A DNA stretch of 64,000 nucleotides, from the NCBI RefSeq assembly GCF_004210375.1, contig NW_027467782.1, forward strand, positions 26,887,276 through 26,951,275, in the 5' to 3' direction. The DNA is from Tachypleus tridentatus (taxonomy: Eukaryota; Arthropoda; Merostomata; Xiphosura; Limulidae). This document shows, one piece after another, positions 1 through 64,000 of the stretch. The first letter of the stretch is position 1. Every line of letters begins with the position of its first letter. The notes beneath the pieces were generated by a model. It did no database searches and was not told the DNA's origin. It saw nothing but the letters and a program-made list of their open reading frames with translations. A program made the translations under genes and the position numbers.

Positions 1-761
1 GCGTTCAAAGTTCAGTATATCTTGGTGGAAGCGCTCGCCTTCCTCCTCTAAGGATGCTCCCATGTTCTCCTTAAATTTATCACGGTGAGCGTTAAGGATA
101 TGGACTTTCAGGGGCATCCTGCAGCCCATTTTACCGTAGTTCTTCACCAGAGTCTCAACCAGTTCTACATGATTTTGAACCTTGTGATTGCCCAAAAAAC
201 CTTGAATCACTGCGACAAATCTGCCCCAAGCTTTATTTCCTTCCTACTGGACTTCTTGAGGAATTCTGCGCACTCGAGGATCTTTATTTGTGGTCCAACG
301 AAAACACCAGCTTTGACCTTTGCCTGAGACAGCTTAGGGAAGAAGTCTCGAAGGTACTTGAAGGCTGCAGACTCCTTATCAAAAGCTATGACAATTTGTT
401 TCATCAGATCCAATTTTATGTGCAATGGTGGAAACTACACCTTCTGGAGGTCCACTAGTGGCTCACACTTGATATTGCACCTCCACACAGAGAATTCAGT
501 CCGTTGTGGCCAGTGCTTCCTGTTGTGGTGTGCTGTAATGTCCTTGCTGTCCCAGAGGCAAAGGTAAGAGGAATACTTGGTAAAGCCTCCTTGGAGACCA
601 ATCAGGAATGCCACCATTTTGAAGTCTCCGATAACCTCCCATCCATACTCATCATACTTCAAAGCTTCTAGCAAGGTCTTGACGCTGTTGTATTCCTCTT
701 TGAGGTGCACCGAATAAGCCAGGGAAAGAGATAGATTATTATTCCCGTTATGGAGCAGCAC
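1..761 (-). pseudogene. Broken copy of a multicopy arthropod protein family
   Basis: Reading leftwards, two consecutive open stretches (about 761-435 and 425-207, continuing to the window edge) translate to a protein with motifs such as GDFKMVAFLIGLQGG, CLWDSKD, HWPQRTEF and GERFHQDIL. I recognise these from memory as a high-copy family annotated only as uncharacterised in many arthropod and hydra genomes. Its function is unknown to me. The copy is interrupted and is cut off by the left edge of the window, so it is a relic rather than a gene. It could be the coding part of an unclassified mobile element. Confidence 0.6.
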
Positions 762-2721
762 AGCTTTAAGGCTTCTACAACATTCTAGTAAGTTCTTGAA
801 TATTCTTGTAAGTTCGTGAAAATTCTCTATTAGTTACTCAGCGCTGAATCTACCTGGAATGTTCTGGAAAATGGATAAATTGAAAAATTTCATTACCAAA
901 GCCATAAAAACAAAGTTTGAAGAGAAAAATAGGTCTTTTCCATCTACTTTAGGCATAAGCGATTGGGAAATAACGCTTTCTTCTCAGAAACAAGAAAAAG
1001 TAAAAGTTACAGGCAATGAGAATAATGAACAAATTTTTCTTGGTGATTTTCAATCGCAAAGAATTCGTCCAACCACATTTCAGTTTAATAGTTATATTAA
1101 ATTAGATGAGGCTGTGTGTTTTCTCGCAGCTAATTTTTTACGTAACTGGACCAGATTGTGAGCAACACATGAAAAGTGTAGCTTGCTTGCGCACAGAATG
1201 AACAATGAGCCTTGGTTACATGTTAAACTCACGCATAAAGACATAAGAATAATGAAGAAAAATCGAGAAAAAAAATTCTTGTAATTCCAAAATAGAGATC
1301 CATTACGAGCAAGTATTTTTATTTTTATATTCGTCCCGGCGGCAGTTTCTGTGCAGTACAGAAAATTGATATACTTATACAAAATCGTCTGGTATTTGTA
1401 ACCAATTTCTGTGGTAAGTTCCACCTTATCACTGCTTTTCACACGTTTTGGCAGAGAAAGTGTCCATCATGATAATATTAATTGTTTCTTCTTGAGTGTG
1501 AAAATCAAAATACAAAAACTCAAATACATTACCAATTGCACGATATTAGGAAAACAAAAACGTGCTGAAGTACATTCGGTGGTCTAGTGTATTTTTACAG
1601 AAAACATTATTGCAATAAATATGTTCTTCTACTTTTCTACGTTGGGAAGAATACTTCAGAAGAAGGGAATGGGCTTACAAACACTTTCAGGAGGTCAGTG
1701 AAATCTCTAAAGGAAAACATTTCAGAAACATGATGAGCTGTTATTTTTATTACCACACGAAAGTAGGCGCTATTTGAATATTTATAATGTTTCTGTCAAA
1801 CAAGCAACAACAACAAAAGAATCGTTGATTATCTTCAAAGTTCTCTTCTCTCTTCAAAACATAACACAATAGTTACACTGTCACAATCAATGATTTACCC
1901 TATTCTGGGATATCGAGTTACGTAGCACTTGTGGGTTATGACAAAGCAAACAACCCGGACACTGGTGAAACACGTTTGTGAGGAAAGTCTTAGCGGCAAG
2001 CAACTTTAAAAGAAAAAGAAACTGAGAAGGACACATTAAATTTCTTTCTGTACAAATCTGAGAAACAGGTGCTGGGTATTTTCGTAAAATGAAAAAATTA
2101 TACATCTGACGATGATAGAGTTGAGGATATTCTGCTCCATCCATTCACAAACCTTTCAGAAGAATGTAAGTTTGCAGTCAGAACCGAAACGATACAAGTA
2201 ATAGAGGGAGTTGTTAAGCAAAGCGAAAACAACCACACACACATACACACAAAATAGATTCCATTCTACATGACACAGTCACTTCCACAACAGAAACACT
2301 GCTTCATTCATGCAGGTAGAATACTACGACTATTTATCACAATAATTTATATAAACTTCATCTCTTCATTCTCCTGTTTCTGGACCTGCAACACTACTCA
2401 TTCCAGTATTGGGTTTATATTAGATGTGGAATAGAACTTTTGAAAGTTAAGCCCTTCCTGGAGGCTCAGCAGTAAGTCTGAGCGTTTATAACACTAAAAT
2501 TGTGTTTTGAAACAGTTCATTATGTAATTATCTGCATAATAGCAAACAAAACTGCGATAAAGAAAGAGAAGTTATTAAATTAATCTAAAAAACAATAAAG
2601 TAAACTCGACAGTATCTGAGTAACACAAATATTTCATAAAAATGTAATTCCAGTAATAATTATTATTCAGCCTCCAGTACTTTCGATATAGTAAATTCTG
2701 CACTACAGCATTTAATATTAC
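762..2721. other. No recognisable gene
   Basis: This is AT-rich DNA with stop codons in all frames. The longest open stretch (859-1161, plus, 100 codons) has a lysine-rich composition and no motif I recognise. A short CA-rich run lies near 2231-2252. Confidence 0.5.
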
Positions 2722-2968
2722 GGCGCCCGGCCTGGCCAAGCGTGTTAAGGCGTGCGACTCGTAATCTGAGGGTCTCGAGTTCGCATCCCCGTCGTGAAAA
2801 ACAACGGCCCTTTCGGCCGTGGGGGCTATTCGTTGGTAAAAGAGTAGCCCAAGAGTTGGCGGTGGGTGGTGATGACTAGCTGCCTTCCCTATAGTCTTAC
2901 ACTGCTAAAGTGGGGACGGCTAGCGCAGATAGCCCTCGAGTAGCTTTGTGCGAAATTCAAAACAAACT
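2722..2968 (+). mobile_element. tRNA-headed SINE
   Basis: The copy has a tRNA-like head with a degenerate A box and a B box (GAGTTCGCATCC). It then has the conserved core containing GATGACTAGCTGCCTTCC and GACGGCTAGCGCAGATAG, and ends in a CAAAACAAAC tail. The segment between head and core is shortened. It is one of about 27 copies of the same family in the window. Confidence 0.9.
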
Positions 2969-3572
2969 TAATATTACGAGAAATTTTTTAAATTATATTA
3001 ATTTGGGAAACAATTAGTTTACTCATTTATTTAATTAGTTTTTAGGAAAAGTTTGCTTCCTTATTATAAGATGTTTAATTTTTCTTTCAGAAAATTTGAT
3101 AAAATATAAATTATCTTGCTTTCGAAAGTTATAATGAAATATGTAATTATATTTCGAAATAACTGTTCGTATAGTGATAATATTTTCTAATTGTATCCAT
3201 AGAGAAAACTTACTTCAGAAGTTTATTTATTCAAAATGACTTATCTTAACGTCAAGACTAATCGTTTTCCTGCCCAACTTGAACAGCACAAGTTTATGTT
3301 CCAAACAGTTAACCTTCCTTAAGAAAAATGGTGTATCCCTTCGAAGCTTAGTGATGTCATTCGTAAGTAACCGTACAATGAAGTTTTCTTTCATTTTGTC
3401 GAATACTATTGTGTAACATATTATAATAACCTATATTTTTAATGATGTAATATTTTGTTAGCTGAAGGGCAAATTTAATTCTAATTTGATATCAAATTTA
3501 TGTTCTAGCATATTAAAAAGGTAATTATAAATATGAGGTAATGTTGAAGAGTTGAGAAAGTTAAAAGATAGT

Positions 3573-3838
3573 GTTTGTTTGTTTTTGAAGTTCGCGCAAA
3601 GCTACACGAGGACTATCTGCGATTGCCGTCCCTAATTTAGCAGTATAAGATTAGAGGAAAGGCAGCTAGTTGTCATCACTACCAACCGTCAACTCTTGTT
3701 TTACTCTTACCAACGAATAGTGGGATTGACTGTTAAATTATAACGCCCCTAGGGCTGAAAGGGCGAGCATGTTTGGTATGACGGGAATTCGAACCCGCGA
3801 CCTTCAGACTACGAGTCAAGTACCTTAACCGCCGGGCA
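3573..3838 (-). mobile_element. tRNA-headed SINE, full-length layout
   Basis: This is a reverse-strand copy. The GTTTGTTTTTGAA end is the complement of the tail, followed by the core and by a head with B-box complement GGGAATTCGAACCC. It is somewhat diverged but covers the whole head-core-tail layout. Confidence 0.9.
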
Positions 3839-4055
3839 TGAAAAGATAGATATGATGATAGAAGTTTATTTCTAGTTAGAAAGTGAATGAATGGGTTAAC
3901 TATTACAAGTATATTGATTTAATTTTACATAATTTTTAGAAATATTAATTGCTGGAAGATGAACGTAGGTCTACCACACTTTGTTATAGTAATAGTATAT
4001 AGTCTAACTTAGAAGTATTTCAAAATTAGAGTTGAAAGGTATGACTTCTTGTGAA

Positions 4056-4165
4056 GCCCAAGAGTTGGCAGCGGGTGGTGATGACTAGCTGCCTTCCCTC
4101 TAGTCTTACTCTGCTAAGTTAAGGACGGCTAGCGCAGATATCCCTCGTGAAATTCAAAACAAATA
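4056..4165 (+). mobile_element. SINE core and tail only
   Basis: The copy starts abruptly at CCCAAGAGTTGGC in the SINE and runs through the core to the CAAAAC tail. The tRNA head is missing, as in the copy at 59.75 kb, which starts at nearly the same internal point. Confidence 0.8.
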
Positions 4166-4504
4166 ATGCTTGTGAAGTATAATGAAAATAAAACTTATAA
4201 TTTCTATATTTAACACGTTTTATAGTTTAGTAACAATTATTTACAAACGTTGACGTCTTGCTGAGCTGGCTTTTTTAATCATGTTGATAAAGTGTACAGA
4301 GCAGATAACACTAAGTATAGGAAATATACAAAAAGCACAAGTAGTCGTTCAAGAATATCAAACTTCGTAGATGATGAGAATTTCGTAACATGTCAGAAAT
4401 TCGAGGGGGCGTTAGGATTATTTTAAATTGTTTGCTCGATAAAACTGTACCCAGTTTAAAATCGTTATCTAGGTTTGGAGAAATTGTTTAATATAATCGC
4501 TCTT

Positions 4505-4605
4505 CTGGTCTTTGGGCCTGAAATGTGAATAATCGGGTTTCGATACCCTTGGCTAACAAATAACCTACTGTGCAGTTTTGTGTTTAAAAATAAGAAGGAA
4601 ACAAA
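4505..4605 (+). mobile_element. Degraded second-family tRNA-headed SINE
   Basis: A B-box-like GGGTTTCGATACCC is followed by a short body ending in an A-rich tail. It resembles the element at 29.2 kb rather than the main SINE family. It is strongly decayed. Confidence 0.45.
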
Positions 4606-6080
4606 TTAAGATAATCTGAAATTAACTGTCAACTTAGTCTTCGAAATCTGCACTAAATTGTTGTTGTATAAGTTGCCAACATAATTACGAATATTTAGAA
4701 TTACTATTGTATTACGTTGTTTTCATTTAGCATAAATCATAATTTTAACCAGGAGCCTTTGTAATCATATTTTTAGGAAATAAATTTTCAGTTCCTTCTA
4801 AAATTGCATTAAACAAATAACAACAACCAGTGTAAATAAACAAATAATAATGAGTTGTAATCAACATATGACACAAGAAGTTCATTTGACTGTTTTGAGA
4901 AAAAAATCAAAGAGAAAAACAACATTGTGTGGTAGCTCGCTTTTTGTAAGAAAATTTAAATAAAGATTATGCTGTTGCTGGAACATTGTGAAGGTAACAG
5001 GAAGAAACACTGCTTTTTAAGATTATATTTCCAGAAGTTTGTCTGTCTAGAGAACAGTTAAAGCTGTTTTTTCTTTGATTGTAACATTTATTTTTATACA
5101 GCTGTTATCAGTGCAGGAAATCCCTATTTTTCAATATGTTCCATTTAAAGGGCACAAAAATTCAGAAAACTGTCAGGAAAAGTGGGAGAACGAATAAAGA
5201 GCTTCTTGGGCTCTTAAGCGTGCCCTAAACTCTGGCCTCAGTATGCACGACTTTGATGTGTATTCCCTCACTTTACTTGGTCAAATGAACCTTGCCCCCA
5301 CTTTTAATTTGCCTTTACTCCTCTGAGAATGTTATTTATCAAAACCTATCAGCGTAGAAATAAAAATTTAAAACATTTAACAAATCCCTCACTTAAAATT
5401 CGGCCAATTTATAAAATGAAGTTTACATTGACAAATTATTTACGAAAGAGCTGTAAAATTATATTTCATGACGGGTATTAGTTTGAAGATGGCCTGGGAA
5501 AGTCGAAACGTTGTTCTCTGCTTTACTTGTGTTAATACTCATACCAGCCATCTTGACATATATTTTTTACTTCAAGTGGGTTTGTCGTCATCACGAAAAG
5601 GTGTAAATATTTTACATTGTGTAAAATTCCAACATGAAAAAAAAATGTATTTAAATATGTATTTAATATGTTTTTAACGTGTATATAAAAGTTCATCTCT
5701 TATGTTTATCGGTTTTAAGTGCTATCATATTCCTTAAAACATTCAACAAGATGAATAAACCTCTTAGGATAGCGTTTTCCAGACAGTGGCGAGGGCGGGT
5801 CGGCCTTTTGGCGGAAAATAAAAAAATAACGGAGGAAGAAAAATACTTCATTACAGAATATTTAAAATCAAGAAATACCAAAGACTGTATGGAATTGATG
5901 GTAAACAATTATAAAAAACACAGCACACTATACTTATCACAGTTTATTAACTGTACAATTGATCAATGGATGTATAATATCTTAAATTCACAGTCTTATA
6001 TATCAATATCAAAGGTGCACTTGCTTCCAAGAAACATGAAATTGAAGAAATTAGTCATAGTCAAACCAATTACATATGTC
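4606..6080. other. No recognisable gene
   Basis: AT-rich sequence. The open stretches at 5468-5677 and 5679-6092 (plus) lack recognisable domains, and the second runs into a tandem repeat. I see no convincing splice-flanked exon. Confidence 0.45.
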
Positions 6081-6081
6081 A

Positions 6082-6325
6082 TGTTGACCTGAAATAGTTT
6101 TATCTTTGACCCAATCTCTAATAAAAAATATTTATTGCGGCGCCACCTTCCTCGAATGTAGTGTTGACCCGAAATATTTTATCTTTGACCCAATCTCTAA
6201 TAGGTAATCTGTATTTCCGCACCACCTTTTTGGAATGTAGTGTTGACCTGAGACAGTTTTATCTTTGACCCAATTTCTGATAGAAAATCTTTATTGTGGC
6301 ACTACCTTTCTCGAATGTAATGTTG
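6082..6325. repeat. Three-copy tandem repeat, unit about 80 bp
   Basis: The phrase TTTTATCTTTGACCCAAT recurs near 6098, 6176 and 6257. Each time it is followed by a CTAATA-type stretch and a closing CGAATGTAGTGTTGAC-like phrase. The three units differ by substitutions and small gaps, so the array is old. Confidence 0.8.
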
Positions 6326-7169
6326 TCCACATTAACTCCCTCATAGAAATAAAGTACTCTGATTCTTATATTAGATTTCGCGATCGTGCCAAATGGTCAA
6401 GATGCGGTTAGATTTTTGAGATAGAAATGTTTCTAAAGTTCGTCAAAAAAACAACAAACAAACAAACCAAAAACGAATTATAGAAATAGCCGACTTTTCC
6501 CAGTGTTGTCAAAAAAACATACACCTAAATTTCTTTAAGCTTTCGTAAGTAAACAGAAGATAAACATCTTCTGTGAAATAAAATGCGCATGTCCGAGGTT
6601 GTGTCGTGCGTGTACAACCACTGTTATTGATATTAAAACTCTCTTCTGAGCTATCGTGGTTTCTCGGTAGACAATCAATGCACTTTTTCGGTTTCGATCA
6701 TTTTCTTCTTGACGAATAACTTTCTCCTGTACGTAACTAAACATCCTTTCTTGTCCTTTAGGAGCAGGAACTGTGAATAACGTCATCCGTGACCGAAGCA
6801 ATTTTCAATATAATTTCACATTCTAAATATTGCTCTTTTAAACAGTAGCGTGAGACGTGTGAAACACACATGTTGCACATAAACCATTAAAGATATTTAT
6901 CGGATTTCCAGTGTCAAAACGTACTCTACCGTCTTGTATAAGAATAAAGAAAACTGTGCCAGTGTATGAGATTGATGATTTAAGTTTTATCGTATAAATA
7001 ACACAAATGACATCAGAACACAAAGTTTTGATATACATTGTTTATTTACAATATTTTAATGCAATATAAATGTAAACAAAACACACCGTATCTAAAGAAG
7101 AATTCTCTTCCAACATTTGTCTTTACTTAAGTACATTTTTCCTCTTATGTGGCTCGCTCGTTCTCTCTG
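6326..7169. other. No recognisable gene
   Basis: Open stretches on the minus strand (6535-6801, 6838-7038) have no motif or splice context I can support. A short CAAA-rich run lies at 6446-6472. Confidence 0.45.
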
Positions 7170-7275
7170 GGCAGGACGTGATTTAGCACTTAGCGTGTTG
7201 GATTGTGGATTCGTGGTTCGCATCCCATTGCAGAAACAAATCGCGCAAGCACTTTGTGGTTTTCAGTATACCGTA
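7170..7275 (+). mobile_element. Diverged tRNA-headed SINE-like piece
   Basis: A tRNA-like head with B-box-like GTGGTTCGCATCCCA is followed by about 50 bases of unfamiliar body. It runs directly into a short tandem array. Confidence 0.4.
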
Positions 7276-7430
7276 AGAGTGATGGTCAAATGATGTAATC
7301 ATAATAGTCCAAGAGTTGGTAGTCAAGTGATTTGCTTATAATAGACGGTCAAGTGATGTAATTATAATAGTCTAAGAACTGGCGAACTTGTGATTTGATT
7401 ATAATAATCTAAAAGCTGACGATCAAGTAT
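7276..7430. repeat. Tandem repeat, unit about 37-41 bp, four copies
   Basis: Units of the form GGTCAAGTGATGTAATTATAA followed by TAGTCTAAGAGCTG recur four times with variation. The array begins at the end of the SINE-like piece and stops where the TCATCA microsatellite begins. Confidence 0.7.
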
Positions 7431-7665
7431 CATCATTATCATTAGTGTCATCATTAGTATCATCATCATCATTATCATTAGTGTCATCATTAGTATTATC
7501 ATCATAAGTATCATCATTAATATCATAGTCATCATCATTAGTATCATCATCATCATCAGTAGTATCATCATCATCTTCATTAGTATCATCATCATCATTG
7601 GTATCATCATCATCATTAGTATCATCATATTTATCATCATTAGTCTCATCATCATCATCATCAGT
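7431..7665. repeat. ATC-rich microsatellite with a 12-bp higher-order unit
   Basis: Runs of ATCATC are interrupted regularly by ATTAGT, giving repeats such as ATTAGTATCATC. The long open frames crossing it (poly-Met on one frame, poly-Asp/Asn on another) are artefacts of the trinucleotide repeat. Confidence 0.95.
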
Positions 7666-7675
7666 ATTTTCCAAC

Positions 7676-8490
7676 ACTGCTTACACCTCGTTGCTGGGGA
7701 CCTTTCCAACACTTCTTACCCAAATGTTGCGAGGGAGATTTCCAATACTGCTTACCCCCGTTTCTAGGGACATTTCCAAAATTGCTTACCCCGTTGCTAG
7801 GGATATTTCCGACACTGCTTACCCCCCGATGCTAGGGACATTTTCGACACTGCTTACCCCCCGTTGCTAGGGACATTTCCGACACTGATTAACCCCCGTT
7901 GGTAGGGACATTTCCCCCACTGCTTACCCCCGTTGCTAGGGACATTTCCGACACTGCTTACTCCCCGTTGGTAGGGACTATTCCGACACTGCTTTCCCCT
8001 TTGCTAGGAACATTTCCGACACTGCTTACTCACCGTTGCTAGGGATATTTCACCCACTCCTTAACCCCCGTTGATAGGGACATTTCTAACACTGCTTACC
8101 CCCTTGTTGCTTGGGACATTTCCCCCACTGCTCTCTCCCCGTTGCTAGGGACATTTCTCCCACTGCTAAACCCACCGTTGCTAGGGACATTTCTCTTACA
8201 GCTTAACCCCGTTGCTAGGGACATCCCATTGCTTACCCCGTTTTCAGGGAATTTCCCTCACTGCTTACCTCACTGTTGCTTGGGACATTTCCCCCGCTGA
8301 TTACCCGCCCGTTGCTTGGGCCATTTGACACACAACTTACTCCCGATACTAGAGACATTTCCACCACTACTTACCCCCATTGCTAGGGGCATTTCCCCCA
8401 CTGCTTATCTCCTTGTTGCTTGGGACATTTCCCCACTGCTTACCCCCCGTTACTAGGGACTTTTCCGACACTGCTTATCACCCATTGCTA
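7676..8490. repeat. Minisatellite, unit about 35 bp, about 23 copies
   Basis: The unit is approximately GACACTGCTTACCCCC followed by CGTTGCTAGGGACATTTCC. Copies vary in the length of the C run (three to six) and in the CCGACAC/CCCCCAC junction. The C runs make the minus strand locally G-rich once per unit. Confidence 0.95.
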
Positions 8491-8493
8491 TTT

Positions 8494-8690
8494 TATGGAG
8501 TGTGTTAGAGTATAGATCACCATACCATATGATTTTATCCTACTGTCTAACTCTCTACCTATTAATGGAGTATGTTAAAGTATAGATTACCATGCCATAT
8601 GATTTGATACTGCTGTTTAACTCTTTAATTATCAATGGAGTATGTTAGAGTATAGATTTCCATACCATAATATTTTATCCCAATGATTAA
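8494..8690. repeat. Tandem repeat, unit about 71 bp, nearly three copies
   Basis: The phrase ATGGAGTATGTTAGAGTATA recurs at about 8494, 8564 and 8635, each time followed by CCATACCATATGATTTTAT-like sequence. It begins directly after the 35-bp minisatellite. Confidence 0.85.
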
Positions 8691-9902
8691 GATAAGATTG
8701 AGAGAAAAAAAGACATTTAAGTATTCCAAAAGAAAGTTTTGCCACAATACCAGTGTTATCTTACCAAAAGCTCACCATCACTAGAAAAAATAGTGTAATA
8801 GGAGAGAAAGGAAATTCTTTTTTTCTTTATAAGGAAATCATGAAATAACTGCGTAAAAAGATGCTACACTTTTGATAAAGCGTTTTTAGAAATTTCCATG
8901 TAGTGTACCATTTTCGTTACTATCTTTATAGACACAAGTTTTACTATCTGGTTTATCTTACGGCATTGAGATCTTTAACAGAATAACAACCATAAAGAGT
9001 TCAGGAATTTGACCATCCTACTAAAAGAGATCTATAGTGAAGGAATTTTAACGTTTTGTCAACATGACGAGGGGCGTAATTATCATTTTGATGTGAGACC
9101 TTCTCATCACATGAAACATTACACCGTATTCTCATGGTGCTCTACCGTTTGTCAATATTTAATTGTGGATTATCGTTACAAATGTCCCGTATTACTCTCC
9201 ACAGTTCAGCTAAGCCTTTTAATTAATTTTCTCAGTTTTTATATAAGACTATTCAGCGTAAAACATGTTAATTGTGAAATCCAAACCATTGTTGTGAATA
9301 TTCCATTGATCCATTTTTCTCTATCCCATCAAACAAAATGTCTTTCATCCTTACTAAATAATTCGATATAGAATGCACCTGCTAAAAGTACACGTTTCTA
9401 ACTTTGGTCATCTCGTTGTGTGTGTTTCATTGTCACTTAAAACCTTTCATCCTGTCACCTGTTGTCAGTGGTAGTTTTGAAATGGCTATACACCCATTTG
9501 GATTACTTCGTACTAAATGTGTATCTTACTGTTGTCAATATTACCTTCATCCCTGTATTCGGAAAGTCACTGTTTAGTTTTGAAAACAGCGATAACAGCA
9601 TTCATTCAGTCTATTTCAAGCCAGCAACTGATAGCGATGTTTAGAAACAAAATAAGAAGGATCCAAGCCTGTATTGATGCCAACGGGGGTCACTTTCAAC
9701 ATTTTTTGCAATTATCATTCATATTTACCTCCTATTCGATATTGAAACATGTCTGTTAATAAATATATAAGTGCACAGTGACTTTCCGAACACCCTGTAT
9801 TTCTAATAAATATTGTTCTGGGTGTTATCGTTCTTTCTGTTTTGTCTCAGATATTTCTATAAATCTCTAAATTTTATGTAAATTTGTAACTCCCGAGTGA
9901 GT
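8691..9902. other. No recognisable gene
   Basis: Open stretches at 9009-9371 and 9462-9759 (plus) have ordinary AT-rich translations without domains. I see no repeat family here. Confidence 0.45.
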
Positions 9903-9996
9903 CCAGCATGACCAGGCGGTTAAGGCACTCGACTCGCAATCTGAAGATCGTGGGTTCGAATCCCCATCACACCAAACATGCTCGCCCTTTCAGTGA
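9903..9996 (+). mobile_element. SINE head only
   Basis: The tRNA-like head is present with a good B box (GTGGGTTCGAATCCCC) and the adjoining CCAAACATGCTCGCCC phrase. Sequence identity stops there, so the core and tail are missing. Confidence 0.8.
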
Positions 9997-10501
9997 TGAA
10001 ACTGATGTTCTGTCCCAGTACTCTTCATCATTTTCTATAAGTAAGGATTTCCCAAACTGACAATTCATAATTCTAACAAATAAATCATAATGGTTATGTT
10101 GAATGTTATTCAAGTGTTTTTGGTATAAAAAATAATAACAATGAACTGAATCTTTTTCTCGTTTTTGCCACGACATGAAAGGGAGGTTCAAGAATTGATG
10201 GTGGGTTTTATTCACTAAATAAAATATGTTTGTGTGTGGGTTTAAACTTAACAAGGGGGTATCTACGACAGGCCCACAACAGGTATTCTACAAACTTTAT
10301 TTTTTAGCTCAAAAAGTAAAACTAATAAAGAGAAATTTAAAAACGTTAAGATAAAATCTTTTCAAATACGATGTAAAACGCTTAATCCGTCTCTGATTTG
10401 AAAACCAATTAATGATTCAAGTAACTTTTACTTAAGTTTGAAATAAAAAAATGTCGATTGATACAAGATTAAATAGCGTCTAAACTAGCTTTGTCTTGAT
10501 A
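9997..10501. other. No recognisable gene
   Basis: AT-rich sequence. The minus-strand open stretch 9967-10254 overlaps the SINE head and is not supported as coding. Confidence 0.45.
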
Positions 10502-10600
10502 TCTGTTTTGTTTTTGAATTTCGGGCAAAGTTACTCGAGGGCTATCTGCGCTAGCCGTCCCTAATTTAGCAGTTTAGACAAGAGGGAATGCAACTGTCTT
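10502..10600 (-). mobile_element. SINE tail and part of the core
   Basis: The TTTTGAATTTCGGGCAAAG tail complement is followed by the core to about AAGAGGGAATG. It is truncated exactly beside the NCAPD3 C-terminal fragment. Confidence 0.8.
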
Positions 10601-10605
10601 CTCCC

Positions 10606-10815
10606 TTATCTGTCTTTTGTTTTCTCACAGTTTGGTTCAACAAAGGGAATATCACTGACATCAAGAGGATTTTGAAAGGTCTTGTTGCTAATCACACCAG
10701 AAGATGTGCTAATTGCCCTCTTCGAAACTGAAGAAATAACACTTTTCTTTGGAGTGTGATGGTTTGGAGTTTGATAGTATTCTCCAATTCTGCTCCTATT
10801 CCTTACTTCACACTA
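10606..10815 (-). pseudogene. NCAPD3: NCAPD3-like fragment, C-terminal region
   Basis: The minus strand reads openly for about 69 codons to a TAA. It includes TPKKSVISSVSKRAISTSSG and NKTFQNPLDV. From memory this matches the C-terminal tail of the condensin II HEAT-repeat subunit NCAPD3, where human has VTKRAISTPEKSISDVTF. NCAPD3 acts in chromosome condensation in the nucleus. This piece lies opposite in orientation to the mid-protein pieces at 11.6-12.4 kb and is separated from them by a satellite, so it is part of a rearranged relic. The family call rests mainly on the neighbouring pieces, since this tail alone is short. Confidence 0.6.
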
Positions 10816-10909
10816 ATGCACACTAATTTCAGGTCAGACCAAGAACCAATTTTTCAAAGTAATTTTATTTAAAAAACTGAGAAATTCCCTCACTCTACAC
10901 TTTTATAAA

Positions 10910-11440
10910 CTCAAATATTACACTTTAAAAATACGCAATCTGTTCTACCAATATCAGCGTGAATTTTAAAAGCCATTTAAATATTACACTTTAAAATACA
11001 CAATCTGTTCTACCAATATCAGCATGAATTTTAAAAACCATTTAAATATTACACTTTAAAAATACACAATCTGTTCTACCAATATCAGCATGAATTTTAA
11101 AAACCATTTAAATATTACACTTTAAAAATACACAATCTGTTCTACCAATATCAGCATGAATTTTAAAAACCATTTAAATATTACACTTTAAAAATACACA
11201 ATCTGTTCTACCAATATCAGCATGAATTTTAAAAACCATTTAAATATTACACTTTAAAAATACACAATATGTTCTACCAATATCAGCATTTTATAAAGTA
11301 AAATATTACACTTTAAAAATACACAATCTGTTCTACCAATATCAGCATGAATTTTAAAAACCATTTAAATATTACACTTTAAAAATACACAATCTGTTCT
11401 ACCAATACCAATATCAGCATGAATTTTAAAAACCATTTAA
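10910..11440. repeat. Satellite, unit about 66 bp, eight copies
   Basis: The unit contains AATATTACACTTTAAAAATA, then CACAATCTGTTCTACCAATA, then TCAGCATGAATTTTAAAAACC. Middle copies are nearly identical. The sixth copy is shortened and the last has a small internal duplication (ACCAATACCAATATC). It separates the minus-strand NCAPD3 tail piece from the plus-strand pieces. Confidence 0.95.
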
Positions 11441-11589
11441 ACTCTAATAAGCGAGACATCTCTAAGGTGTCCCTATTCTAAACACTCTTCACATGAAATA
11501 TGTACATACACAATCTACCACATAGATTTGGAGAATCGTTTTCATCACATGTGTTTCTTGAACTTTTTGCTCTTGATACCCGTCTTTGG

Positions 11590-11850
11590 GAAAAAACTAA
11601 AAGCTTCATTGAAGGGTGCGAGAGTTCTTTTCTAACACTTGTGTTCCAAAGTTGTTGATATATCAGATTTTAGGTGTAAAGTAGCCAAAACATGTATAGA
11701 GATACTGAAATGTTTTACAACTGGATCATTTGCTGAAATGGTTGAATGGCTGCATAGGTTGGTACGACATGCTGAGGTTAACTATAGGGTTTTTAGCTTG
11801 GAAATATTTTCAATGCTGGTCAATGAACCAGAAAGAACCCAGAAGTAAAA
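11590..11850 (+). pseudogene. NCAPD3: NCAPD3-like fragment, HEAT-repeat region, copy 1
   Basis: The translation reads ASLKGARVLF, a stop, then HLCSKVVDISDFRCKVAK, FAEMVEWLHRLVRHAEVNY and RVFSLEIFSMLVNEPER. From memory human NCAPD3 has [33 protein letters not shown] and FTLDVVLALLELPERE in the same order. The in-frame TAA falls where human has Gln, which fits a CAA to TAA change. No intron interrupts the match, suggesting a processed copy. The first half (to about 11720) is repeated at about 93% identity at 12.30-12.42 kb, stop included, so the stop is older than the duplication. Confidence 0.8.
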
Positions 11851-11874
11851 CAAAATAATGTCAGCAGACAAGCA

Positions 11875-11929
11875 GATAAGATACTGATTAATTTCTGAAC
11901 CTCTTCAAGAGACAGGTCAGTATCTTATC
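11875..11929. repeat. 13-bp perfect inverted repeat with flipped NCAPD3 loop
   Basis: GATAAGATACTGA at 11875-11887 is the exact complement of TCAGTATCTTATC at 11917-11929. The 29-base loop codes on the minus strand for DLSLEEVQKL, while the coding continuation (SILSNALSDF) is on the plus strand. The uninterrupted order is seen in the minus-strand fragment at 12.43-12.57 kb, which shows that the loop was inverted in place. Confidence 0.85.
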
Positions 11930-12425
11930 CAATGCACTTTCTGATTTTACTACCTTATTGGAAGGTTTTACTCCGAAATTTAATATACATCTCATTGAAC
12001 ATGTTATCCAGCAGTTAACAGAACTGGCAAAAATAGAAACTGAAAAATGTTTGTTCTTTGACAGTCATCATCAGATTGAAAATACTCGAAAGAAGAGACC
12101 AGATATTTCACTGTTAGCTTTTATCGGTTTGAAACATCTTTGTCAGCCTCTGCATGGAGATGTTGAGCTATTGGATCTCACTGTTATGAAATACCTTCCA
12201 TCAAACATCCTGATGTTGAGGGAAGTCAATCTATCCCTCGAGCCCAGCAAATAGTTAAAGATAACGCTGTTAATTTTATTTGTTACCTTATGAAGAAGAA
12301 CCAAGAAGCTTCATTGAAGGGTGTGAGAGTTCTTTTCTAACTCTTGTGTACCAAAGTTGTTGATATATCAGACTTTAGATGTAAAGTAGCCAAAGCTTGT
12401 ACAGAAATACTGAAATGTTTTCCAA
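11917..12425 (+). pseudogene. NCAPD3: NCAPD3-like fragment, copy 2, upstream and HEAT region
   Basis: The plus strand reads SILSNALSDFTTL, then FTPKFNIHLIEHVIQQLTEL, PDISLLAFIGLKHLCQPLHG and KYLPSNILML. After a stop it continues with VKDNAVNFICYLMKKNQ, a second stop in VLF-stop-LLC, and KVVDISDFRCKVAKACTEIL. In human NCAPD3 the corresponding order is [40 protein letters not shown] and [13 protein letters not shown]. About 170 codons are colinear without an intron. This is a broken intronless copy and the most complete piece in the cluster. Confidence 0.8.
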
Positions 12426-12600
12426 GGTAGTAAAATCAGAAAGTGCATTGGATAAGACACTGATTAATTTCTGAGCCTCTTCAAGAGACAGATCAGTAGT
12501 CTGCAGAACAATAGGAAAGTTGTTATCTCTAACGTACTGTGACGATCTTCTATCCAAGTCCAAATATGCTGGGATAGGATTCCAGATTGAATAAATATCA
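12426..12600 (-). pseudogene. NCAPD3: NCAPD3-like fragment, inverted
   Basis: The minus strand reads NPIPAYLDLDRRSSQYVRD, then NNFPIVLQTTDLSLEEAQKL and ISVLSNALSDFTTLE. It includes the segment that immediately precedes copy 2, in the opposite direction. It abuts the end of copy 2 with no spacer, giving a head-to-head inverted partial duplication. Confidence 0.7.
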
Positions 12601-12959
12601 TAATACTTACCTCATTTCTGTCAGACTTACTTGGATGGCAAAATAAAAACCTACAGAGATAATGATTTTGTTGTTAAACGTTTTTATATAAATACATCTT
12701 TAATAATTGGTTTTAAACATTTGTATTTGTAGCAACAGTGTTAACAATAGATCACTGGTATTTCATACTTAGTATTTATTTTCAGGTCATAAGTATAAAT
12801 ACAGTGGTTTTAGATCAGTGTAACAGTTACGTGTTCATGTTTCATTAGATGTAATGTGTGGGTTTTATTTAGGAACTTAATACTGACATATACTTTTAAT
12901 TTTACTTATTCTATGATATTATTGTCTTTAAGGATAATTTAATTAAATGGTAAGGTTCG
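12601..12959. other. No recognisable gene
   Basis: AT-rich sequence between the NCAPD3 relic cluster and a SINE. I see nothing in it. Confidence 0.5.
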
Positions 12960-13237
12960 GTTTTGTTTGTTTGTTTTGAATTTCGTGCAAAGCTACTCAA
13001 GGGCTATCTGCGTTAGCCATCCCTAATTTAGCAGTGTAAGACTAGAGGGAAGGCAGCTAGTTATCACCACCCACTGACAACTCTTGGCCTCCTATTTTAC
13101 TAACAAATAGTGGGATTGACCATCACATTATAATGCCCCACAGCTAAAAGGGCAAGAACGTTTGGTGTGACAGGGATTCGAACCGGCAACCTTCAGATTA
13201 CGAGTCAAGTTTCTTAACCATCTGGCTATGTCGGGCC
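12960..13237 (-). mobile_element. tRNA-headed SINE, full-length
   Basis: The reverse-strand copy has tail, core and head (B-box complement GGGATTCGAACCGG), ending at TGTCGGGCC. The whole layout is retained. Confidence 0.9.
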
Positions 13238-15492
13238 ACTAATATCTGGTAAGGAACCTGCTAGGTTGAATAAATAATATTAAAATACAATAACAGTAAC
13301 TTTTACATAAGGTAAATTTTGACTTTTAATAACTTCATCCTTTCGACCTTTGGTAAAACATAATCATCAGTTAGAAATAGTTGTTATTGTATTTTGAAAT
13401 TATCTCTTACCTTATTTTCTGAGATATTATACCATGATACTTGCCAGGTTAGTTTTGTTTTCCCTGTAATGAATTAACTACAAAATAATAAGTTGAATAT
13501 ATAATCATTTTATCTTTCGTTAAATTCTAACTTACGAAATATATTAATAAACTAGATATTTGGTGAAACGACCTCTAACGTGTTTTCTTTCAACAGCAGA
13601 TAAAAACAAAATGAAGAGTAAGAAAAATATTTTTTCAAGTTCATACGTCATGTTGTGTTGTATCGTACAGTTTATAATTCTTTTCGTGATTTATGGCATG
13701 TGCACGTTACACTAACGTCACGACAGTACAAATTATAACGTTAAGTACCCCTTATATGGCATCATTTTAGTGTTTACTGACTGAGAGACAGACAGATAAC
13801 ACCCTACAGTATAATATTGCAAATGGTTAAAACAGAAGATCACCAAAGGCTCTCTTACACCGCAATTAAAATAAAAAGAGGCGCTCTGTATTCGGAGAGT
13901 GGTTGAGAATTGATACCATATTATTAGTATACTCCGGTGTAGAGTGACGTGAGTGGGGTTTGATACGTCACGTGGGGAGAAAACAGTTGTAGTTAAAGTA
14001 CAGATTGTTGTTTTTCTTTTATATTAACATGGATTAAAAGTTAAAGTATGCAATTAGTGTCATGCCACACGGATGTTGGTAAAAAACATAAAAACAAGTG
14101 TCTCTTAGTGTCTACAATTTGAGCCAAAATGTAGATAAATCCAGTAAGTAATTTCAATTGAAATTATCAGTATAAATCTATTCAGAGACATTCCAGAATG
14201 GCTAGGAAAATTATGAACTCTCGACCTTTAACATATTTCTGTTCAAATGTATGATAGTCTAAAACCAAAAACACCAACTAAATATCCATTGTAAGTTAGA
14301 ATTTATCTTTCTCTACACATATAATATCAAAAGGAGTTTGTTTCTAGATCACTGGTGCCCCGATAAAGTTCATGCTAATAATACCATTTTGTGGATCAGA
14401 TAATGATTATTGTATAAAGAACACTTTTATGTAATAACTTGACTACTAACCAAATATCGTCATTTCACCAGGTAAAATATGTCTAAGTAGTCAGTACGAC
14501 TTCCAGTTGTATCAGAAAAGTACAGAAAACAAACCCAACATTCTCTGTAAAGCCACTTACCCACAAAGTTTAAGTGTTTAATCGTCATCTAAGAAATAAT
14601 GATTATTCAGTCGTGTGTAGTCAGAAACGTAGGTTTTTGAAAGCGGTAAGGCCATGGCCTGACCACTTCTTAATAGCTACAATTAATGAATTTAAACTTG
14701 CTTCTTGTAATACAATACATCACGTTCTATATACGCAGTATAAAAATTCAGTATCCTACTAAAATCATAAAAACCAGATACTTACAGATCGTCACACATT
14801 GGTTACCTCAGTGTCACATGATCGTTTAGATCTTCAAAATGACGAAACATAATATTTCTCCATTTCACGAGAAACAGATTTTCGTAAACGGTGGAGAAAC
14901 TTCTTCAGAGATTTTTTGGATTTTTTGTCACTGAAATAGAAACAATAATTACAAATACTGAATTTGTTTTGGTACATTTACACAAAAGTGAATTTCATCA
15001 AGAGAAGATCTATATTTATTTATATAAACTGTATTATACTGATAAATCCTGACATTAGGTTTAGTGGCTAATAACTTTAATAACATTGACAAATGTCATG
15101 ATTTAAATAAGTTCAAACATAAAAAAAATATTGTTCAATCAATTTGACAGCACGAGTAGTGTCTCAACAACTACTAGATCTACCGTATACCAGCTAAACT
15201 GAAGAGTCCTGATATTACATGAAATACTTCGATAACACAGGGTTTAATAGATGTGATGTACTTTACATCTTGAAGTTCGTCCTGTGAAATTAAACGTGCT
15301 AGAATATTTACATGTTGGCATAAATATTGACTAAATATTCAATGTGTATTTGAGGGTCACGTAAACTACGTCACAAAATTTGTTTTCCTGATTTTCAAAT
15401 ACAAGAATTAAAGTTTCAGATAAAATTATAATTGAAAATCGACACTTAGAAAGTATTGAAGAAAAAGATGACATGAATGGTTGCGTTTAGCT
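13238..15492. other. No recognisable gene
   Basis: There are 2.2 kb of AT-rich sequence with only short open stretches (longest 14574-14762, plus, 62 codons, no motif). No repeat family was identified. Confidence 0.5.
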
Positions 15493-15766
15493 GACCCGGC
15501 ATGGCCACGTGGGTAGGAGGGCACTGGACTCGTAATCTGAGAGTTACGAGTTAGAGTCCCCATCACATCAAACATTCCCGCCCTTTCACCCGTGGGAGAA
15601 TTTTTAATTCATGGTCAATTCCACTATTCTTTGATTGAAGAGTAGCCCAAAAGTTAGCGGTGTGTGGTGATGACAAGCTGCCTTTCCTTTAGTCGTCCGC
15701 TGCTATATTAATGACAGTTAGAGCAGATGGCTTTCCTGTAGCTTTATGCGAAATTCAAAACAAACA
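15493..15766 (+). mobile_element. tRNA-headed SINE, full-length, diverged
   Basis: It begins GACCCGGCATGGCC, with head, CCCGCCCTTTCACCCGTGGG segment, core and CAAAACAAAC tail all present. Many substitutions suggest an older copy. Confidence 0.9.
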
Positions 15767-16150
15767 ATTATAACACCATGACTACTTAATAGTAGCTAAT
15801 ACACAAAACAAATAAACAATTATGACACCATGACTGTTTAATAGCAACTAATACACAAAACAAACAAACAATTGGCCCGGCATGGCCAAGCGGGTTTGCG
15901 CCCGCGTCACGCTAAACATGCTCGCCCTCCCAGCCGTAGGGGCGTATAATGTGACGGTCAATCCCACTATTCGTTGGTAAAAGAGTAGCGCAAGAGTTGG
16001 CGGTGGATGGTGATGACTAGCTGCCTTCCCTCTAGTCTTACACTGCTAAATTAGGGACGGCTAGCACAGATAGCCCTCAAGTAGCTTTGTGCGAAATTCC
16101 AAAACAAACAACTATAACACCATGACTCTTTGATAGTAACTAATACACAT
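15767..16150. repeat. About 52-bp direct repeat, three copies, SINE between the second and third
   Basis: The unit AACACCATGACTACTTAATA followed by GTAGCTAATACACAAAACAA occurs at about 15768-15818 and 15819-15870, and partly at 16111-16150. A SINE occupies the space between copies two and three. The copies differ at several positions (GACT-ACTT, GACT-GTTT, GACT-CTTT). Confidence 0.75.
15874..16110 (+). mobile_element. tRNA-headed SINE with internally deleted head
   Basis: It starts GGCCCGGCATGGCCAAGCGG, then skips most of the head to CGCGTCACGCTAAACATG. The following body, core and tail are intact. Confidence 0.9.
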
Positions 16151-16371
16151 CACTGGTGTGTGTTCTTCAAATCTATCAATATATATCTTCACCATGGTGA
16201 TTGAAAAACAACTATAAAGAAAAATATATAATATACATTAACCGATACACATATTTTTCAAACCTAACGTGTCCTATTTGATTTAGAAAACATATGGAAA
16301 CGTCTTTCTAGTTTCAAAATGTTTATTCAGTACTTCACCAGTTTTCGTAACTTCATAAATGCTACATTTGG

Positions 16372-16600
16372 CTAGGTTTTTTTAACTTTCCAAAACGCTA
16401 CATGTGGGTTATCTGCGCTAATTGTCCTTAACTTAGGAGTTATAAACTAGAAAAGGAAGACATATAATCAACATCACCCAATGTTAACAACTGGGTTACA
16501 CTTTTACCAATAAATAGTGAGACTGATCATCATATTATAACAGTCCCCCCCCAGCTGAACTGAAAGTGTGTTTGGTATGACGGGAGTTCAAATCTACGAA
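16372..16600 (-). mobile_element. Heavily degraded SINE
   Basis: Reverse-strand core landmarks survive weakly (GGGTTATCTGCGCTAATTGT, CCAATAAATAGTGAGACTGA, TTGGTATGACGGGAGTTC). It is recognisable only by the order of landmarks. Confidence 0.65.
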
Positions 16601-16960
16601 ATAAAGGTGGGATATTCCAGTGTTTAATTAGATATATTTGTATAAAATTTACCTGGAATAAATTTCTTTTCATCAAATAATCGATATCTGTATATAGGAG
16701 GATAAACTTTGATGATTAACAAATGTTAGGAATACATTGAACTCATCTTATTTTTAAGTATCACGTATGCAGTTTTTAATATTTTCGCCTAGCAATATCT
16801 AATGCAAATATTATTCTGTCCTTGATATAAATCTATGATGGTTTGTTATTTTTATAATTTAACGACACTTCGGTGAATACAAGTGGAGAACAAATAATAT
16901 TAATGTTAAATTATTTTCAACTATAATGAGATTTATCAATATAAATATACGTCTAATATA

Positions 16961-18540
16961 CACTGCTGGCCAAAGTCTTAAGGCCAACGAACATAAAAAA
17001 GAAATATGCATTTTGCGTTGTTAGACTCAACCACTTATTTGAGTAAAGCATCGAAAGATGAAAATAAGAAAATGGAAAACAAAAATAAAAAAACTCTTTT
17101 AGCATCTAATATGGAAAATGTGGACGCTATGAAATTAGCCTAAATACCAGCTGGTCAAAAGCTTCAGACCATATTGAAACGAAGCATTAATCGGTAAACA
17201 CGAAACGAAATTTAGTAATTTATGTTCAAGCAAAAGCGTTGAGAACATTTCCCACTGACATCTCCTGTTTTACATTGGGTAAAAACATGGCAAAGGCTAA
17301 AAGCTGACAGAGTTTGAACGTGGCAGGATTGTCGAGCTGCAAAGCAAGGTCTCTCTCAGTGTGCCATTGCTAGTGAGATTGGGCGTTGTAAAACTGCTGT
17401 TGAAAATTTCTTAAAAGACCCCGAGGGATACGGAACGAGGATTTCATGTGGTCGGCTCAAGAAAATTTCGCCGGCGTTGAGCAGGACGATTCGACGGGTT
17501 GTCCGGCAAGACACCAGCCGATCGTCGAACCAGTTTAAGGCCCTTACGGACGCAGAATGCGGCTCAAGAATAATAAGACGGTATCTACGAGAAAAAAACT
17601 TTAACATCTGTAAACGTTTTCAAAGGTCAAGCCTCCTTCCACACCACGAAACAGCTCGGTTACACTTTGCTGAGAAGCACCAAACATGGGACGTAGAAAA
17701 GTGGAAAAAGGTGTTGTTCTCTGATGAGAAAAAATTTAACCTGGATGGTCCAAATGAGTTCCAACGTTACTGGTACGATAATGATATCCCACCGGAGACA
17801 TTTTATACACGACACAATGAAGTAGGTTCCATCATGATCTGGAATGCTTTCTCCATTTATGGAACAATGGAGCTTCAGGTTATGCAGGGGCGTCAAACAG
17901 CAGCTGGCTACATTGCCATGTTGGAGAGAGCATCCTTATTGACTGAAGGCCCTCGCTTGTGTGGAAATGGCTGAACTTTTCAGCAGAACAACGCTGCAAT
18001 CCACAATGCCAATGTCAGGACAAAGAACTTTTCCATGGCGAATAACGTGATTCCTTTGGACCATCCAGCGTGTTTTCTGGGACTGAACCCATTGAAAATG
18101 TTTGGAGGTGTATGGCAGGGGAAGTCTATAGAAATGGACGTCAATTCGAAACAGTGTTTGATCATCGTGAAGCCATCTTCACTATTTGGAATAACATTCC
18201 AGCCAGCCTTCTGCAAACGCTTATATCGACCATGCGAAAGCAAATGTTTGCAATTATTCGCAATGACGGCCGTGCAACTTACTTCTGAGACCTTTTGTTG
18301 GGCATTTCCTACACTGTTTAGGACTTATTTTTGGTATTATCTTAAACTTTTGGCCAGCTAGTATTTGTGCTAATTTCATAGTGTTCACATTTTCCCTATA
18401 AAATGCTGAAAATGTTTTTTATTTTTCCTTTTCTTATTTTCATCTTTCGAAGTGCTACTCAAATAAGTGATTGAGTCTAACATCGCAAAATGCCTATTTT
18501 TTCCTTATGTTCATTGGCCTTATGATTTCGGCCAGCAGTG
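16961..18540 (+). mobile_element. Tc3-like Tc1/mariner DNA transposon with long TIRs
   Basis: The element begins CACTGCTGGCCAAAGTCTTA after a TA and ends with the complement GGCCAGCAGTG. The inverted repeats extend about 200 bases: 16961-17170 matches the complement of about 18335-18540. Between them lies a broken transposase gene of the DD34E Tc1 superfamily. TIR divergence of roughly 10-15% by eye suggests a moderately old insertion. Confidence 0.9.
17286..18288 (+). pseudogene. Tc3-like transposase, broken
   Basis: The best open part, 17477-17974, encodes the end of the DNA-binding region and the first catalytic block: [14 protein letters not shown] with the first Asp, then [20 protein letters not shown] and [14 protein letters not shown] follows where the family has Trp (GNDW). 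The next block reads QQNNAAIHNA, where the family has QQDNAA, so the second catalytic Asp is replaced by Asn. A frameshift lies just before EPIENVWRCMAGEVYRNGRQ (third catalytic acid, E, near 18095), after which the frame is open to 18288. The N-terminal helix-turn-helix region (about 17286-17470) is also out of frame. The protein would cut and rejoin its own TIRs, but this copy cannot. Confidence 0.85.
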
Positions 18541-19029
18541 TGTGTATACAGATAACATTACTTTGCGTACGTGACAACCTAAGAGAAAATTCGTTAACCA
18601 CTTGGTCCATCAGAACTTGTAACTTAGTTATAGTTCATACTCTTCAGACTGTAAAACACATTTGTTTATTTTTGTTTATTTTTTAAATATAATAAAATCA
18701 TTTTGAATATTATAAATTAGTCCGTTAAAGAATTTAATCTTTAATGTCAAAGAATCAAACTTAAAGTAGATTTGAATTTATTTCAGAAGAGTGGACTGTG
18801 TATTCAAATTACAATATACTTTTAATATACATAACTATATATTTCAAGTGTAATATAAATGCAACATGAATAAACGTTTATTTCGAGTGGAAGTACAATT
18901 ATGAGTAATTATGTTTATTCGGGGTTCACTATCTAGTTGATCTATATTTTATGTATCAGTAGATTTGCTGTTTAATTAGGTGCACATACAGAATGTTTTA
19001 TGTTTCTCTTATCAGCGTGACTTAGGAAT
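18541..19029. other. No recognisable gene
   Basis: AT-rich flank of the Tc3-like element. I see nothing in it. Confidence 0.5.
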
Positions 19030-19245
19030 TAAAATAGGTTCGCAGTTCGAATTATGTTGCTGTGAATTTACTCTCTTGATTTTTCAGGCTGAGAGTTCGG
19101 TGAAATAACGTAATTCGATTACAGTAGCTCATACGTTTGTAGCGGATGGTGTTCACCAGCTACTTTCTAATCTACCACTTGAAAATTAAGGACGAACAAC
19201 ACAGATATCTCTTTTAATCGTTTTGTTTTCGTTCGAAACGACAGT
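19030..19245 (+). mobile_element. Diverged SINE variant sharing the core
   Basis: A B-box-like GGTTCGCAGTTCGAATTATG is followed by a body unlike the main family. The core then becomes recognisable as CAGCTACTTTCTAATCTACC and AAATTAAGGACGAACAACAC. It looks like another subfamily carrying the same core module. Confidence 0.5.
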
Positions 19246-19292
19246 TATATTCACTATTCGTCCTGATTTTAAATATGCAGAACTAGACATGG

Positions 19293-19571
19293 GTTTGTTT
19301 GTTTTTGAATTTCACCCACAGCTACACGAGGGTTACCTGTGCTAGCCGTTCCTAAGTTAGCAGTGTAAGACTAGAAGAAAGGAAGGCAGCTAGTCAACAA
19401 CAACCACAGCCAATTCTATGGCTACTGTTCAATCAATGAATAGTGGAATCGACCATCATTTTATAACTCCCCGACAGCTGAAAGAGCGAGCGTATTTGGT
19501 GAGAGGGGGATTCGAACCAGCAACCCTCAGGTTACGAGACGAGCGTCCTAACCACCTGGCCATGCCGGCCC
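19293..19571 (-). mobile_element. tRNA-headed SINE, full-length
   Basis: Reverse-strand tail, core and head with B-box complement GGGGATTCGAACC, ending CCATGCCGGCCC. There is a small duplication (GAAGAAAGGAAGGCAGC) in the core. Confidence 0.9.
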
Positions 19572-20374
19572 GAACTAGACATCGCCTACTTTTGATTTAT
19601 ACATGGTAAGAATAATCGTCACAGTATAATAATCACAAGGCGATAACCTTTGAAATAAGTGGAAGTTCTAGTATCTCATACAGTATGTTACGTTCGTTAG
19701 GAAAGTCAAAGGTTCCCATAACAACAGATGTTTTTTTAAGCAGGATTTTAAGTGTTTAATAACTTCTACCTGCTTTGTTTTCTCTGATGATATATCTGAA
19801 AAAGAAAGATTATAAAATTCTTGTCATTAATAACTTCATTTATAAGAGGCTTCTAACTGATATATTTACGAATTATTATGCACACAATCACACACTCACA
19901 CATCAAGATATGTATATCAGACGTGAAGTAAACAATTTTCTTTTTAGGGAGAAAACCCTACATTTAGAAACTCACTATTACATTTTATTACAACTTTGTA
20001 CCCACAAAGAAGACTTAGAAACTTAATAGAACTAATTAAAAAATCTAACACCGTCTACAGGTTAAGCATATACATAATAGATGGGTCTCTTTTTAAAGTT
20101 CAAAAACTTACAAAATAATATATAAACCCTGGTCTCCTACCAACATTCCATTCTACACCAGAAATTACTATTCTGTAGAATAACTTGAGCATTGACATTA
20201 AACGTTGAAAGAAAACTGTATTTACCTAACCCTGAATAACGTCTACTACAGGAACAATGCAAGGCACATACATAGTATCCCATGCGAATGTGTTAAGATC
20301 ACTTCGTTATATTTATAAATCTTTGAATGCCACCTCATTGTTTTAATAGCCTAATGATGTACCTTACTGAAGCA
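19572..20374. other. No recognisable gene
   Basis: AT-rich sequence. The plus-strand open stretch 19775-20026 has no motif I can support. Confidence 0.5.
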
Positions 20375-20509
20375 TTAAATGTTGACATGGAAGAAACTGT
20401 AATAGAGACACAGAACGTGATCTAACATATCGTTTACATTAAGTATGTAGAAGAAGTAAAAATAATGATAATTCGGCCATAGCAGACTATTTACAACAAA
20501 TATAATTAA

Positions 20510-22591
20510 AACATTATGATAAATGTCGTTGAAGCATTCAAAGTGACGATCTTCAGAGTCACCGTGTAACAGTCCATTGAGGAGAGGTAGATGTGCCTTG
20601 AGAGAAAGGATGTCCAGATGATCACCGTATTTGTCCGCCAAGTACTTCAGCTCATCAGGAGTATCCTCTTCTCAAAGAAATTTCAAGAGAAGATCTTCCA
20701 TATGTCGATACGCCTGGAAGCCTGGCTGATCAAAACGACGGTTGATTGCGTTAATGGCAAGGCCAAGAACCTCAAAGTACTGCCTTCTGTAGAATTCCTT
20801 GTGAGACGACGGGAACGATGGCTCACCGGTTCCTACCTCAAAACGCTTGGGCTCTCTCTTCTGTCTTGGCATTTGAGGTTCGAAAATGTTGAGCTCCATT
20901 GCCTTTCGGTGCACTTCTTCATATATCTTGTCAAAATTACTATCATTCCTCATTTTATCAAGAACACCTGCTACCAGTTTTGCATTTTGTTGCCCCTGTG
21001 CTGCAGACATGCAGGTCTTCTGCAATGTTTTTGACAAATTGTCCGTCAAAGAGTACACGGCGACACCAAGATGAAGAGCGAAGAAGTATTCAAATTTCTC
21101 TATTTGGAATCTGACACCTATTATTCGTGCCCTCATTTCAGAGTCTAGATGATCTTCCAGACAAACGTCCCACTCCAAGAGAAGCGCTTTGTGGTTGGCA
21201 ATGATGCGGTCGAAGCTCTGGCCGCGAACTGTCCAGCGAGTTGGGCAAATCACCTTTAGACCTGCTGTTTCTAGGTTGATGTTAGCTTTTATTTTTTCGA
21301 GCAGACCTTGACACTTTGGTGAAAATTTTATAAGCTTGCAGATTTCGTATGTGATATCTAGAGTATCAGCTAACAACTTAGACCCTTTTGTTGCGTCACA
21401 TACTGCCAAATGTAAGGCATGCTCATGGCAATATGTATAGTGTGCCTTAGGAGCATCTTTGAGAATTTGTTCAGCAACACCTCTTCGTGATCCAGCCATA
21501 GGACATCCGGCATCGTAGCACTGGCCCCGACAGTTGGTCAGGGTCAAGTTCATCCGAATTATCGCGTCCTTGATGGCCAATACGATGGTATCTGCCTTTA
21601 TGGTGGGGATTTCATAAAATCCGATGAAGTCCTCGTGGGGTTCCAGATTGTCGTCAATCCATCGAACACATATTGTAAGCTGTTTCTTGTTTGCAACGTC
21701 AGTGCATTCATCGGCAAGGATGGAGAAATAACGACCATTTCTGATACAAGACGCCACATCTCGCAACACCTGCAATTCCATTACCTCTAATATTTCGTTC
21801 TGAACATCATGTGTAACACACTTGTTGGTTTTCTTCTTAAGCCACTCAATCATTTTAAAATTGTTCTTTGCTCTGAGGTGATAAAGTTGTATGAAGTTCG
21901 ATTCTTCATCGCTGTGTCCTTGCAAAGCTAGACCCTGTCTAGCCAAGAACTGTAAGTTCTCGATGATTTTGGCCATGTTGCTCCTAGATTCTTTCTTCTC
22001 TTCTCCCAGTGTCATGTCCAACATTTCGCCAATGTAACAACATGTTTTGGAAAGAACTATTTCATTCTCTTCTGCCATTTTATGGTGCTGCGACATTTGG
22101 TGATCTCGAAACTTTTCCCTTGCCTTCTTCCAGTTTGAAAAGCCATCTCGGAGGAAAGCCGATTCCTTGTACTTTGCATTGAGTTTCTGCTCTTTTTCTG
22201 CCAGTAAGCAGGTGTGACAAAGAACCGTATCTGAAAACTCTATGTAGTGTAACCAAGGAACTTCTTCGTACCATGACGGCTGAAATGATCCTTTGAATTG
22301 CTTGCATTCCCTATTGGGGTACTGGAAATTTTGTGGTTGATTTGGTTTTGACGGGATTATCAATTCCGCCTGTAAACTGTCATCCATACTTGCTTTGCTA
22401 CCTACAGAAGGATGGATGCCCTCTGAAGCTGTCGATAGACCAACAGTTTCTACTGACGACCCGCTTTGCTGAACCTCTGCCTGCTGTATAGTTTGTTCAC
22501 ATTTCCCTTGTTTAACAGGCAGCTTGGGACCACAGAACTTTTCCATCGATGACTGTACTTTTCTTTTTCTGGGAAGGGGCTTTGGTCTGAC
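20510..22591 (-). CDS. hAT-family transposase-like protein (ZMYM1-like), C-terminally truncated
   Basis: The open frame 22546-20672 encodes 624 residues. In order: a Ser/Gln-rich N-terminus, a TTF-type zinc-finger region (about residues 85-160, with VLCHTCLLAEKEQ and a DHQMSQHHK pair of His), then the RNase H-like core. The core has ILADECTDVANKKQLTICVR (first catalytic Asp near 277), GQCYDAGCPMAG (second Asp), CHEHALHLAVCDA and CPTRWTVRGQSF. Upstream of the ATG the same frame continues as PKPLPRKRKVQSS, a basic nuclear-targeting-like run, back to a TAG that could be a splice acceptor. A TGA at 20672-20674 ends the frame, but 20671 to about 20510 still reads like the same protein (DELKYLADKYGDHLDILSL). 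The C-terminal dimerisation region, which holds the third catalytic acid in this superfamily, is absent. So it is probably a truncated transposon, though a co-opted gene is possible. I found no convincing TIRs. Confidence 0.85.
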
Positions 22592-22639
22592 CTATTGAAA
22601 TACGAAACGAAATGACTGTAGGACGTTTCCCAATTCAAA

Positions 22640-25429
22640 TCGCCCTATATTTTCATTTGGGTCATTTTGGCAGAAAGGGTACCCATTAATTATTAGGGAT
22701 TTTTAAGAAGAACAATTGACCCATTTTAAGGGTATTTTATGGGGTACGTTCGACATTCACATCCATTGTGGAATCCTCCATGATGCGCAGGAAGTCATTA
22801 CCCCATATAACGAACCCATCCAGGTCCATATGAAGCTACCGAGTTAGCTGATAACATACCATCCGCACCGGTCCGTACGAAGCTATCTAGTTAGCTGCGT
22901 GCGGCCGACCGGCTGGCGAGGATCGGAGCCGTGCGCACACGCGTGATCGTGATTCTTAAATTTCAAGCGCAACATTTAAAATCACGGGTGTGCGCAACGT
23001 GTACACATCGAGCATGAGCGAGAATCGGTGCGAGAACTCCGGGTGAGAACTGTAAGAATATCATTTTGAGCGATAAACTTACCCATATTTAGGTCAAAAT
23101 GGATTGGGGGGGCATATTTAAGGATTTTCCGGCACAAATCATACTCCATGTTTATGGTTTTCTTGGGAAAAAGTAACCTATTAGAGCGGCATACACCCAT
23201 TAGGCGAGTACCTCTCCCCCAACCCCGCCCGCGCAGTTTGAACGCACACATGAATGTGACCACATGGCGGATACGGCAGCTACACACTGCTAAATCCAAA
23301 ATATCTTCCGACCATGTGATTGGTGGATACAATCACTGAATCTATTACCACTGGCAAAATTAACCATGTTTAACTGAGCAGACACAAAATGTTCAAGTTT
23401 TCCACATATAAGATCTAGATTTCAGGTTATCAAACATTTTACAGGACTGTGGACATAGCCTGATTATTAAACATGGAACTTGATTAAGGCCACACGAAAC
23501 ACATGAAATTTTAGTAATATGTTTCAAACCAAATGACTTTGTGTTGCGTTTTCACTTTATCAAACTAAGCTGTGCGTAAAGTTGTATGCCTGTACATAGA
23601 TTTGTGAATGTAGTTCATATTCTTGAAATTCACAAAGTTCTAGTTTCTTTAATTATCAAAGACTCGGCATTTTCTGGAAATCTTAACTGTAAAATTGTAA
23701 TTGCATTGGGGGAGGGGGGTGGAACGGGATATTGACAATTTAGACCAGTCTCACGTACAGGTCATGTTTCTATTTATGTTTTGAATATCAAATTCAGGGC
23801 TGCCACTCTAAACTTTTATTAATATTTTTTGATTAATAATTATAAATAATTACCCATACCCACATGGTTACTGATCTTTATTAAGTGGGATTACCTTGAA
23901 CATCATTCTCATTGGATTTGCTCAAATTTAACAAAAGTTAACAATTTAGAAAACCCCACACCCCTGCGAGTGTCCGAAGTTGATTAAAACCATCCCGCGT
24001 GTCAGAGTTGTGCACAGTAGGCCTATTAAATGCTTATTTGTAAATAGATATCCTACAACTTACAAGGCTACAATACATAACATAACTGCCCAATAACAAA
24101 TTGACAATTCTTAATCTAAGTTTATTTTGTACCTCACTCTCCTGATCCTCACTGGTAAAAGCATGATCCATATTGAGCTTAAATTCTGTATCAAGGCATC
24201 TGAGGGAAATTTTGGAGTCGTAATGAGACGCCTGGTAGGTTTTAGAATTAGTCTGAGCCAACTTCGTGTGTAGTTTATCACGCACACATGTACGTTATGC
24301 CTATGCATACTGTGTTACGTTTTGTTTCGGTTCTTAGAATTCGTGTGTGTTGTGATAGCTCGCCACCACGCACGCAAGGTCCACGAATAAAAAAAAACAT
24401 CGTCACATTCTATTTGAAGTTACACAACAATACGCGCGCACAGTCCCATACAACACACACATGATTGATATAGTGTGTGTCTACATGTCTGTAAGATAAC
24501 GGCCATAATGTGCAATCAAAAAACAGGGCACGGTATGTAGTACAGATCCGTACGCACGCCGTAGGCCTCGCTCGTTTATTTTTATTTTTTTTAATGTCGC
24601 GCACCTACGTCACCCCTCGTGTAGTCATGTAGGAATTTAAATAGGGTAAAACAAACGATATTGATACCAGCAGGATGTACCAAGCAACAGAATAACGAAA
24701 ATTTCATTTTAACCAAGAATCAAAATATTATCTATCTGCGACATTTCATTTTTTTTGCACTATTGAAAAAAACTGGTTGTTAGCCAAAAGTGTGGGGTTC
24801 CGCGGTCCCTGCAACAACTGTTGACCACTTATTTACAACTTTATTTCTTGCAAGAAGCATAAGAAAATTCCTATACTGATGTTGTCAGCGATATTCTAGC
24901 TTTATACCACACTTTGAATCCCATTTCTTGCTTTTCATAGCTACATCATATGGTTTTTCAATTTTTAGCAGCATATTTCTCTCCGAATGTAGGTAAAGAA
25001 CTTATGTGGTTACCACATGCAAAGGAGATTAATATCGTGCTAGCAGAGTTATGCTGCATTTGATAAGGGAACGTCCATTCTAAGCTTTTCAGATTTCTTT
25101 TTGTTAGTTTTAGTCCTGCTTGATCTGGTACGTATATCCATATGGTGATCTTGCTGTTCAATTGCTTTGCTTTCTGCCATCCATTTGATAGTCAATCAAT
25201 CTCAATGTTAATGTAGTGTATCCTGTGAGTCAGCTGCAAGTATTGTTAGTGACATTGCCTATTTATGTTTCATTGCTTTTAGTTATTTAAAAGATAGTTT
25301 CCTTCATGCTTTCCATTTCCACTTACGCTAAATTAAAATATCTAAGATTAGATTGTGGTGGATAATGATTCAATGCATTTCTTTTTTTTACACTGCAAGG
25401 CTCTGAGTATAATTTTGCTTGCATATGCT
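22640..25429. other. No recognisable gene; CpG-rich patch
   Basis: The stretch 22860-23010 and parts of 23200-23280 and 24250-24620 are richer in CG dinucleotides than the rest of the window. A G-run (GGGGGAGGGGGG-like) lies near 23708-23722. Open stretches here (for example 22982-23332 minus) have no recognisable domain. Some of it may be the 5' flank of the hAT-type element. Confidence 0.4.
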
Positions 25430-25790
25430 GTAGGTGTTACGTGATGCCGCACTGATAGAAGAACTTGAATTATTTCCTGTGACCAGTCTTAAGCATGTTT
25501 TGTACGTTTTCAGTCTTATCACGTTATACAGCAATCAAACTGGTTATCGGTGCTGTATAATTCAGAATGGAATAGACAATACAATAAGTAGGTTCTGTTC
25601 TTCAGCTCGATTTACAGCTGCACCTTTCACAGCATTGCTTTTGGTAGCTCTAGCTGTCAGAGTATTTATGTGGCTGGTAAAGTTGAGATGTTTGTCAAAG
25701 ATTACCCCTTTCTTTTGGTACTTCTTTGCCTGTTGATAATGGTGATGTCCCGCCCTCATCAGCTCATCTATTTTTGAGTATGTACAACAT
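25430..25790 (-). mobile_element. LINE reverse-transcriptase C-terminal fragment
   Basis: The minus strand reads KKYQKKGVIFDKHLNFTSHI then NTLTARATKSNAVKGAAV, with LYNVIRLKTYKTCLRLVTGN following in a shifted frame. This is the pattern just after the palm/thumb of Jockey-like LINE reverse transcriptases (family usually KYLGVxFDxxLxFxxHI). It is a short broken fragment, and its extent to the right of 25790 is unclear. Confidence 0.65.
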
Positions 25791-26957
25791 GGCCGTGGAT
25801 TTGGAAAGATTATTTACCATCCTCTCTGGCTCCACCATTTCTTCACACTATTAAGGAATGGTTTCACCAAAATGTCGATGATAAAGGTCAGTACTAAGCA
25901 GTTTGTTGAACTGTCAAGGCGAGCTACATCCTTAACGTAGTTGTTTAAGAGAGCTAGTGATCCAGTCTAATTGTCAGATTCCATATTCAACTAACCATAT
26001 GTCAATGTAGCAAGCTAGTTTACTCCAACTCAACGTAGTCAAGGTCACTAACATGGTTCCTAATCAAAGTAATGTTCCTCTTCATTCTAGAAATCTATGA
26101 ACAGACCAAGTTTTCTCTATTTCGTATGATATGGTTAGCAATACCACCTTGCGAACAGGTGGGCTCAAACTAGAAGTGGTCATTTTCTGTTTTTACATCT
26201 TTCCATTACACAGTTTGATGCTCAGAGCTTTGACAAACACACCTCTTCATGAGGTATTTACATATTCAAGTGTTTTGACACCTAACATGCAGAGTCCTCA
26301 CTGATACATCAGTCCAGTTTAGACTGATGACTGTCAAGAATGACTCAGGTAGGGAATCAGAGTATTTAATCAAGTGACCAAATAATCACCATTTTAATGT
26401 TGTCTGCATGCAAAAAAGCGTACAATATCTATAAAGGAACGATTGTGGCGAGACCTTGTCACATTTCCACATTAGTATTAACTCTGATTCGCATATGCTC
26501 AACATCATACCACTGGTACTTGTGTGTGAAAAAAGATGGGATTTCCAGCAGTTGTAAAAAAATTGCAAATAAACAGAAATAAAATAAACAATCCTTTTTA
26601 AAATACAACACAGAGTGAGTACTTGTTTAACTTGAAATACATGTGCTTTTACATATCTAAACTGTCTAATTCCTCTCCAAATTCTACTGAATGAAGCATC
26701 TACCATATTGTTTAATTTTAAATAATATTAAACTATGTTACAACATCATATTAAAGGAGCACTGTCATAGTTCTCCAGAGCGAATTCTGCCATTAACTTG
26801 ACTGGTAATTCCCAACAGAAAATAAAGGGAGGTTGTCGCCTTGAAAGCATCTGAACTGTTGTTGAAGAAAATTGATCTTTACTTTCATACCAAACCACGA
26901 ACTGAGCAACAGATAACAGGAGTAGAAGTAACTTAACAATCTTTTTGACTACTTGTT
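25791..26957. other. No recognisable gene
   Basis: This may include further decayed LINE sequence near 25.8-26.2 kb, but no domain is readable. Open stretches at 26386-26706 and 26746-26967 (minus) have no support. Confidence 0.4.
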
Positions 26958-27230
26958 GGCCTGGCATGGCCAGGTGGTTAAGGTACTCGACTCGTAATCT
27001 GAATGTCGTGGGTTCGAATCCCCATCACACCAAACATGCTCGCCTTTTCAGCCTGGGGGCGTTATAAAGTGCGGTCAATCCCACTATTCGTTGGTAAAAG
27101 AGCAGTCCAAGAGTTGGCGGTGGGTGATGATGACTAGCTGCCTTTCTTGTAGTCTTACTCTGCTAAATTAGGGACGGCTAGCGCAGATAGCCCTCATGTA
27201 ATTCACTTTGAAAATTCAAATCAAACAAAC
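26958..27230 (+). mobile_element. tRNA-headed SINE, full-length
   Basis: The head has a clear A-box-like GGTTAAGGTACTC and B box GTGGGTTCGAATCCCC, followed by body, core and a CAAATCAAACAAAC tail. It is one of the better preserved copies. Confidence 0.92.
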
Positions 27231-28135
27231 AACGTGTTATATAAACTGCACACTATTCTGAACAACTAGAAAGTTCTCAAAAGTAATACATTACAAAAAA
27301 GTAAAAAAAAAATGCATGACATGCTTGCACATTGCACATGTTAGGTGACCAAAACAAAGCAAAAGAGAGAGAGATTTAAAATATACATGTGCCTCATTGG
27401 CTGTAGTGATTTAAAAAAAGTGCCAAATAGGCAACACATTTCACAGTGGCAAAAAATTACATTTATTATGGATTTTACATAGATGTGATTACGAAATGCA
27501 ACAGAAAATAATAACAAGCCGAAATATCTGATAATTTAAAAATGGTATTGATGAGAATAGCAGCTAAGAATAGTAAATTCAAATTATAAAAACGATTAAA
27601 ATATTTAAAAGACTTAATTCAATTTCAAATATCACACTGGAATCTGGCATGAAAAAATACTGTTCTGAATGATATCTTGGGTACGTAATTAAGAACTGTA
27701 AATCAATATAGTTTCTAATGGTAACGTCTTTCACGCTTTTATCTTTATAAGTATTGTCACGTGATCATAAAACTAACAATGGGAACGTCACAAGACAAGA
27801 AGTGGCGTGATTAGTAACCGCATCTATGAAAAACAAATGACCAAGTACCTGATTAATGTTACAAGCTCCGTACATTTCGAAACACGATAAAAAAAGTAAA
27901 TCCTAATTTGTAAGTTTCTTTACACAATAGGAAAAAACAAAACTATACCTTGTGTTTTGTTACATGAGTTTTCGGTTATAAGTAATCGCGGTTAAAGTTA
28001 ACATAAGCTTCAGCAGTGTAAACTTTTATAAATTAATGCTAATGTTTGAAATATTAAAGGTTCCAGATAAGGTGGTTACTTTGATATTACTTTATTTTTG
28101 AATAGATTTCCTTCAAATTGTGATGTTTTATTACA
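27231..28135. other. No recognisable gene
   Basis: AT-rich sequence with A runs near 27296-27310. I see nothing else in it. Confidence 0.5.
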
Positions 28136-28402
28136 CAGTGGTACCTCGGTTCTCTAATTTAATCCATTCCAGAAGGCTGTTCGAAAACCGAATCAATTTT
28201 TCCCATAAAAAATACTGTAAATTAAATTAATCCGTTTGCAACCTCAAAAAATTACGCATTACGTCATCAGTCGGGTTATTTCGGGTCACGACAGCTTTCT
28301 TCGGGAACCGAGTTTACTTTCGACAACCGAAACATTTTTTTTTATTAAACAATATATTCGAAAACTGAATCGTTTGAGAAAAAAGGTATTGTCCTAGGGT
28401 TT
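28136..28402. mobile_element. Small non-autonomous DNA transposon
   Basis: The left end CAGTGGTACCTCGGTTCTC and the repeated phrases AACCGA and TTCGAAAAC are typical of short Tc1/mariner or Tigger-type elements. The right end (GAATCGTTTGAGAAAAAAGG) is a decayed complement of the left. There is no coding capacity. Confidence 0.55.
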
Positions 28403-29204
28403 AGCCTGACTTCTAACTCAAGTTTTAAAATTAAACAAAAGAAGCTAAAAAAGTAATTTAAAAATATAGAACTTAGTGTCGTTCTTATTGGAACGTTAAT
28501 TTGATGAACCTAGGTAAAACGGTTAGGCCTACCTTAGGCTTAAGGAACCTTATTTAAATAATTATATGTAATAACTTTAGAGTTTTATTCTGGCTGTATT
28601 AAAATACCTTGACAGAAGATTTATAGTTTCGATCTGTTAAACAAACATAAACCTACCATGAAAATATTTCTTAGATTCTACTTTAACCTAACAGTAACGA
28701 ATGCAACTGAATTTTTGTAAGCCAAAAAACGTCTTTTCTGACCAACAGAAATAAGATTATTACGCTTATTATCTTCACAGGTGTTGTGTGTTTTTTAAAA
28801 AACAAAATCACAAAAATATTTTAATATGTAAAAAAAGACAATGATGATAAACTCCAGATTATTTAAATTTAAAATTAAAGTTATTTACTTATCTCTACTT
28901 TAATGATAAAGAAGATTGTTTTGGTAACCATGAAATTAATCTCGATTCCATGAAAATTTAAAGTTACGCCTATACCTCTTGTGGCCATATTGCTCATTGA
29001 TGCATTGGAGTTTTATTTGAATCTACATATTTAGAAATAAAGAATTGTAAAAAAATTCATACAAATATTGTTACCATTAAGTAATATAGTAACACCAGTT
29101 AACATACGGAAATAACTGGGGAACACAACAAAATGCAGTTTTCTCAAAAGGCTTTTGCAACAAAAACTAAAACAGTTCTTCAATATCTTTCAGTTATATA
29201 ATTG
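28403..29204. other. No recognisable gene
   Basis: AT-rich sequence without open frames of note. I see nothing in it. Confidence 0.5.
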
Positions 29205-29325
29205 TCTCCCGGTGTGACAGCGATAAATCTTCGGATTTACAACCATAAACTCAGGGGTACGATTCCCCTCGATGAACACAACAGATAATTCTATGCGGCT
29301 TTGCTCTAAAAATCACACACAAACG
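29205..29325 (+). mobile_element. Second-family tRNA-headed SINE
   Basis: The tRNA-like head runs from TCCCGGTGTGACAGCG (A-box region) through the B box GGGGTACGATTCCCC. A short body GCGGCTTTGCTCTAAAAATC and a CACACA-type end follow. It lacks the long core of the main SINE family. Confidence 0.75.
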
Positions 29326-30598
29326 CATTTATAAAGTTAAGAACAATTAAATATTTATTTTGTGGAAATTTAATGTTTTGTTTCTATTATAACATGCTAT
29401 TAAAAGATTTTTTGTCAACAACATTTAACCTTAAAGTCATGAAATAGTGAAACTGTCGATATTTTACCGCACTTCCGCTCCGCTCGAAAGTCAATAAACT
29501 TCATGGGCCTTCATATCATGGGCGAAGGTCCTAGACCTATCTAGGCCTCTCAGTGTAGATTCCTGTACGTGGTGAAGGGACCTCCCAGAGAAGGTCTATC
29601 TGTCTGTCTGTTTTCTTATAGGAAGACCATATTTCGCTGTCTTTTGAGTCCACTGATGGGAGAAGGTTATGTTCTTCCACTTTACTTTCTCTGGGATCTA
29701 AACATCTACCTACGTGTTTGCCGTGCGTGGCGACCTGTGAAGAGGAGGAGAGGATCCTAGTGGTTGAGGGGTCTAACCATAAAACACCACTTTAGCCTTG
29801 AATCCCTGTAGACGAGCGGGCTTGAGGTGGCCTTCCAGGGTCAGTCAGCTGGTCCACTTGGGCTAGGGTCACCCAAATATCTGTAATGGATGTTCTCAAC
29901 AAGTGTTGTGAACATTGTGTGTGATGCTAGTGTTTGGGTATAGTGCTCAAGAAACCATGGCATTTGCTGCAATGTCCTTGATTGGCATTGGAGCGCGTTC
30001 CTTCATAGGGCTCCGTTATGGGTGAGGTAAGTGGGCACTGAAATATATTCCCTTAATTCTTGACAACTATATTTAAAAAAGTAAATATAATCTAAAAAAA
30101 TATTATCAGAAAGTGACCACGCATGGACGACTCTGTTGTACAGTAACCGTCTCAGTCAGATTTTGTACCTCGATTTCTAATCATGCACTCTTTATCCGAG
30201 AAATCCTTAGTGCAAATGTCTCTATTTTATTCGAAAGGGATTAGAGGGACTTGCTGGCTTCCCCAAGTCAGTAAGAAAGTTACAATCTGGAAACATTTTG
30301 GTGGAAACATCTTCATTACAACATCTGAATTCGAGGAGCATTAGGGATAAACACATCGAGGTTATTCCACATGTAACGTTTAATTCTTCCAGGACAGGAA
30401 TTTAAAGAACATTCCCCAGCCAGAGATTCTCGCTGGTTTTTCCAGTGAAGGTGTTTCTGTAGTGCGTCGAGTCTCCACTTGCAAAGGTGGAATTATGGTA
30501 CCTACAAATTATGTTGACGTTCGCATCGCCACCTCCACTTGCCATTATCAAGCAGAATACTTAAATTGTAAAGTTAGGCCATATATTTCAAATCTTTT

Positions 30599-30896
30599 CT
30601 GATGTTTTCAGTGCCAGAGATTCAGACATTCAAAGGCCTTTTGTCGTGGATCATTAACACGTGCTCGTCTTGGTGGCAAAGACCACGAAGTCTAGGTGTG
30701 TAAACTTGAACTACACTGTGTCAACTGTAATGGTTCAAACCACTTTATACTTTCTTTCTTTCCTAATTGGGTGGAGGAGAAAGAAGTACAACGTTTAAAG
30801 ACTGTAAATAATATCACTTATTTGGAGGCTCAGAAATTAATGTCCCAAACTCCATCTAAGACTATGCTGCTGCATTCCATTCCACTGCTACTGTGA
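30599..30896 (+). pseudogene. LINE ORF1 zinc-knuckle region
   Basis: CFQCQRFRHSKAFC (CX2CX4HX4C) is followed by CKLELHCVNCNGSNHF, then by WVEEKEVQRLKTVNNITYLE and AQKLM. This is the usual C-terminal layout of the nucleic-acid-binding Gag-like ORF1 protein of Jockey-type LINEs. The frame is interrupted before the second knuckle, which has lost its last ligand (HFILSFFPNW). Confidence 0.75.
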
Positions 30897-31278
30897 GAGT
30901 GCAGACAGGTCTGTCCGTGCCTCTAACAGAGTAATTTTCAAATCATCTCAATAATCTTTTGCCCTCTATGATTAAGAGACTAGATGAGTCAACGTCTACT
31001 TCCCTTTCTGTCCCAAACAATTCTTCCAGTTGCTATCCAGACCTGCTTCCTTTGAATTTGAGTTCTGGCGTTTCCTTGTGTCCATCATCTTCTCCGGCTC
31101 TGAGATGCAGAATAATAATTCGTTCACGCCCTCAATCGCTGGAATCTTCTTCCAACGACAGATACCTGCCCAATCAACCCAAGGCAGGATCCATGGAGGT
31201 CGATAAACTTCCTTCTAATAAAGAAACGTGGTCAAAAACAGAAACACTCTCGACCCAATTCTCCAGCACATAAGTAAA

Positions 31279-32130
31279 AATGGTCATTTTGATACAGTGG
31301 AACTGTCGCGGTTTATGTTCAGATCTGGATCATATTAAAGCACTGATTAATTCTTACCATCCTGTGTGTCTTTACAGGAAACATTTCTTGATGCTCTCGT
31401 TGAACAGTTGCCGTCTCCTTTTTTACACTTGAGGGACCTTAATGAACGTATTCCCTTCTGGAGAGGTGCTGATATTGATGGGAGAGGTCATTCCGTAGAG
31501 CATATGCTCTCGGAACACAACATTTTTTCTTCAGTAACGGTGTTTGTATATATTTTCATGCATTTAGTCAGAGTTTTACTGCTATTGATCTCTTGATTTA
31601 CTCTTCTTTACTTTTCCTGACCTTTTATGTAAGGATGACAGAAACCCACAGGGCAGTGATCATTTTCCTATCATTTTGAGAAAGAATGGCCTTGGTCGGT
31701 GCCACGAGGTTCGCGTGTCTCGGCGGGAGCTGGACCAAGCCAGTTGTCCCTCTTTCACTATTTTCTCGGAACTTGATCCTGCCATCTTCAATTAGCCATC
31801 AATAGACAAATGTGTGGCAGCGATAACTAACTGTAGTATCCAAGCAACACCTCAATCTATACATAAAACCTCGACACATTTTCCATGGTATACTTGTCCG
31901 TCGTGGAATCCACAATGCCACACAGCATGCAAGGCTCAAAAACGGGCCTGGGATACCTTTCATAGATATACCACACTTTCGAACCACATTACTTTTTAGC
32001 AAGCACGCGCATATGGACGGCAATTAAGACATCAAAGACAAAAAGAATCTTGGATTAAATTCTCAACAAATATATCTTCTATCACCAGTTTCAAAATCAT
32101 TTGGGACAAGATTCTTTTTGGCCTTCGTAT
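31279..32130 (+). pseudogene. LINE ORF2 endonuclease domain, broken
   Basis: It starts MVILIQWNCRGLCSDLDHIK, the usual opening of an APE-type endonuclease in Jockey-like LINEs. The catalytic phrase GSDHFPIILR lies near 31653. The linker after it reads WYTCPSWNPQCHTACKAQKR, with QARAYGRQLRHQRQKESWIK and SSITSFKIIWDKI. Several stops and frame changes interrupt it. The reverse transcriptase that should follow is absent. Confidence 0.75.
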
Positions 32131-33130
32131 CCAGGCACAGTTAGATAAATTGGTTTTGTTCTTGGATAATATTGCTCTATCCACTGGTCAGCCCCTCCTA
32201 CCAAGGCTTATTACCATTCCCAGGTGTGACCTTTCTTCGAGTCGTTTGAGAAAGGTGGATACGTCTTTTTGGAAGCACCATCTTCTGTTTGCTAAGCACA
32301 TTTTGAACCATCTTTCCATTCCATTTTATACGGATGGTTCAAAATCAAGTTACTATGTGGCCTCTGCCGTAGTTTGTTGTAGTTCGATGGTTGAGTGCAG
32401 AATCCTCTCTACAGTTTCTGTGTTCACTGCCAAACTGTATGCCATTTTTTTTGTCCTGGACCATATAGAAGCCAAGCAATGGTCAAATTGTACTATTTCT
32501 ACCGATTTGCTTAACTATCTACTGGCTCAGGAATCACTTCACATTAGGTTTTCACCCTGTTCTCGCCGACATTCAAAACGGACTGACCAGTTTATCTTTA
32601 ACATCTACTTTTATCCAGTTCTTCTGGACACAAGGACGCGTTAGTGTTCTCGAGAACGAGCTCGCTGGCATCGCAGCTCAGTTTACCTGCTCTGGCGTTA
32701 TTACTACTGTGCCTTTTCCAAACATAAACTATGGTCCTGTATTCAAGGCTCGGCTCTGTCCCAGTTGGCAGTCGACTTGGAGTGAGCAGCATGATAACAG
32801 TCTTTTCCAGAAAAAACCCTCTATTAGTCTTTTGTCGCCTTCTTTGCGCAAGAATCGGAAGGAGGAGGTTGTCTTAATTGGACTACGCATTGGTCACAGT
32901 TTTTAACTCATCGTTTTTTTTTTATCCAGGACTGTCGCTCCAGTGTATGGTCTATGTGACACTCAAGTCGCAATAGTCTACACTTTACTGTCGTACCATC
33001 ATTACGACTTTGAACGACGGCACCGATTTTAGACATGTTTTATCCAAAGGTTTACCCCTGACCCTGGACAGTACCGTTGGGGATGGTGACACTGTCCGCT
33101 TTACAAATGTTTTTTTTAGTTTTTTAAAGG
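32131..33130 (+). pseudogene. LINE ORF2 RNase H and C-terminal domain
   Basis: The end of the RT (STGQPLLPRLITIPRCDLSS) is followed by RNase H: FYTDGSKSSYYVASAVVC with the first acidic residue, then VFTAKLYAIFFVLDHIEAKQ with the Glu position changed to Lys. The third acid is seen in CTISTDLLNYL. A C-terminal stretch ends in VGDGDTVRFTNVFFSFLKDI then GLLNAI. The domain helps degrade the RNA template during target-primed reverse transcription. Confidence 0.75.
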
Positions 33131-33654
33131 ATATTGGCCTTTTAAACGCTATTTAAGTTTTTAATCAAAAATTGAACTTTGCTTTGTTTTAAAATGATTC
33201 GTGTTTAAGTATTTTAATAAATTTATTTTCAATATTTAACCGGTTGTTTGGCGCAAATGGCCTCGCTGCTTCGCACCATAAAACGCCAAACACCAACCAA
33301 CCATACGGGAGGAATCGTTTCCACTCCCTCATACAACTGTCTCTCTTCACGAGTAAACTTTCCTTTTTTCACAATGTTCTTCATTTTACAGAAAATAGCA
33401 TGCCTTCAAAGAAAAGCAATTCTATAAACTTGTTCAACTCAATAGCTCAAGGCAGGACTAGTATACATACACTATATCATAAATCTATTTGTGGTATTTT
33501 CAAGTGAATTTATTCCTCTACAAATGTCACACAGTGAGATCCTCAAATAAAAGCACATTCAATTAGTATGCATGTGGAGAAATGTGTGGTTGAAAACTTC
33601 CGTTCATTGCAATATCCTATGGTTATGGCACCAAATTTTTTTCTTCTTACCTTT

Positions 33655-33860
33655 TGTTTGTTTGTTTGGGAATTTCGCACAAAGCTACTCGAGGGCTATC
33701 TGTGCTAGCCGTCCCTAATTTAGCAGTGTAAGACTAGAGGGAAGGCAGCTAGTCATCACCACCCACCGCCAACTCTTGGGCTACTCTTTTACCAACGAAT
33801 AGTGGGATTGACCGTCACATTATACACCCCCACGGCTGGGAGGGCTGGGAGCCGGGCCGT
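33655..33860 (-). mobile_element. SINE, head missing
   Basis: Reverse-strand tail, core and body run to TTATACACCCCCACGGCTGG and stop at a short G-rich duplication (GGGAGGGCTGGGAGCCGGGC). The tRNA head is absent. The same body variant occurs at 60.1 kb. Confidence 0.88.
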
Positions 33861-33883
33861 TCTTCTTACCCACTATGTAATTC

Positions 33884-34486
33884 TATATCGTTACATAAAC
33901 TATTTGATAAGTAGTACAGTTACATCTATATCGTTACATAAACTATTTGATAAGTAGTACAGTTACATCTATATCGTTACATAAACTATTTGGTATGTAG
34001 TACAGTTACATGTATATCGTTACATAAACTATATGATATGTAGTACAGTTACATGTATATCGTTACATAAACTATTTGATATGTAGTACAGTTACATCTA
34101 TATCGTTACATAAACTATTTGATAAGTAGTACAGTTACATCTATATCGTTACATAAACTATATGACATGTAGTACAGTTACATCTATATCGTTACATAAA
34201 CTATATGATATGTAGTACAGTTACATCTTTATCGTTACATAAACTATATGATATCTAGTACAGTTACATCTATATCGTTACATAAACTATATGATATGTA
34301 GTACAGTTACATCTATATCGTTACATAAACCATTGATAAGTAGTACAGTTACATCTATATCGCTACATAAACAATTTGATAAGTAGTACAGTTACATCTA
34401 TATCGTTACATAAACTAGTTGGTATGTAGTACAGTTACATCTTTATCGTTACTTAAACTATTTGATAACTAGTACAGTTACAAAGA
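33884..34486. repeat. Tandem array, unit 43 bp, 14 copies
   Basis: The unit is CTATATCGTTACATAAACTA followed by TTTGATAAGTAGTACAGTTACAT in two parts. Variants alternate between TTTGATAAG and ATATGATATG. The spacing is a strict 43 bases apart from one unit shortened by a base. The array begins about 25 bases after a SINE. Confidence 0.95.
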
Positions 34487-34936
34487 AAAACATAGTTTAT
34501 AAATTTTTATTTTATCATTGCTGCTTTTATTTTACTTCATGTTTTGATTACTTTAAAACAAACAAACCTGATTTATAAGGAAATTCGTTTCCTCTACTAT
34601 AATTTTGTTAAAACTTAGCAAATAAACTATCAAGAAACAAAACAAAATTAAAATCACTGTAACAAATGTCAATAAACAATGTCAGTATAACAAAATTGTA
34701 TTGCTGAACCCGGAATTCGTTTCAAGAAGTGAACAGGGTGAAGACAGCTCATTGTGTTCTGTTAAAAGATAGAGAGAGAAAAGTAATGACGTTAATCAGA
34801 ACAAAGAAAAGCTGTTTATCAACACATTAAGATTTCGTTTTCTCTAAACGACGATATTTCTGTTTTTAGTTTTTATTTGTGTGTAGGAACAATCGTTTAC
34901 TATTCATATAATTTACAATGATTTTTTTTTCTCTGT
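34487..34936. other. No recognisable gene
   Basis: AT-rich flank of the 43-bp array. I see nothing in it. Confidence 0.5.
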
Positions 34937-35112
34937 TTGTTACTTATTGAATTTTTCCTAAAGCTGCTGAGGGGCTTTGTTTTCTTGCCGTTCCTAATTT
35001 CGAAATGATAGAATGAAGGGGAATAAAGCCAGTCAACACCACTCTATATGATACTCCAACTAAATAATGTTATTTGACAGTCACTTTTATAACGCACCTA
35101 CCTCTGCATAAA
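34937..35112 (-). mobile_element. Heavily degraded SINE
   Basis: The reverse-strand tail (TTGAATTTTTCCTAAAGCTG) and core landmarks (TTGCCGTTCCTAATTT, TTTGACAGTCACTTTTATAA) are recognisable in order. It is highly diverged. Confidence 0.6.
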
Positions 35113-35376
35113 TACGTGGTACAATTTTTCACATTAAATTCGCTGTATGTGAAATAGAAGTGTGCACAGTCTATCTCTAAACATGGAACCTCGGATCTAT
35201 GGTCCGGTATACAATATATATTTTAAACTTAGTAACATGATTCCTTTTACCTCTGAGTACCTGCTAAATAAATGTTTTAAACGTCAGAATAGACTATTTT
35301 TATTAAAATATAAGTCAATAAAACAGTTTTAATATACTGTTAAACACAAGTTAATTTAGGTTTTATTCCTCTATTT

Positions 35377-35443
35377 TCATGCTGCTACTGTTTGTTGAAG
35401 CTCAGTCTCTTCAACTGGACCTTCTGTCTGATATTTGACCAAT
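35377..35443 (-). CDS. Terminal coding exon of an unidentified gene
   Basis: On the minus strand a strong acceptor (TTTTCTTACAG) precedes 67 bases. In the frame entering after two bases of a codon they encode LVKYQTEGPVEETELQQTVA plus a final A, then TGA. An AATAAA poly(A) signal follows about 15 bases later, near 35361. This combination looks like a genuine last exon. The gene is not recognised, and its upstream exons must lie to the right on the same strand. It could belong with the exons at 61.6-62.6 kb, but nothing in view links them. A decayed copy cannot be excluded. Confidence 0.5.
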
Positions 35444-35656
35444 CTGTAAGAAAAGATCTGAATACAAAATTGACATTTATTAAAAAGAAATGGCAAGATT
35501 CGATAATAGCATTTTAACACATTTTCAAGCATATTCCCTGGTTATAACTCAAACACAGGATAGATGGCGCTTTAACACTTAAATGGAAGGTTCGAAAGTT
35601 CACGTGCGTGTTAGATTTGCTCTTAAATACCCGACAGCATTCTGAATATTTCTGTA

Positions 35657-35931
35657 AGTTTGTTTTTGAATTTCGCACAAAGCAACTCGAGGGCTATTTG
35701 TGCTAGCCGTCCCTAATTTAGTAGTGTAAGACTAGAGGGAAGGCAGCTAGTCATCACCACTCACCGCCAACTCTTGGGTTACTCTTTTATCAACGAATAG
35801 TGGGATTGACCGTCACATTTTAACGCCCCCACGGCTGGGAGGGCGAGCATGTTTGGCGCAACTCAGGCGCGAACCCGCGACCCTCAGATTACGAAGCGCA
35901 CGCCTTAACGCGCTAGTTCATGTCAGGCCCG
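35657..35931 (-). mobile_element. tRNA-headed SINE, full-length
   Basis: Reverse-strand tail, core, body (TTTGGCGCAACTCAGGCGCG) and head ending TGTCAGGCCC. It is well preserved. Confidence 0.92.
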
Positions 35932-36424
35932 TTTCTATAAGTAAAAGTCACATATTTTTAAAACAGTTTGAATTTGAATTTACTTGAATAATAATAAGCC
36001 AAGACTTCTTTGAAAGAACTAGCATCTTTCTGCGACTGAATAATACAGTCACAACTTGTTTTAAATACTTTGAATTTCCATATAGTTGTACGATAATTAA
36101 AAACCTTCTTCAAAACATAAGAGATTTATTCTTAATTTTTAAGGTAAACTCATACCTATGTTAGATATAACTAGCACAAAATATCTGTGGAGTTTAGGAC
36201 CCTCCATGATTCACAGATACCCCAATACGTCAATTAAGCTTCCTTATGACATCTAATTATTTTATATTTAACCATAAGTAGGATTTGTATACAAAAAAAC
36301 TAAACCCTTTCGGTATCAAACCGTGGCATTGGTATCTGTGCGCGTAAGGTATGTTTAGTTTCAATAGCTTCTGAGTGAGAATATAAACACAGTTTGAAAC
36401 TTCATGAACAGAGGAAATATGGAA

Positions 36425-36800
36425 ATCTTTTATTCTCCAAGAGAAAGCAAGTACAGAACTTTGTCATTCTGTGGTACTGTACTTACCTCAACATTCTTAA
36501 TATGGCTAGAAATACCAAAGAATTTAATGTAAGTAGCAAACTTTATTAATGTACCAATAGTAATTCTATTAATACCATTAATACAAATAGTTAAAAACAG
36601 AGGCCCAAATGCTGGGGATTGAGGCTTTCCACTAGTAACAAGGATCCAGTTTGATGGAACTTTAGTACTAACCATATGCTTTCTTCCATTTAATTAATTA
36701 TTTTTCCCAATCCATACTGATGAGATTTTCTAAGTTAATCTTATTTCATAGCACATTATTAAAAGGTTTTCCAAAACTATAGTAAACAAGTCCAAATAAC
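36425..36800 (-). mobile_element. LINE reverse-transcriptase palm fragment
   Basis: The minus strand reads SNWILVTSGKPQSPAFGPLF then LTICINGINR. This is the decayed form of the RT palm motif (family: VTSGVPQGSVLGPLLFxIYIND). In shifted frames it is preceded by VYYSFGKPFNNVL (family: DFxKAFDxVPH). The catalytic YADD/FADD position reads FATYIK, so it is dead. The clade cannot be set from so little. Confidence 0.75.
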
Positions 36801-37023
36801 AAGTAATGTTTACAGAAAGATAAAGATAACAGATTTATGAAGCAAAATTGAGGCGCTGTAAAAATTTGACCTCAAAACTTCTAAATGTATATAGTGAGTT
36901 ATGTATTAGATTGATACTCTCTTTTGTTAAATGAAAATGTATTTTCCAGATTGTTTTGTTCTCAGTTTATTTTCATTGTATGTGTATATATTTTAAGCCT
37001 TATTTACTTAAACGTGTTAATAG

Positions 37024-37124
37024 AATGGTTTGGAGTGCTGTTCATCTGGCAAGGGCATTACCAAGGAGGAGTATTTCGTTTCACTTTGTACATGCCAGAC
37101 AATTATCCTGATGAGGATTGCCCA
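37024..37124 (+). pseudogene. AKTIP: AKTIP-like exon a
   Basis: After the acceptor TTAATAG the exon reads [20 protein letters not shown] then [13 protein letters not shown], and ends at donor GTAGGT in phase 0. Human AKTIP has [20 protein letters not shown] then VYIPDNYPDGDCP. This exon on its own is intact. Confidence 0.88.
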
Positions 37125-38540
37125 GTAGGTGATCAACCTTAATTGTTTATTTTGAAATTATTAGCATTATAAAGATATACAAAATGTTTTTAAGAAGTTC
37201 TTGTGAAATTTATTACAATGATTTCAGAAATATCATAATGTTGTGCATCATTTTTTTTGTGTTATTGGTCATTGTATACTAGAACCTTATCAATCAGAAG
37301 TTAGAGTGATAGTTTGTACATTCATTCCAAGGCTGATATATCCTTAATAAGTTCTCAAAGGTATTGTACATGATTTGACATTATTAAGAAAATGAACTAA
37401 GTACATTTAAAAAATAAAAATGCTCAATACCCTACATATGAGAACTTTGATAATTGCATTAGGTTTTAGATCCCTACCAAAAGGTACTTTTTTAAAGTAT
37501 AAATTTATTAATTATTAAAAGATAATGTTTTAAATACCTGGTCTTAATATGTAAAGTATTTATACAGCTTATGCAACTTAATTGAATTTTAGCATCAACT
37601 TTAATCATTAAAATTAGCACAAAATTTATGCTTTTATGAATTTTAAAAATTCTAAGAAAAATGGCTTATTCTAGCTTTTTCTACTGCATTTAATTCTTAT
37701 ATTATTTTACCTATTAGCATTGTTTCATTTTATATTAATTGCATAATTTATTCTCTAAAAGGAGCATTTTCATAACTTGCAAAGAAGAGAGTTGAAGTGT
37801 AATTATGAGAATGATGAATGATAAATAAATTAGAATGTATTTAGAGGTTAACATCTTTGGTTTCAATGAAAATATCTTGTTATAACATAATTCTTTTATA
37901 CCTTCCTTATATTATTTCCTCGTTTAAAACTACAACAAACTTAAGCACTTGTGTTGCCAAAAGTTTTGTATAAGCTAATGTTGCAAGTGATGTTAATTAA
38001 CATTAATCAACTTGTAAAAAATTACTGATAAAGCTAAAACACTGGCCGGTTCACATTTTTTCTTGAGAAACTATCTACTCTGTTAACCGCCTTCTATATA
38101 TGATATATTTTTGAATATTATGCAAACTGTTACATCACATCTTTAGAAATACATATATTATTAAATCTTTTGATCTCAGTGTTATCAAAGTCTGTAGCTT
38201 CATCTCGCTAATACTTCAATTTTAACTTTACATTTTGAGCTACAGTATTTTCTTTAAAACCTCTGACAAGTTAGTTAAAGACTTCTGTAAGGCATTAGCT
38301 ACAAAATTACAACACTGCATAAGTAAGCATAGAAAAAGTTTAACTGTTAAGCCTAATTTGAAATCACTGAACATTTGTAACAAAAGGTTGTGTGTTAGGC
38401 ATAACTTCACAGCTTTAAAATTATGTTTTCTTTGTGATTTTAGAGAAAACATAAATAATGAACATTAGTTATCCTGTAAATATCAGACTGGAAAGGAAAT
38501 ATCGTATTTTTTTTAATACTTTAATAAACTGAACACAAAT
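37125..38540. other. Intron-like sequence of the AKTIP copy
   Basis: AT-rich, with no repeat family or exon recognised. The open stretches at 38235-38468 (both strands) have no motif. Confidence 0.5.
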
Positions 38541-39545
38541 TAGTCTTCAATTACAAATTTAATCACGATAATGTTTGCCCTCACTTTCTATGACATAACT
38601 CCATCTTTTGAGTAAGTTATGGATTCCTTGTGAATAAAATTATTTTGGTTTGGATTCAAAAACACAGTCTTATGTCAGATTTGAGTTCCTCCTTATTTGC
38701 ATACTTTTTTCCACCTAGGTAATATTGCAAGGATCTGAAAAGATGGTAATCAGATGGAGTAAGATTTTGCAAATAGGATGGATGAGGCACAACTTCTCAT
38801 TTCAAGGCCTGAAGTTTTTTTCATAATTTTTCAGTGTATGATGTTGCATTTTCATGGAAAATTATTACACATTTTTGATTGAATAATGCAGCTCTTTTCT
38901 TATCGGTACTTGGTGTAAGCTCTCCGACTGACGACACTATTTTTCAGCCATGATTGTTTCATTTGGATCCAAAACTTCATGATAGATTACACCTCCCAGA
39001 TTCCACCAAATACAAAGCAAAACCTTTTTTGGGTGTAAACCACTTTTCAGTGTTAGAATAGGTGTCTGACAGAAGTTCAACCATTGTCTCTAATGTTGAT
39101 TGTGCTCATAAAAAATCTGCTTTCCTTACCACTAATAATTCTCTCTATAAATGGTTCACTATCATCTCTTGTTCTCAAAGATGAACAAATGGTGACCCTC
39201 TGAGCATTTTGATTATTCATCAAATAATATGGAACCCATTATCCAAGTTTAAAAAACTTTTCCAAGCTTTTGTAGGTGAGTAATGATTGTTGAATGGATC
39301 TGTTGAGCCATTTCTTGCATGGTCAGTTTTGAATTTGCTTCAACTATGACTTACAGGGTATCTTTATTGATTGATCTTGGCTGTTTAGAATGTATGGAAT
39401 TGGTGAGATCAAATTCTCTTGATTGAAGCTTTGTGAACCATTGTTTGACGATTCCTGATATTCAACATATTTTCTTCATAAATTGTACATCTGTTTCTTG
39501 ATGAAACTTTCAGTGATGTCGAGAAACTTCTTCAAAGAAGAAGTG
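38541..39545 (-). mobile_element. mariner transposon relic, copy A
   Basis: On the minus strand the transposase reads KQWFTKLQSREFDLTNSIHS, then MAQQIHS and LG-stop-WVPYYL. It continues with NTEKW (family GDEKW), KKVLLCIWWNLGGVIYHEV-like sequence and LTPSDYHLFRSLQYYLGGKK, the third catalytic Asp of DD34D. It is broken by stops and shifts, and the first catalytic Asp is replaced. About 500 bases are nearly identical to the copy at 60.3 kb. Its N-terminal side runs up to the Penelope-like element at 39.55 kb. Confidence 0.85.
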
Positions 39546-39552
39546 ATGAAAC

Positions 39553-40770
39553 TTTGTAGAATGGACAATAACTGCCTGTTGTGGAGACAAGTGTAGAGGA
39601 CTACGCTTTGAGAGTCTTTGGCCTTTCGTCTTCAGGTCAGTGTGTGTGTGTTTGTAGGTGTTGTTGGTTTTTTATAAAGTTTTGTGGAGAGTGTGTTATG
39701 ATTTGTTGGATTATAACTGTTTCTGACTGGATGAGAGATTTCCTGTAGATTCAACCAATGACAGCCACAGGTTACTCACCTCTAATCCAGAATCTCTGTT
39801 AAGTGAAGGTTTAATAATATTAATATAAAACAGTTTATCATTTCTTGACATACTCATCAACAAACAAACAAGACAAGTAACCACAACTGTGTACAAAAAA
39901 CCCATCCACACAGACAGATACTTACACTTCCAGTCCTATCATCCAACCTCGATAAAACCTGGTATGATTCAATGCCTAAATAAGAGAGTAGAATGCCAGA
40001 AGATCATAGAGAGTTCTAAACAGAATGGTTAAACTTCCTCCTCCATCAAAAACTCTTTGAAGAAGACCATGACAGATAGAAAAGATCAGAAAGTCAGAAC
40101 CACTACCACCATTTACCTACCATACCAGCAACATTTTAGTGAAAAACTTAAATGCACATTCAAGATATTCAATATAGAAGTCCAGTGGAAATCTTACAGT
40201 ACCTTTAGGTCCATTCTGATAAAAAAAACAACAACAAAAAAACAGCAACCTACCAAAGAGAATCTCAAAAATGTCATCTGTGAAATTTTGTGTTCCTGCA
40301 ATGATACATAAATTGGAGAAACTCGTGAGAAGTATAAAAGAACCTAAAGATAGTACAACACTCATGAAAATGCACATTTCAGCCATTGCAGAGCACACTA
40401 CATCAACTGGACACAGAATAGACTGGGAGAAAACAAGAATCATCAACACAGACAAATTCTGTAAGACAAGAAAAATCAAAGAATCTTTTTATTTTAACAC
40501 CATTAAACCTTCACTGAACAAAGATTCCAGATTAGAGGTGAGTAACCTGTTGCTGCCATTGGTTGAGTCTACAGGAAGTCTCTCCTCCAATCAGAAACAT
40601 TGATAATGCAACCAATCATAACACACTCTCCACAACCCACCAGGGCACTATAAAAGACCAACAACACCTACATACACACTGACCTGAAGAAAAACAGGAA
40701 GATAACTTTCAAAACATCATCCTTTACACTTGTCTTCACAACAGGCAGTTGCCATCCATTCTACAAAGTT
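39553..40770 (+). mobile_element. Penelope-like element fragment with inverted terminal repeats
   Basis: The central part encodes the end of a Penelope-type reverse transcriptase (TTTVYKKPIHTDRYLHFQSY) and a GIY-YIG-type endonuclease region (NVICEILCSCND followed by IGETREKYK). The ends, 39553-39835 and 40488-40770, are inverted copies of each other at roughly 85-90% identity by eye. Inverted terminal copies are known in this group. The element is 5'-truncated and broken. It appears to sit in or beside the mariner relic, because mariner-like sequence (AAACTGTACATGTGTTTCTT) recurs just after its right end. Confidence 0.8.
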
Positions 40771-41137
40771 TCATCATGAATATTCTACCTGAACAGTCTA
40801 TAAACTGTACATGTGTTTCTTGTAGTCTCTGAAGCTTTCAAACCTTTTTTAGTTCATGTAGCATACATGCACCTCTTTTGAAACTATTCCTTAGGTTTTT
40901 ATAGGTTAAAATTTTTTTTCTAAATGTTTATCAATTAACTTAAAGTAAGAAGTAAGGCTTATTAATACATTGTCATTGAGAAAAAGGCAAACATTTCGAA
41001 GTTGTTTTCCTCAAAACTCAATTACAACTTTTGGAAAAAAAACTAAAAAAACGTTATTTGCTTTCCAACTTAATATGTACTTATAAATTGAAATTTAAAT
41101 ATATTTTGTATTAAAATTTCATCTTATTTTCTTACAG
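40771..41137. other. Intron-like sequence of the AKTIP copy
   Basis: The first 60 bases may be displaced mariner sequence. The rest is AT-rich and leads to a good acceptor (TCTTATTTTCTTACAG) at 41137. Confidence 0.5.
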
Positions 41138-41226
41138 CTAATAGTTTTTGAACCATCAGTTTTTCATCCTTTAATAAATATTTAAACTGGAGAACTAGAT
41201 GTAAAGAGAGGATTCCAGAAATGGAG
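41138..41226 (+). pseudogene. AKTIP: AKTIP-like exon b, with stop
   Basis: The exon reads LIVFEPSVFHPLINI, then a TAA at 41183-41185, then TGELDVKRGFQKW, and ends after two bases of an Arg codon at donor GTCAGT. Human AKTIP has [20 protein letters not shown] then VKRAFAKWR. The stop falls at the position of the Thr after Pro. Confidence 0.85.
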
Positions 41227-41959
41227 GTCAGTTTAAGATACAGCCATTATTATTGTTTTACAAATTGAAAGTATCTCCATATCAGACACTGAACTGCATT
41301 ATTTAGATTCAGTTGTTAAGGGAATTAATATATTTGATAAAAGGAATAATTTCACATTTCAAATATATGAGCTTCCTTCACCACATAATGCTATACATTT
41401 GTAACGTTTTTTGATATTTTAATATCAGTAATATACCATCCTTAACATTTAGTATGAACACATTTGTAATAAAATTGATATTCAGTGGTTTTTAATAATA
41501 AAACAGTAATTGAATAGTTTAAATTGTTGTATAATAAGTATAGAACATATTTATATAATTCCAAAATAATAATTCATCTACTTGCACAAGAATGCCATTT
41601 CCTTTGCATGTTTGCTTGTGAGATTTGCATGCTACTAGCCTTGTGCTAATTTATACTTAAATTCTCATATTTAACATGAACTGTGCTGGTGCATGATGAC
41701 ATAATCATGCAATGGTAGCTCTCTACCAGTAGCAGGGTAGTGTGATTCCATTTGTACTAACTTTCTCTATGCACTTGCATTTGTGATAACTTCATTCTTT
41801 TCCTTGGCATTGAAGTTTCAAATTTGTGTTTAATTTGATGAGATTTACATTGGTTAATGAAACTGGTTTTTGTTTTCTATAGTTTTGTAACAAAAATGTT
41901 GATTATTGTCTTGAATTCTCAACTGAATGTAACTGATACTTAATTACTTGTTTTATACT

Positions 41960-44900
41960 CAGGCTTCTGGAGGCTTGTTTATTTTTGAGAATGTTCAACA
42001 TGCTTTGGATTACCACAGGTTTACTGATTCATTTACCCCAGTCCCTTCACCTGATGTTCTTTCTCCCAGTCAGGTATGGCTTATTGTACTTCAAATGCAA
42101 CCTGATTTGCTTTAAGTAGTGTCTTACCATTTGGAGAATGTCCAGTCTTTTCTGATTTTCATTCTCATGTGTGTTCATTTCCTAATTTTTAACTGTATCC
42201 TGTAATATTCTTTTTCACTTTGTGAACCCAGTTTCTGAAGTTTATTTTGTTTTTCCTCCTACCTTTTTATTAAATGTTTTTTTTTTTTCCTATCACACCT
42301 AGATGTTTCATCCTGCTTATATTTGTGACACTTTTTTATGTCTTGACTTGCAGATGTTTATCCTTTCTAGATTCTTTGCCTTTTATCTATTTGGTCTGCT
42401 TTGTGATCAGGCCACTTGCTTTATATTTGATTCTGTGGTTCCCCATTTTTGCATTTTCATCTTTTTCTCACCACCCCTGTCTTTCCTCCATATATTGTCT
42501 GAGGCATTTCACCATGCTTTAGAGAAGTTTTGTGCAGAAATTTATTTATTTTTTTCTCTTTGCCTTTTTAACCTATTCCACTTCTGTTCTATCCCTCCTT
42601 AGTTTGTTTCCCTTTGTTAGGACTTGTTGAGTTAAGTTGCATTCCATTTTACAGTACCTTTCTCTTTTTCTGGATTCCTTTCTTTAGGTAGCCATTGTTG
42701 ATGGTGTTCATTTCTCACTGGAGACCTGGTTTGAAGTTATATTTATATCCTTATTACTTTCTCATGTTTTTTTTCTTAATTTTATTCTTTGATTCCTATT
42801 CCATGTTTAATCAATTTATCAAAAACCTTCTCATTCCAGGTTGTAGAGCTTTTTTTTTCTCCTTCCATTACCTAACAACTGGTGCATTGCTTGTCTTGAC
42901 AGTGTGATTTTATTGTCATGTATGACACTCTAGACACCCAATTGTTTTATCTTACCTCTAGCTGAACTCATTTTCAATAGCCTCTCTTTCCCTATCTTTC
43001 TTTGCTCCTTTTCCCACTTTTTTTTTCTATGACTCTGTATGTTCTTTTTACCTGGTGTGTTGTTTCTTTGGTTATCATATCAGATACCATTTCACACATT
43101 GCTGTTAATCCATCCTCCCTGTGTTTTCTATTTTTTGTCTATCAGATTTGCATCTTTCAATTCCTTGCTGTTCTCCATGGCACAGCATTAACTATTTTTG
43201 TATTCATTTGGCCTAGGACTGTCATTTTTTTTTCTAGATGATTGACTCTCTGTTGGCCCACTTTTGGGTAATATCCTCTTCTCACACTTCAGTTTCTTTC
43301 CAGGAAACCACTTAGTTTGGGTGACTTGTCAGAATATCCAAGTCCTTTTTCATGCCCACTCAATATTTGGTATTGTTGGTATTTTTTCCATTTCATTCTT
43401 TTTGCTTGTGGGTTTTGGGGTATCTGGACACTAGGACTTGCACTTCTCATTGTCATTTTGCATGAGGGGTTCTTTTGCTTTTTGGGATTTTAACTTCCTT
43501 GAAACCCCTAATTTCATAGAGATTTGCACATGATAATCTCCTTCAATGGATTGTACATATCTGAGGATTTTTTTTTCTCAGGTTCCATTGTTCTTTTTTG
43601 TGAACTTCCCTCTCACATTCACAAGGAATTGTCATTTTGACTGGACCATTTCCATACTTATGGCCCTTTCTTACCAACTTCTAAACCACATCTATCTCTT
43701 CACCAATGCTTTCTTCTTGGATTGAGGTGCATTTCTGTATGACATGATCTCTGGCATTTGGATGCAACATGACTGATCACCTAAACTCACTGTTCTTTAG
43801 AACATTTCCATAACTTTCCTTTTCTGTCTGATCATACAGTCAACAGTCCACTCTGATGCATCAACAGTTATCTTTACACCTACTATTAAGGAATATATAT
43901 CCCAGTCCCTTTGTTTTGGGCATTGGACTGTATCCTTCTGGGCTTATTCCTGTAGGGTTAACTTTTGTTCCTTATTATGTGCCTGGAGCTGTATATCTTG
44001 TGAGAGACAGCCTGTCTCAGCCAGGTTATGTTTCTACCCATGGTGTGATCTCTTCTCTCCCATGGTCTTTTGAGTTTGTCCTTGCTTGGGTATGCCCCTC
44101 ATGACACCTTTGCCAGTCCTCTCTCCTCCAGTCTTCATTTGTTTTATTCTTCTGTTCCCCATCCTGTGGCTCTGGCTGTTAAAGTTTTAGCTAGGATTAG
44201 TGTCTTCTGTTGGAAAATATACCTTTTGCCTATAATTCTCTTCCACTAAACCCTTGGTCTTTAACTTGATACATGAAAGTTCTTCTAAAATCCTACTGTG
44301 ACCAAATTAATCTTGGTTTTCTCTGCTTCATCACTTGGTATCAACACCTCCTTCAGATACCAAATATCCATTCACTTTTGCTTCAGTATCATGCATCCCT
44401 TTTCATGAAAGAGTATTTCTCTATCATGTAGGAAATTTGTATTTTCATAGTGACAGATTTTCCTATCATGTAACCTTTTCTTGTCAAATTCCTATTTCCT
44501 TCCAATTTTGTCCATCTCAGTATGACTGTGGTGATATTTTATTATTGATCCATCTACCATTCCTCTCCTCCTGACTGTTTTATTATGCCCCATCTTTCTG
44601 CCTTTTATTAATTGGATGTTCAACCATGGTTTGTCAGTCCGCACCATTGCTGATTATTGGGCAGCACTTTCTGGTGCATTTTACCTTTCCTTCTCCTCTT
44701 CACTTGGTTCTGCTCTTTCCCTCTTCACTATCCTCCTTACTTAACTTCCATATGGGCCTGGCAAGGTCAGATGGATTAAGGTGTTCAACTCATAATCTGA
44801 GGGTCCTGAGTTCAAATCCCAGTCACACCAAACATGCTTGCCCTTTCAGCCATTGTGGCATTATAATGCAACAGTCAATCCCACTATTTGTTAGTAAGGG

Positions 44901-45800
44901 ACAGTTAGTGTAGATAGCCCTAGTGTAGTTTTGTGCAAAATTTAGAAAATGAACAAACAAACTTCTATACTGGACTGTATCCATAATGTGGTTTTGCATG
45001 CCCCATTCATGCCATTGGATTTTTACTTTCTGTATCACTTTTGTATCTTAGTTTGTCCTTATTTGTGGTCACCATTGTTTAGATATTTGTGCTATTGATG
45101 GTTCTCGCATCCTTTTTCAAGATATTTATTCACTCCTGTACTTGGACTAGTATTTCCTTCTTCAATCTTCTGCCACTTGTAATAAATAATAACCTTTCCT
45201 TCTCTCCTATTTCTATTGCTTTTTTTTTCTTACCCATGTGATAATTCAGACCCAAGTCACCTCCTTTGGCCTGTTCAGGATGTGAGGTGTCACTTCTGCC
45301 TTTTTGGGTCCTTGTCATCTTCTGTTCCTATCTTGATACCTCTCATTTTCCAGGGACCTCTCTCCTACTCTTAATGGATGAGTCATTCAACTGTTCTGGC
45401 TAGTATATTCTCCTCTTGATGGAGAGTGCTCACAGGTTATTTCTTTTTTTTATACATCATTTTTCTCATTTTCTTTCACAGTGTTGTTGGCCATAGCATA
45501 GGATTCTTCAGATGGACACGTAGATGACTTTCTATACAGACATTTCTTCTTCTCCTGACTATCTGGTTATTTTGTTTTCCATGAGAAATAGACTTCTACT
45601 AGTTGCTGTACTTCAGTCAATCCACCAGTAGAAATGTGTAAATTTGTTTCTCCTTTCTTCATACATGATCCTGCCAGGTGGCTGGTGTTCCCTCAAAGGA
45701 TACATTTATTTTCCAAATTGTAGAACAATCCACAATTGCAGAAGTCTTTCTTTTCTGCCCAGGCAACCTCATACCACCAGTGTCCACATTAAAATAAAAG
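41960..45800 (+). mobile_element. DIRS-like tyrosine-recombinase retrotransposon fossil
   Basis: Scattered frames match a DIRS-type element from memory. The RNase H-side phrase SDASTVIFTPTIKEYISQSL is followed by the DSLSQPGYVSTHGV block near 44.0 kb and a tyrosine-recombinase region near 44.6-45.7 kb (LSVRTIADYWAALSGAFYLS). It is old and heavily broken, with many breaks. The left boundary is uncertain, because 41.96-43.2 kb is pyrimidine-rich but gives no clear domain. A main-family SINE is inserted in the recombinase part. Terminal repeats were not found. Confidence 0.6.
44754..44962 (+). mobile_element. tRNA-headed SINE nested in the DIRS-like fossil
   Basis: Head with B box GAGTTCAAATCCCAG, body and tail are present. 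The middle of the core is deleted, so that TTTGTTAGTAAGGGACAGTT joins body to distal core. Confidence 0.88.
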
Positions 45801-45807
45801 TGTATTT

Positions 45808-45920
45808 CACCCAAGGTTCTGAGTTTGAAGCCCAGTCACACCAAACATGCTTGCTCTTTCAGCCATTGTGGCATTATAATTCAACAGTCAATCCCACTAT
45901 TTGTTAGTAAAAGAGTACCC
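45808..45920 (+). mobile_element. SINE fragment, head part and body
   Basis: It begins inside the head (AAGGTTCTGAGTTTGAAGCC), continues through the body and stops at AGTAAAAGAGTACCC. The core and tail are missing. It shares private changes with the 44.75 kb copy (GCCATTGTGGCATTATAAT). Confidence 0.85.
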
Positions 45921-46473
45921 ATATGGTACATATGGACATATGATTTTTTAAAAATCATGTTTTCTTCCCTTTTGATGTAATATTTTTCAAAGATTCTGTA
46001 GCTCAGTTAAATTTATATTTGTATGTATGTTTGTGTATATATTTAATGTGTGTGTGTGTGAATTTCACACATATATCAAGAAAGAAAACGTTCGAATAAT
46101 GAAGTTTTCTAAAAGATGACATTTTGTTGAACTGTTGAAAACAAAATTACTGAATTCTGAGTTTAGAGTTTTCATGAAGAATTTATGAAATAATTAAAAC
46201 ATTATAGGTTTTTTATCATATATTTTATAGATATTATTCCATGTAAGGAATTTTATTTTTCACAGGCTCCTCTAATTTCAAAACAAGAAATTAAGATTTG
46301 GTATATTAAGCTTATTAATTGATACTGTTTTGAGTAAAAGTGTAATTTTTAACTGTTAAAGGTAGATAGATTTGTGGAACATATTTATTGAAAACTGATA
46401 CATATTACTGGTGAATTTATAAACGTAATTGTTAAAAAAAAACAACTAATACTTTAATCTTTCTATTTTATAG
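45921..46473. other. Intron-like sequence of the AKTIP copy
   Basis: AT-rich, with a short GT run near 46045-46060. It leads to an acceptor (TTCTATTTTATAG) at 46473. Confidence 0.5.
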
Positions 46474-46622
46474 AAGAAATGTCAATCATATTTGGCAAGT
46501 AATTTTGTATGCGCTTGTTGAATTTTCTATGAAATAGAAAATCAAAATCCACTGAATCCAGAAGCATCAGTTTTGCAAGTAAATGTCCTTTAACAGAAAA
46601 TCTTGTTCAAAGAATTCTGCAC
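46474..46622 (+). pseudogene. AKTIP: AKTIP-like exon c, with stop and frameshift
   Basis: The first base completes an Arg codon split across the intron, giving KWRRNVNHIWQVILYA; human has KWRRNHNHIWQVLMYA. A TAG follows at 46535-46537. The next recognisable phrase, PLNPEASVL (human PLNPEAAVL), starts at 46549 in another frame, because the intervening part has 35 bases where 33 are expected. After it the reading decays (a TAA within a few codons). The 3' limit is uncertain. Confidence 0.82.
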
Positions 46623-49019
46623 TTTCACCAAAAAGGTACAAGCTAATAACTGTATCGTACAGATAGTAATAAACATTTATCAGTTAATTTGTGCTTATTT
46701 TGACTTCAAGTGGATATTAGTCATTATGACAAATTCAACTTTGGAATACAATACCCAAGTGACCTTTTCTAACTTATGCCATAACTTTTGATAAGTGTGT
46801 GAACTTTTCATATGTACCTCAATAAATATCTGAAAAAGGACTGAAATTTGTAGTAGTTTAGTTATTATAAGGTAAAATTCCTGTTATAAAAAATTCTAGA
46901 GAACTTAATCTAATATAAAATGCAAATGATTAGTTATTTAGTCTTACTTCTTAAATTCCTGAGGGACTAGGTAATGAATGCAGTGTTTAAAAATGTAATA
47001 GACCAAACTCTAATGTTTTATGACATGTTTAATTATAAACTGATAAATTTATTGTAACATACAGTTGCTTTTTTGTTTACCAATTGTATGTTTATCCTTA
47101 CTGGTTTGCATTGTATTAATTTCTGAATGTAAAACTTTGAAAGTTTCATGGTTTAAAGATAAATAACACTATAAAATAAAATGAGAGAAGTTTTAAAAGT
47201 TAAGAAGCCTACAGTTCTTAAGATTAATAATTGTTGTGGACCAGAATCAACTAAGTAATTCTCTTTTAAAATAAATATAATTTTTTTTTATTATATTACT
47301 TAAATTTTAATTTTAATATGGTTTATTATGATACAGTTAATTCAAAAATAAAGAAAATAAGAGAGAGAGAGTTTGAATGAAACCCGTTTGTTTGTTTGGG
47401 AAGTTCTAGATATTATGTGAAAGAAATATTATTAATATTAATAGTAATTTTATTTTTACCATGAAAATCACCTATTACATAGAATATCTCAGTAAAAGTT
47501 TTGTAAATTTTGACTCTTTGTGTATATAAAAGACTGGTAATGCTCACTAAGAAATTTATCAAATTTCATGAAGGTAACCTGGCACATTCACTTATAATAC
47601 TTACAGTTTCATAGTTACATGGTGTTTGAGATCAATCAAAAGGAACAGTCTGTATACAGAGAGTTAAACCTTGAGCCATGTATTTTGAATAATGTTATGT
47701 GATTAAAACCACTTAAATCTAGCTACATCACAATTGTTTCTATGGCATGAACATTCTCTATTTCAACAACAACATTTCTAATACTTCTAGTAAGCTTTGT
47801 TCTAAGACTGGCATTCTACTTTGTTCTAGCTTTTCCTCCATCAGATCTTGTTTTTGTTTTTTTCCTGTATATTTTTTATTTATTATTATAAAAGTAACTA
47901 AAATGTAAGTATTGACAAATTAAAATAAATAGTAATAATAATAATAATTGTTTATGAGGTATGCTCTTGAATAGTTCTGTGTTATTAGATTCAGTACTGT
48001 GAAGTGGGATACACATTCCCCATGTGAGTTGCAATTTATATGCCACAAGTATTAGTCAGACAGGTTTGAAGGGCAATAGAATAATTTAATTTTGTGTGTA
48101 TATTAGTTTGTTATAACTTAGAAAACAAGCTGAAACAAAAATGCTGCACTAATTGAAAAGATCCCAGAGAACAAGCTATAATGTGGGATTATAAGATGTG
48201 CCCTAGGTTTAAGAGATGACTGTAGAAGTAGGACCCACAATGTGGTGGGGATACACTGTATATTAGTCTTAACCTCCAGTCTCTTAATAGATATAGAAAT
48301 TATGAGAACGAGATGTGGGTGCTCAAGCCCACAATGCCCCTCATCTTTATCACCATTCACTACCTGCAGACAAAATGTGGAAAGGTGACTGCTCTCCCAA
48401 GTAAAGAAGAAAATGAATTGAAGTAATGCAAGAAAAGGAAAATAAGGTACGACCATTTGGGATAAGTTGAAAACTTTCCTCTTGAAGTTAGCATTCCAGC
48501 TCCCAGTATGATAGAAAGGCACTAATTGACAACACAGTAAACAAACTATACCAGCATGTGTATGTGTATGTATATATATCTATATATTTAAGCTGCTTAG
48601 TTGGGATAAACATTTCTAATTTTGTGTTCTAATTTGCAGTCATTTCAGAGAGAAAATTGGAGAAATTTATAATTATTTTCTAATTTTATAATGGTTACAA
48701 GGTTGGTCAAATAAACTGACCTCATAATGTCTCACAGAGTTAAATATCATCCCTCAAAAGTAATATAAAATTGTCTTTTATATAAAAGTGTTTTCATACT
48801 CCTTGAGTGATGCACATATTTTGGAGACAAACAAGCGAGTTGTTGCTATAATTTGTCCATTATAACAACAGTTGGACCAAAACAAATAATAAAGGAAATC
48901 ATGTTGTCACTTTTATCTAATGATACCTTAAAAAAAGAAGATATTTTGTTCATTAGAAAAGCCTTTCATCTTTACCCTCTTGTATACTGTCCAACTTTAG
49001 TACTTGCTAAGGATAAACA
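46623..49019. other. No recognisable gene
   Basis: AT-rich sequence. The minus-strand open stretch 48118-48522 (134 codons) has a repeat-like look but no domain I can name. Confidence 0.45.
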
Positions 49020-49315
49020 ACATGAAATGAAGCATTGGGATAAGTCAGCTTTTTGTCAGTTGTGTTTATCATCTGGACATTAATTGTTTTGGTTGTCTAA
49101 GATCTATGGTCAACATCAGGAAACTTAAACTTGTATACTGTTGCAAATTATTGGTTATTTTAGCCTAGAAAATATAATTTCTATGTCTCGAAAAAAATAT
49201 TTGAGACATATTTACAGTGTTGGTAGTGTATTTCACAAATTTTGTGAGTTACACTTGTTACGGTCTACTGTACTCAAACATTTACTTTCTGTATAACAGA
49301 TATGTTCTAACAGCC
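49020..49315. repeat. Duplicated block, copy 1
   Basis: About 296 bases match 52531-52836 at roughly 80-85% identity by eye, for example AACTTAAACTTGTATACTGT and GTTATTTTAGCCTAGAAAAT. No SINE or LINE landmark is present. It could be an unclassified dispersed repeat or an old local duplication. Confidence 0.75.
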
Positions 49316-50654
49316 TTAATCACATTTTCTCATATTAAACAATCATTTATAGTAAGGAAAGTTAAAGCATACATTCAAACTGTACACCTGTCAATGTGCT
49401 GCTCCTGCAGCTTATTTTTACTTGAGGTGTTTTGGAACTTGAATGTAGATTGCCACAGTTTCTTTACATTTTAAAGATCTGATATCTATATTCCACACCA
49501 CAATTGTTGTTTATTAATGAATATACATTTTCTATAGGTTATATTTATTTACTATGATATGCCTTCAAACATGTTTTAATCAGTTTCATTTTTCAGCATT
49601 GAAATCTTTGCATTAATTAGAATTAACCTATAAGTAAAGGAAAGTTTATTAATGAATAGGTTTCAAAATTGAATAAGCATAATAGTACAGTTTGTTTATT
49701 ATTACTTCTTTTACAAAGAAAATGTAATTTTTATAAAAAACTATTTGAAATCAAATGAATTTAATTGTTTTTTATGAATAATTACTTCTATGAATTTCTG
49801 AAGTTTTAAGTTTAAAGTTAGCTTTTATCTTAATAGTAATGATCTTACACAGGTGTAAGTTAAATGTGTATTTAATTTATAAATTAATAGTTAAGAATAT
49901 GTGAATTTCACTACTAGGTAGTTGTCTATTCATATAAAATAAAACTAGTTTGACAAAATGTAATATTTTAATAACTTTGTGATAACTGGAGTTGAAGATA
50001 AGCAGCAACTAATGGTTGCTAAATGGAAGATGGGTTATGCATTCCTCAAATTGTAAGCTTCCAGATTTTGATTAATACAAATAGTAATTATTTTAATACC
50101 CTTTGTAAGTAGTATTGATGTTTCCATTATTTTTGAACTTGTTATTTTGCAGTACTGTTGGATACTTCTTTGAATTTTATGTAACAAAATTAGTTTAAGA
50201 CTTATCAATAATCATAAGAAAATATTTTTAACTGTAGATATGAGAGAGACCTAGAATTGTTCAAGGTCAAAGTGGCTGAGAGTATTAACTTTTGTAATGA
50301 AAAGCTGTATGATACCTCAACTCAAGATCCACATGCTCTCCACTTCAGTCTATAAGAACCGACTATACATGAGAATGTTAGGAAGAAATTATTATCTGGA
50401 AATGTGTGTTACTTTTTGTATTTTACTGAACTTATTCCTCCCAGTTATTGCTCAACTTGCTCGTACCAGGATAAGAGTTTTAATGCATGATTTAATTATT
50501 GTTGCTATAAATGCAAATGCAAAAATATGTGGAAAAACAACAACAACAACAAACAATTCTTATGTACCTCAAAGTTCATATTTATACATTTATAAATTTT
50601 AAAATGTATAAATCAAGTAAATAATTATTTTTCTTCTAATATTCTCCTACAAAT
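49316..50654. other. No recognisable gene
   Basis: AT-rich sequence. The open stretch 50297-50602 (plus) has no motif or splice support. Confidence 0.45.
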
Positions 50655-50775
50655 GAGGCCCAGTATGGCCAGGTGATTGGGGCATGTGACTTAAAATCTG
50701 AGGGTCACAGGTTTGACTCCCTGTCCCACCAAACATTCTTGCCTTTTCAGCCATAAGTGCATTATTATGTGAAAA
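50655..50775 (+). mobile_element. SINE, head and start of body
   Basis: The head (AGGCCCAGTATGGCCAGGTG) with B box CACAGGTTTGACTCCCTG is followed by the ACCAAACATTCTTGCC body. It ends before the core. Confidence 0.82.
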
Positions 50776-52530
50776 TAGAAAAAGTTAGAAAATAGTTTAG
50801 AAAGAGTTTTGAAATGTAGTTTGAGTGGTGTTTACTAGCTTAATTACTTTACAAATAACTCATGTTTTATCACAGTTTATAAACACTAATTTGTACTCTA
50901 CATCTTAGGAAGTACAATAAGTTATGTTTCTAAATGAATAAATTATCAAATTTTACAAGTCTGGTTTGCAAAATAAATGGACTAAAAGATTTGGGCTGGA
51001 TCTAAATTCAGTTTTGGTCATTTTGACACATTGTGGTCACCATGTAACCATCAAAATATATAACTCTGAATAAACTCGGTATACCTTCACAATTTTGAAA
51101 GCATTAATTAAACGTTACAAGTATTTTGCACACCAAAATCTGATTTTATTATGAGATATTTTCACTGAAGAGTTATTTATGAATTTCCAAATATTTCTGG
51201 GTCAATCTGAATGCAACACTCCAACCAGCCTTAAAGAATAAGACAAAATTATATATATGAAAACAATAAACTTAGTACTTGTATCTTTAGTTGGGCTGCC
51301 AACAGGTGAAGCACTCTAAACCATTTTTGTTTTGAGTGAGACAATGTTTATCTTCAAAAATTTGTACTTATTTCAAATATACATGTTTTTTTACAATACA
51401 AATAGTTATCATTCACTGTAGTAGGAGGTCTTATAATTACTGTAATTTTATCTTTCTAATGAAACTGTAAATTAGTTAGACATTTATCTGAATTATCTAA
51501 TTGTGAAATAACCAACATAAAGTTCCTTGTAAAGGGAATTCTTCTTTTTCTGTTGGTTAGAAATAATCCAACAACAATTTCAAAAAGAATTATTGACTTT
51601 TTTTAAAATAATTATGTAAGAGGGGATGTGTCATGTAGGTTGGACATTTTCTATGTAAGAAAAGCAAGAAGACTGGAGGTTTACATTCTGACTTGTCAGT
51701 ATCTATAATATGTTTTTGTAATTTAGCCTTGTTCACCTATGATATATTTAGTGTGTGTGTGTTGGAAAAACACCTCATTAAAAATCTGATTTCTTTTCTG
51801 TTCAAAGTACTTTATATATAAAAGCTTACAACATATCATGAAGATACAATTACTAAATTAAAAGTTTTCTATACTTCATTGGTTACAAGGTCAGTCAAAG
51901 TAACCAAGCACTTATTGTGTGGTAACATGCATTGATATTAAAGTAGTTTAATTAACAATTTTGAACACAACCTGTATAAATTGTTGTGACATGCATACTT
52001 TGGCACGTATATCTATACACAAGTTACCTGTCTTATCTAAAACTTATACAGAAATATTAAGATGCGACTTTTTCTGTTTTAGAAAGAAGATAACGATACT
52101 AAAGTCTCCACACCTTCTGGCTTATCCTGGATACAAAAAGGAACTTTGAAGATATTCTCAAAAACCATCTTAAATACCCAAATGTGATTAACGTTCCTTT
52201 TGAATAATAGTATTTTATGATATTTGATTGAAATATTCCTTTACCACATAAATAAACACTGACATGATTTTATTTAATTTTTAAGACATAGTTTGTTTTT
52301 CCAGTGCTATGTTTACCCTTCACAACACATTCAGATTCTGAAGGTAGTGATTATAAAGTTCAGTTTGAAATATATGTATGTATGTATGTGTTTCATTGTA
52401 ATGGATAACAAAAATTAAATTGGTTATACTGTTCAGATTGATTTTTTTAAACAATAAAGCCTCTAATTTATAAAAAATAAACTTGAATTTCATGTTTGTT
52501 TTTCATTCTCATGCAGTTGTCAATAACAGT
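50776..52530. other. No recognisable gene
   Basis: AT-rich sequence. The short phrase GGTTACAAGGTCAGTCAAA at 51883 resembles GGTTACAAGGTTGGTCAAA at 48696. This hints that the 49.0/52.5 kb duplication may once have been longer. Confidence 0.4.
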
Positions 52531-52836
52531 GTATGAAATAAAGCATAGGGGCAAGTCAACCTTCTGCCAGTTACGTTAGCCCCTGTGTATATTGCCTGAA
52601 CACTAATTACTTTTGTTATCTAAAGTCTATGATCAACATCACCAAACTTAAACTTATGTACTGTTGCAAATTATCAGTTATTTTAGCCTAGAAAATATAA
52701 TTCCTATATTTTGAAAAAAAATACATAAGACATATTTGCAGTGTTGGTAGTGTATTTTGTGAAATTTGAGTAAATTTTATTATAGTCTACTGTACTCAAA
52801 CATTTACTTGCTGTGTAACTGATTTGTGCTAACAGT
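52531..52836. repeat. Duplicated block, copy 2
   Basis: Partner of 49020-49315, in the same orientation and about 3.5 kb away, with small gaps and many substitutions. Confidence 0.75.
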
Positions 52837-53783
52837 TTTGTGATTTATATTCTATAACAGTGAAATAAAATTCTGTGTAATTTTAAGATGCTGATTTTTC
52901 AATGTAATCAAAACTTAACGCTCAGTAATACTGAAATTGTAGTGCATATAAATATTTGTAAGATAATAAATATTTTTGTTTACACCACGAAATTATTGTA
53001 AAAAATATTTTAAGAAATGTAACAATTTTATGAGCTTTTGTGCTTAGTTTTCCTAATGTTACTTACAAGGTTCTTGCATACAAAAAACAACAAAACTTCA
53101 TATAACAAAAGATATAAACCAAGTCTCAACTACAACTATAGTCAAGATAAGATTGAAATAAAGACACAAAACTGTACTCAAAATACTACTGGTTTCAGCA
53201 TGAATAATTGATTCAAAAGGATACATGAGTAACTACTGGTAGCTTCACACTAGTCAGTGACTGTGTAAAATGTATGAGATATAGTTTAAGATACACTCAC
53301 CAAGACCTGTGTTGATTTAAAAAATAAAATTAAGATAAACCACAAAGGGACCATGAAACTCCGTGTTATAAACTTATCTAGAAATGGAAAGGAAATTATT
53401 CGTCTGAATGTGAAAAGTATTTATTTAAATTAAGGCAGTTATTGTTTTAGTTTAATGTTTTCTGTACCTTGGTATAATCACCGATGTGTAACTTGTGTTT
53501 ATGTGATATTTTGAAAAGCTCTCCTGTTTTAAAGAGTAAAATGGTTACTAAAAAAGTTAATATTATGTTTTTATTGGCTGGCAAATGGAAGTGAAATAGA
53601 GAACAACAAAAGCCTAAAAGAAGTTTGACAAATGTTTTCTGGTTCACACGTGTTTTATAATCTAGTCTTCATATAAAGTCTTCTAATCATAAAGATAAGA
53701 AGTGAATTAATATTCCTATTCGTACAGATGTTATATACAATATATATATGTTCAGATATATGTTACTGAAACAGACCTGTTTG
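52837..53783. other. No recognisable gene
   Basis: AT-rich sequence. I see nothing in it. Confidence 0.5.
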
Positions 53784-54050
53784 GGGCCTGGCATGGCCTA
53801 GCGCGTTAAGGCGTGCGCTTCGTAATCTGAGGGTCGCGGGTTCGCGCCAAACATGCTCGCCCTCCCAGCCGTGGGGGCGTTATAATGTGACGGTCAATCC
53901 CATTATTCGTTGGTAAAAGAGTATCCCAAGAGTTGGCGGTGGGTGGTGATGACTAGCTGCCTTCCCTCTGTCTTACACTGCTAAATTAGAGACGGCTAGC
54001 ACAGATAGCCCTCGAGTAGCTTTGTGCGAAATTCTAAAAAATAAACAAAC
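53784..54050 (+). mobile_element. tRNA-headed SINE, nearly complete
   Basis: The head starts GGGCCTGGCATGGCC and the B-box region is shortened (CGCGGGTTCGCGCCAAACAT). Body, core and a long CAAACAAAACAA-type tail are all well preserved, so it is probably one of the younger copies. Confidence 0.92.
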
Positions 54051-54925
54051 AAAACAATAATACTTTAATAACCGAAAATGGTGCATGTCAATTATATCAT
54101 AACAGTGCTTCACATTAATCGCTGAGTACCATTTGAAAACAATAAAAATAAACTGTAGGCATATCACAACAATTCTGCTGAAAATGTTGTATAATTAATA
54201 CGTACTTCAACATCTAGACAAAGCACAAGGAAATTATAAATGTCACAAGCTGTTAACAATGTAATAATTGAAGAACCAATACGTGGCTTAAGCTTAGTAA
54301 CGCATGATATGAAACACATTAAACGTAGAAATTGAAGAAGTTCATGTTGATCCTGAGTTTCAGTAAAAAAATGTCGCATGTAAATCTTAGTATAACAACT
54401 GTGAATTGTTGGATGTATATTGTGACAGTTAATATACTTAGAGCTGTATTACAAACAATATAAACACATTATTACTGAGATAAACATTTAATGTATAATC
54501 GCTGTTACATTTAAATGGGCGAAAAATATGTAAATAAATATTTCATTTCTTTTGATTTAATATTTTATACATTATATGTCGTAATAAATATATACTGCAT
54601 GAAAGGAAATCATAAAATACATGAAAAAAGCTTGTGAATTGTTGAACTAAAGCCACAGTCTCTTAAATTTCAATAATAGTTTTGAATGTTCCGATATGTT
54701 AAAACGTTAAGTTTTCAAAGTTTATATTTAATTTGCTTGTACATAAACGTAAATAGTTAATTTACTGTGTAAGTTTCTGACAACCCAATAATATCAATGA
54801 TACTGAATTTAAATATTTTGTGCAATTTTGTAAGTATCAATCACATTTGTGTAACTGTATAGTGTGGAGATAAAATCCATCTTTATTTCTCTTTACTCTA
54901 GAGAGAACATTAACAATGGCGGTTT
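54051..54925. other. No recognisable gene; 3' flank of the receptor-like gene
   Basis: The minus-strand open stretch 54164-54379 (71 codons) is not recognised. The segment just left of 54926 contains the AATAAA signal of the receptor-like gene (near 54880). Confidence 0.45.
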
Positions 54926-55177
54926 TTAAATTCGTTTATTAATTCTGATTCGCAGTTTTGAAGAAAAATCAGGTTGGTTTCGAGATTTTCCAATGATAAA
55001 CGTATCTTGGCTGTCAGAATTTTCAATAAGAATAACAACGTTTTCCTTGAGATGTCCTTGTTTAGTGTGAGATTTAACGATAATAAGTTCATCATAATTG
55101 TTCACATGTCTATCAGACAGAGGTCGCTGGATATATTCTTCAATGGCTTTTGTTTGTTTTAACTCTGGTGTTCCTCT
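54926..55177 (-). CDS. Receptor-like gene, terminal exon
   Basis: After the acceptor ATCTTCAG the exon is open in phase 0 for 83 codons: RGTPELKQTKAIEEYIQRPL, then NNYDELIIVKSHTKQGHLKE, NVVILIENSDSQDTFIIGK and KLRIRINKRI, then TAA. AATAAA lies about 40 bases downstream (near 54880). The composition is charged and fits a cytoplasmic tail. I do not recognise a domain. That it belongs to the same gene as the transmembrane exon rests on strand, order and poly(A) signal only. Confidence 0.55.
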   Translation of the reverse strand, partial: RGTPELKQTKAIEEYIQRPLSDRHVNNYDELIIVKSHTKQGHLKENVVILIENSDSQDTFIIGKSRNQPDFSSKLRIRINKRI

Positions 55178-58100
55178 CTGAAGATGTAGAATATAGTTAT
55201 GTTTAGTGGCGCAACACTCAAAATTTTAGTAATAATTTTACTATAGCATGCATAAAAAACAAATAAATGTTTCTATGAAAACTATAAATTGTGAAATTGG
55301 TTTTAGTTATCTCATAAATGTTTTCTTGAAACTAGGAAAACTATCTCAACCATTGTTTCATGTAGTAAATAAAGAATGATATACAGCAGACAATAGCTTA
55401 AATACTGTTTTCCATTTATATTTTACACGTTCACAAAGGATAACTAGATTGTTTATATTATTACCTAGACACGATGAAAGTACAGTTATAATTAAATGTC
55501 AAGTGTTCTACACAATTTATTGTTATATAACCAGACAAGATGAAAGTGCGATTATAATTAAATGTCAAGTGTTCGACTCAATTTATTGTTATATAAATTA
55601 CACATGAAAAGTTATGTTATCTGAACTCCAAATGACTGGTTATTTACTTTATGTCACAAAGAGAAATAGTTTTCAAACTGTCTTATTTTTTCTGCAACTT
55701 TGGAGTAAATCACGCACCTTATGGTGCTTTAAAATATTCAATAATTCATTATCAGTAGTAGTAGTATGTATGTGAATGAAAAATTACGAAAGGACATTCT
55801 GATCTTTATGTTTTTCAGATGTTATTAATGCTATGGACATTAGTGAAGATAATCAGACTTATCAGACCTCAAAGGTATCGAACACGTGTAGGTCTATTTT
55901 GGAAAAAAAATCGCATGTATTCAAACGACTCTAAACATTAAAGATTCTATGAACGCATTTTTCTCAGTAGTTGTGAATAATTCAAGGTATTAACAACATT
56001 GATTTTAAACATGCAACATCTTTTTGATATTGTACACGTAGTTTGACGTTTGACGAAGTATACATACATTAAAATGGAATGTTTTTAACTGTAAAAAATG
56101 TGAATTTACTTGTACCAAATATTAATTATGACGTAAAATGAATAAGAACCTAATTGAATTTCGAACCAATGTATTCCTTTCTTCTAGGTCATTTTCATAT
56201 ATCGTCTCCAGGATTGTTCGTTTGGTCACTTTTTTCTTTCTTAGTATATTAGTTTTTGTCTTCTTAACGTTCTTTGTAGGGACCTTCTTCTCACATTCAT
56301 GGATCAGCGGCATAGCCTCCAATATATCCAATTCATTAGTGGTTATCTTTTCATCACCAGGCTGTTTGTGTAAAACACGGTTTTTCAAAACATTTCCGAG
56401 TTTTTTCTTTCCAGATGTGGAAACAACAAAGAACGCTGCACGATCATTACAAAAAGTAAATAAATAAGAATCACGTGTTTCAAGACCATTAAAATACATA
56501 TTATTATTAAATAAGCTATGGATAATGGGTTACAGATATAACTATAAATGTGTTTCATGCTTAACCAACAAATAATTGTATGGATTCTTTAGACAAGTGT
56601 ATTCAGTTGTAATGTTTCGACCCATGGAACGTAGTACTTCACATGAACCAAAATAATACGTCATATAAAGGTGGAGATCTCAAATTAATACCTTGCTTGA
56701 AATTAGATCTATCAACATAGTGTGTCGTAAGCAGGCACATAAATGAATATAGTACCTCACGTGAAAGCATATGTTTCTAACAGCAGTGTGAGTACAGAAA
56801 CCAATATCTTCAAATGATTACTCCCTGTGTTCCACATACTTTAATTATAATGAAATTGAAGATAACATGTAACTTACCACAAAGCAATAAGACATATCAA
56901 AATGAGTGCTGTCCACCAAGAGTATCTTGTAACTGTAGATTTTGAAACCGAGGGGAGCGTAGCCTTCGGAACCACTTCAGTTGGATCTCAAGACAGAGAG
57001 TCGTATTTAAAATTAGTTTACTTACTCTACCGATTTCGTAAAACAGAAAAAAAATCTTCAAATGCGAGTTTACAATAATAGTAATATGTATAATTCTTTA
57101 AGCCCAACAATAATTTTAATTTAACATATTTAAAATTTTAATTCGATAAGCACGATATTTCTTCACGACGAGAAATTCACTTGAAATAAAAATTTATCTC
57201 AGAATGGCTGGTATGGGTATTAACACTTTTATTGATAAGCACAAAATAACGTTTTAAAACGTTACGGCATGGCCAAATCCTATCATTATGGTCATAATGG
57301 GCATACGTTTGCTATCAATGATGTGACCCAGCATGGCCAAGCGTGTTTAGGCGTGCGACTCGTAATCTAAGGGTCGCGGGTTCGCATCTCTATCACGCCA
57401 AATATGCTCACCCTTTCAACTGTGGGGGCGTTATAGCCCTCGTGTAGCTGTACTCGCGAAAAGCTGTTTTCATAGCCAGAGTATTTTAATTAAAAATCTT
57501 TAGATCTTCTTAGTAATGACGTGAAACACACAGGTGTGTGGTAGAGATACCAATATGTTTGTTTGTTATTTAATTTCTCGGAAAGCTAAGAAATGGCTTC
57601 CAACGCTTGCTGTTCCTAATTTTGAAATCATATACTTGAGGAAACACAGTACTTCAATACTATTTGTTTGAATGTTTGAGCCCATCTTAAACCCGTGTAA
57701 GGGGGTTAAAGTTATATTGAAATCCCTAACTCGTATCACAATTTTTCTTCTTACGAGAAACCCATAATACAGTACTAGTAAACTTTATTTCTTTGTTATT
57801 CAATTTAAAGGAAAGCTACACGAGGACTATATGCGCTCGCCATCCCTAATTTAGCAGTGTAAGACCAGAGAGAAGGCAACTATTTATGATCGCAAAAGGC
57901 CAACATTTGGGATACTCTTTACAAAGAAATAGAGGATTGACTGTCACTTTATAACGCGATCATGTTTGGTGTGACGGGTTCGATCCCGTGACCTATAGAT
58001 TAGGAGTCGAGCGTCCTACCAGTAAAGAAAGATTTATATAAAATTATTATAACTCTCATTATAAGATAATGTTGAACAAACTATTGATTAACACCTCATT

Positions 58101-59376
58101 ATGTACTAGAATCACCAAGTAGACATTTTAAGATATATTTGAAATTTCAATGGTATCTTAATATGAAAATAGTGGCGCCAAGTAACATTCAGTCGTATAA
58201 CTTAATACAATTATGTTAACATAGAATTTCTGAGTAAACGTTTTCTTCATAGTGTTAGGAGTCTTTCTCTTGAAACCAAACTTTGAAAAATCTCTGTTTA
58301 GAGGCCCAGCATGGCCAGGTGGGTTAAGGGGTTTGATTCGCAATCCGAGGATCGCGGGTTCGAATCTCTGTCGCACCAAACATGCTAGCCCTTTCAGCCT
58401 TAGAGGCGTTATAATGTGACGGTCAATCCCACTATTCGTTGGTAAAAGAGTAGCCCAAGAGTTGGCGGTAGGTGTCTTACCTCTCATCTTACACTGCTGA
58501 ATTATGTATGGCTAGCGCAGATAGCCCTCGTGTAGCTTTGCGCAAAATTCAAAAACAAACAAGCTCTGTTTATATATGTTTCAATGAGAACTTTTACTTT
58601 AGTTATAATATTAGGTACATAGAATGTCTACGTGATGTTATCATTCAAAGAAGAGGGAAAAATACGTAATAGTAAATATACATATATATATATATATATA
58701 TACTGTTAACTATTTTACCAAAACAATACCACTCTGTCATATATATGTTTTTATGTAAATATAATATTTTGACAAAGAAATATTAACATACTAAATCGTT
58801 ACAACAACTGTTGCCACCTCCTGGAAAAGCTTTTCCGAAAAAAGCAAAGCTGTTTAATACAATAAAAACCATGTAAGTTATGAGGAAGTGTCTTATTATA
58901 ACAATGTGTTTTAACAAAAATAAACATTTTTTAACTTTTAGAAAAACAATAAAAGAAAATCATTACTTCTACAAAGATCTTTATTATCAGCTCCTTCTTC
59001 GTCAGTAATTTTATCTCCAGGACAAGGCATACAGGCGTCAGCAGCATAAGATGTCATATAAGTCCCTCCTGGGCACGGTAGGCAGTAAGTTTGTAATCCA
59101 CTGTCATAATGATCAGGAGGACATGGATCTAAAACCGTTAAAAGTACATAGTTAAGCATTTATTTACTCAGTGTTAATTTTTATAGCCCTTTCAATGAGT
59201 TTTTTTTATCAAAAAACAAATTTATTGTATCAAAACTACATGATATTAAAAGTCTTTCATCTTTTTATGTTTAATGGAAACTATTAACGTTATTGTGTGT
59301 AATATATACTTACAACACCTGTCAGCATCTCTTCAGTATCCTCGAGTACAAGTGAGGTTTTCTGCTGGAACATACA
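54926..59376 (-). CDS. Receptor-like single-pass membrane protein, partial gene, possibly decaying
   Basis: Minus-strand exons with good splice sites run 59376-59314, 59128-58967, 56986-56878, about 56435-56150 and 55177-54926. The first three are in matching phase 1, as is usual for extracellular modules. Joined, the first parts give DADRC-YPCPPDHYDSGLQT and CLPCPGGTY, a GCC2/GCC3 (ephrin-receptor-like) Cys-rich module. A linker, a transmembrane segment, a Lys-rich cytoplasmic tail and a final 83-codon exon with poly(A) signal follow. No signal peptide or upstream ectodomain is visible; they may lie in or beyond the 500-N gap. Two lesions are seen: a TGA in the first exon, and a +1 shift at an A6 run in the fourth. 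A junction-phase mismatch before the last exon suggests an unseen exon. Partner and ligand are unknown. Confidence 0.6.
55178..56149. other. Intron-like sequence; possible unseen exon
   Basis: AT-rich, with a direct repeat of about 70 bases at 55464-55535 and 55534-55600 (AGACACGATGAAAGTACAG-like and AGACAAGATGAAAGTGCG). I saw no minus-strand exon that would fix the junction phases. Confidence 0.45.
56150..56435 (-). CDS. Receptor-like gene, juxtamembrane and tail exon
   Basis: After the acceptor GATCGTGCAG the frame demanded by the previous exon reads CVLCCFHIWKEKTRK and stops soon after. The neighbouring frame, entered at the run AAAAAA near 56408-56413, is open for about 90 codons: LGNVLKNRVLHKQPGDEKIT, then LDILEAMPLIHECEKKVPTK and TILETIYENDLEERN. 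One A fewer in the run would join the two, so either the assembly or the gene has a one-base slip there. The donor at 56150 (GTTCTT) is weak and the end is uncertain. Confidence 0.5.
56878..56986 (-). CDS. Receptor-like gene, transmembrane exon
   Basis: This 109-base exon lies between acceptor GTCTTGAG and donor GTAAGT. It reads PTEVVPKATLPSVSKSTVTR, a Thr/Ser-rich stalk, then YSWWTALILICLIAL, the start of a transmembrane helix that the next exon completes (CVLCCFHIW followed by basic residues). It enters in phase 1 and leaves in phase 2. Confidence 0.65.
57323..57460 (+). mobile_element. SINE with core deleted
   Basis: Head (GTGACCCAGCATGGCCAAGC), B box GCGGGTTCGCATCTC and body run to GGGGGCGTTATA. 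They then join directly to the distal end AGCCCTCGTGTAGCTG. Confidence 0.85.
57560..57650 (-). mobile_element. Degraded SINE tail and core fragment
   Basis: GTTATTTAATTTCTCGGAAA followed by GCTGTTCCTAATTTTGAAAT matches the reverse tail-core order of the family at low identity. Confidence 0.5.
57794..58023 (-). mobile_element. tRNA-headed SINE, diverged
   Basis: Reverse-strand tail, core (CCATCCCTAATTTAGCAGTG), body and head with B-box complement CGGGTTCGATCCCG. The extreme end of the head is missing. Confidence 0.85.
58301..58560 (+). mobile_element. tRNA-headed SINE, nearly full-length
   Basis: Head GAGGCCCAGCATGGCCAGGT with B box GCGGGTTCGAATCTC, body and core (part around GATGACTAGC deleted), and a CAAAAACAAACAA tail. 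It lies within an intron of the receptor-like gene. Confidence 0.9.
58561..58966. other. Intron-like sequence with a TA microsatellite
   Basis: A (TA)n run occupies about 58677-58702. Nothing else is recognised. Confidence 0.6.
58967..59128 (-). CDS. Receptor-like gene, GCC2/GCC3-type Cys-rich exon
   Basis: This 162-base exon enters and leaves in phase 1 (acceptor AACGGTTTTAG, donor GTAATG). It reads PCPPDHYDSGLQTY, CLPCPGGTYMTSYAAD, ACMPCPGDKITDEEGADNK and DLC. The CxxCPxGTY pattern with evenly spaced Cys pairs is that of the ephrin-receptor-like GCC2/GCC3 module found in extracellular proteins such as SCUBE and SVEP1. A TNF-receptor-like Cys repeat is a less likely reading. The exon is fully open. 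Confidence 0.7.
59314..59376 (-). CDS. Receptor-like gene, upstream Cys exon with a TGA
   Basis: A strong acceptor (TTTCTCTTGTTTTCTTCAG) and donor (GTAAGT) bound 63 bases. In the phase required by the next exon they read YVPAENLTCTRGY, TGA, RDADRC. The Cys pattern continues smoothly into YPCPPDHY of the next exon, which supports the frame. The TGA may have been TGG (Trp), or the exon may be non-functional. Confidence 0.5.
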
Positions 59377-59747
59377 CTGAAGAAAACAAGAGAAAGTTAA
59401 ATATTTTTTTAGCTCATTTACTGTCACCGATAGGAATAGAAAGTTTTACACAGTACGAGATTCGTGAGAAAAATTTCTTTATGTACTTAATAACTGAATC
59501 AACTCATGAAACTAATCACAGAAACTTGGGATTTTATGAAAGCACACAGAATTTGTCTCTTTATCAATTATGTTATACCTTGAGGTACGTTTCATTTCTT
59601 TTGGTATTTCCCTTGCAAAATTTGTATTTGGCAAAGTTTAATGTAAAACTGGTTTCACTGTTTATTTTAATGTCAGTTATGAAAATACAGGTTATTTTGG
59701 GAATATTACGCTGGTAAAATGTATCAGTATATGATTTGAAGGTGTCT

Positions 59748-59868
59748 TGCAAACAAGAGTTGGAGGTCGGTGGTGATGACTAGCTGCCTTCTCTCTATTC
59801 TTACACTGCTGAATTAGTAAGGACGGCTAGCCATCGTGTAGCTTTGTGCGAAATTAAAAAAACAAATA
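59748..59868 (+). mobile_element. SINE core and tail only
   Basis: It begins at CAAGAGTTGGAGGTCGG and runs through the core to an AAAAAACAAA tail, with no head. It starts at nearly the same internal point as the 4.06 kb fragment. Confidence 0.82.
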
Positions 59869-60117
59869 GATATGTGTTCCAGAATCCGTTACCAGATAGA
59901 CTCCTACATAATACAATAATGTACTTTAATCAGAATTGGATGAAAAACTAATTACAATGTGAACTAGATAGGCATCTCATACATGATGAAGCTAGTCCTA
60001 AATATCTCTTCCCAGTTAATTTATATTTTAAATATAAAAATAAATTAAAAAATAATAAGAAATATATATATATATATACACACATATATACATGTATTAA
60101 ACAATAATAAGAATGCC

Positions 60118-60307
60118 TTGTTTGTTTGTTTGTTTTGAATTTCGCACAAAGCTACTCGAGGGCTATCTGTGCTAACCGTCCCTAATTTAGCAGTGTAAGA
60201 ACAGAGGGAAGGCAGCTAGTCATCACCACCCCCGCCAACTCTTGGGCTACTCTTTTACCAACGAATAGTGGGATTGACCGTAACATTATACACCCCACGG
60301 CTGGGAA
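60118..60307 (-). mobile_element. SINE, head missing, fused to mariner
   Basis: Reverse-strand tail, core and body run to ACCCCACGGCTGGGA and then change without spacer into mariner transposase sequence. A (TA)n run lies just to the left (60063-60078). Confidence 0.88.
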
Positions 60308-60804
60308 TCGTCAAACAATGGTTCACAAAGCTTCAATCAAGAGAATTTGATCTCACCAATTCCATACATTCTAAACAGCCAAGATCAATCAATAAAGATA
60401 CCCTGTAAGTCATAGTTGAAGCAAATTCAAAACTGACCATGCAAGAAATGGCTCAACAGATCCATTCAACAATCATTACTCACCTACAAAAAGCTTGGAA
60501 AAGTTTTAAACTTGGATAATGGGTTCCATATTATTTGATGAATAATCAAAGTGCTCAGAGGGTCACTCATTTGTTCATCTTGAGAACAAGAGATGATAGT
60601 GAACCATTTATAGAAAAATTATTAGTGGTAAGGAAAGCAGATTTTATGAGCACAATCAACATTAGAGACAATGGTTGAACTTCTGTCAGACACCTATTCT
60701 AACACTGAAAAGTGGTTTACACCCAAAAAGGTTTTGCTTTGTATTTGGTGGAATCTGGGAGGTGTAATCTATCATGAAGTTTTGGATCCAAATGAAACAA
60801 TCAT
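60308..60804 (+). mobile_element. mariner transposon relic, copy B, cut by the gap
   Basis: The plus strand reads VKQWFTKLQSREFDLTNSIH, then MQEMAQQIHS, SFKLG-stop-WVPYYLMNN, NTEKW and ALYLVESG. It matches the complement of 38.94-39.45 kb almost base for base, including the TAA and TAA-like breaks in the same codons. It starts mid-gene at the SINE boundary and runs into the N gap, which presumably hides the last third of the transposase. Confidence 0.85.
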
Positions 60805-61304
60805 NNNNNNNNNNNNNNNNNNNNNNNNNNNNNNNNNNNNNNNNNNNNNNNNNNNNNNNNNNNNNNNNNNNNNNNNNNNNNNNNNNNNNNNNNNNNNNNN
60901 NNNNNNNNNNNNNNNNNNNNNNNNNNNNNNNNNNNNNNNNNNNNNNNNNNNNNNNNNNNNNNNNNNNNNNNNNNNNNNNNNNNNNNNNNNNNNNNNNNNN
61001 NNNNNNNNNNNNNNNNNNNNNNNNNNNNNNNNNNNNNNNNNNNNNNNNNNNNNNNNNNNNNNNNNNNNNNNNNNNNNNNNNNNNNNNNNNNNNNNNNNNN
61101 NNNNNNNNNNNNNNNNNNNNNNNNNNNNNNNNNNNNNNNNNNNNNNNNNNNNNNNNNNNNNNNNNNNNNNNNNNNNNNNNNNNNNNNNNNNNNNNNNNNN
61201 NNNNNNNNNNNNNNNNNNNNNNNNNNNNNNNNNNNNNNNNNNNNNNNNNNNNNNNNNNNNNNNNNNNNNNNNNNNNNNNNNNNNNNNNNNNNNNNNNNNN
61301 NNNN
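60805..61304. other. Assembly gap of 500 N
   Basis: Exactly 500 N, a conventional placeholder length. It is flanked on the right by (AT)n. Long open frames reported across it are artefacts. Confidence 0.98.
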
Positions 61305-61648
61305 ATATATATATATATGTATTTAAAATGCTGGAAAGAATCAAGCCAACTTAAGGTGTATATAAGACACATTTATTCCACCATTCAATACCTCAATTAT
61401 TGAACTACTTAATTCACATGACAGTTGTACATTAAAACTGTTTATAAGATTTGATTTTTTTACATACACCATTAGAACTTTAAAATACAAGAAATTTGAA
61501 TATTTGTTGATGTTTTTAAGTAAAAAAAGTTAGCAACGTAACTATTTTGTAATGACAAAACAGGAGAAGTGCTAATAAACATGCATCATGTAATAAATAA
61601 TAAACAGAATCATAAACTCTTTTTAACTATTGAACAATGTAATAATAC

Positions 61649-62587
61649 CTCTGTGGATTCCTCAATCTGAATATCAATTTCACATGATATTGATGTCATA
61701 TCTTTAGCACTTTCATAAGTGCTCGACTCAGACTCTGAATCTAACAGAAATAATAATAATAAAAACCATTAAAGAATACACAAAAATGGTAATTTTTTAA
61801 TGTTGTTCACTGTTGAAATTAAAAGTAAATTGTAAGGAAAATCTGGTTTTCTTATGTCCAAATGTTTTTTACTTTTCAAATATTAAATATTAAATGAACA
61901 AACAAACACTACCTACACTGACCAGTCTTTTATATCTGCCAGGTTACGTTTTCAATGAGATAATGACAAACTGTAGTTAGTGACCAATCAATCATAAAAA
62001 ATGGCTCTAAATTAACTGTTTGTTGAATATAATCTCCTGTTAGCTGTAAATCGTTTTTTAGATATTTAAAAAAATCAGACTCAAAACAATTATAAATGTC
62101 ATTTAACTACAGTGTCTCTACAAATATTTGATTTGCCGTTCGTCACGTGAGTTATACCAGTTTCAGAGAATTTCACCACTAATGATTTAGCCTCAACAAG
62201 CGCAAATTGAGGGGTTAAATTCCCTAAAACTGGTATAATGTTTCAACAAGTGGTGAATGAAATGAAAGATCTTACTTCATATTTATTATTTTAAATCCCT
62301 CTGGTAAGTAATTCACAAGAATAAATTAAGCACATTTTATGTACATATAAAACATTTTGTAGAACAGACAAAAGCACATTTTTCTTTAGAAACTAACAGT
62401 TGAAATGATGATATTAAATCAAAATTATTAAACACATATATAAAATGACAAGAAAAACTTGTACCATTACAACATGGAAAACATGTTTCTTTTTCAATAT
62501 TTGTCTTGAAATATTTAATATTCTTATTCTGTACTTACCTGCTAAACTTCTTTGGCCTGTTTCAACATCAGGCCCTTCTCCACTCAT
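61649..62587 (-). CDS. First coding exons of an unidentified gene
   Basis: Exon 1 is 62587-62539: MSGEGPDVETGQRSLA plus one base, donor GTAAGT, with AAAATG start context. Exon 2 is 61740-61649: after acceptor TTTCTGTTAG it completes an Asp codon and reads SESESSTYESAKDMTSISCE then IDIQIEESTE, leaving in phase 0 at GTATTA. The junction phases agree exactly. The predicted N-terminus is acidic and Ser-rich, without signal peptide, so it is probably intracellular. I do not recognise the protein. The next exon would lie towards the gap at 61.3 kb or beyond. Exon 2's phase 0 exit does not fit the phase 1 exons of the receptor-like gene, so they are probably separate genes. Confidence 0.6.
61741..62538. 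other. Intron of the unidentified gene
   Basis: AT-rich. It contains a degraded tRNA-like head at about 62165-62235 (GGGGTTAAATTCCCT in B-box position) and a 12-base inverted repeat (62152-62163 and 62227-62238) around it. Confidence 0.5.
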
Positions 62588-63119
62588 TTTCTTAATGTTG
62601 AACAGCTAATCTAGATAACCAAATGTGACATTTACAGAAACTTTAAGACACACTACACTTGCTAAATGTAACCATATATTATTCAACCAAATTACACAGT
62701 TATTTGAGAATTATCAGATGTTTTAAAAACACAAATCTAGCATTGTAGAAGACAAATATTAACCAGATATTGAATCAATATCAACATGTATGATAACAGA
62801 CTGCAACAATGATTTGCATTTAACTTGATAAAACCATGTCAACTATCTTTACATAAAAAGCACTTTGATAAGAGACATCACATACATTAATGACACTTGT
62901 GTTAAGAGGTTTCATATAGGAATATTTAAAAAAATGTTTTTGATTTATTCTGTTAAAAAAGGTTGGGTAAATTTAACATCATATTTGTACAAATTATTAT
63001 AATTTCAGAGATTAAAACTTTTTTTGTGTGCAAAAGTTGTGCTATTTAAAACAAACTAAAACTGATTCACTGTTCTTTTGTAACTAAGGTTTATGTAAAT
63101 ATACTTTATTTTAACCCCA
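62588..63119. other. Upstream region of the unidentified gene
   Basis: 5' UTR or upstream intron. No TATA box or other promoter element can be supported. Confidence 0.4.
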
Positions 63120-63255
63120 AGTTAATTCCAAAGAAAGCCATACACCACAGTTATTCTTTTTCCAAAGGACATGAAGAAGCTTACAGATCAGACTATCTCT
63201 GGTCTGCCCAACACTGGTATCAAAACCTGATTTTGGTGGTGTTAGTACACAGACT
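63120..63255 (-). mobile_element. Degraded second-family SINE
   Basis: On the minus strand ACCACCAAAATCAGGTTTTG then ATACC aligns with the B-box region of the 29.2 kb element, followed by TAGTCTGATCTGTAAGCTTC-like body. It is decayed. Confidence 0.4.
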
Positions 63256-64000
63256 GGAAAGCTAATTATAAAAGTATTTATAACTTATTTGATTTTGAGT
63301 TATATACAAATGCAAAGTAAAAATTACCAAAGACTTCAATAAACTCATGCATGTTTTTGTCAAAAACTACAAATATCTTTCCAACCAAACAGATGACATT
63401 GTAATATATTTCTACTGACATTTTTCAATTTGGAAAGATATTTTATTAAAAATTATGCCTTACAGGATTTACCTTTGTCCTTCACATTCTTTGATTTTAG
63501 CATCACAATTAATGAATAGCAGGAACAGACAACTAACCATGGATGGCTATTTATTCTGAAACTAGTTTTTTTGCAGGGTCAAATTATCACAATGCTTTTA
63601 ATATTAGATATAAAATGTAAACATTTTGATGAAGAAAAAAACAGAAAAAAGTTAGTTTTATATGATTTTCATAAATTAATACAGAAGTCATTGACTTTGA
63701 CACCATACTATTCTTCTTTTGCTCATTAAAATATAATATATAAGTAAATCCCAGTTGTCACTTTCACTTTGTGATGCTCATATTATTAGCAAATTTTAAT
63801 TTAAGTTTTACCATTCTTACAACTTTGTTGAATGTGTACCAGAAAGTTTTATTTTCTCAAAGTGCTTTTCTTTTCTTAATACAATGGTGGTGTTGAGTTA
63901 ACAAGGCTCACAGAAAGAATGGAAGAGGACACTGTTTGTTTTGTTTTACAAAACTCAAACTCATCATAATTTTGACAAGTCAGGTAAAATTAATAAAAAT
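63256..64000. other. No recognisable gene
   Basis: AT-rich sequence to the window edge. I see nothing in it. Confidence 0.5.

Follow-up and report, generated by a model that had tools for sequence, protein, structure and literature searches.

The window analysed here is a stretch of 64,000 nucleotides of genomic DNA from the horseshoe crab Tachypleus tridentatus. It contains five ordered exons of AKTIP on the plus strand, which extend from 37024 to 52173 and are designated A to E:

37024-37124, plus strand: AKTIP exon A, open frame ending in NYPDEDCP, acceptor TAATAG, donor GTAGGT
41138-41226, plus strand: AKTIP exon B, acceptor TTACAG, donor GTCAGT, interrupted by an in-frame stop (41183-41185)
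46474-46574, plus strand: AKTIP exon C, GC donor at 46575-46576, with two bases inserted at about 46510-46511
50238-50403, plus strand: AKTIP exon D, in-frame stop at 50353-50355
52083-52173, plus strand: AKTIP exon E, the last coding exon, 2-base deletion close to its end
36425-36426, no strand: left limit of homology to older members of the AKTIP family, from alignment with other copies

AKTIP, or FTS, belongs to the FTS-Hook-FHIP complex and resembles E2 enzymes but has no catalytic activity. The translation of exons A to C, which were joined by hand with lesions read through and X placed at the stops, matched human AKTIP (PDB 8qat_D) with an E value of 6.8e-37, far ahead of the next match, an ordinary E2 (1.2e-7). 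The AKTIP identity proposed in the earlier note was thus confirmed, and assignment to another UBC-like gene (E2 or UEV) was rejected. In Pfam, the joined exons matched UQ_con (8e-15). Residues 106-201 of the human protein align with exons A to C, and residues 202-285 of the human sequence align with exons D and E, the latter weakly (tblastn E 0.83). Both the window copy and the copy on scaffold C6 described below as C6 copy 1 contain GELDVKRGFQKWR, in which the catalytic cysteine motif is absent from the E2 fold. AKTIP has GELDVKR where E2s have GxICLD. A literature search on AKTIP in horseshoe crabs returned nothing; PMC7952090 was rejected as a paper on AKTIP pseudogenes, this source having matched solely through author names beginning with Aktip.

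The order and split codons described earlier for exons A to C were borne out by reading of the exons, which lie on the plus strand, with a phase 0 junction between DCP and L and a second junction that divides an Arg codon into AG and A. Exons D and E fall outside the coordinates of the earlier description. In alignments, the borders of exons A to D and the start of exon E match those of C6 copy 1. The splice sites had been described as working-looking, but exon C has a GC donor in place of GT. Two stops and a frameshift had also been described, from which the in-frame stop in exon B and the 2-base insertion in exon C stand, whereas the stop at 46535 is no separate lesion because it is read only as a result of the insertion at about 46510. 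Exons N1 and N2, which precede exon A in other AKTIP copies, were not found: neither probe matched anywhere in the window, and homology to the older copies starts at 36425-36426. Compared with AKTIP, the window copy is without the known upstream exons; it has stops in frame in exons B and D, indels in exons C and E, and the GC donor of exon C. Since introns are present, a processed copy was rejected; the introns lie at the positions found in C6 copy 1 and the lesions are evident against this unbroken paralogue, which upholds the earlier view of a non-processed duplicate with a lost coding frame. The window copy is predicted from these features to give rise to no AKTIP protein.

Whole-genome searches revealed at least 20 AKTIP loci on 8 scaffolds. 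On C6, six AKTIP-bearing blocks, introns and flanks included, lie clustered, and 14 more loci are on seven other scaffolds. A whole-genome search with exons A to C found no AKTIP relatives beyond this family of about 20 copies, all other matches being ordinary E2s with 26-41% identity. Blocks of more than 1 kb with at least 90% identity, again including introns and flanks, are found on several chromosomes, with the exception of the C8 copy (about 85-89% over its main blocks). Regarding a possible core segment, exon-level searches identified no single exon that matched at all 20 loci. In a tree of exon A, the window copy groups with C11:0.984 (bootstrap 87) and then with C11:0.955 (99).

Among the 17 loci that were read whole or in part, only C6 copy 1 (C6:130.207-130.239 Mb) has all seven known exons unbroken, with 239 codons counting the stop; as the ATG-bearing first exon of this gene was not found, 'unbroken' refers to the seven exons only. 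An intact AKTIP elsewhere with shared intron positions, which had been suggested as a check, is thus present. All 11 loci read outside C6 have a lesion or missing exons. We infer that the C6 gene would be the parent of the dispersed copies, with the reserve that C6 copies 5 and 6 are likewise open from N2 through E.

Several lesions are common to more than one locus. Exon B contains the stop at 3 of the 14 loci at which this exon was read (window, C19:26.39, and C19:27.08), the stop in exon D at 2 of 12 (window and C11:0.984), and the GC donor of exon C at 4 of 13 (window and three others). This recurrence, together with the failure to find exons N1 and N2 in the window, makes it very improbable that the locus encodes a working AKTIP and that its lesions stem from errors of assembly or consensus, even though copies this similar are known to mislead assemblers. 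The common lesions also show that several copies were duplicated again after breaking, dead copies being passed onward. The copies are numerous and occur in both orientations, C11:0.955 and C11:0.984 forming an opposed pair, which could be taken to indicate a non-coding RNA or small-RNA source regulating the parent gene; given that the known 5' exons are missing from the window copy, such a function is regarded as improbable.

A count of polarised changes in exons B to D, with the C8 copy as outgroup, assigned 9 changes to the window lineage and 2 to the C6 lineage (354 sites). An earlier count of 10 versus 3 had included exon E, which was dropped because it is scrambled in the C8 outgroup. 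The pairwise pN/pS between the window copy and C6 copy 1 is 0.4 and not 1, a value that is based on 19 changes and combines one lineage under constraint with another that is free of it.

Ohnologs from a whole-genome duplication (WGD) keep their introns, as do the AKTIP copies, and the window copy has an unbroken paralogue on another chromosome. WGDs have been published for the horseshoe crab lineage (PMC7815833, PMC7210998, PMC4066314), and the ohnologs resemble the AKTIP family in that copies lie on different chromosomes. The earlier note had proposed a candidate dying ohnolog, on condition that the host is a horseshoe crab. Near exon A, however, alignments through introns revealed only 0.1-5.0% substitutions between the window and 12 other copies; near exon B, the window differs from 9 other copies by 0.7-12.9%:

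C19:26.39: 0.7% divergence from the window near exon B
C6: 3.8-4.9%
C11:74: 5.7%
C1: 7.2%
C8: 12.9%

C11:0.984 was left out of the exon B comparison because its retrieved sequence covered only 56% of the region. The overall range of 0.1-12.9% is far below the published Ks peaks of the horseshoe crab WGDs at 0.71 and 1.34 (PMC4066314). From the Limulus-Tachypleus Ks mode of 0.35 and 114-154 million years given in the same source, we calculated a rate of 1.14-1.54e-9 substitutions per site and year; dates from this rate are rough and presuppose equal rates for introns and synonymous sites. With this divergence and at least 20 loci, an ohnolog origin is contradicted and was rejected, leaving it only a minimal probability. 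We conclude that the window copy is very probably a 5'-truncated, non-processed AKTIP (FTS) pseudogene in an interspersed segmental duplication and not a remnant of a WGD. As judged from the alignments, the AKTIP family consists of about 20 young copies spread over the genome by segmental duplication.

Two further features concern the recent history of the window copy:

33700-53100 (about 19 kb), no strand: tract nearly identical to the copy at C11:0.96-1.0 Mb, from substitution counts
40486-41275, no strand: mosaic patch including the exon B stop, with four derived sites common to the window and C19:26.39

Within 34500-53000, the window and C11 differ by 0.17% substitutions (32 of 18,423 compared sites), whereas the left flank differs by 4.2% (472 of 11,251 sites in 21391-33304) and the right flank by 1.8% (134 of 7,259 sites in 53000-60300). 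The right edge of the tract is less sharp, certain 500-base bins of the right flank being as low as 0.4%. Such a tract within more divergent flanks suggests a recent exchange or re-duplication between chromosomes, but it could also be an assembly chimera of two near-identical loci. At the four sites of the patch, the C11 copy agrees with the remaining copies; the contrary site 40365 beside it has the derived base in C11 and C19:26.39, against the window. The window copy may be a mosaic in which a C11-like tract is combined with a C19-like patch.

In human segmental duplications, interlocus gene conversion likewise exchanges sequence between duplicates on different chromosomes, but the mean interchromosomal track there is 348 bp (PMC3790853), far shorter than the tract of about 19 kb for which conversion is a candidate here. 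The tract could instead be a fresh duplicative insertion of an AKTIP block between pre-existing homologous repeats, and not a conversion of an older copy. This length and the high-copy repeats in the flanks, which make an insertion between them possible, lend it some plausibility, although the flanks are collinear on both sides over about 12 and about 7 kb, as expected of an older duplication that was later homogenised, and the small mosaic patch within the tract fits conversion; we hold a fresh insertion to be somewhat less probable than not. More generally, homology between repeat-rich blocks would drive the duplication or exchange by which AKTIP is copied, with break-induced replication, non-allelic recombination, and gene conversion as conceivable routes.

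A gene-bearing block at many chromosomal sites with flanking duplications is also characteristic of the primate core duplicon LCR16a/NPIP (PMC7419210). NPIP copies keep their open reading frame, in contrast to the lesions or missing exons in all 11 AKTIP copies read outside C6. It is conceivable, if on balance unlikely, that the AKTIP block of Tachypleus acts as an arthropod counterpart of such a duplicon, which would spread with its flanking repeats over at least eight scaffolds and concentrate on the repeat-rich C19 (perhaps non-recombining or sex-linked), dead copies overwriting each other by unusually long (about 19 kb) interchromosomal exchanges. Gene poverty of C19 was unsupported: kinase matches on this scaffold numbered 2 of 125 (4.0 expected by length; 123 of 2,257 candidates scored) and UQ_con matches 0 of 84 (2.7 expected).

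These results remove a tempting case of ongoing gene loss after WGD. Any census of ohnolog pseudogenes in horseshoe crabs must first exclude young segmental duplications, and AKTIP could be counted too often in the Tachypleus genome if gene prediction passes over the lesions. The copies form an age ladder, with several dead before copying, and offer material for studying interchromosomal exchange in an arthropod.

Paralogous flanking genes, proposed earlier as further support, were not found around the window copy; both probes taken from the flanks proved to be dispersed repeats, and no usable marker gene was found among the open reading frames (ORFs) of the window. The ORF at 11892-12251 was rejected as a synteny marker because it belongs to a dispersed family with 37 matches. 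Most matches of ten selected ORFs had E values of 0.0066 or worse, or there were none; the others were DUF4371, above its cut-off, and a Tc3-type helix-turn-helix (E 3e-7), slightly below its own.

The five AKTIP exons of the window (C19:26887276-26951275, in an assembly of 2.17 Gb and 205 contigs), delimited by sequence comparison with other copies, retain the order A-B-C-D-E on the forward strand:

37024-37124, + strand, AKTIP exon A
41138-41226, + strand, AKTIP exon B
46474-46574, + strand, AKTIP exon C
50238-50403, + strand, AKTIP exon D
52083-52173, + strand, AKTIP exon E

The joined translation of exons A to C matches human AKTIP (8qat_D, residues 106-201) with an E value of 6.8e-37 versus 1.2e-7 for the best non-AKTIP E2, and therefore it is very unlikely that the match is due to chance or that the exons belong to another UBC-like gene. 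This upholds the AKTIP exons that an earlier note had seen in order, A to C, to which exons D and E are now added.

The copy carries lesions in exons B to E. An in-frame stop interrupts exon B at 41183; exon C has a 2-base insertion and a GC donor, exon D is interrupted by another in-frame stop at 50353, and exon E lacks 2 bases near its end. Two stops had been claimed before; the one at 41183 is in frame, but the one at 46535 in exon C arises solely from the frame change caused by the upstream insertion. Probes of the upstream exons N1 and N2, known from other copies, found neither in the window, where homology to older AKTIP copies starts on the left at 36425-36426. The exon B stop is common to the window, C19:26.39 and C19:27.08 (3 of 14 loci read; copies are named by scaffold and Mb), the exon D stop to the window and C11:0.984 (2 of 12), and the GC donor to the window, C11:0.984, C19:27.08 and C19:25.02 (4 of 13). 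Since lesions are common to separate loci, sequencing error is an unlikely source, and the sequences point to broken AKTIP copies that were re-copied after breaking or traded sequence.

The AKTIP family of this genome is unusually copied. At least 20 loci were found: C6 has six, C19 five, C11 three, and C13 two (at 112.8 and 114.5 Mb, which may be pieces of a single copy), with single loci on C1, C4, C8, and C9. This count pools searches with exons A-C, D, N2, N1, and the exon E region, with matches grouped by place. Exon sequence was read at 17 of the 20 loci, one exon or more at each (unread: C9, C19:28.2, C13:112.8), giving 3 rows for N1, 10 for N2, 14 for A, 14 for B, 13 for C, 12 for D, and 10 for E; for the N1 exons of C4, C9, C13, and three C19 copies, the N1 search is the sole source, the fetched set being incomplete. 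An unbroken AKTIP elsewhere, named earlier as support for a duplicated gene, is present as C6 copy 1 (130.207-130.239 Mb), unbroken over the seven exons known here, which do not include the one with the ATG; its splice sites are GT/AG, and its reading frame stays open for 239 codons, stop included. Its exon A retains R and L in RQGLY, common to human AKTIP, and we infer that this copy is the parent. Copies 5 and 6 at C6:130.54-130.67 Mb lie in opposite orientations, and their exons N2 to E have open frames; probing for N1 gave no match in either, and they could be truncated paralogues that are expressed.

With the C8 copy as outgroup, exons B-D (354 sites) show 9 changes in the window lineage versus 2 in the C6 lineage, small numbers that are as expected for a constrained C6 gene and a free window copy. 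The pN/pS of the window versus C6 copy 1 is 0.4, a value in which both lineages are mixed, so that neutrality is not demonstrated by it alone.

Near exon A, the window was compared with 12 other copies and differs by 0.11% from C11:0.984, by 0.5-1.0% from C11:0.955, C19:26.39, and C19:27.08, by 2.8% from C13, and by 4.1-5.0% from C1, C11:74, and five C6 copies. Near exon B (9 other copies), divergence is 0.7% from C19:26.39, 3.8-4.9% from C6 copies, 5.7% from C11:74, 7.2% from C1, and 12.9% from C8. A whole-genome-duplication origin, proposed in the earlier note as a candidate dying ohnolog, is contradicted by this range of 0.11-12.9% as set against the Limulus paralogue Ks peaks of 0.71 and 1.34 given in PMC4066314, which also gives a Limulus-Tachypleus Ks mode of 0.35. 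In the mangrove horseshoe crab, the youngest 4DTv component (mean 0.02) is ascribed by PMC7210998 to recent small-scale duplication. At 1.14-1.54e-9 per site per year, a rate calculated here from the numbers in PMC4066314, the split between the window and C6 copy 1 would date very roughly to 17-23 million years ago. The window copy is a non-processed pseudogene of the ordinary kind in a segmental duplication.

Compared with the collinear C11 copy (C11:0.96-1.0 Mb), the window shows 4.2% substitutions at 21.4-33.3 kb (472/11,251 sites; the limit at 21.4 kb is set only by the end of the C11 stretch compared), 0.17% at 34.5-53.0 kb (32/18,423), and 1.8% at 53.0-60.3 kb (134/7,259). The left edge of this near-identical tract is sharp, at about 33.7 kb; the boundary on the right is less clean, and some right-flank bins are at 0.4-0.8%. 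The PMC4066314-based rate would make the tract 0.6-0.8 million years old, as a very rough figure. Adjoining its left edge is a tandem array with 14 copies of a 43-base unit (33882-34482).

Four derived sites within the tract, forming a patch at 40486-41275, are common to the window and C19:26.39; at these sites C11 agrees with the C6, C11:74, C1, and C8 copies. Over the parts where C19:26.39 is comparable (36426-38778 and 39394-42324), 20 derived sites are common to the window and C11, none of them within 40281-41719. Ancestral bases rest on agreement of C1 and C11:74 and nothing else; at one bounding site, 41720, the C6 copies carry the window's base. If all 24 calls hold, the chance of the four sites clustering is 21/10626 (about 0.002, computed post hoc). 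At derived site 40365, C11 and C19:26.39 are alike and the window differs. As judged from these alignments, tract and patch fit gene conversion or re-duplication, and an assembly chimera could also lie behind them. A 19-kb conversion tract would be long, given the mean of 348 bp that PMC3790853 reports for interchromosomal conversion tracks in humans.

Both flank probes turned out to be dispersed repeats. The left probe (34600-35100, inside the near-identical tract) gave 123 first-look candidates and the right probe (56600-57100) 372, with C19 accounting for 14 and 27 of the respective 40 best scored, self included. The right-probe C19 places all lie in 0.4-31.1 Mb; 12 of the left-probe ones lie within 32 Mb and 2 near 43 Mb. 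C19 comprises 69.8 Mb, 3.2% of the assembly, and its enrichment is only suggestive, since scoring was confined to the top 40 and a probe taken from C19 tends to rank C19 places high. Among the matches listed, those of the kinase, UQ_con, and Coagulin searches are confined to C1-C13, apart from two kinase matches that lie on C19; C19 thus appears to be a chromosome-scale addition to a set of thirteen.

Other elements in the window are:

11892-12251, + strand, 120-residue open frame, above-cut-off Pfam match absent
17318-18358, + strand, Tc1/Tc3-like transposase remnant (Pfam match, second frame by eye)
20675-22591, - strand, 639-residue open frame with DUF4371 (Pfam match, E 2.2e-14)
38650-39240, - strand, Mariner-like transposase remnant in the A-B intron (translation inspected by eye)

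The DUF4371 frame is presumably hAT-transposase-like. In the Tc1/Tc3-like remnant, HTH_Tnp_Tc3_2 at 17318-17971 (E 3e-7) falls slightly short of its cut-off. The 120-residue frame is one of 37 matches across C2, C4, C8, C9, C11, and C19, and one C2 match sits in a 725-residue open frame. As to the host, a profile search placed Coagulin (PF02035) at 19 places in the genome. Three coagulogen exons were read, and an artificial joint aside they are identical to PDB 1aoc coagulogen, which we take to be the Tachypleus tridentatus protein.
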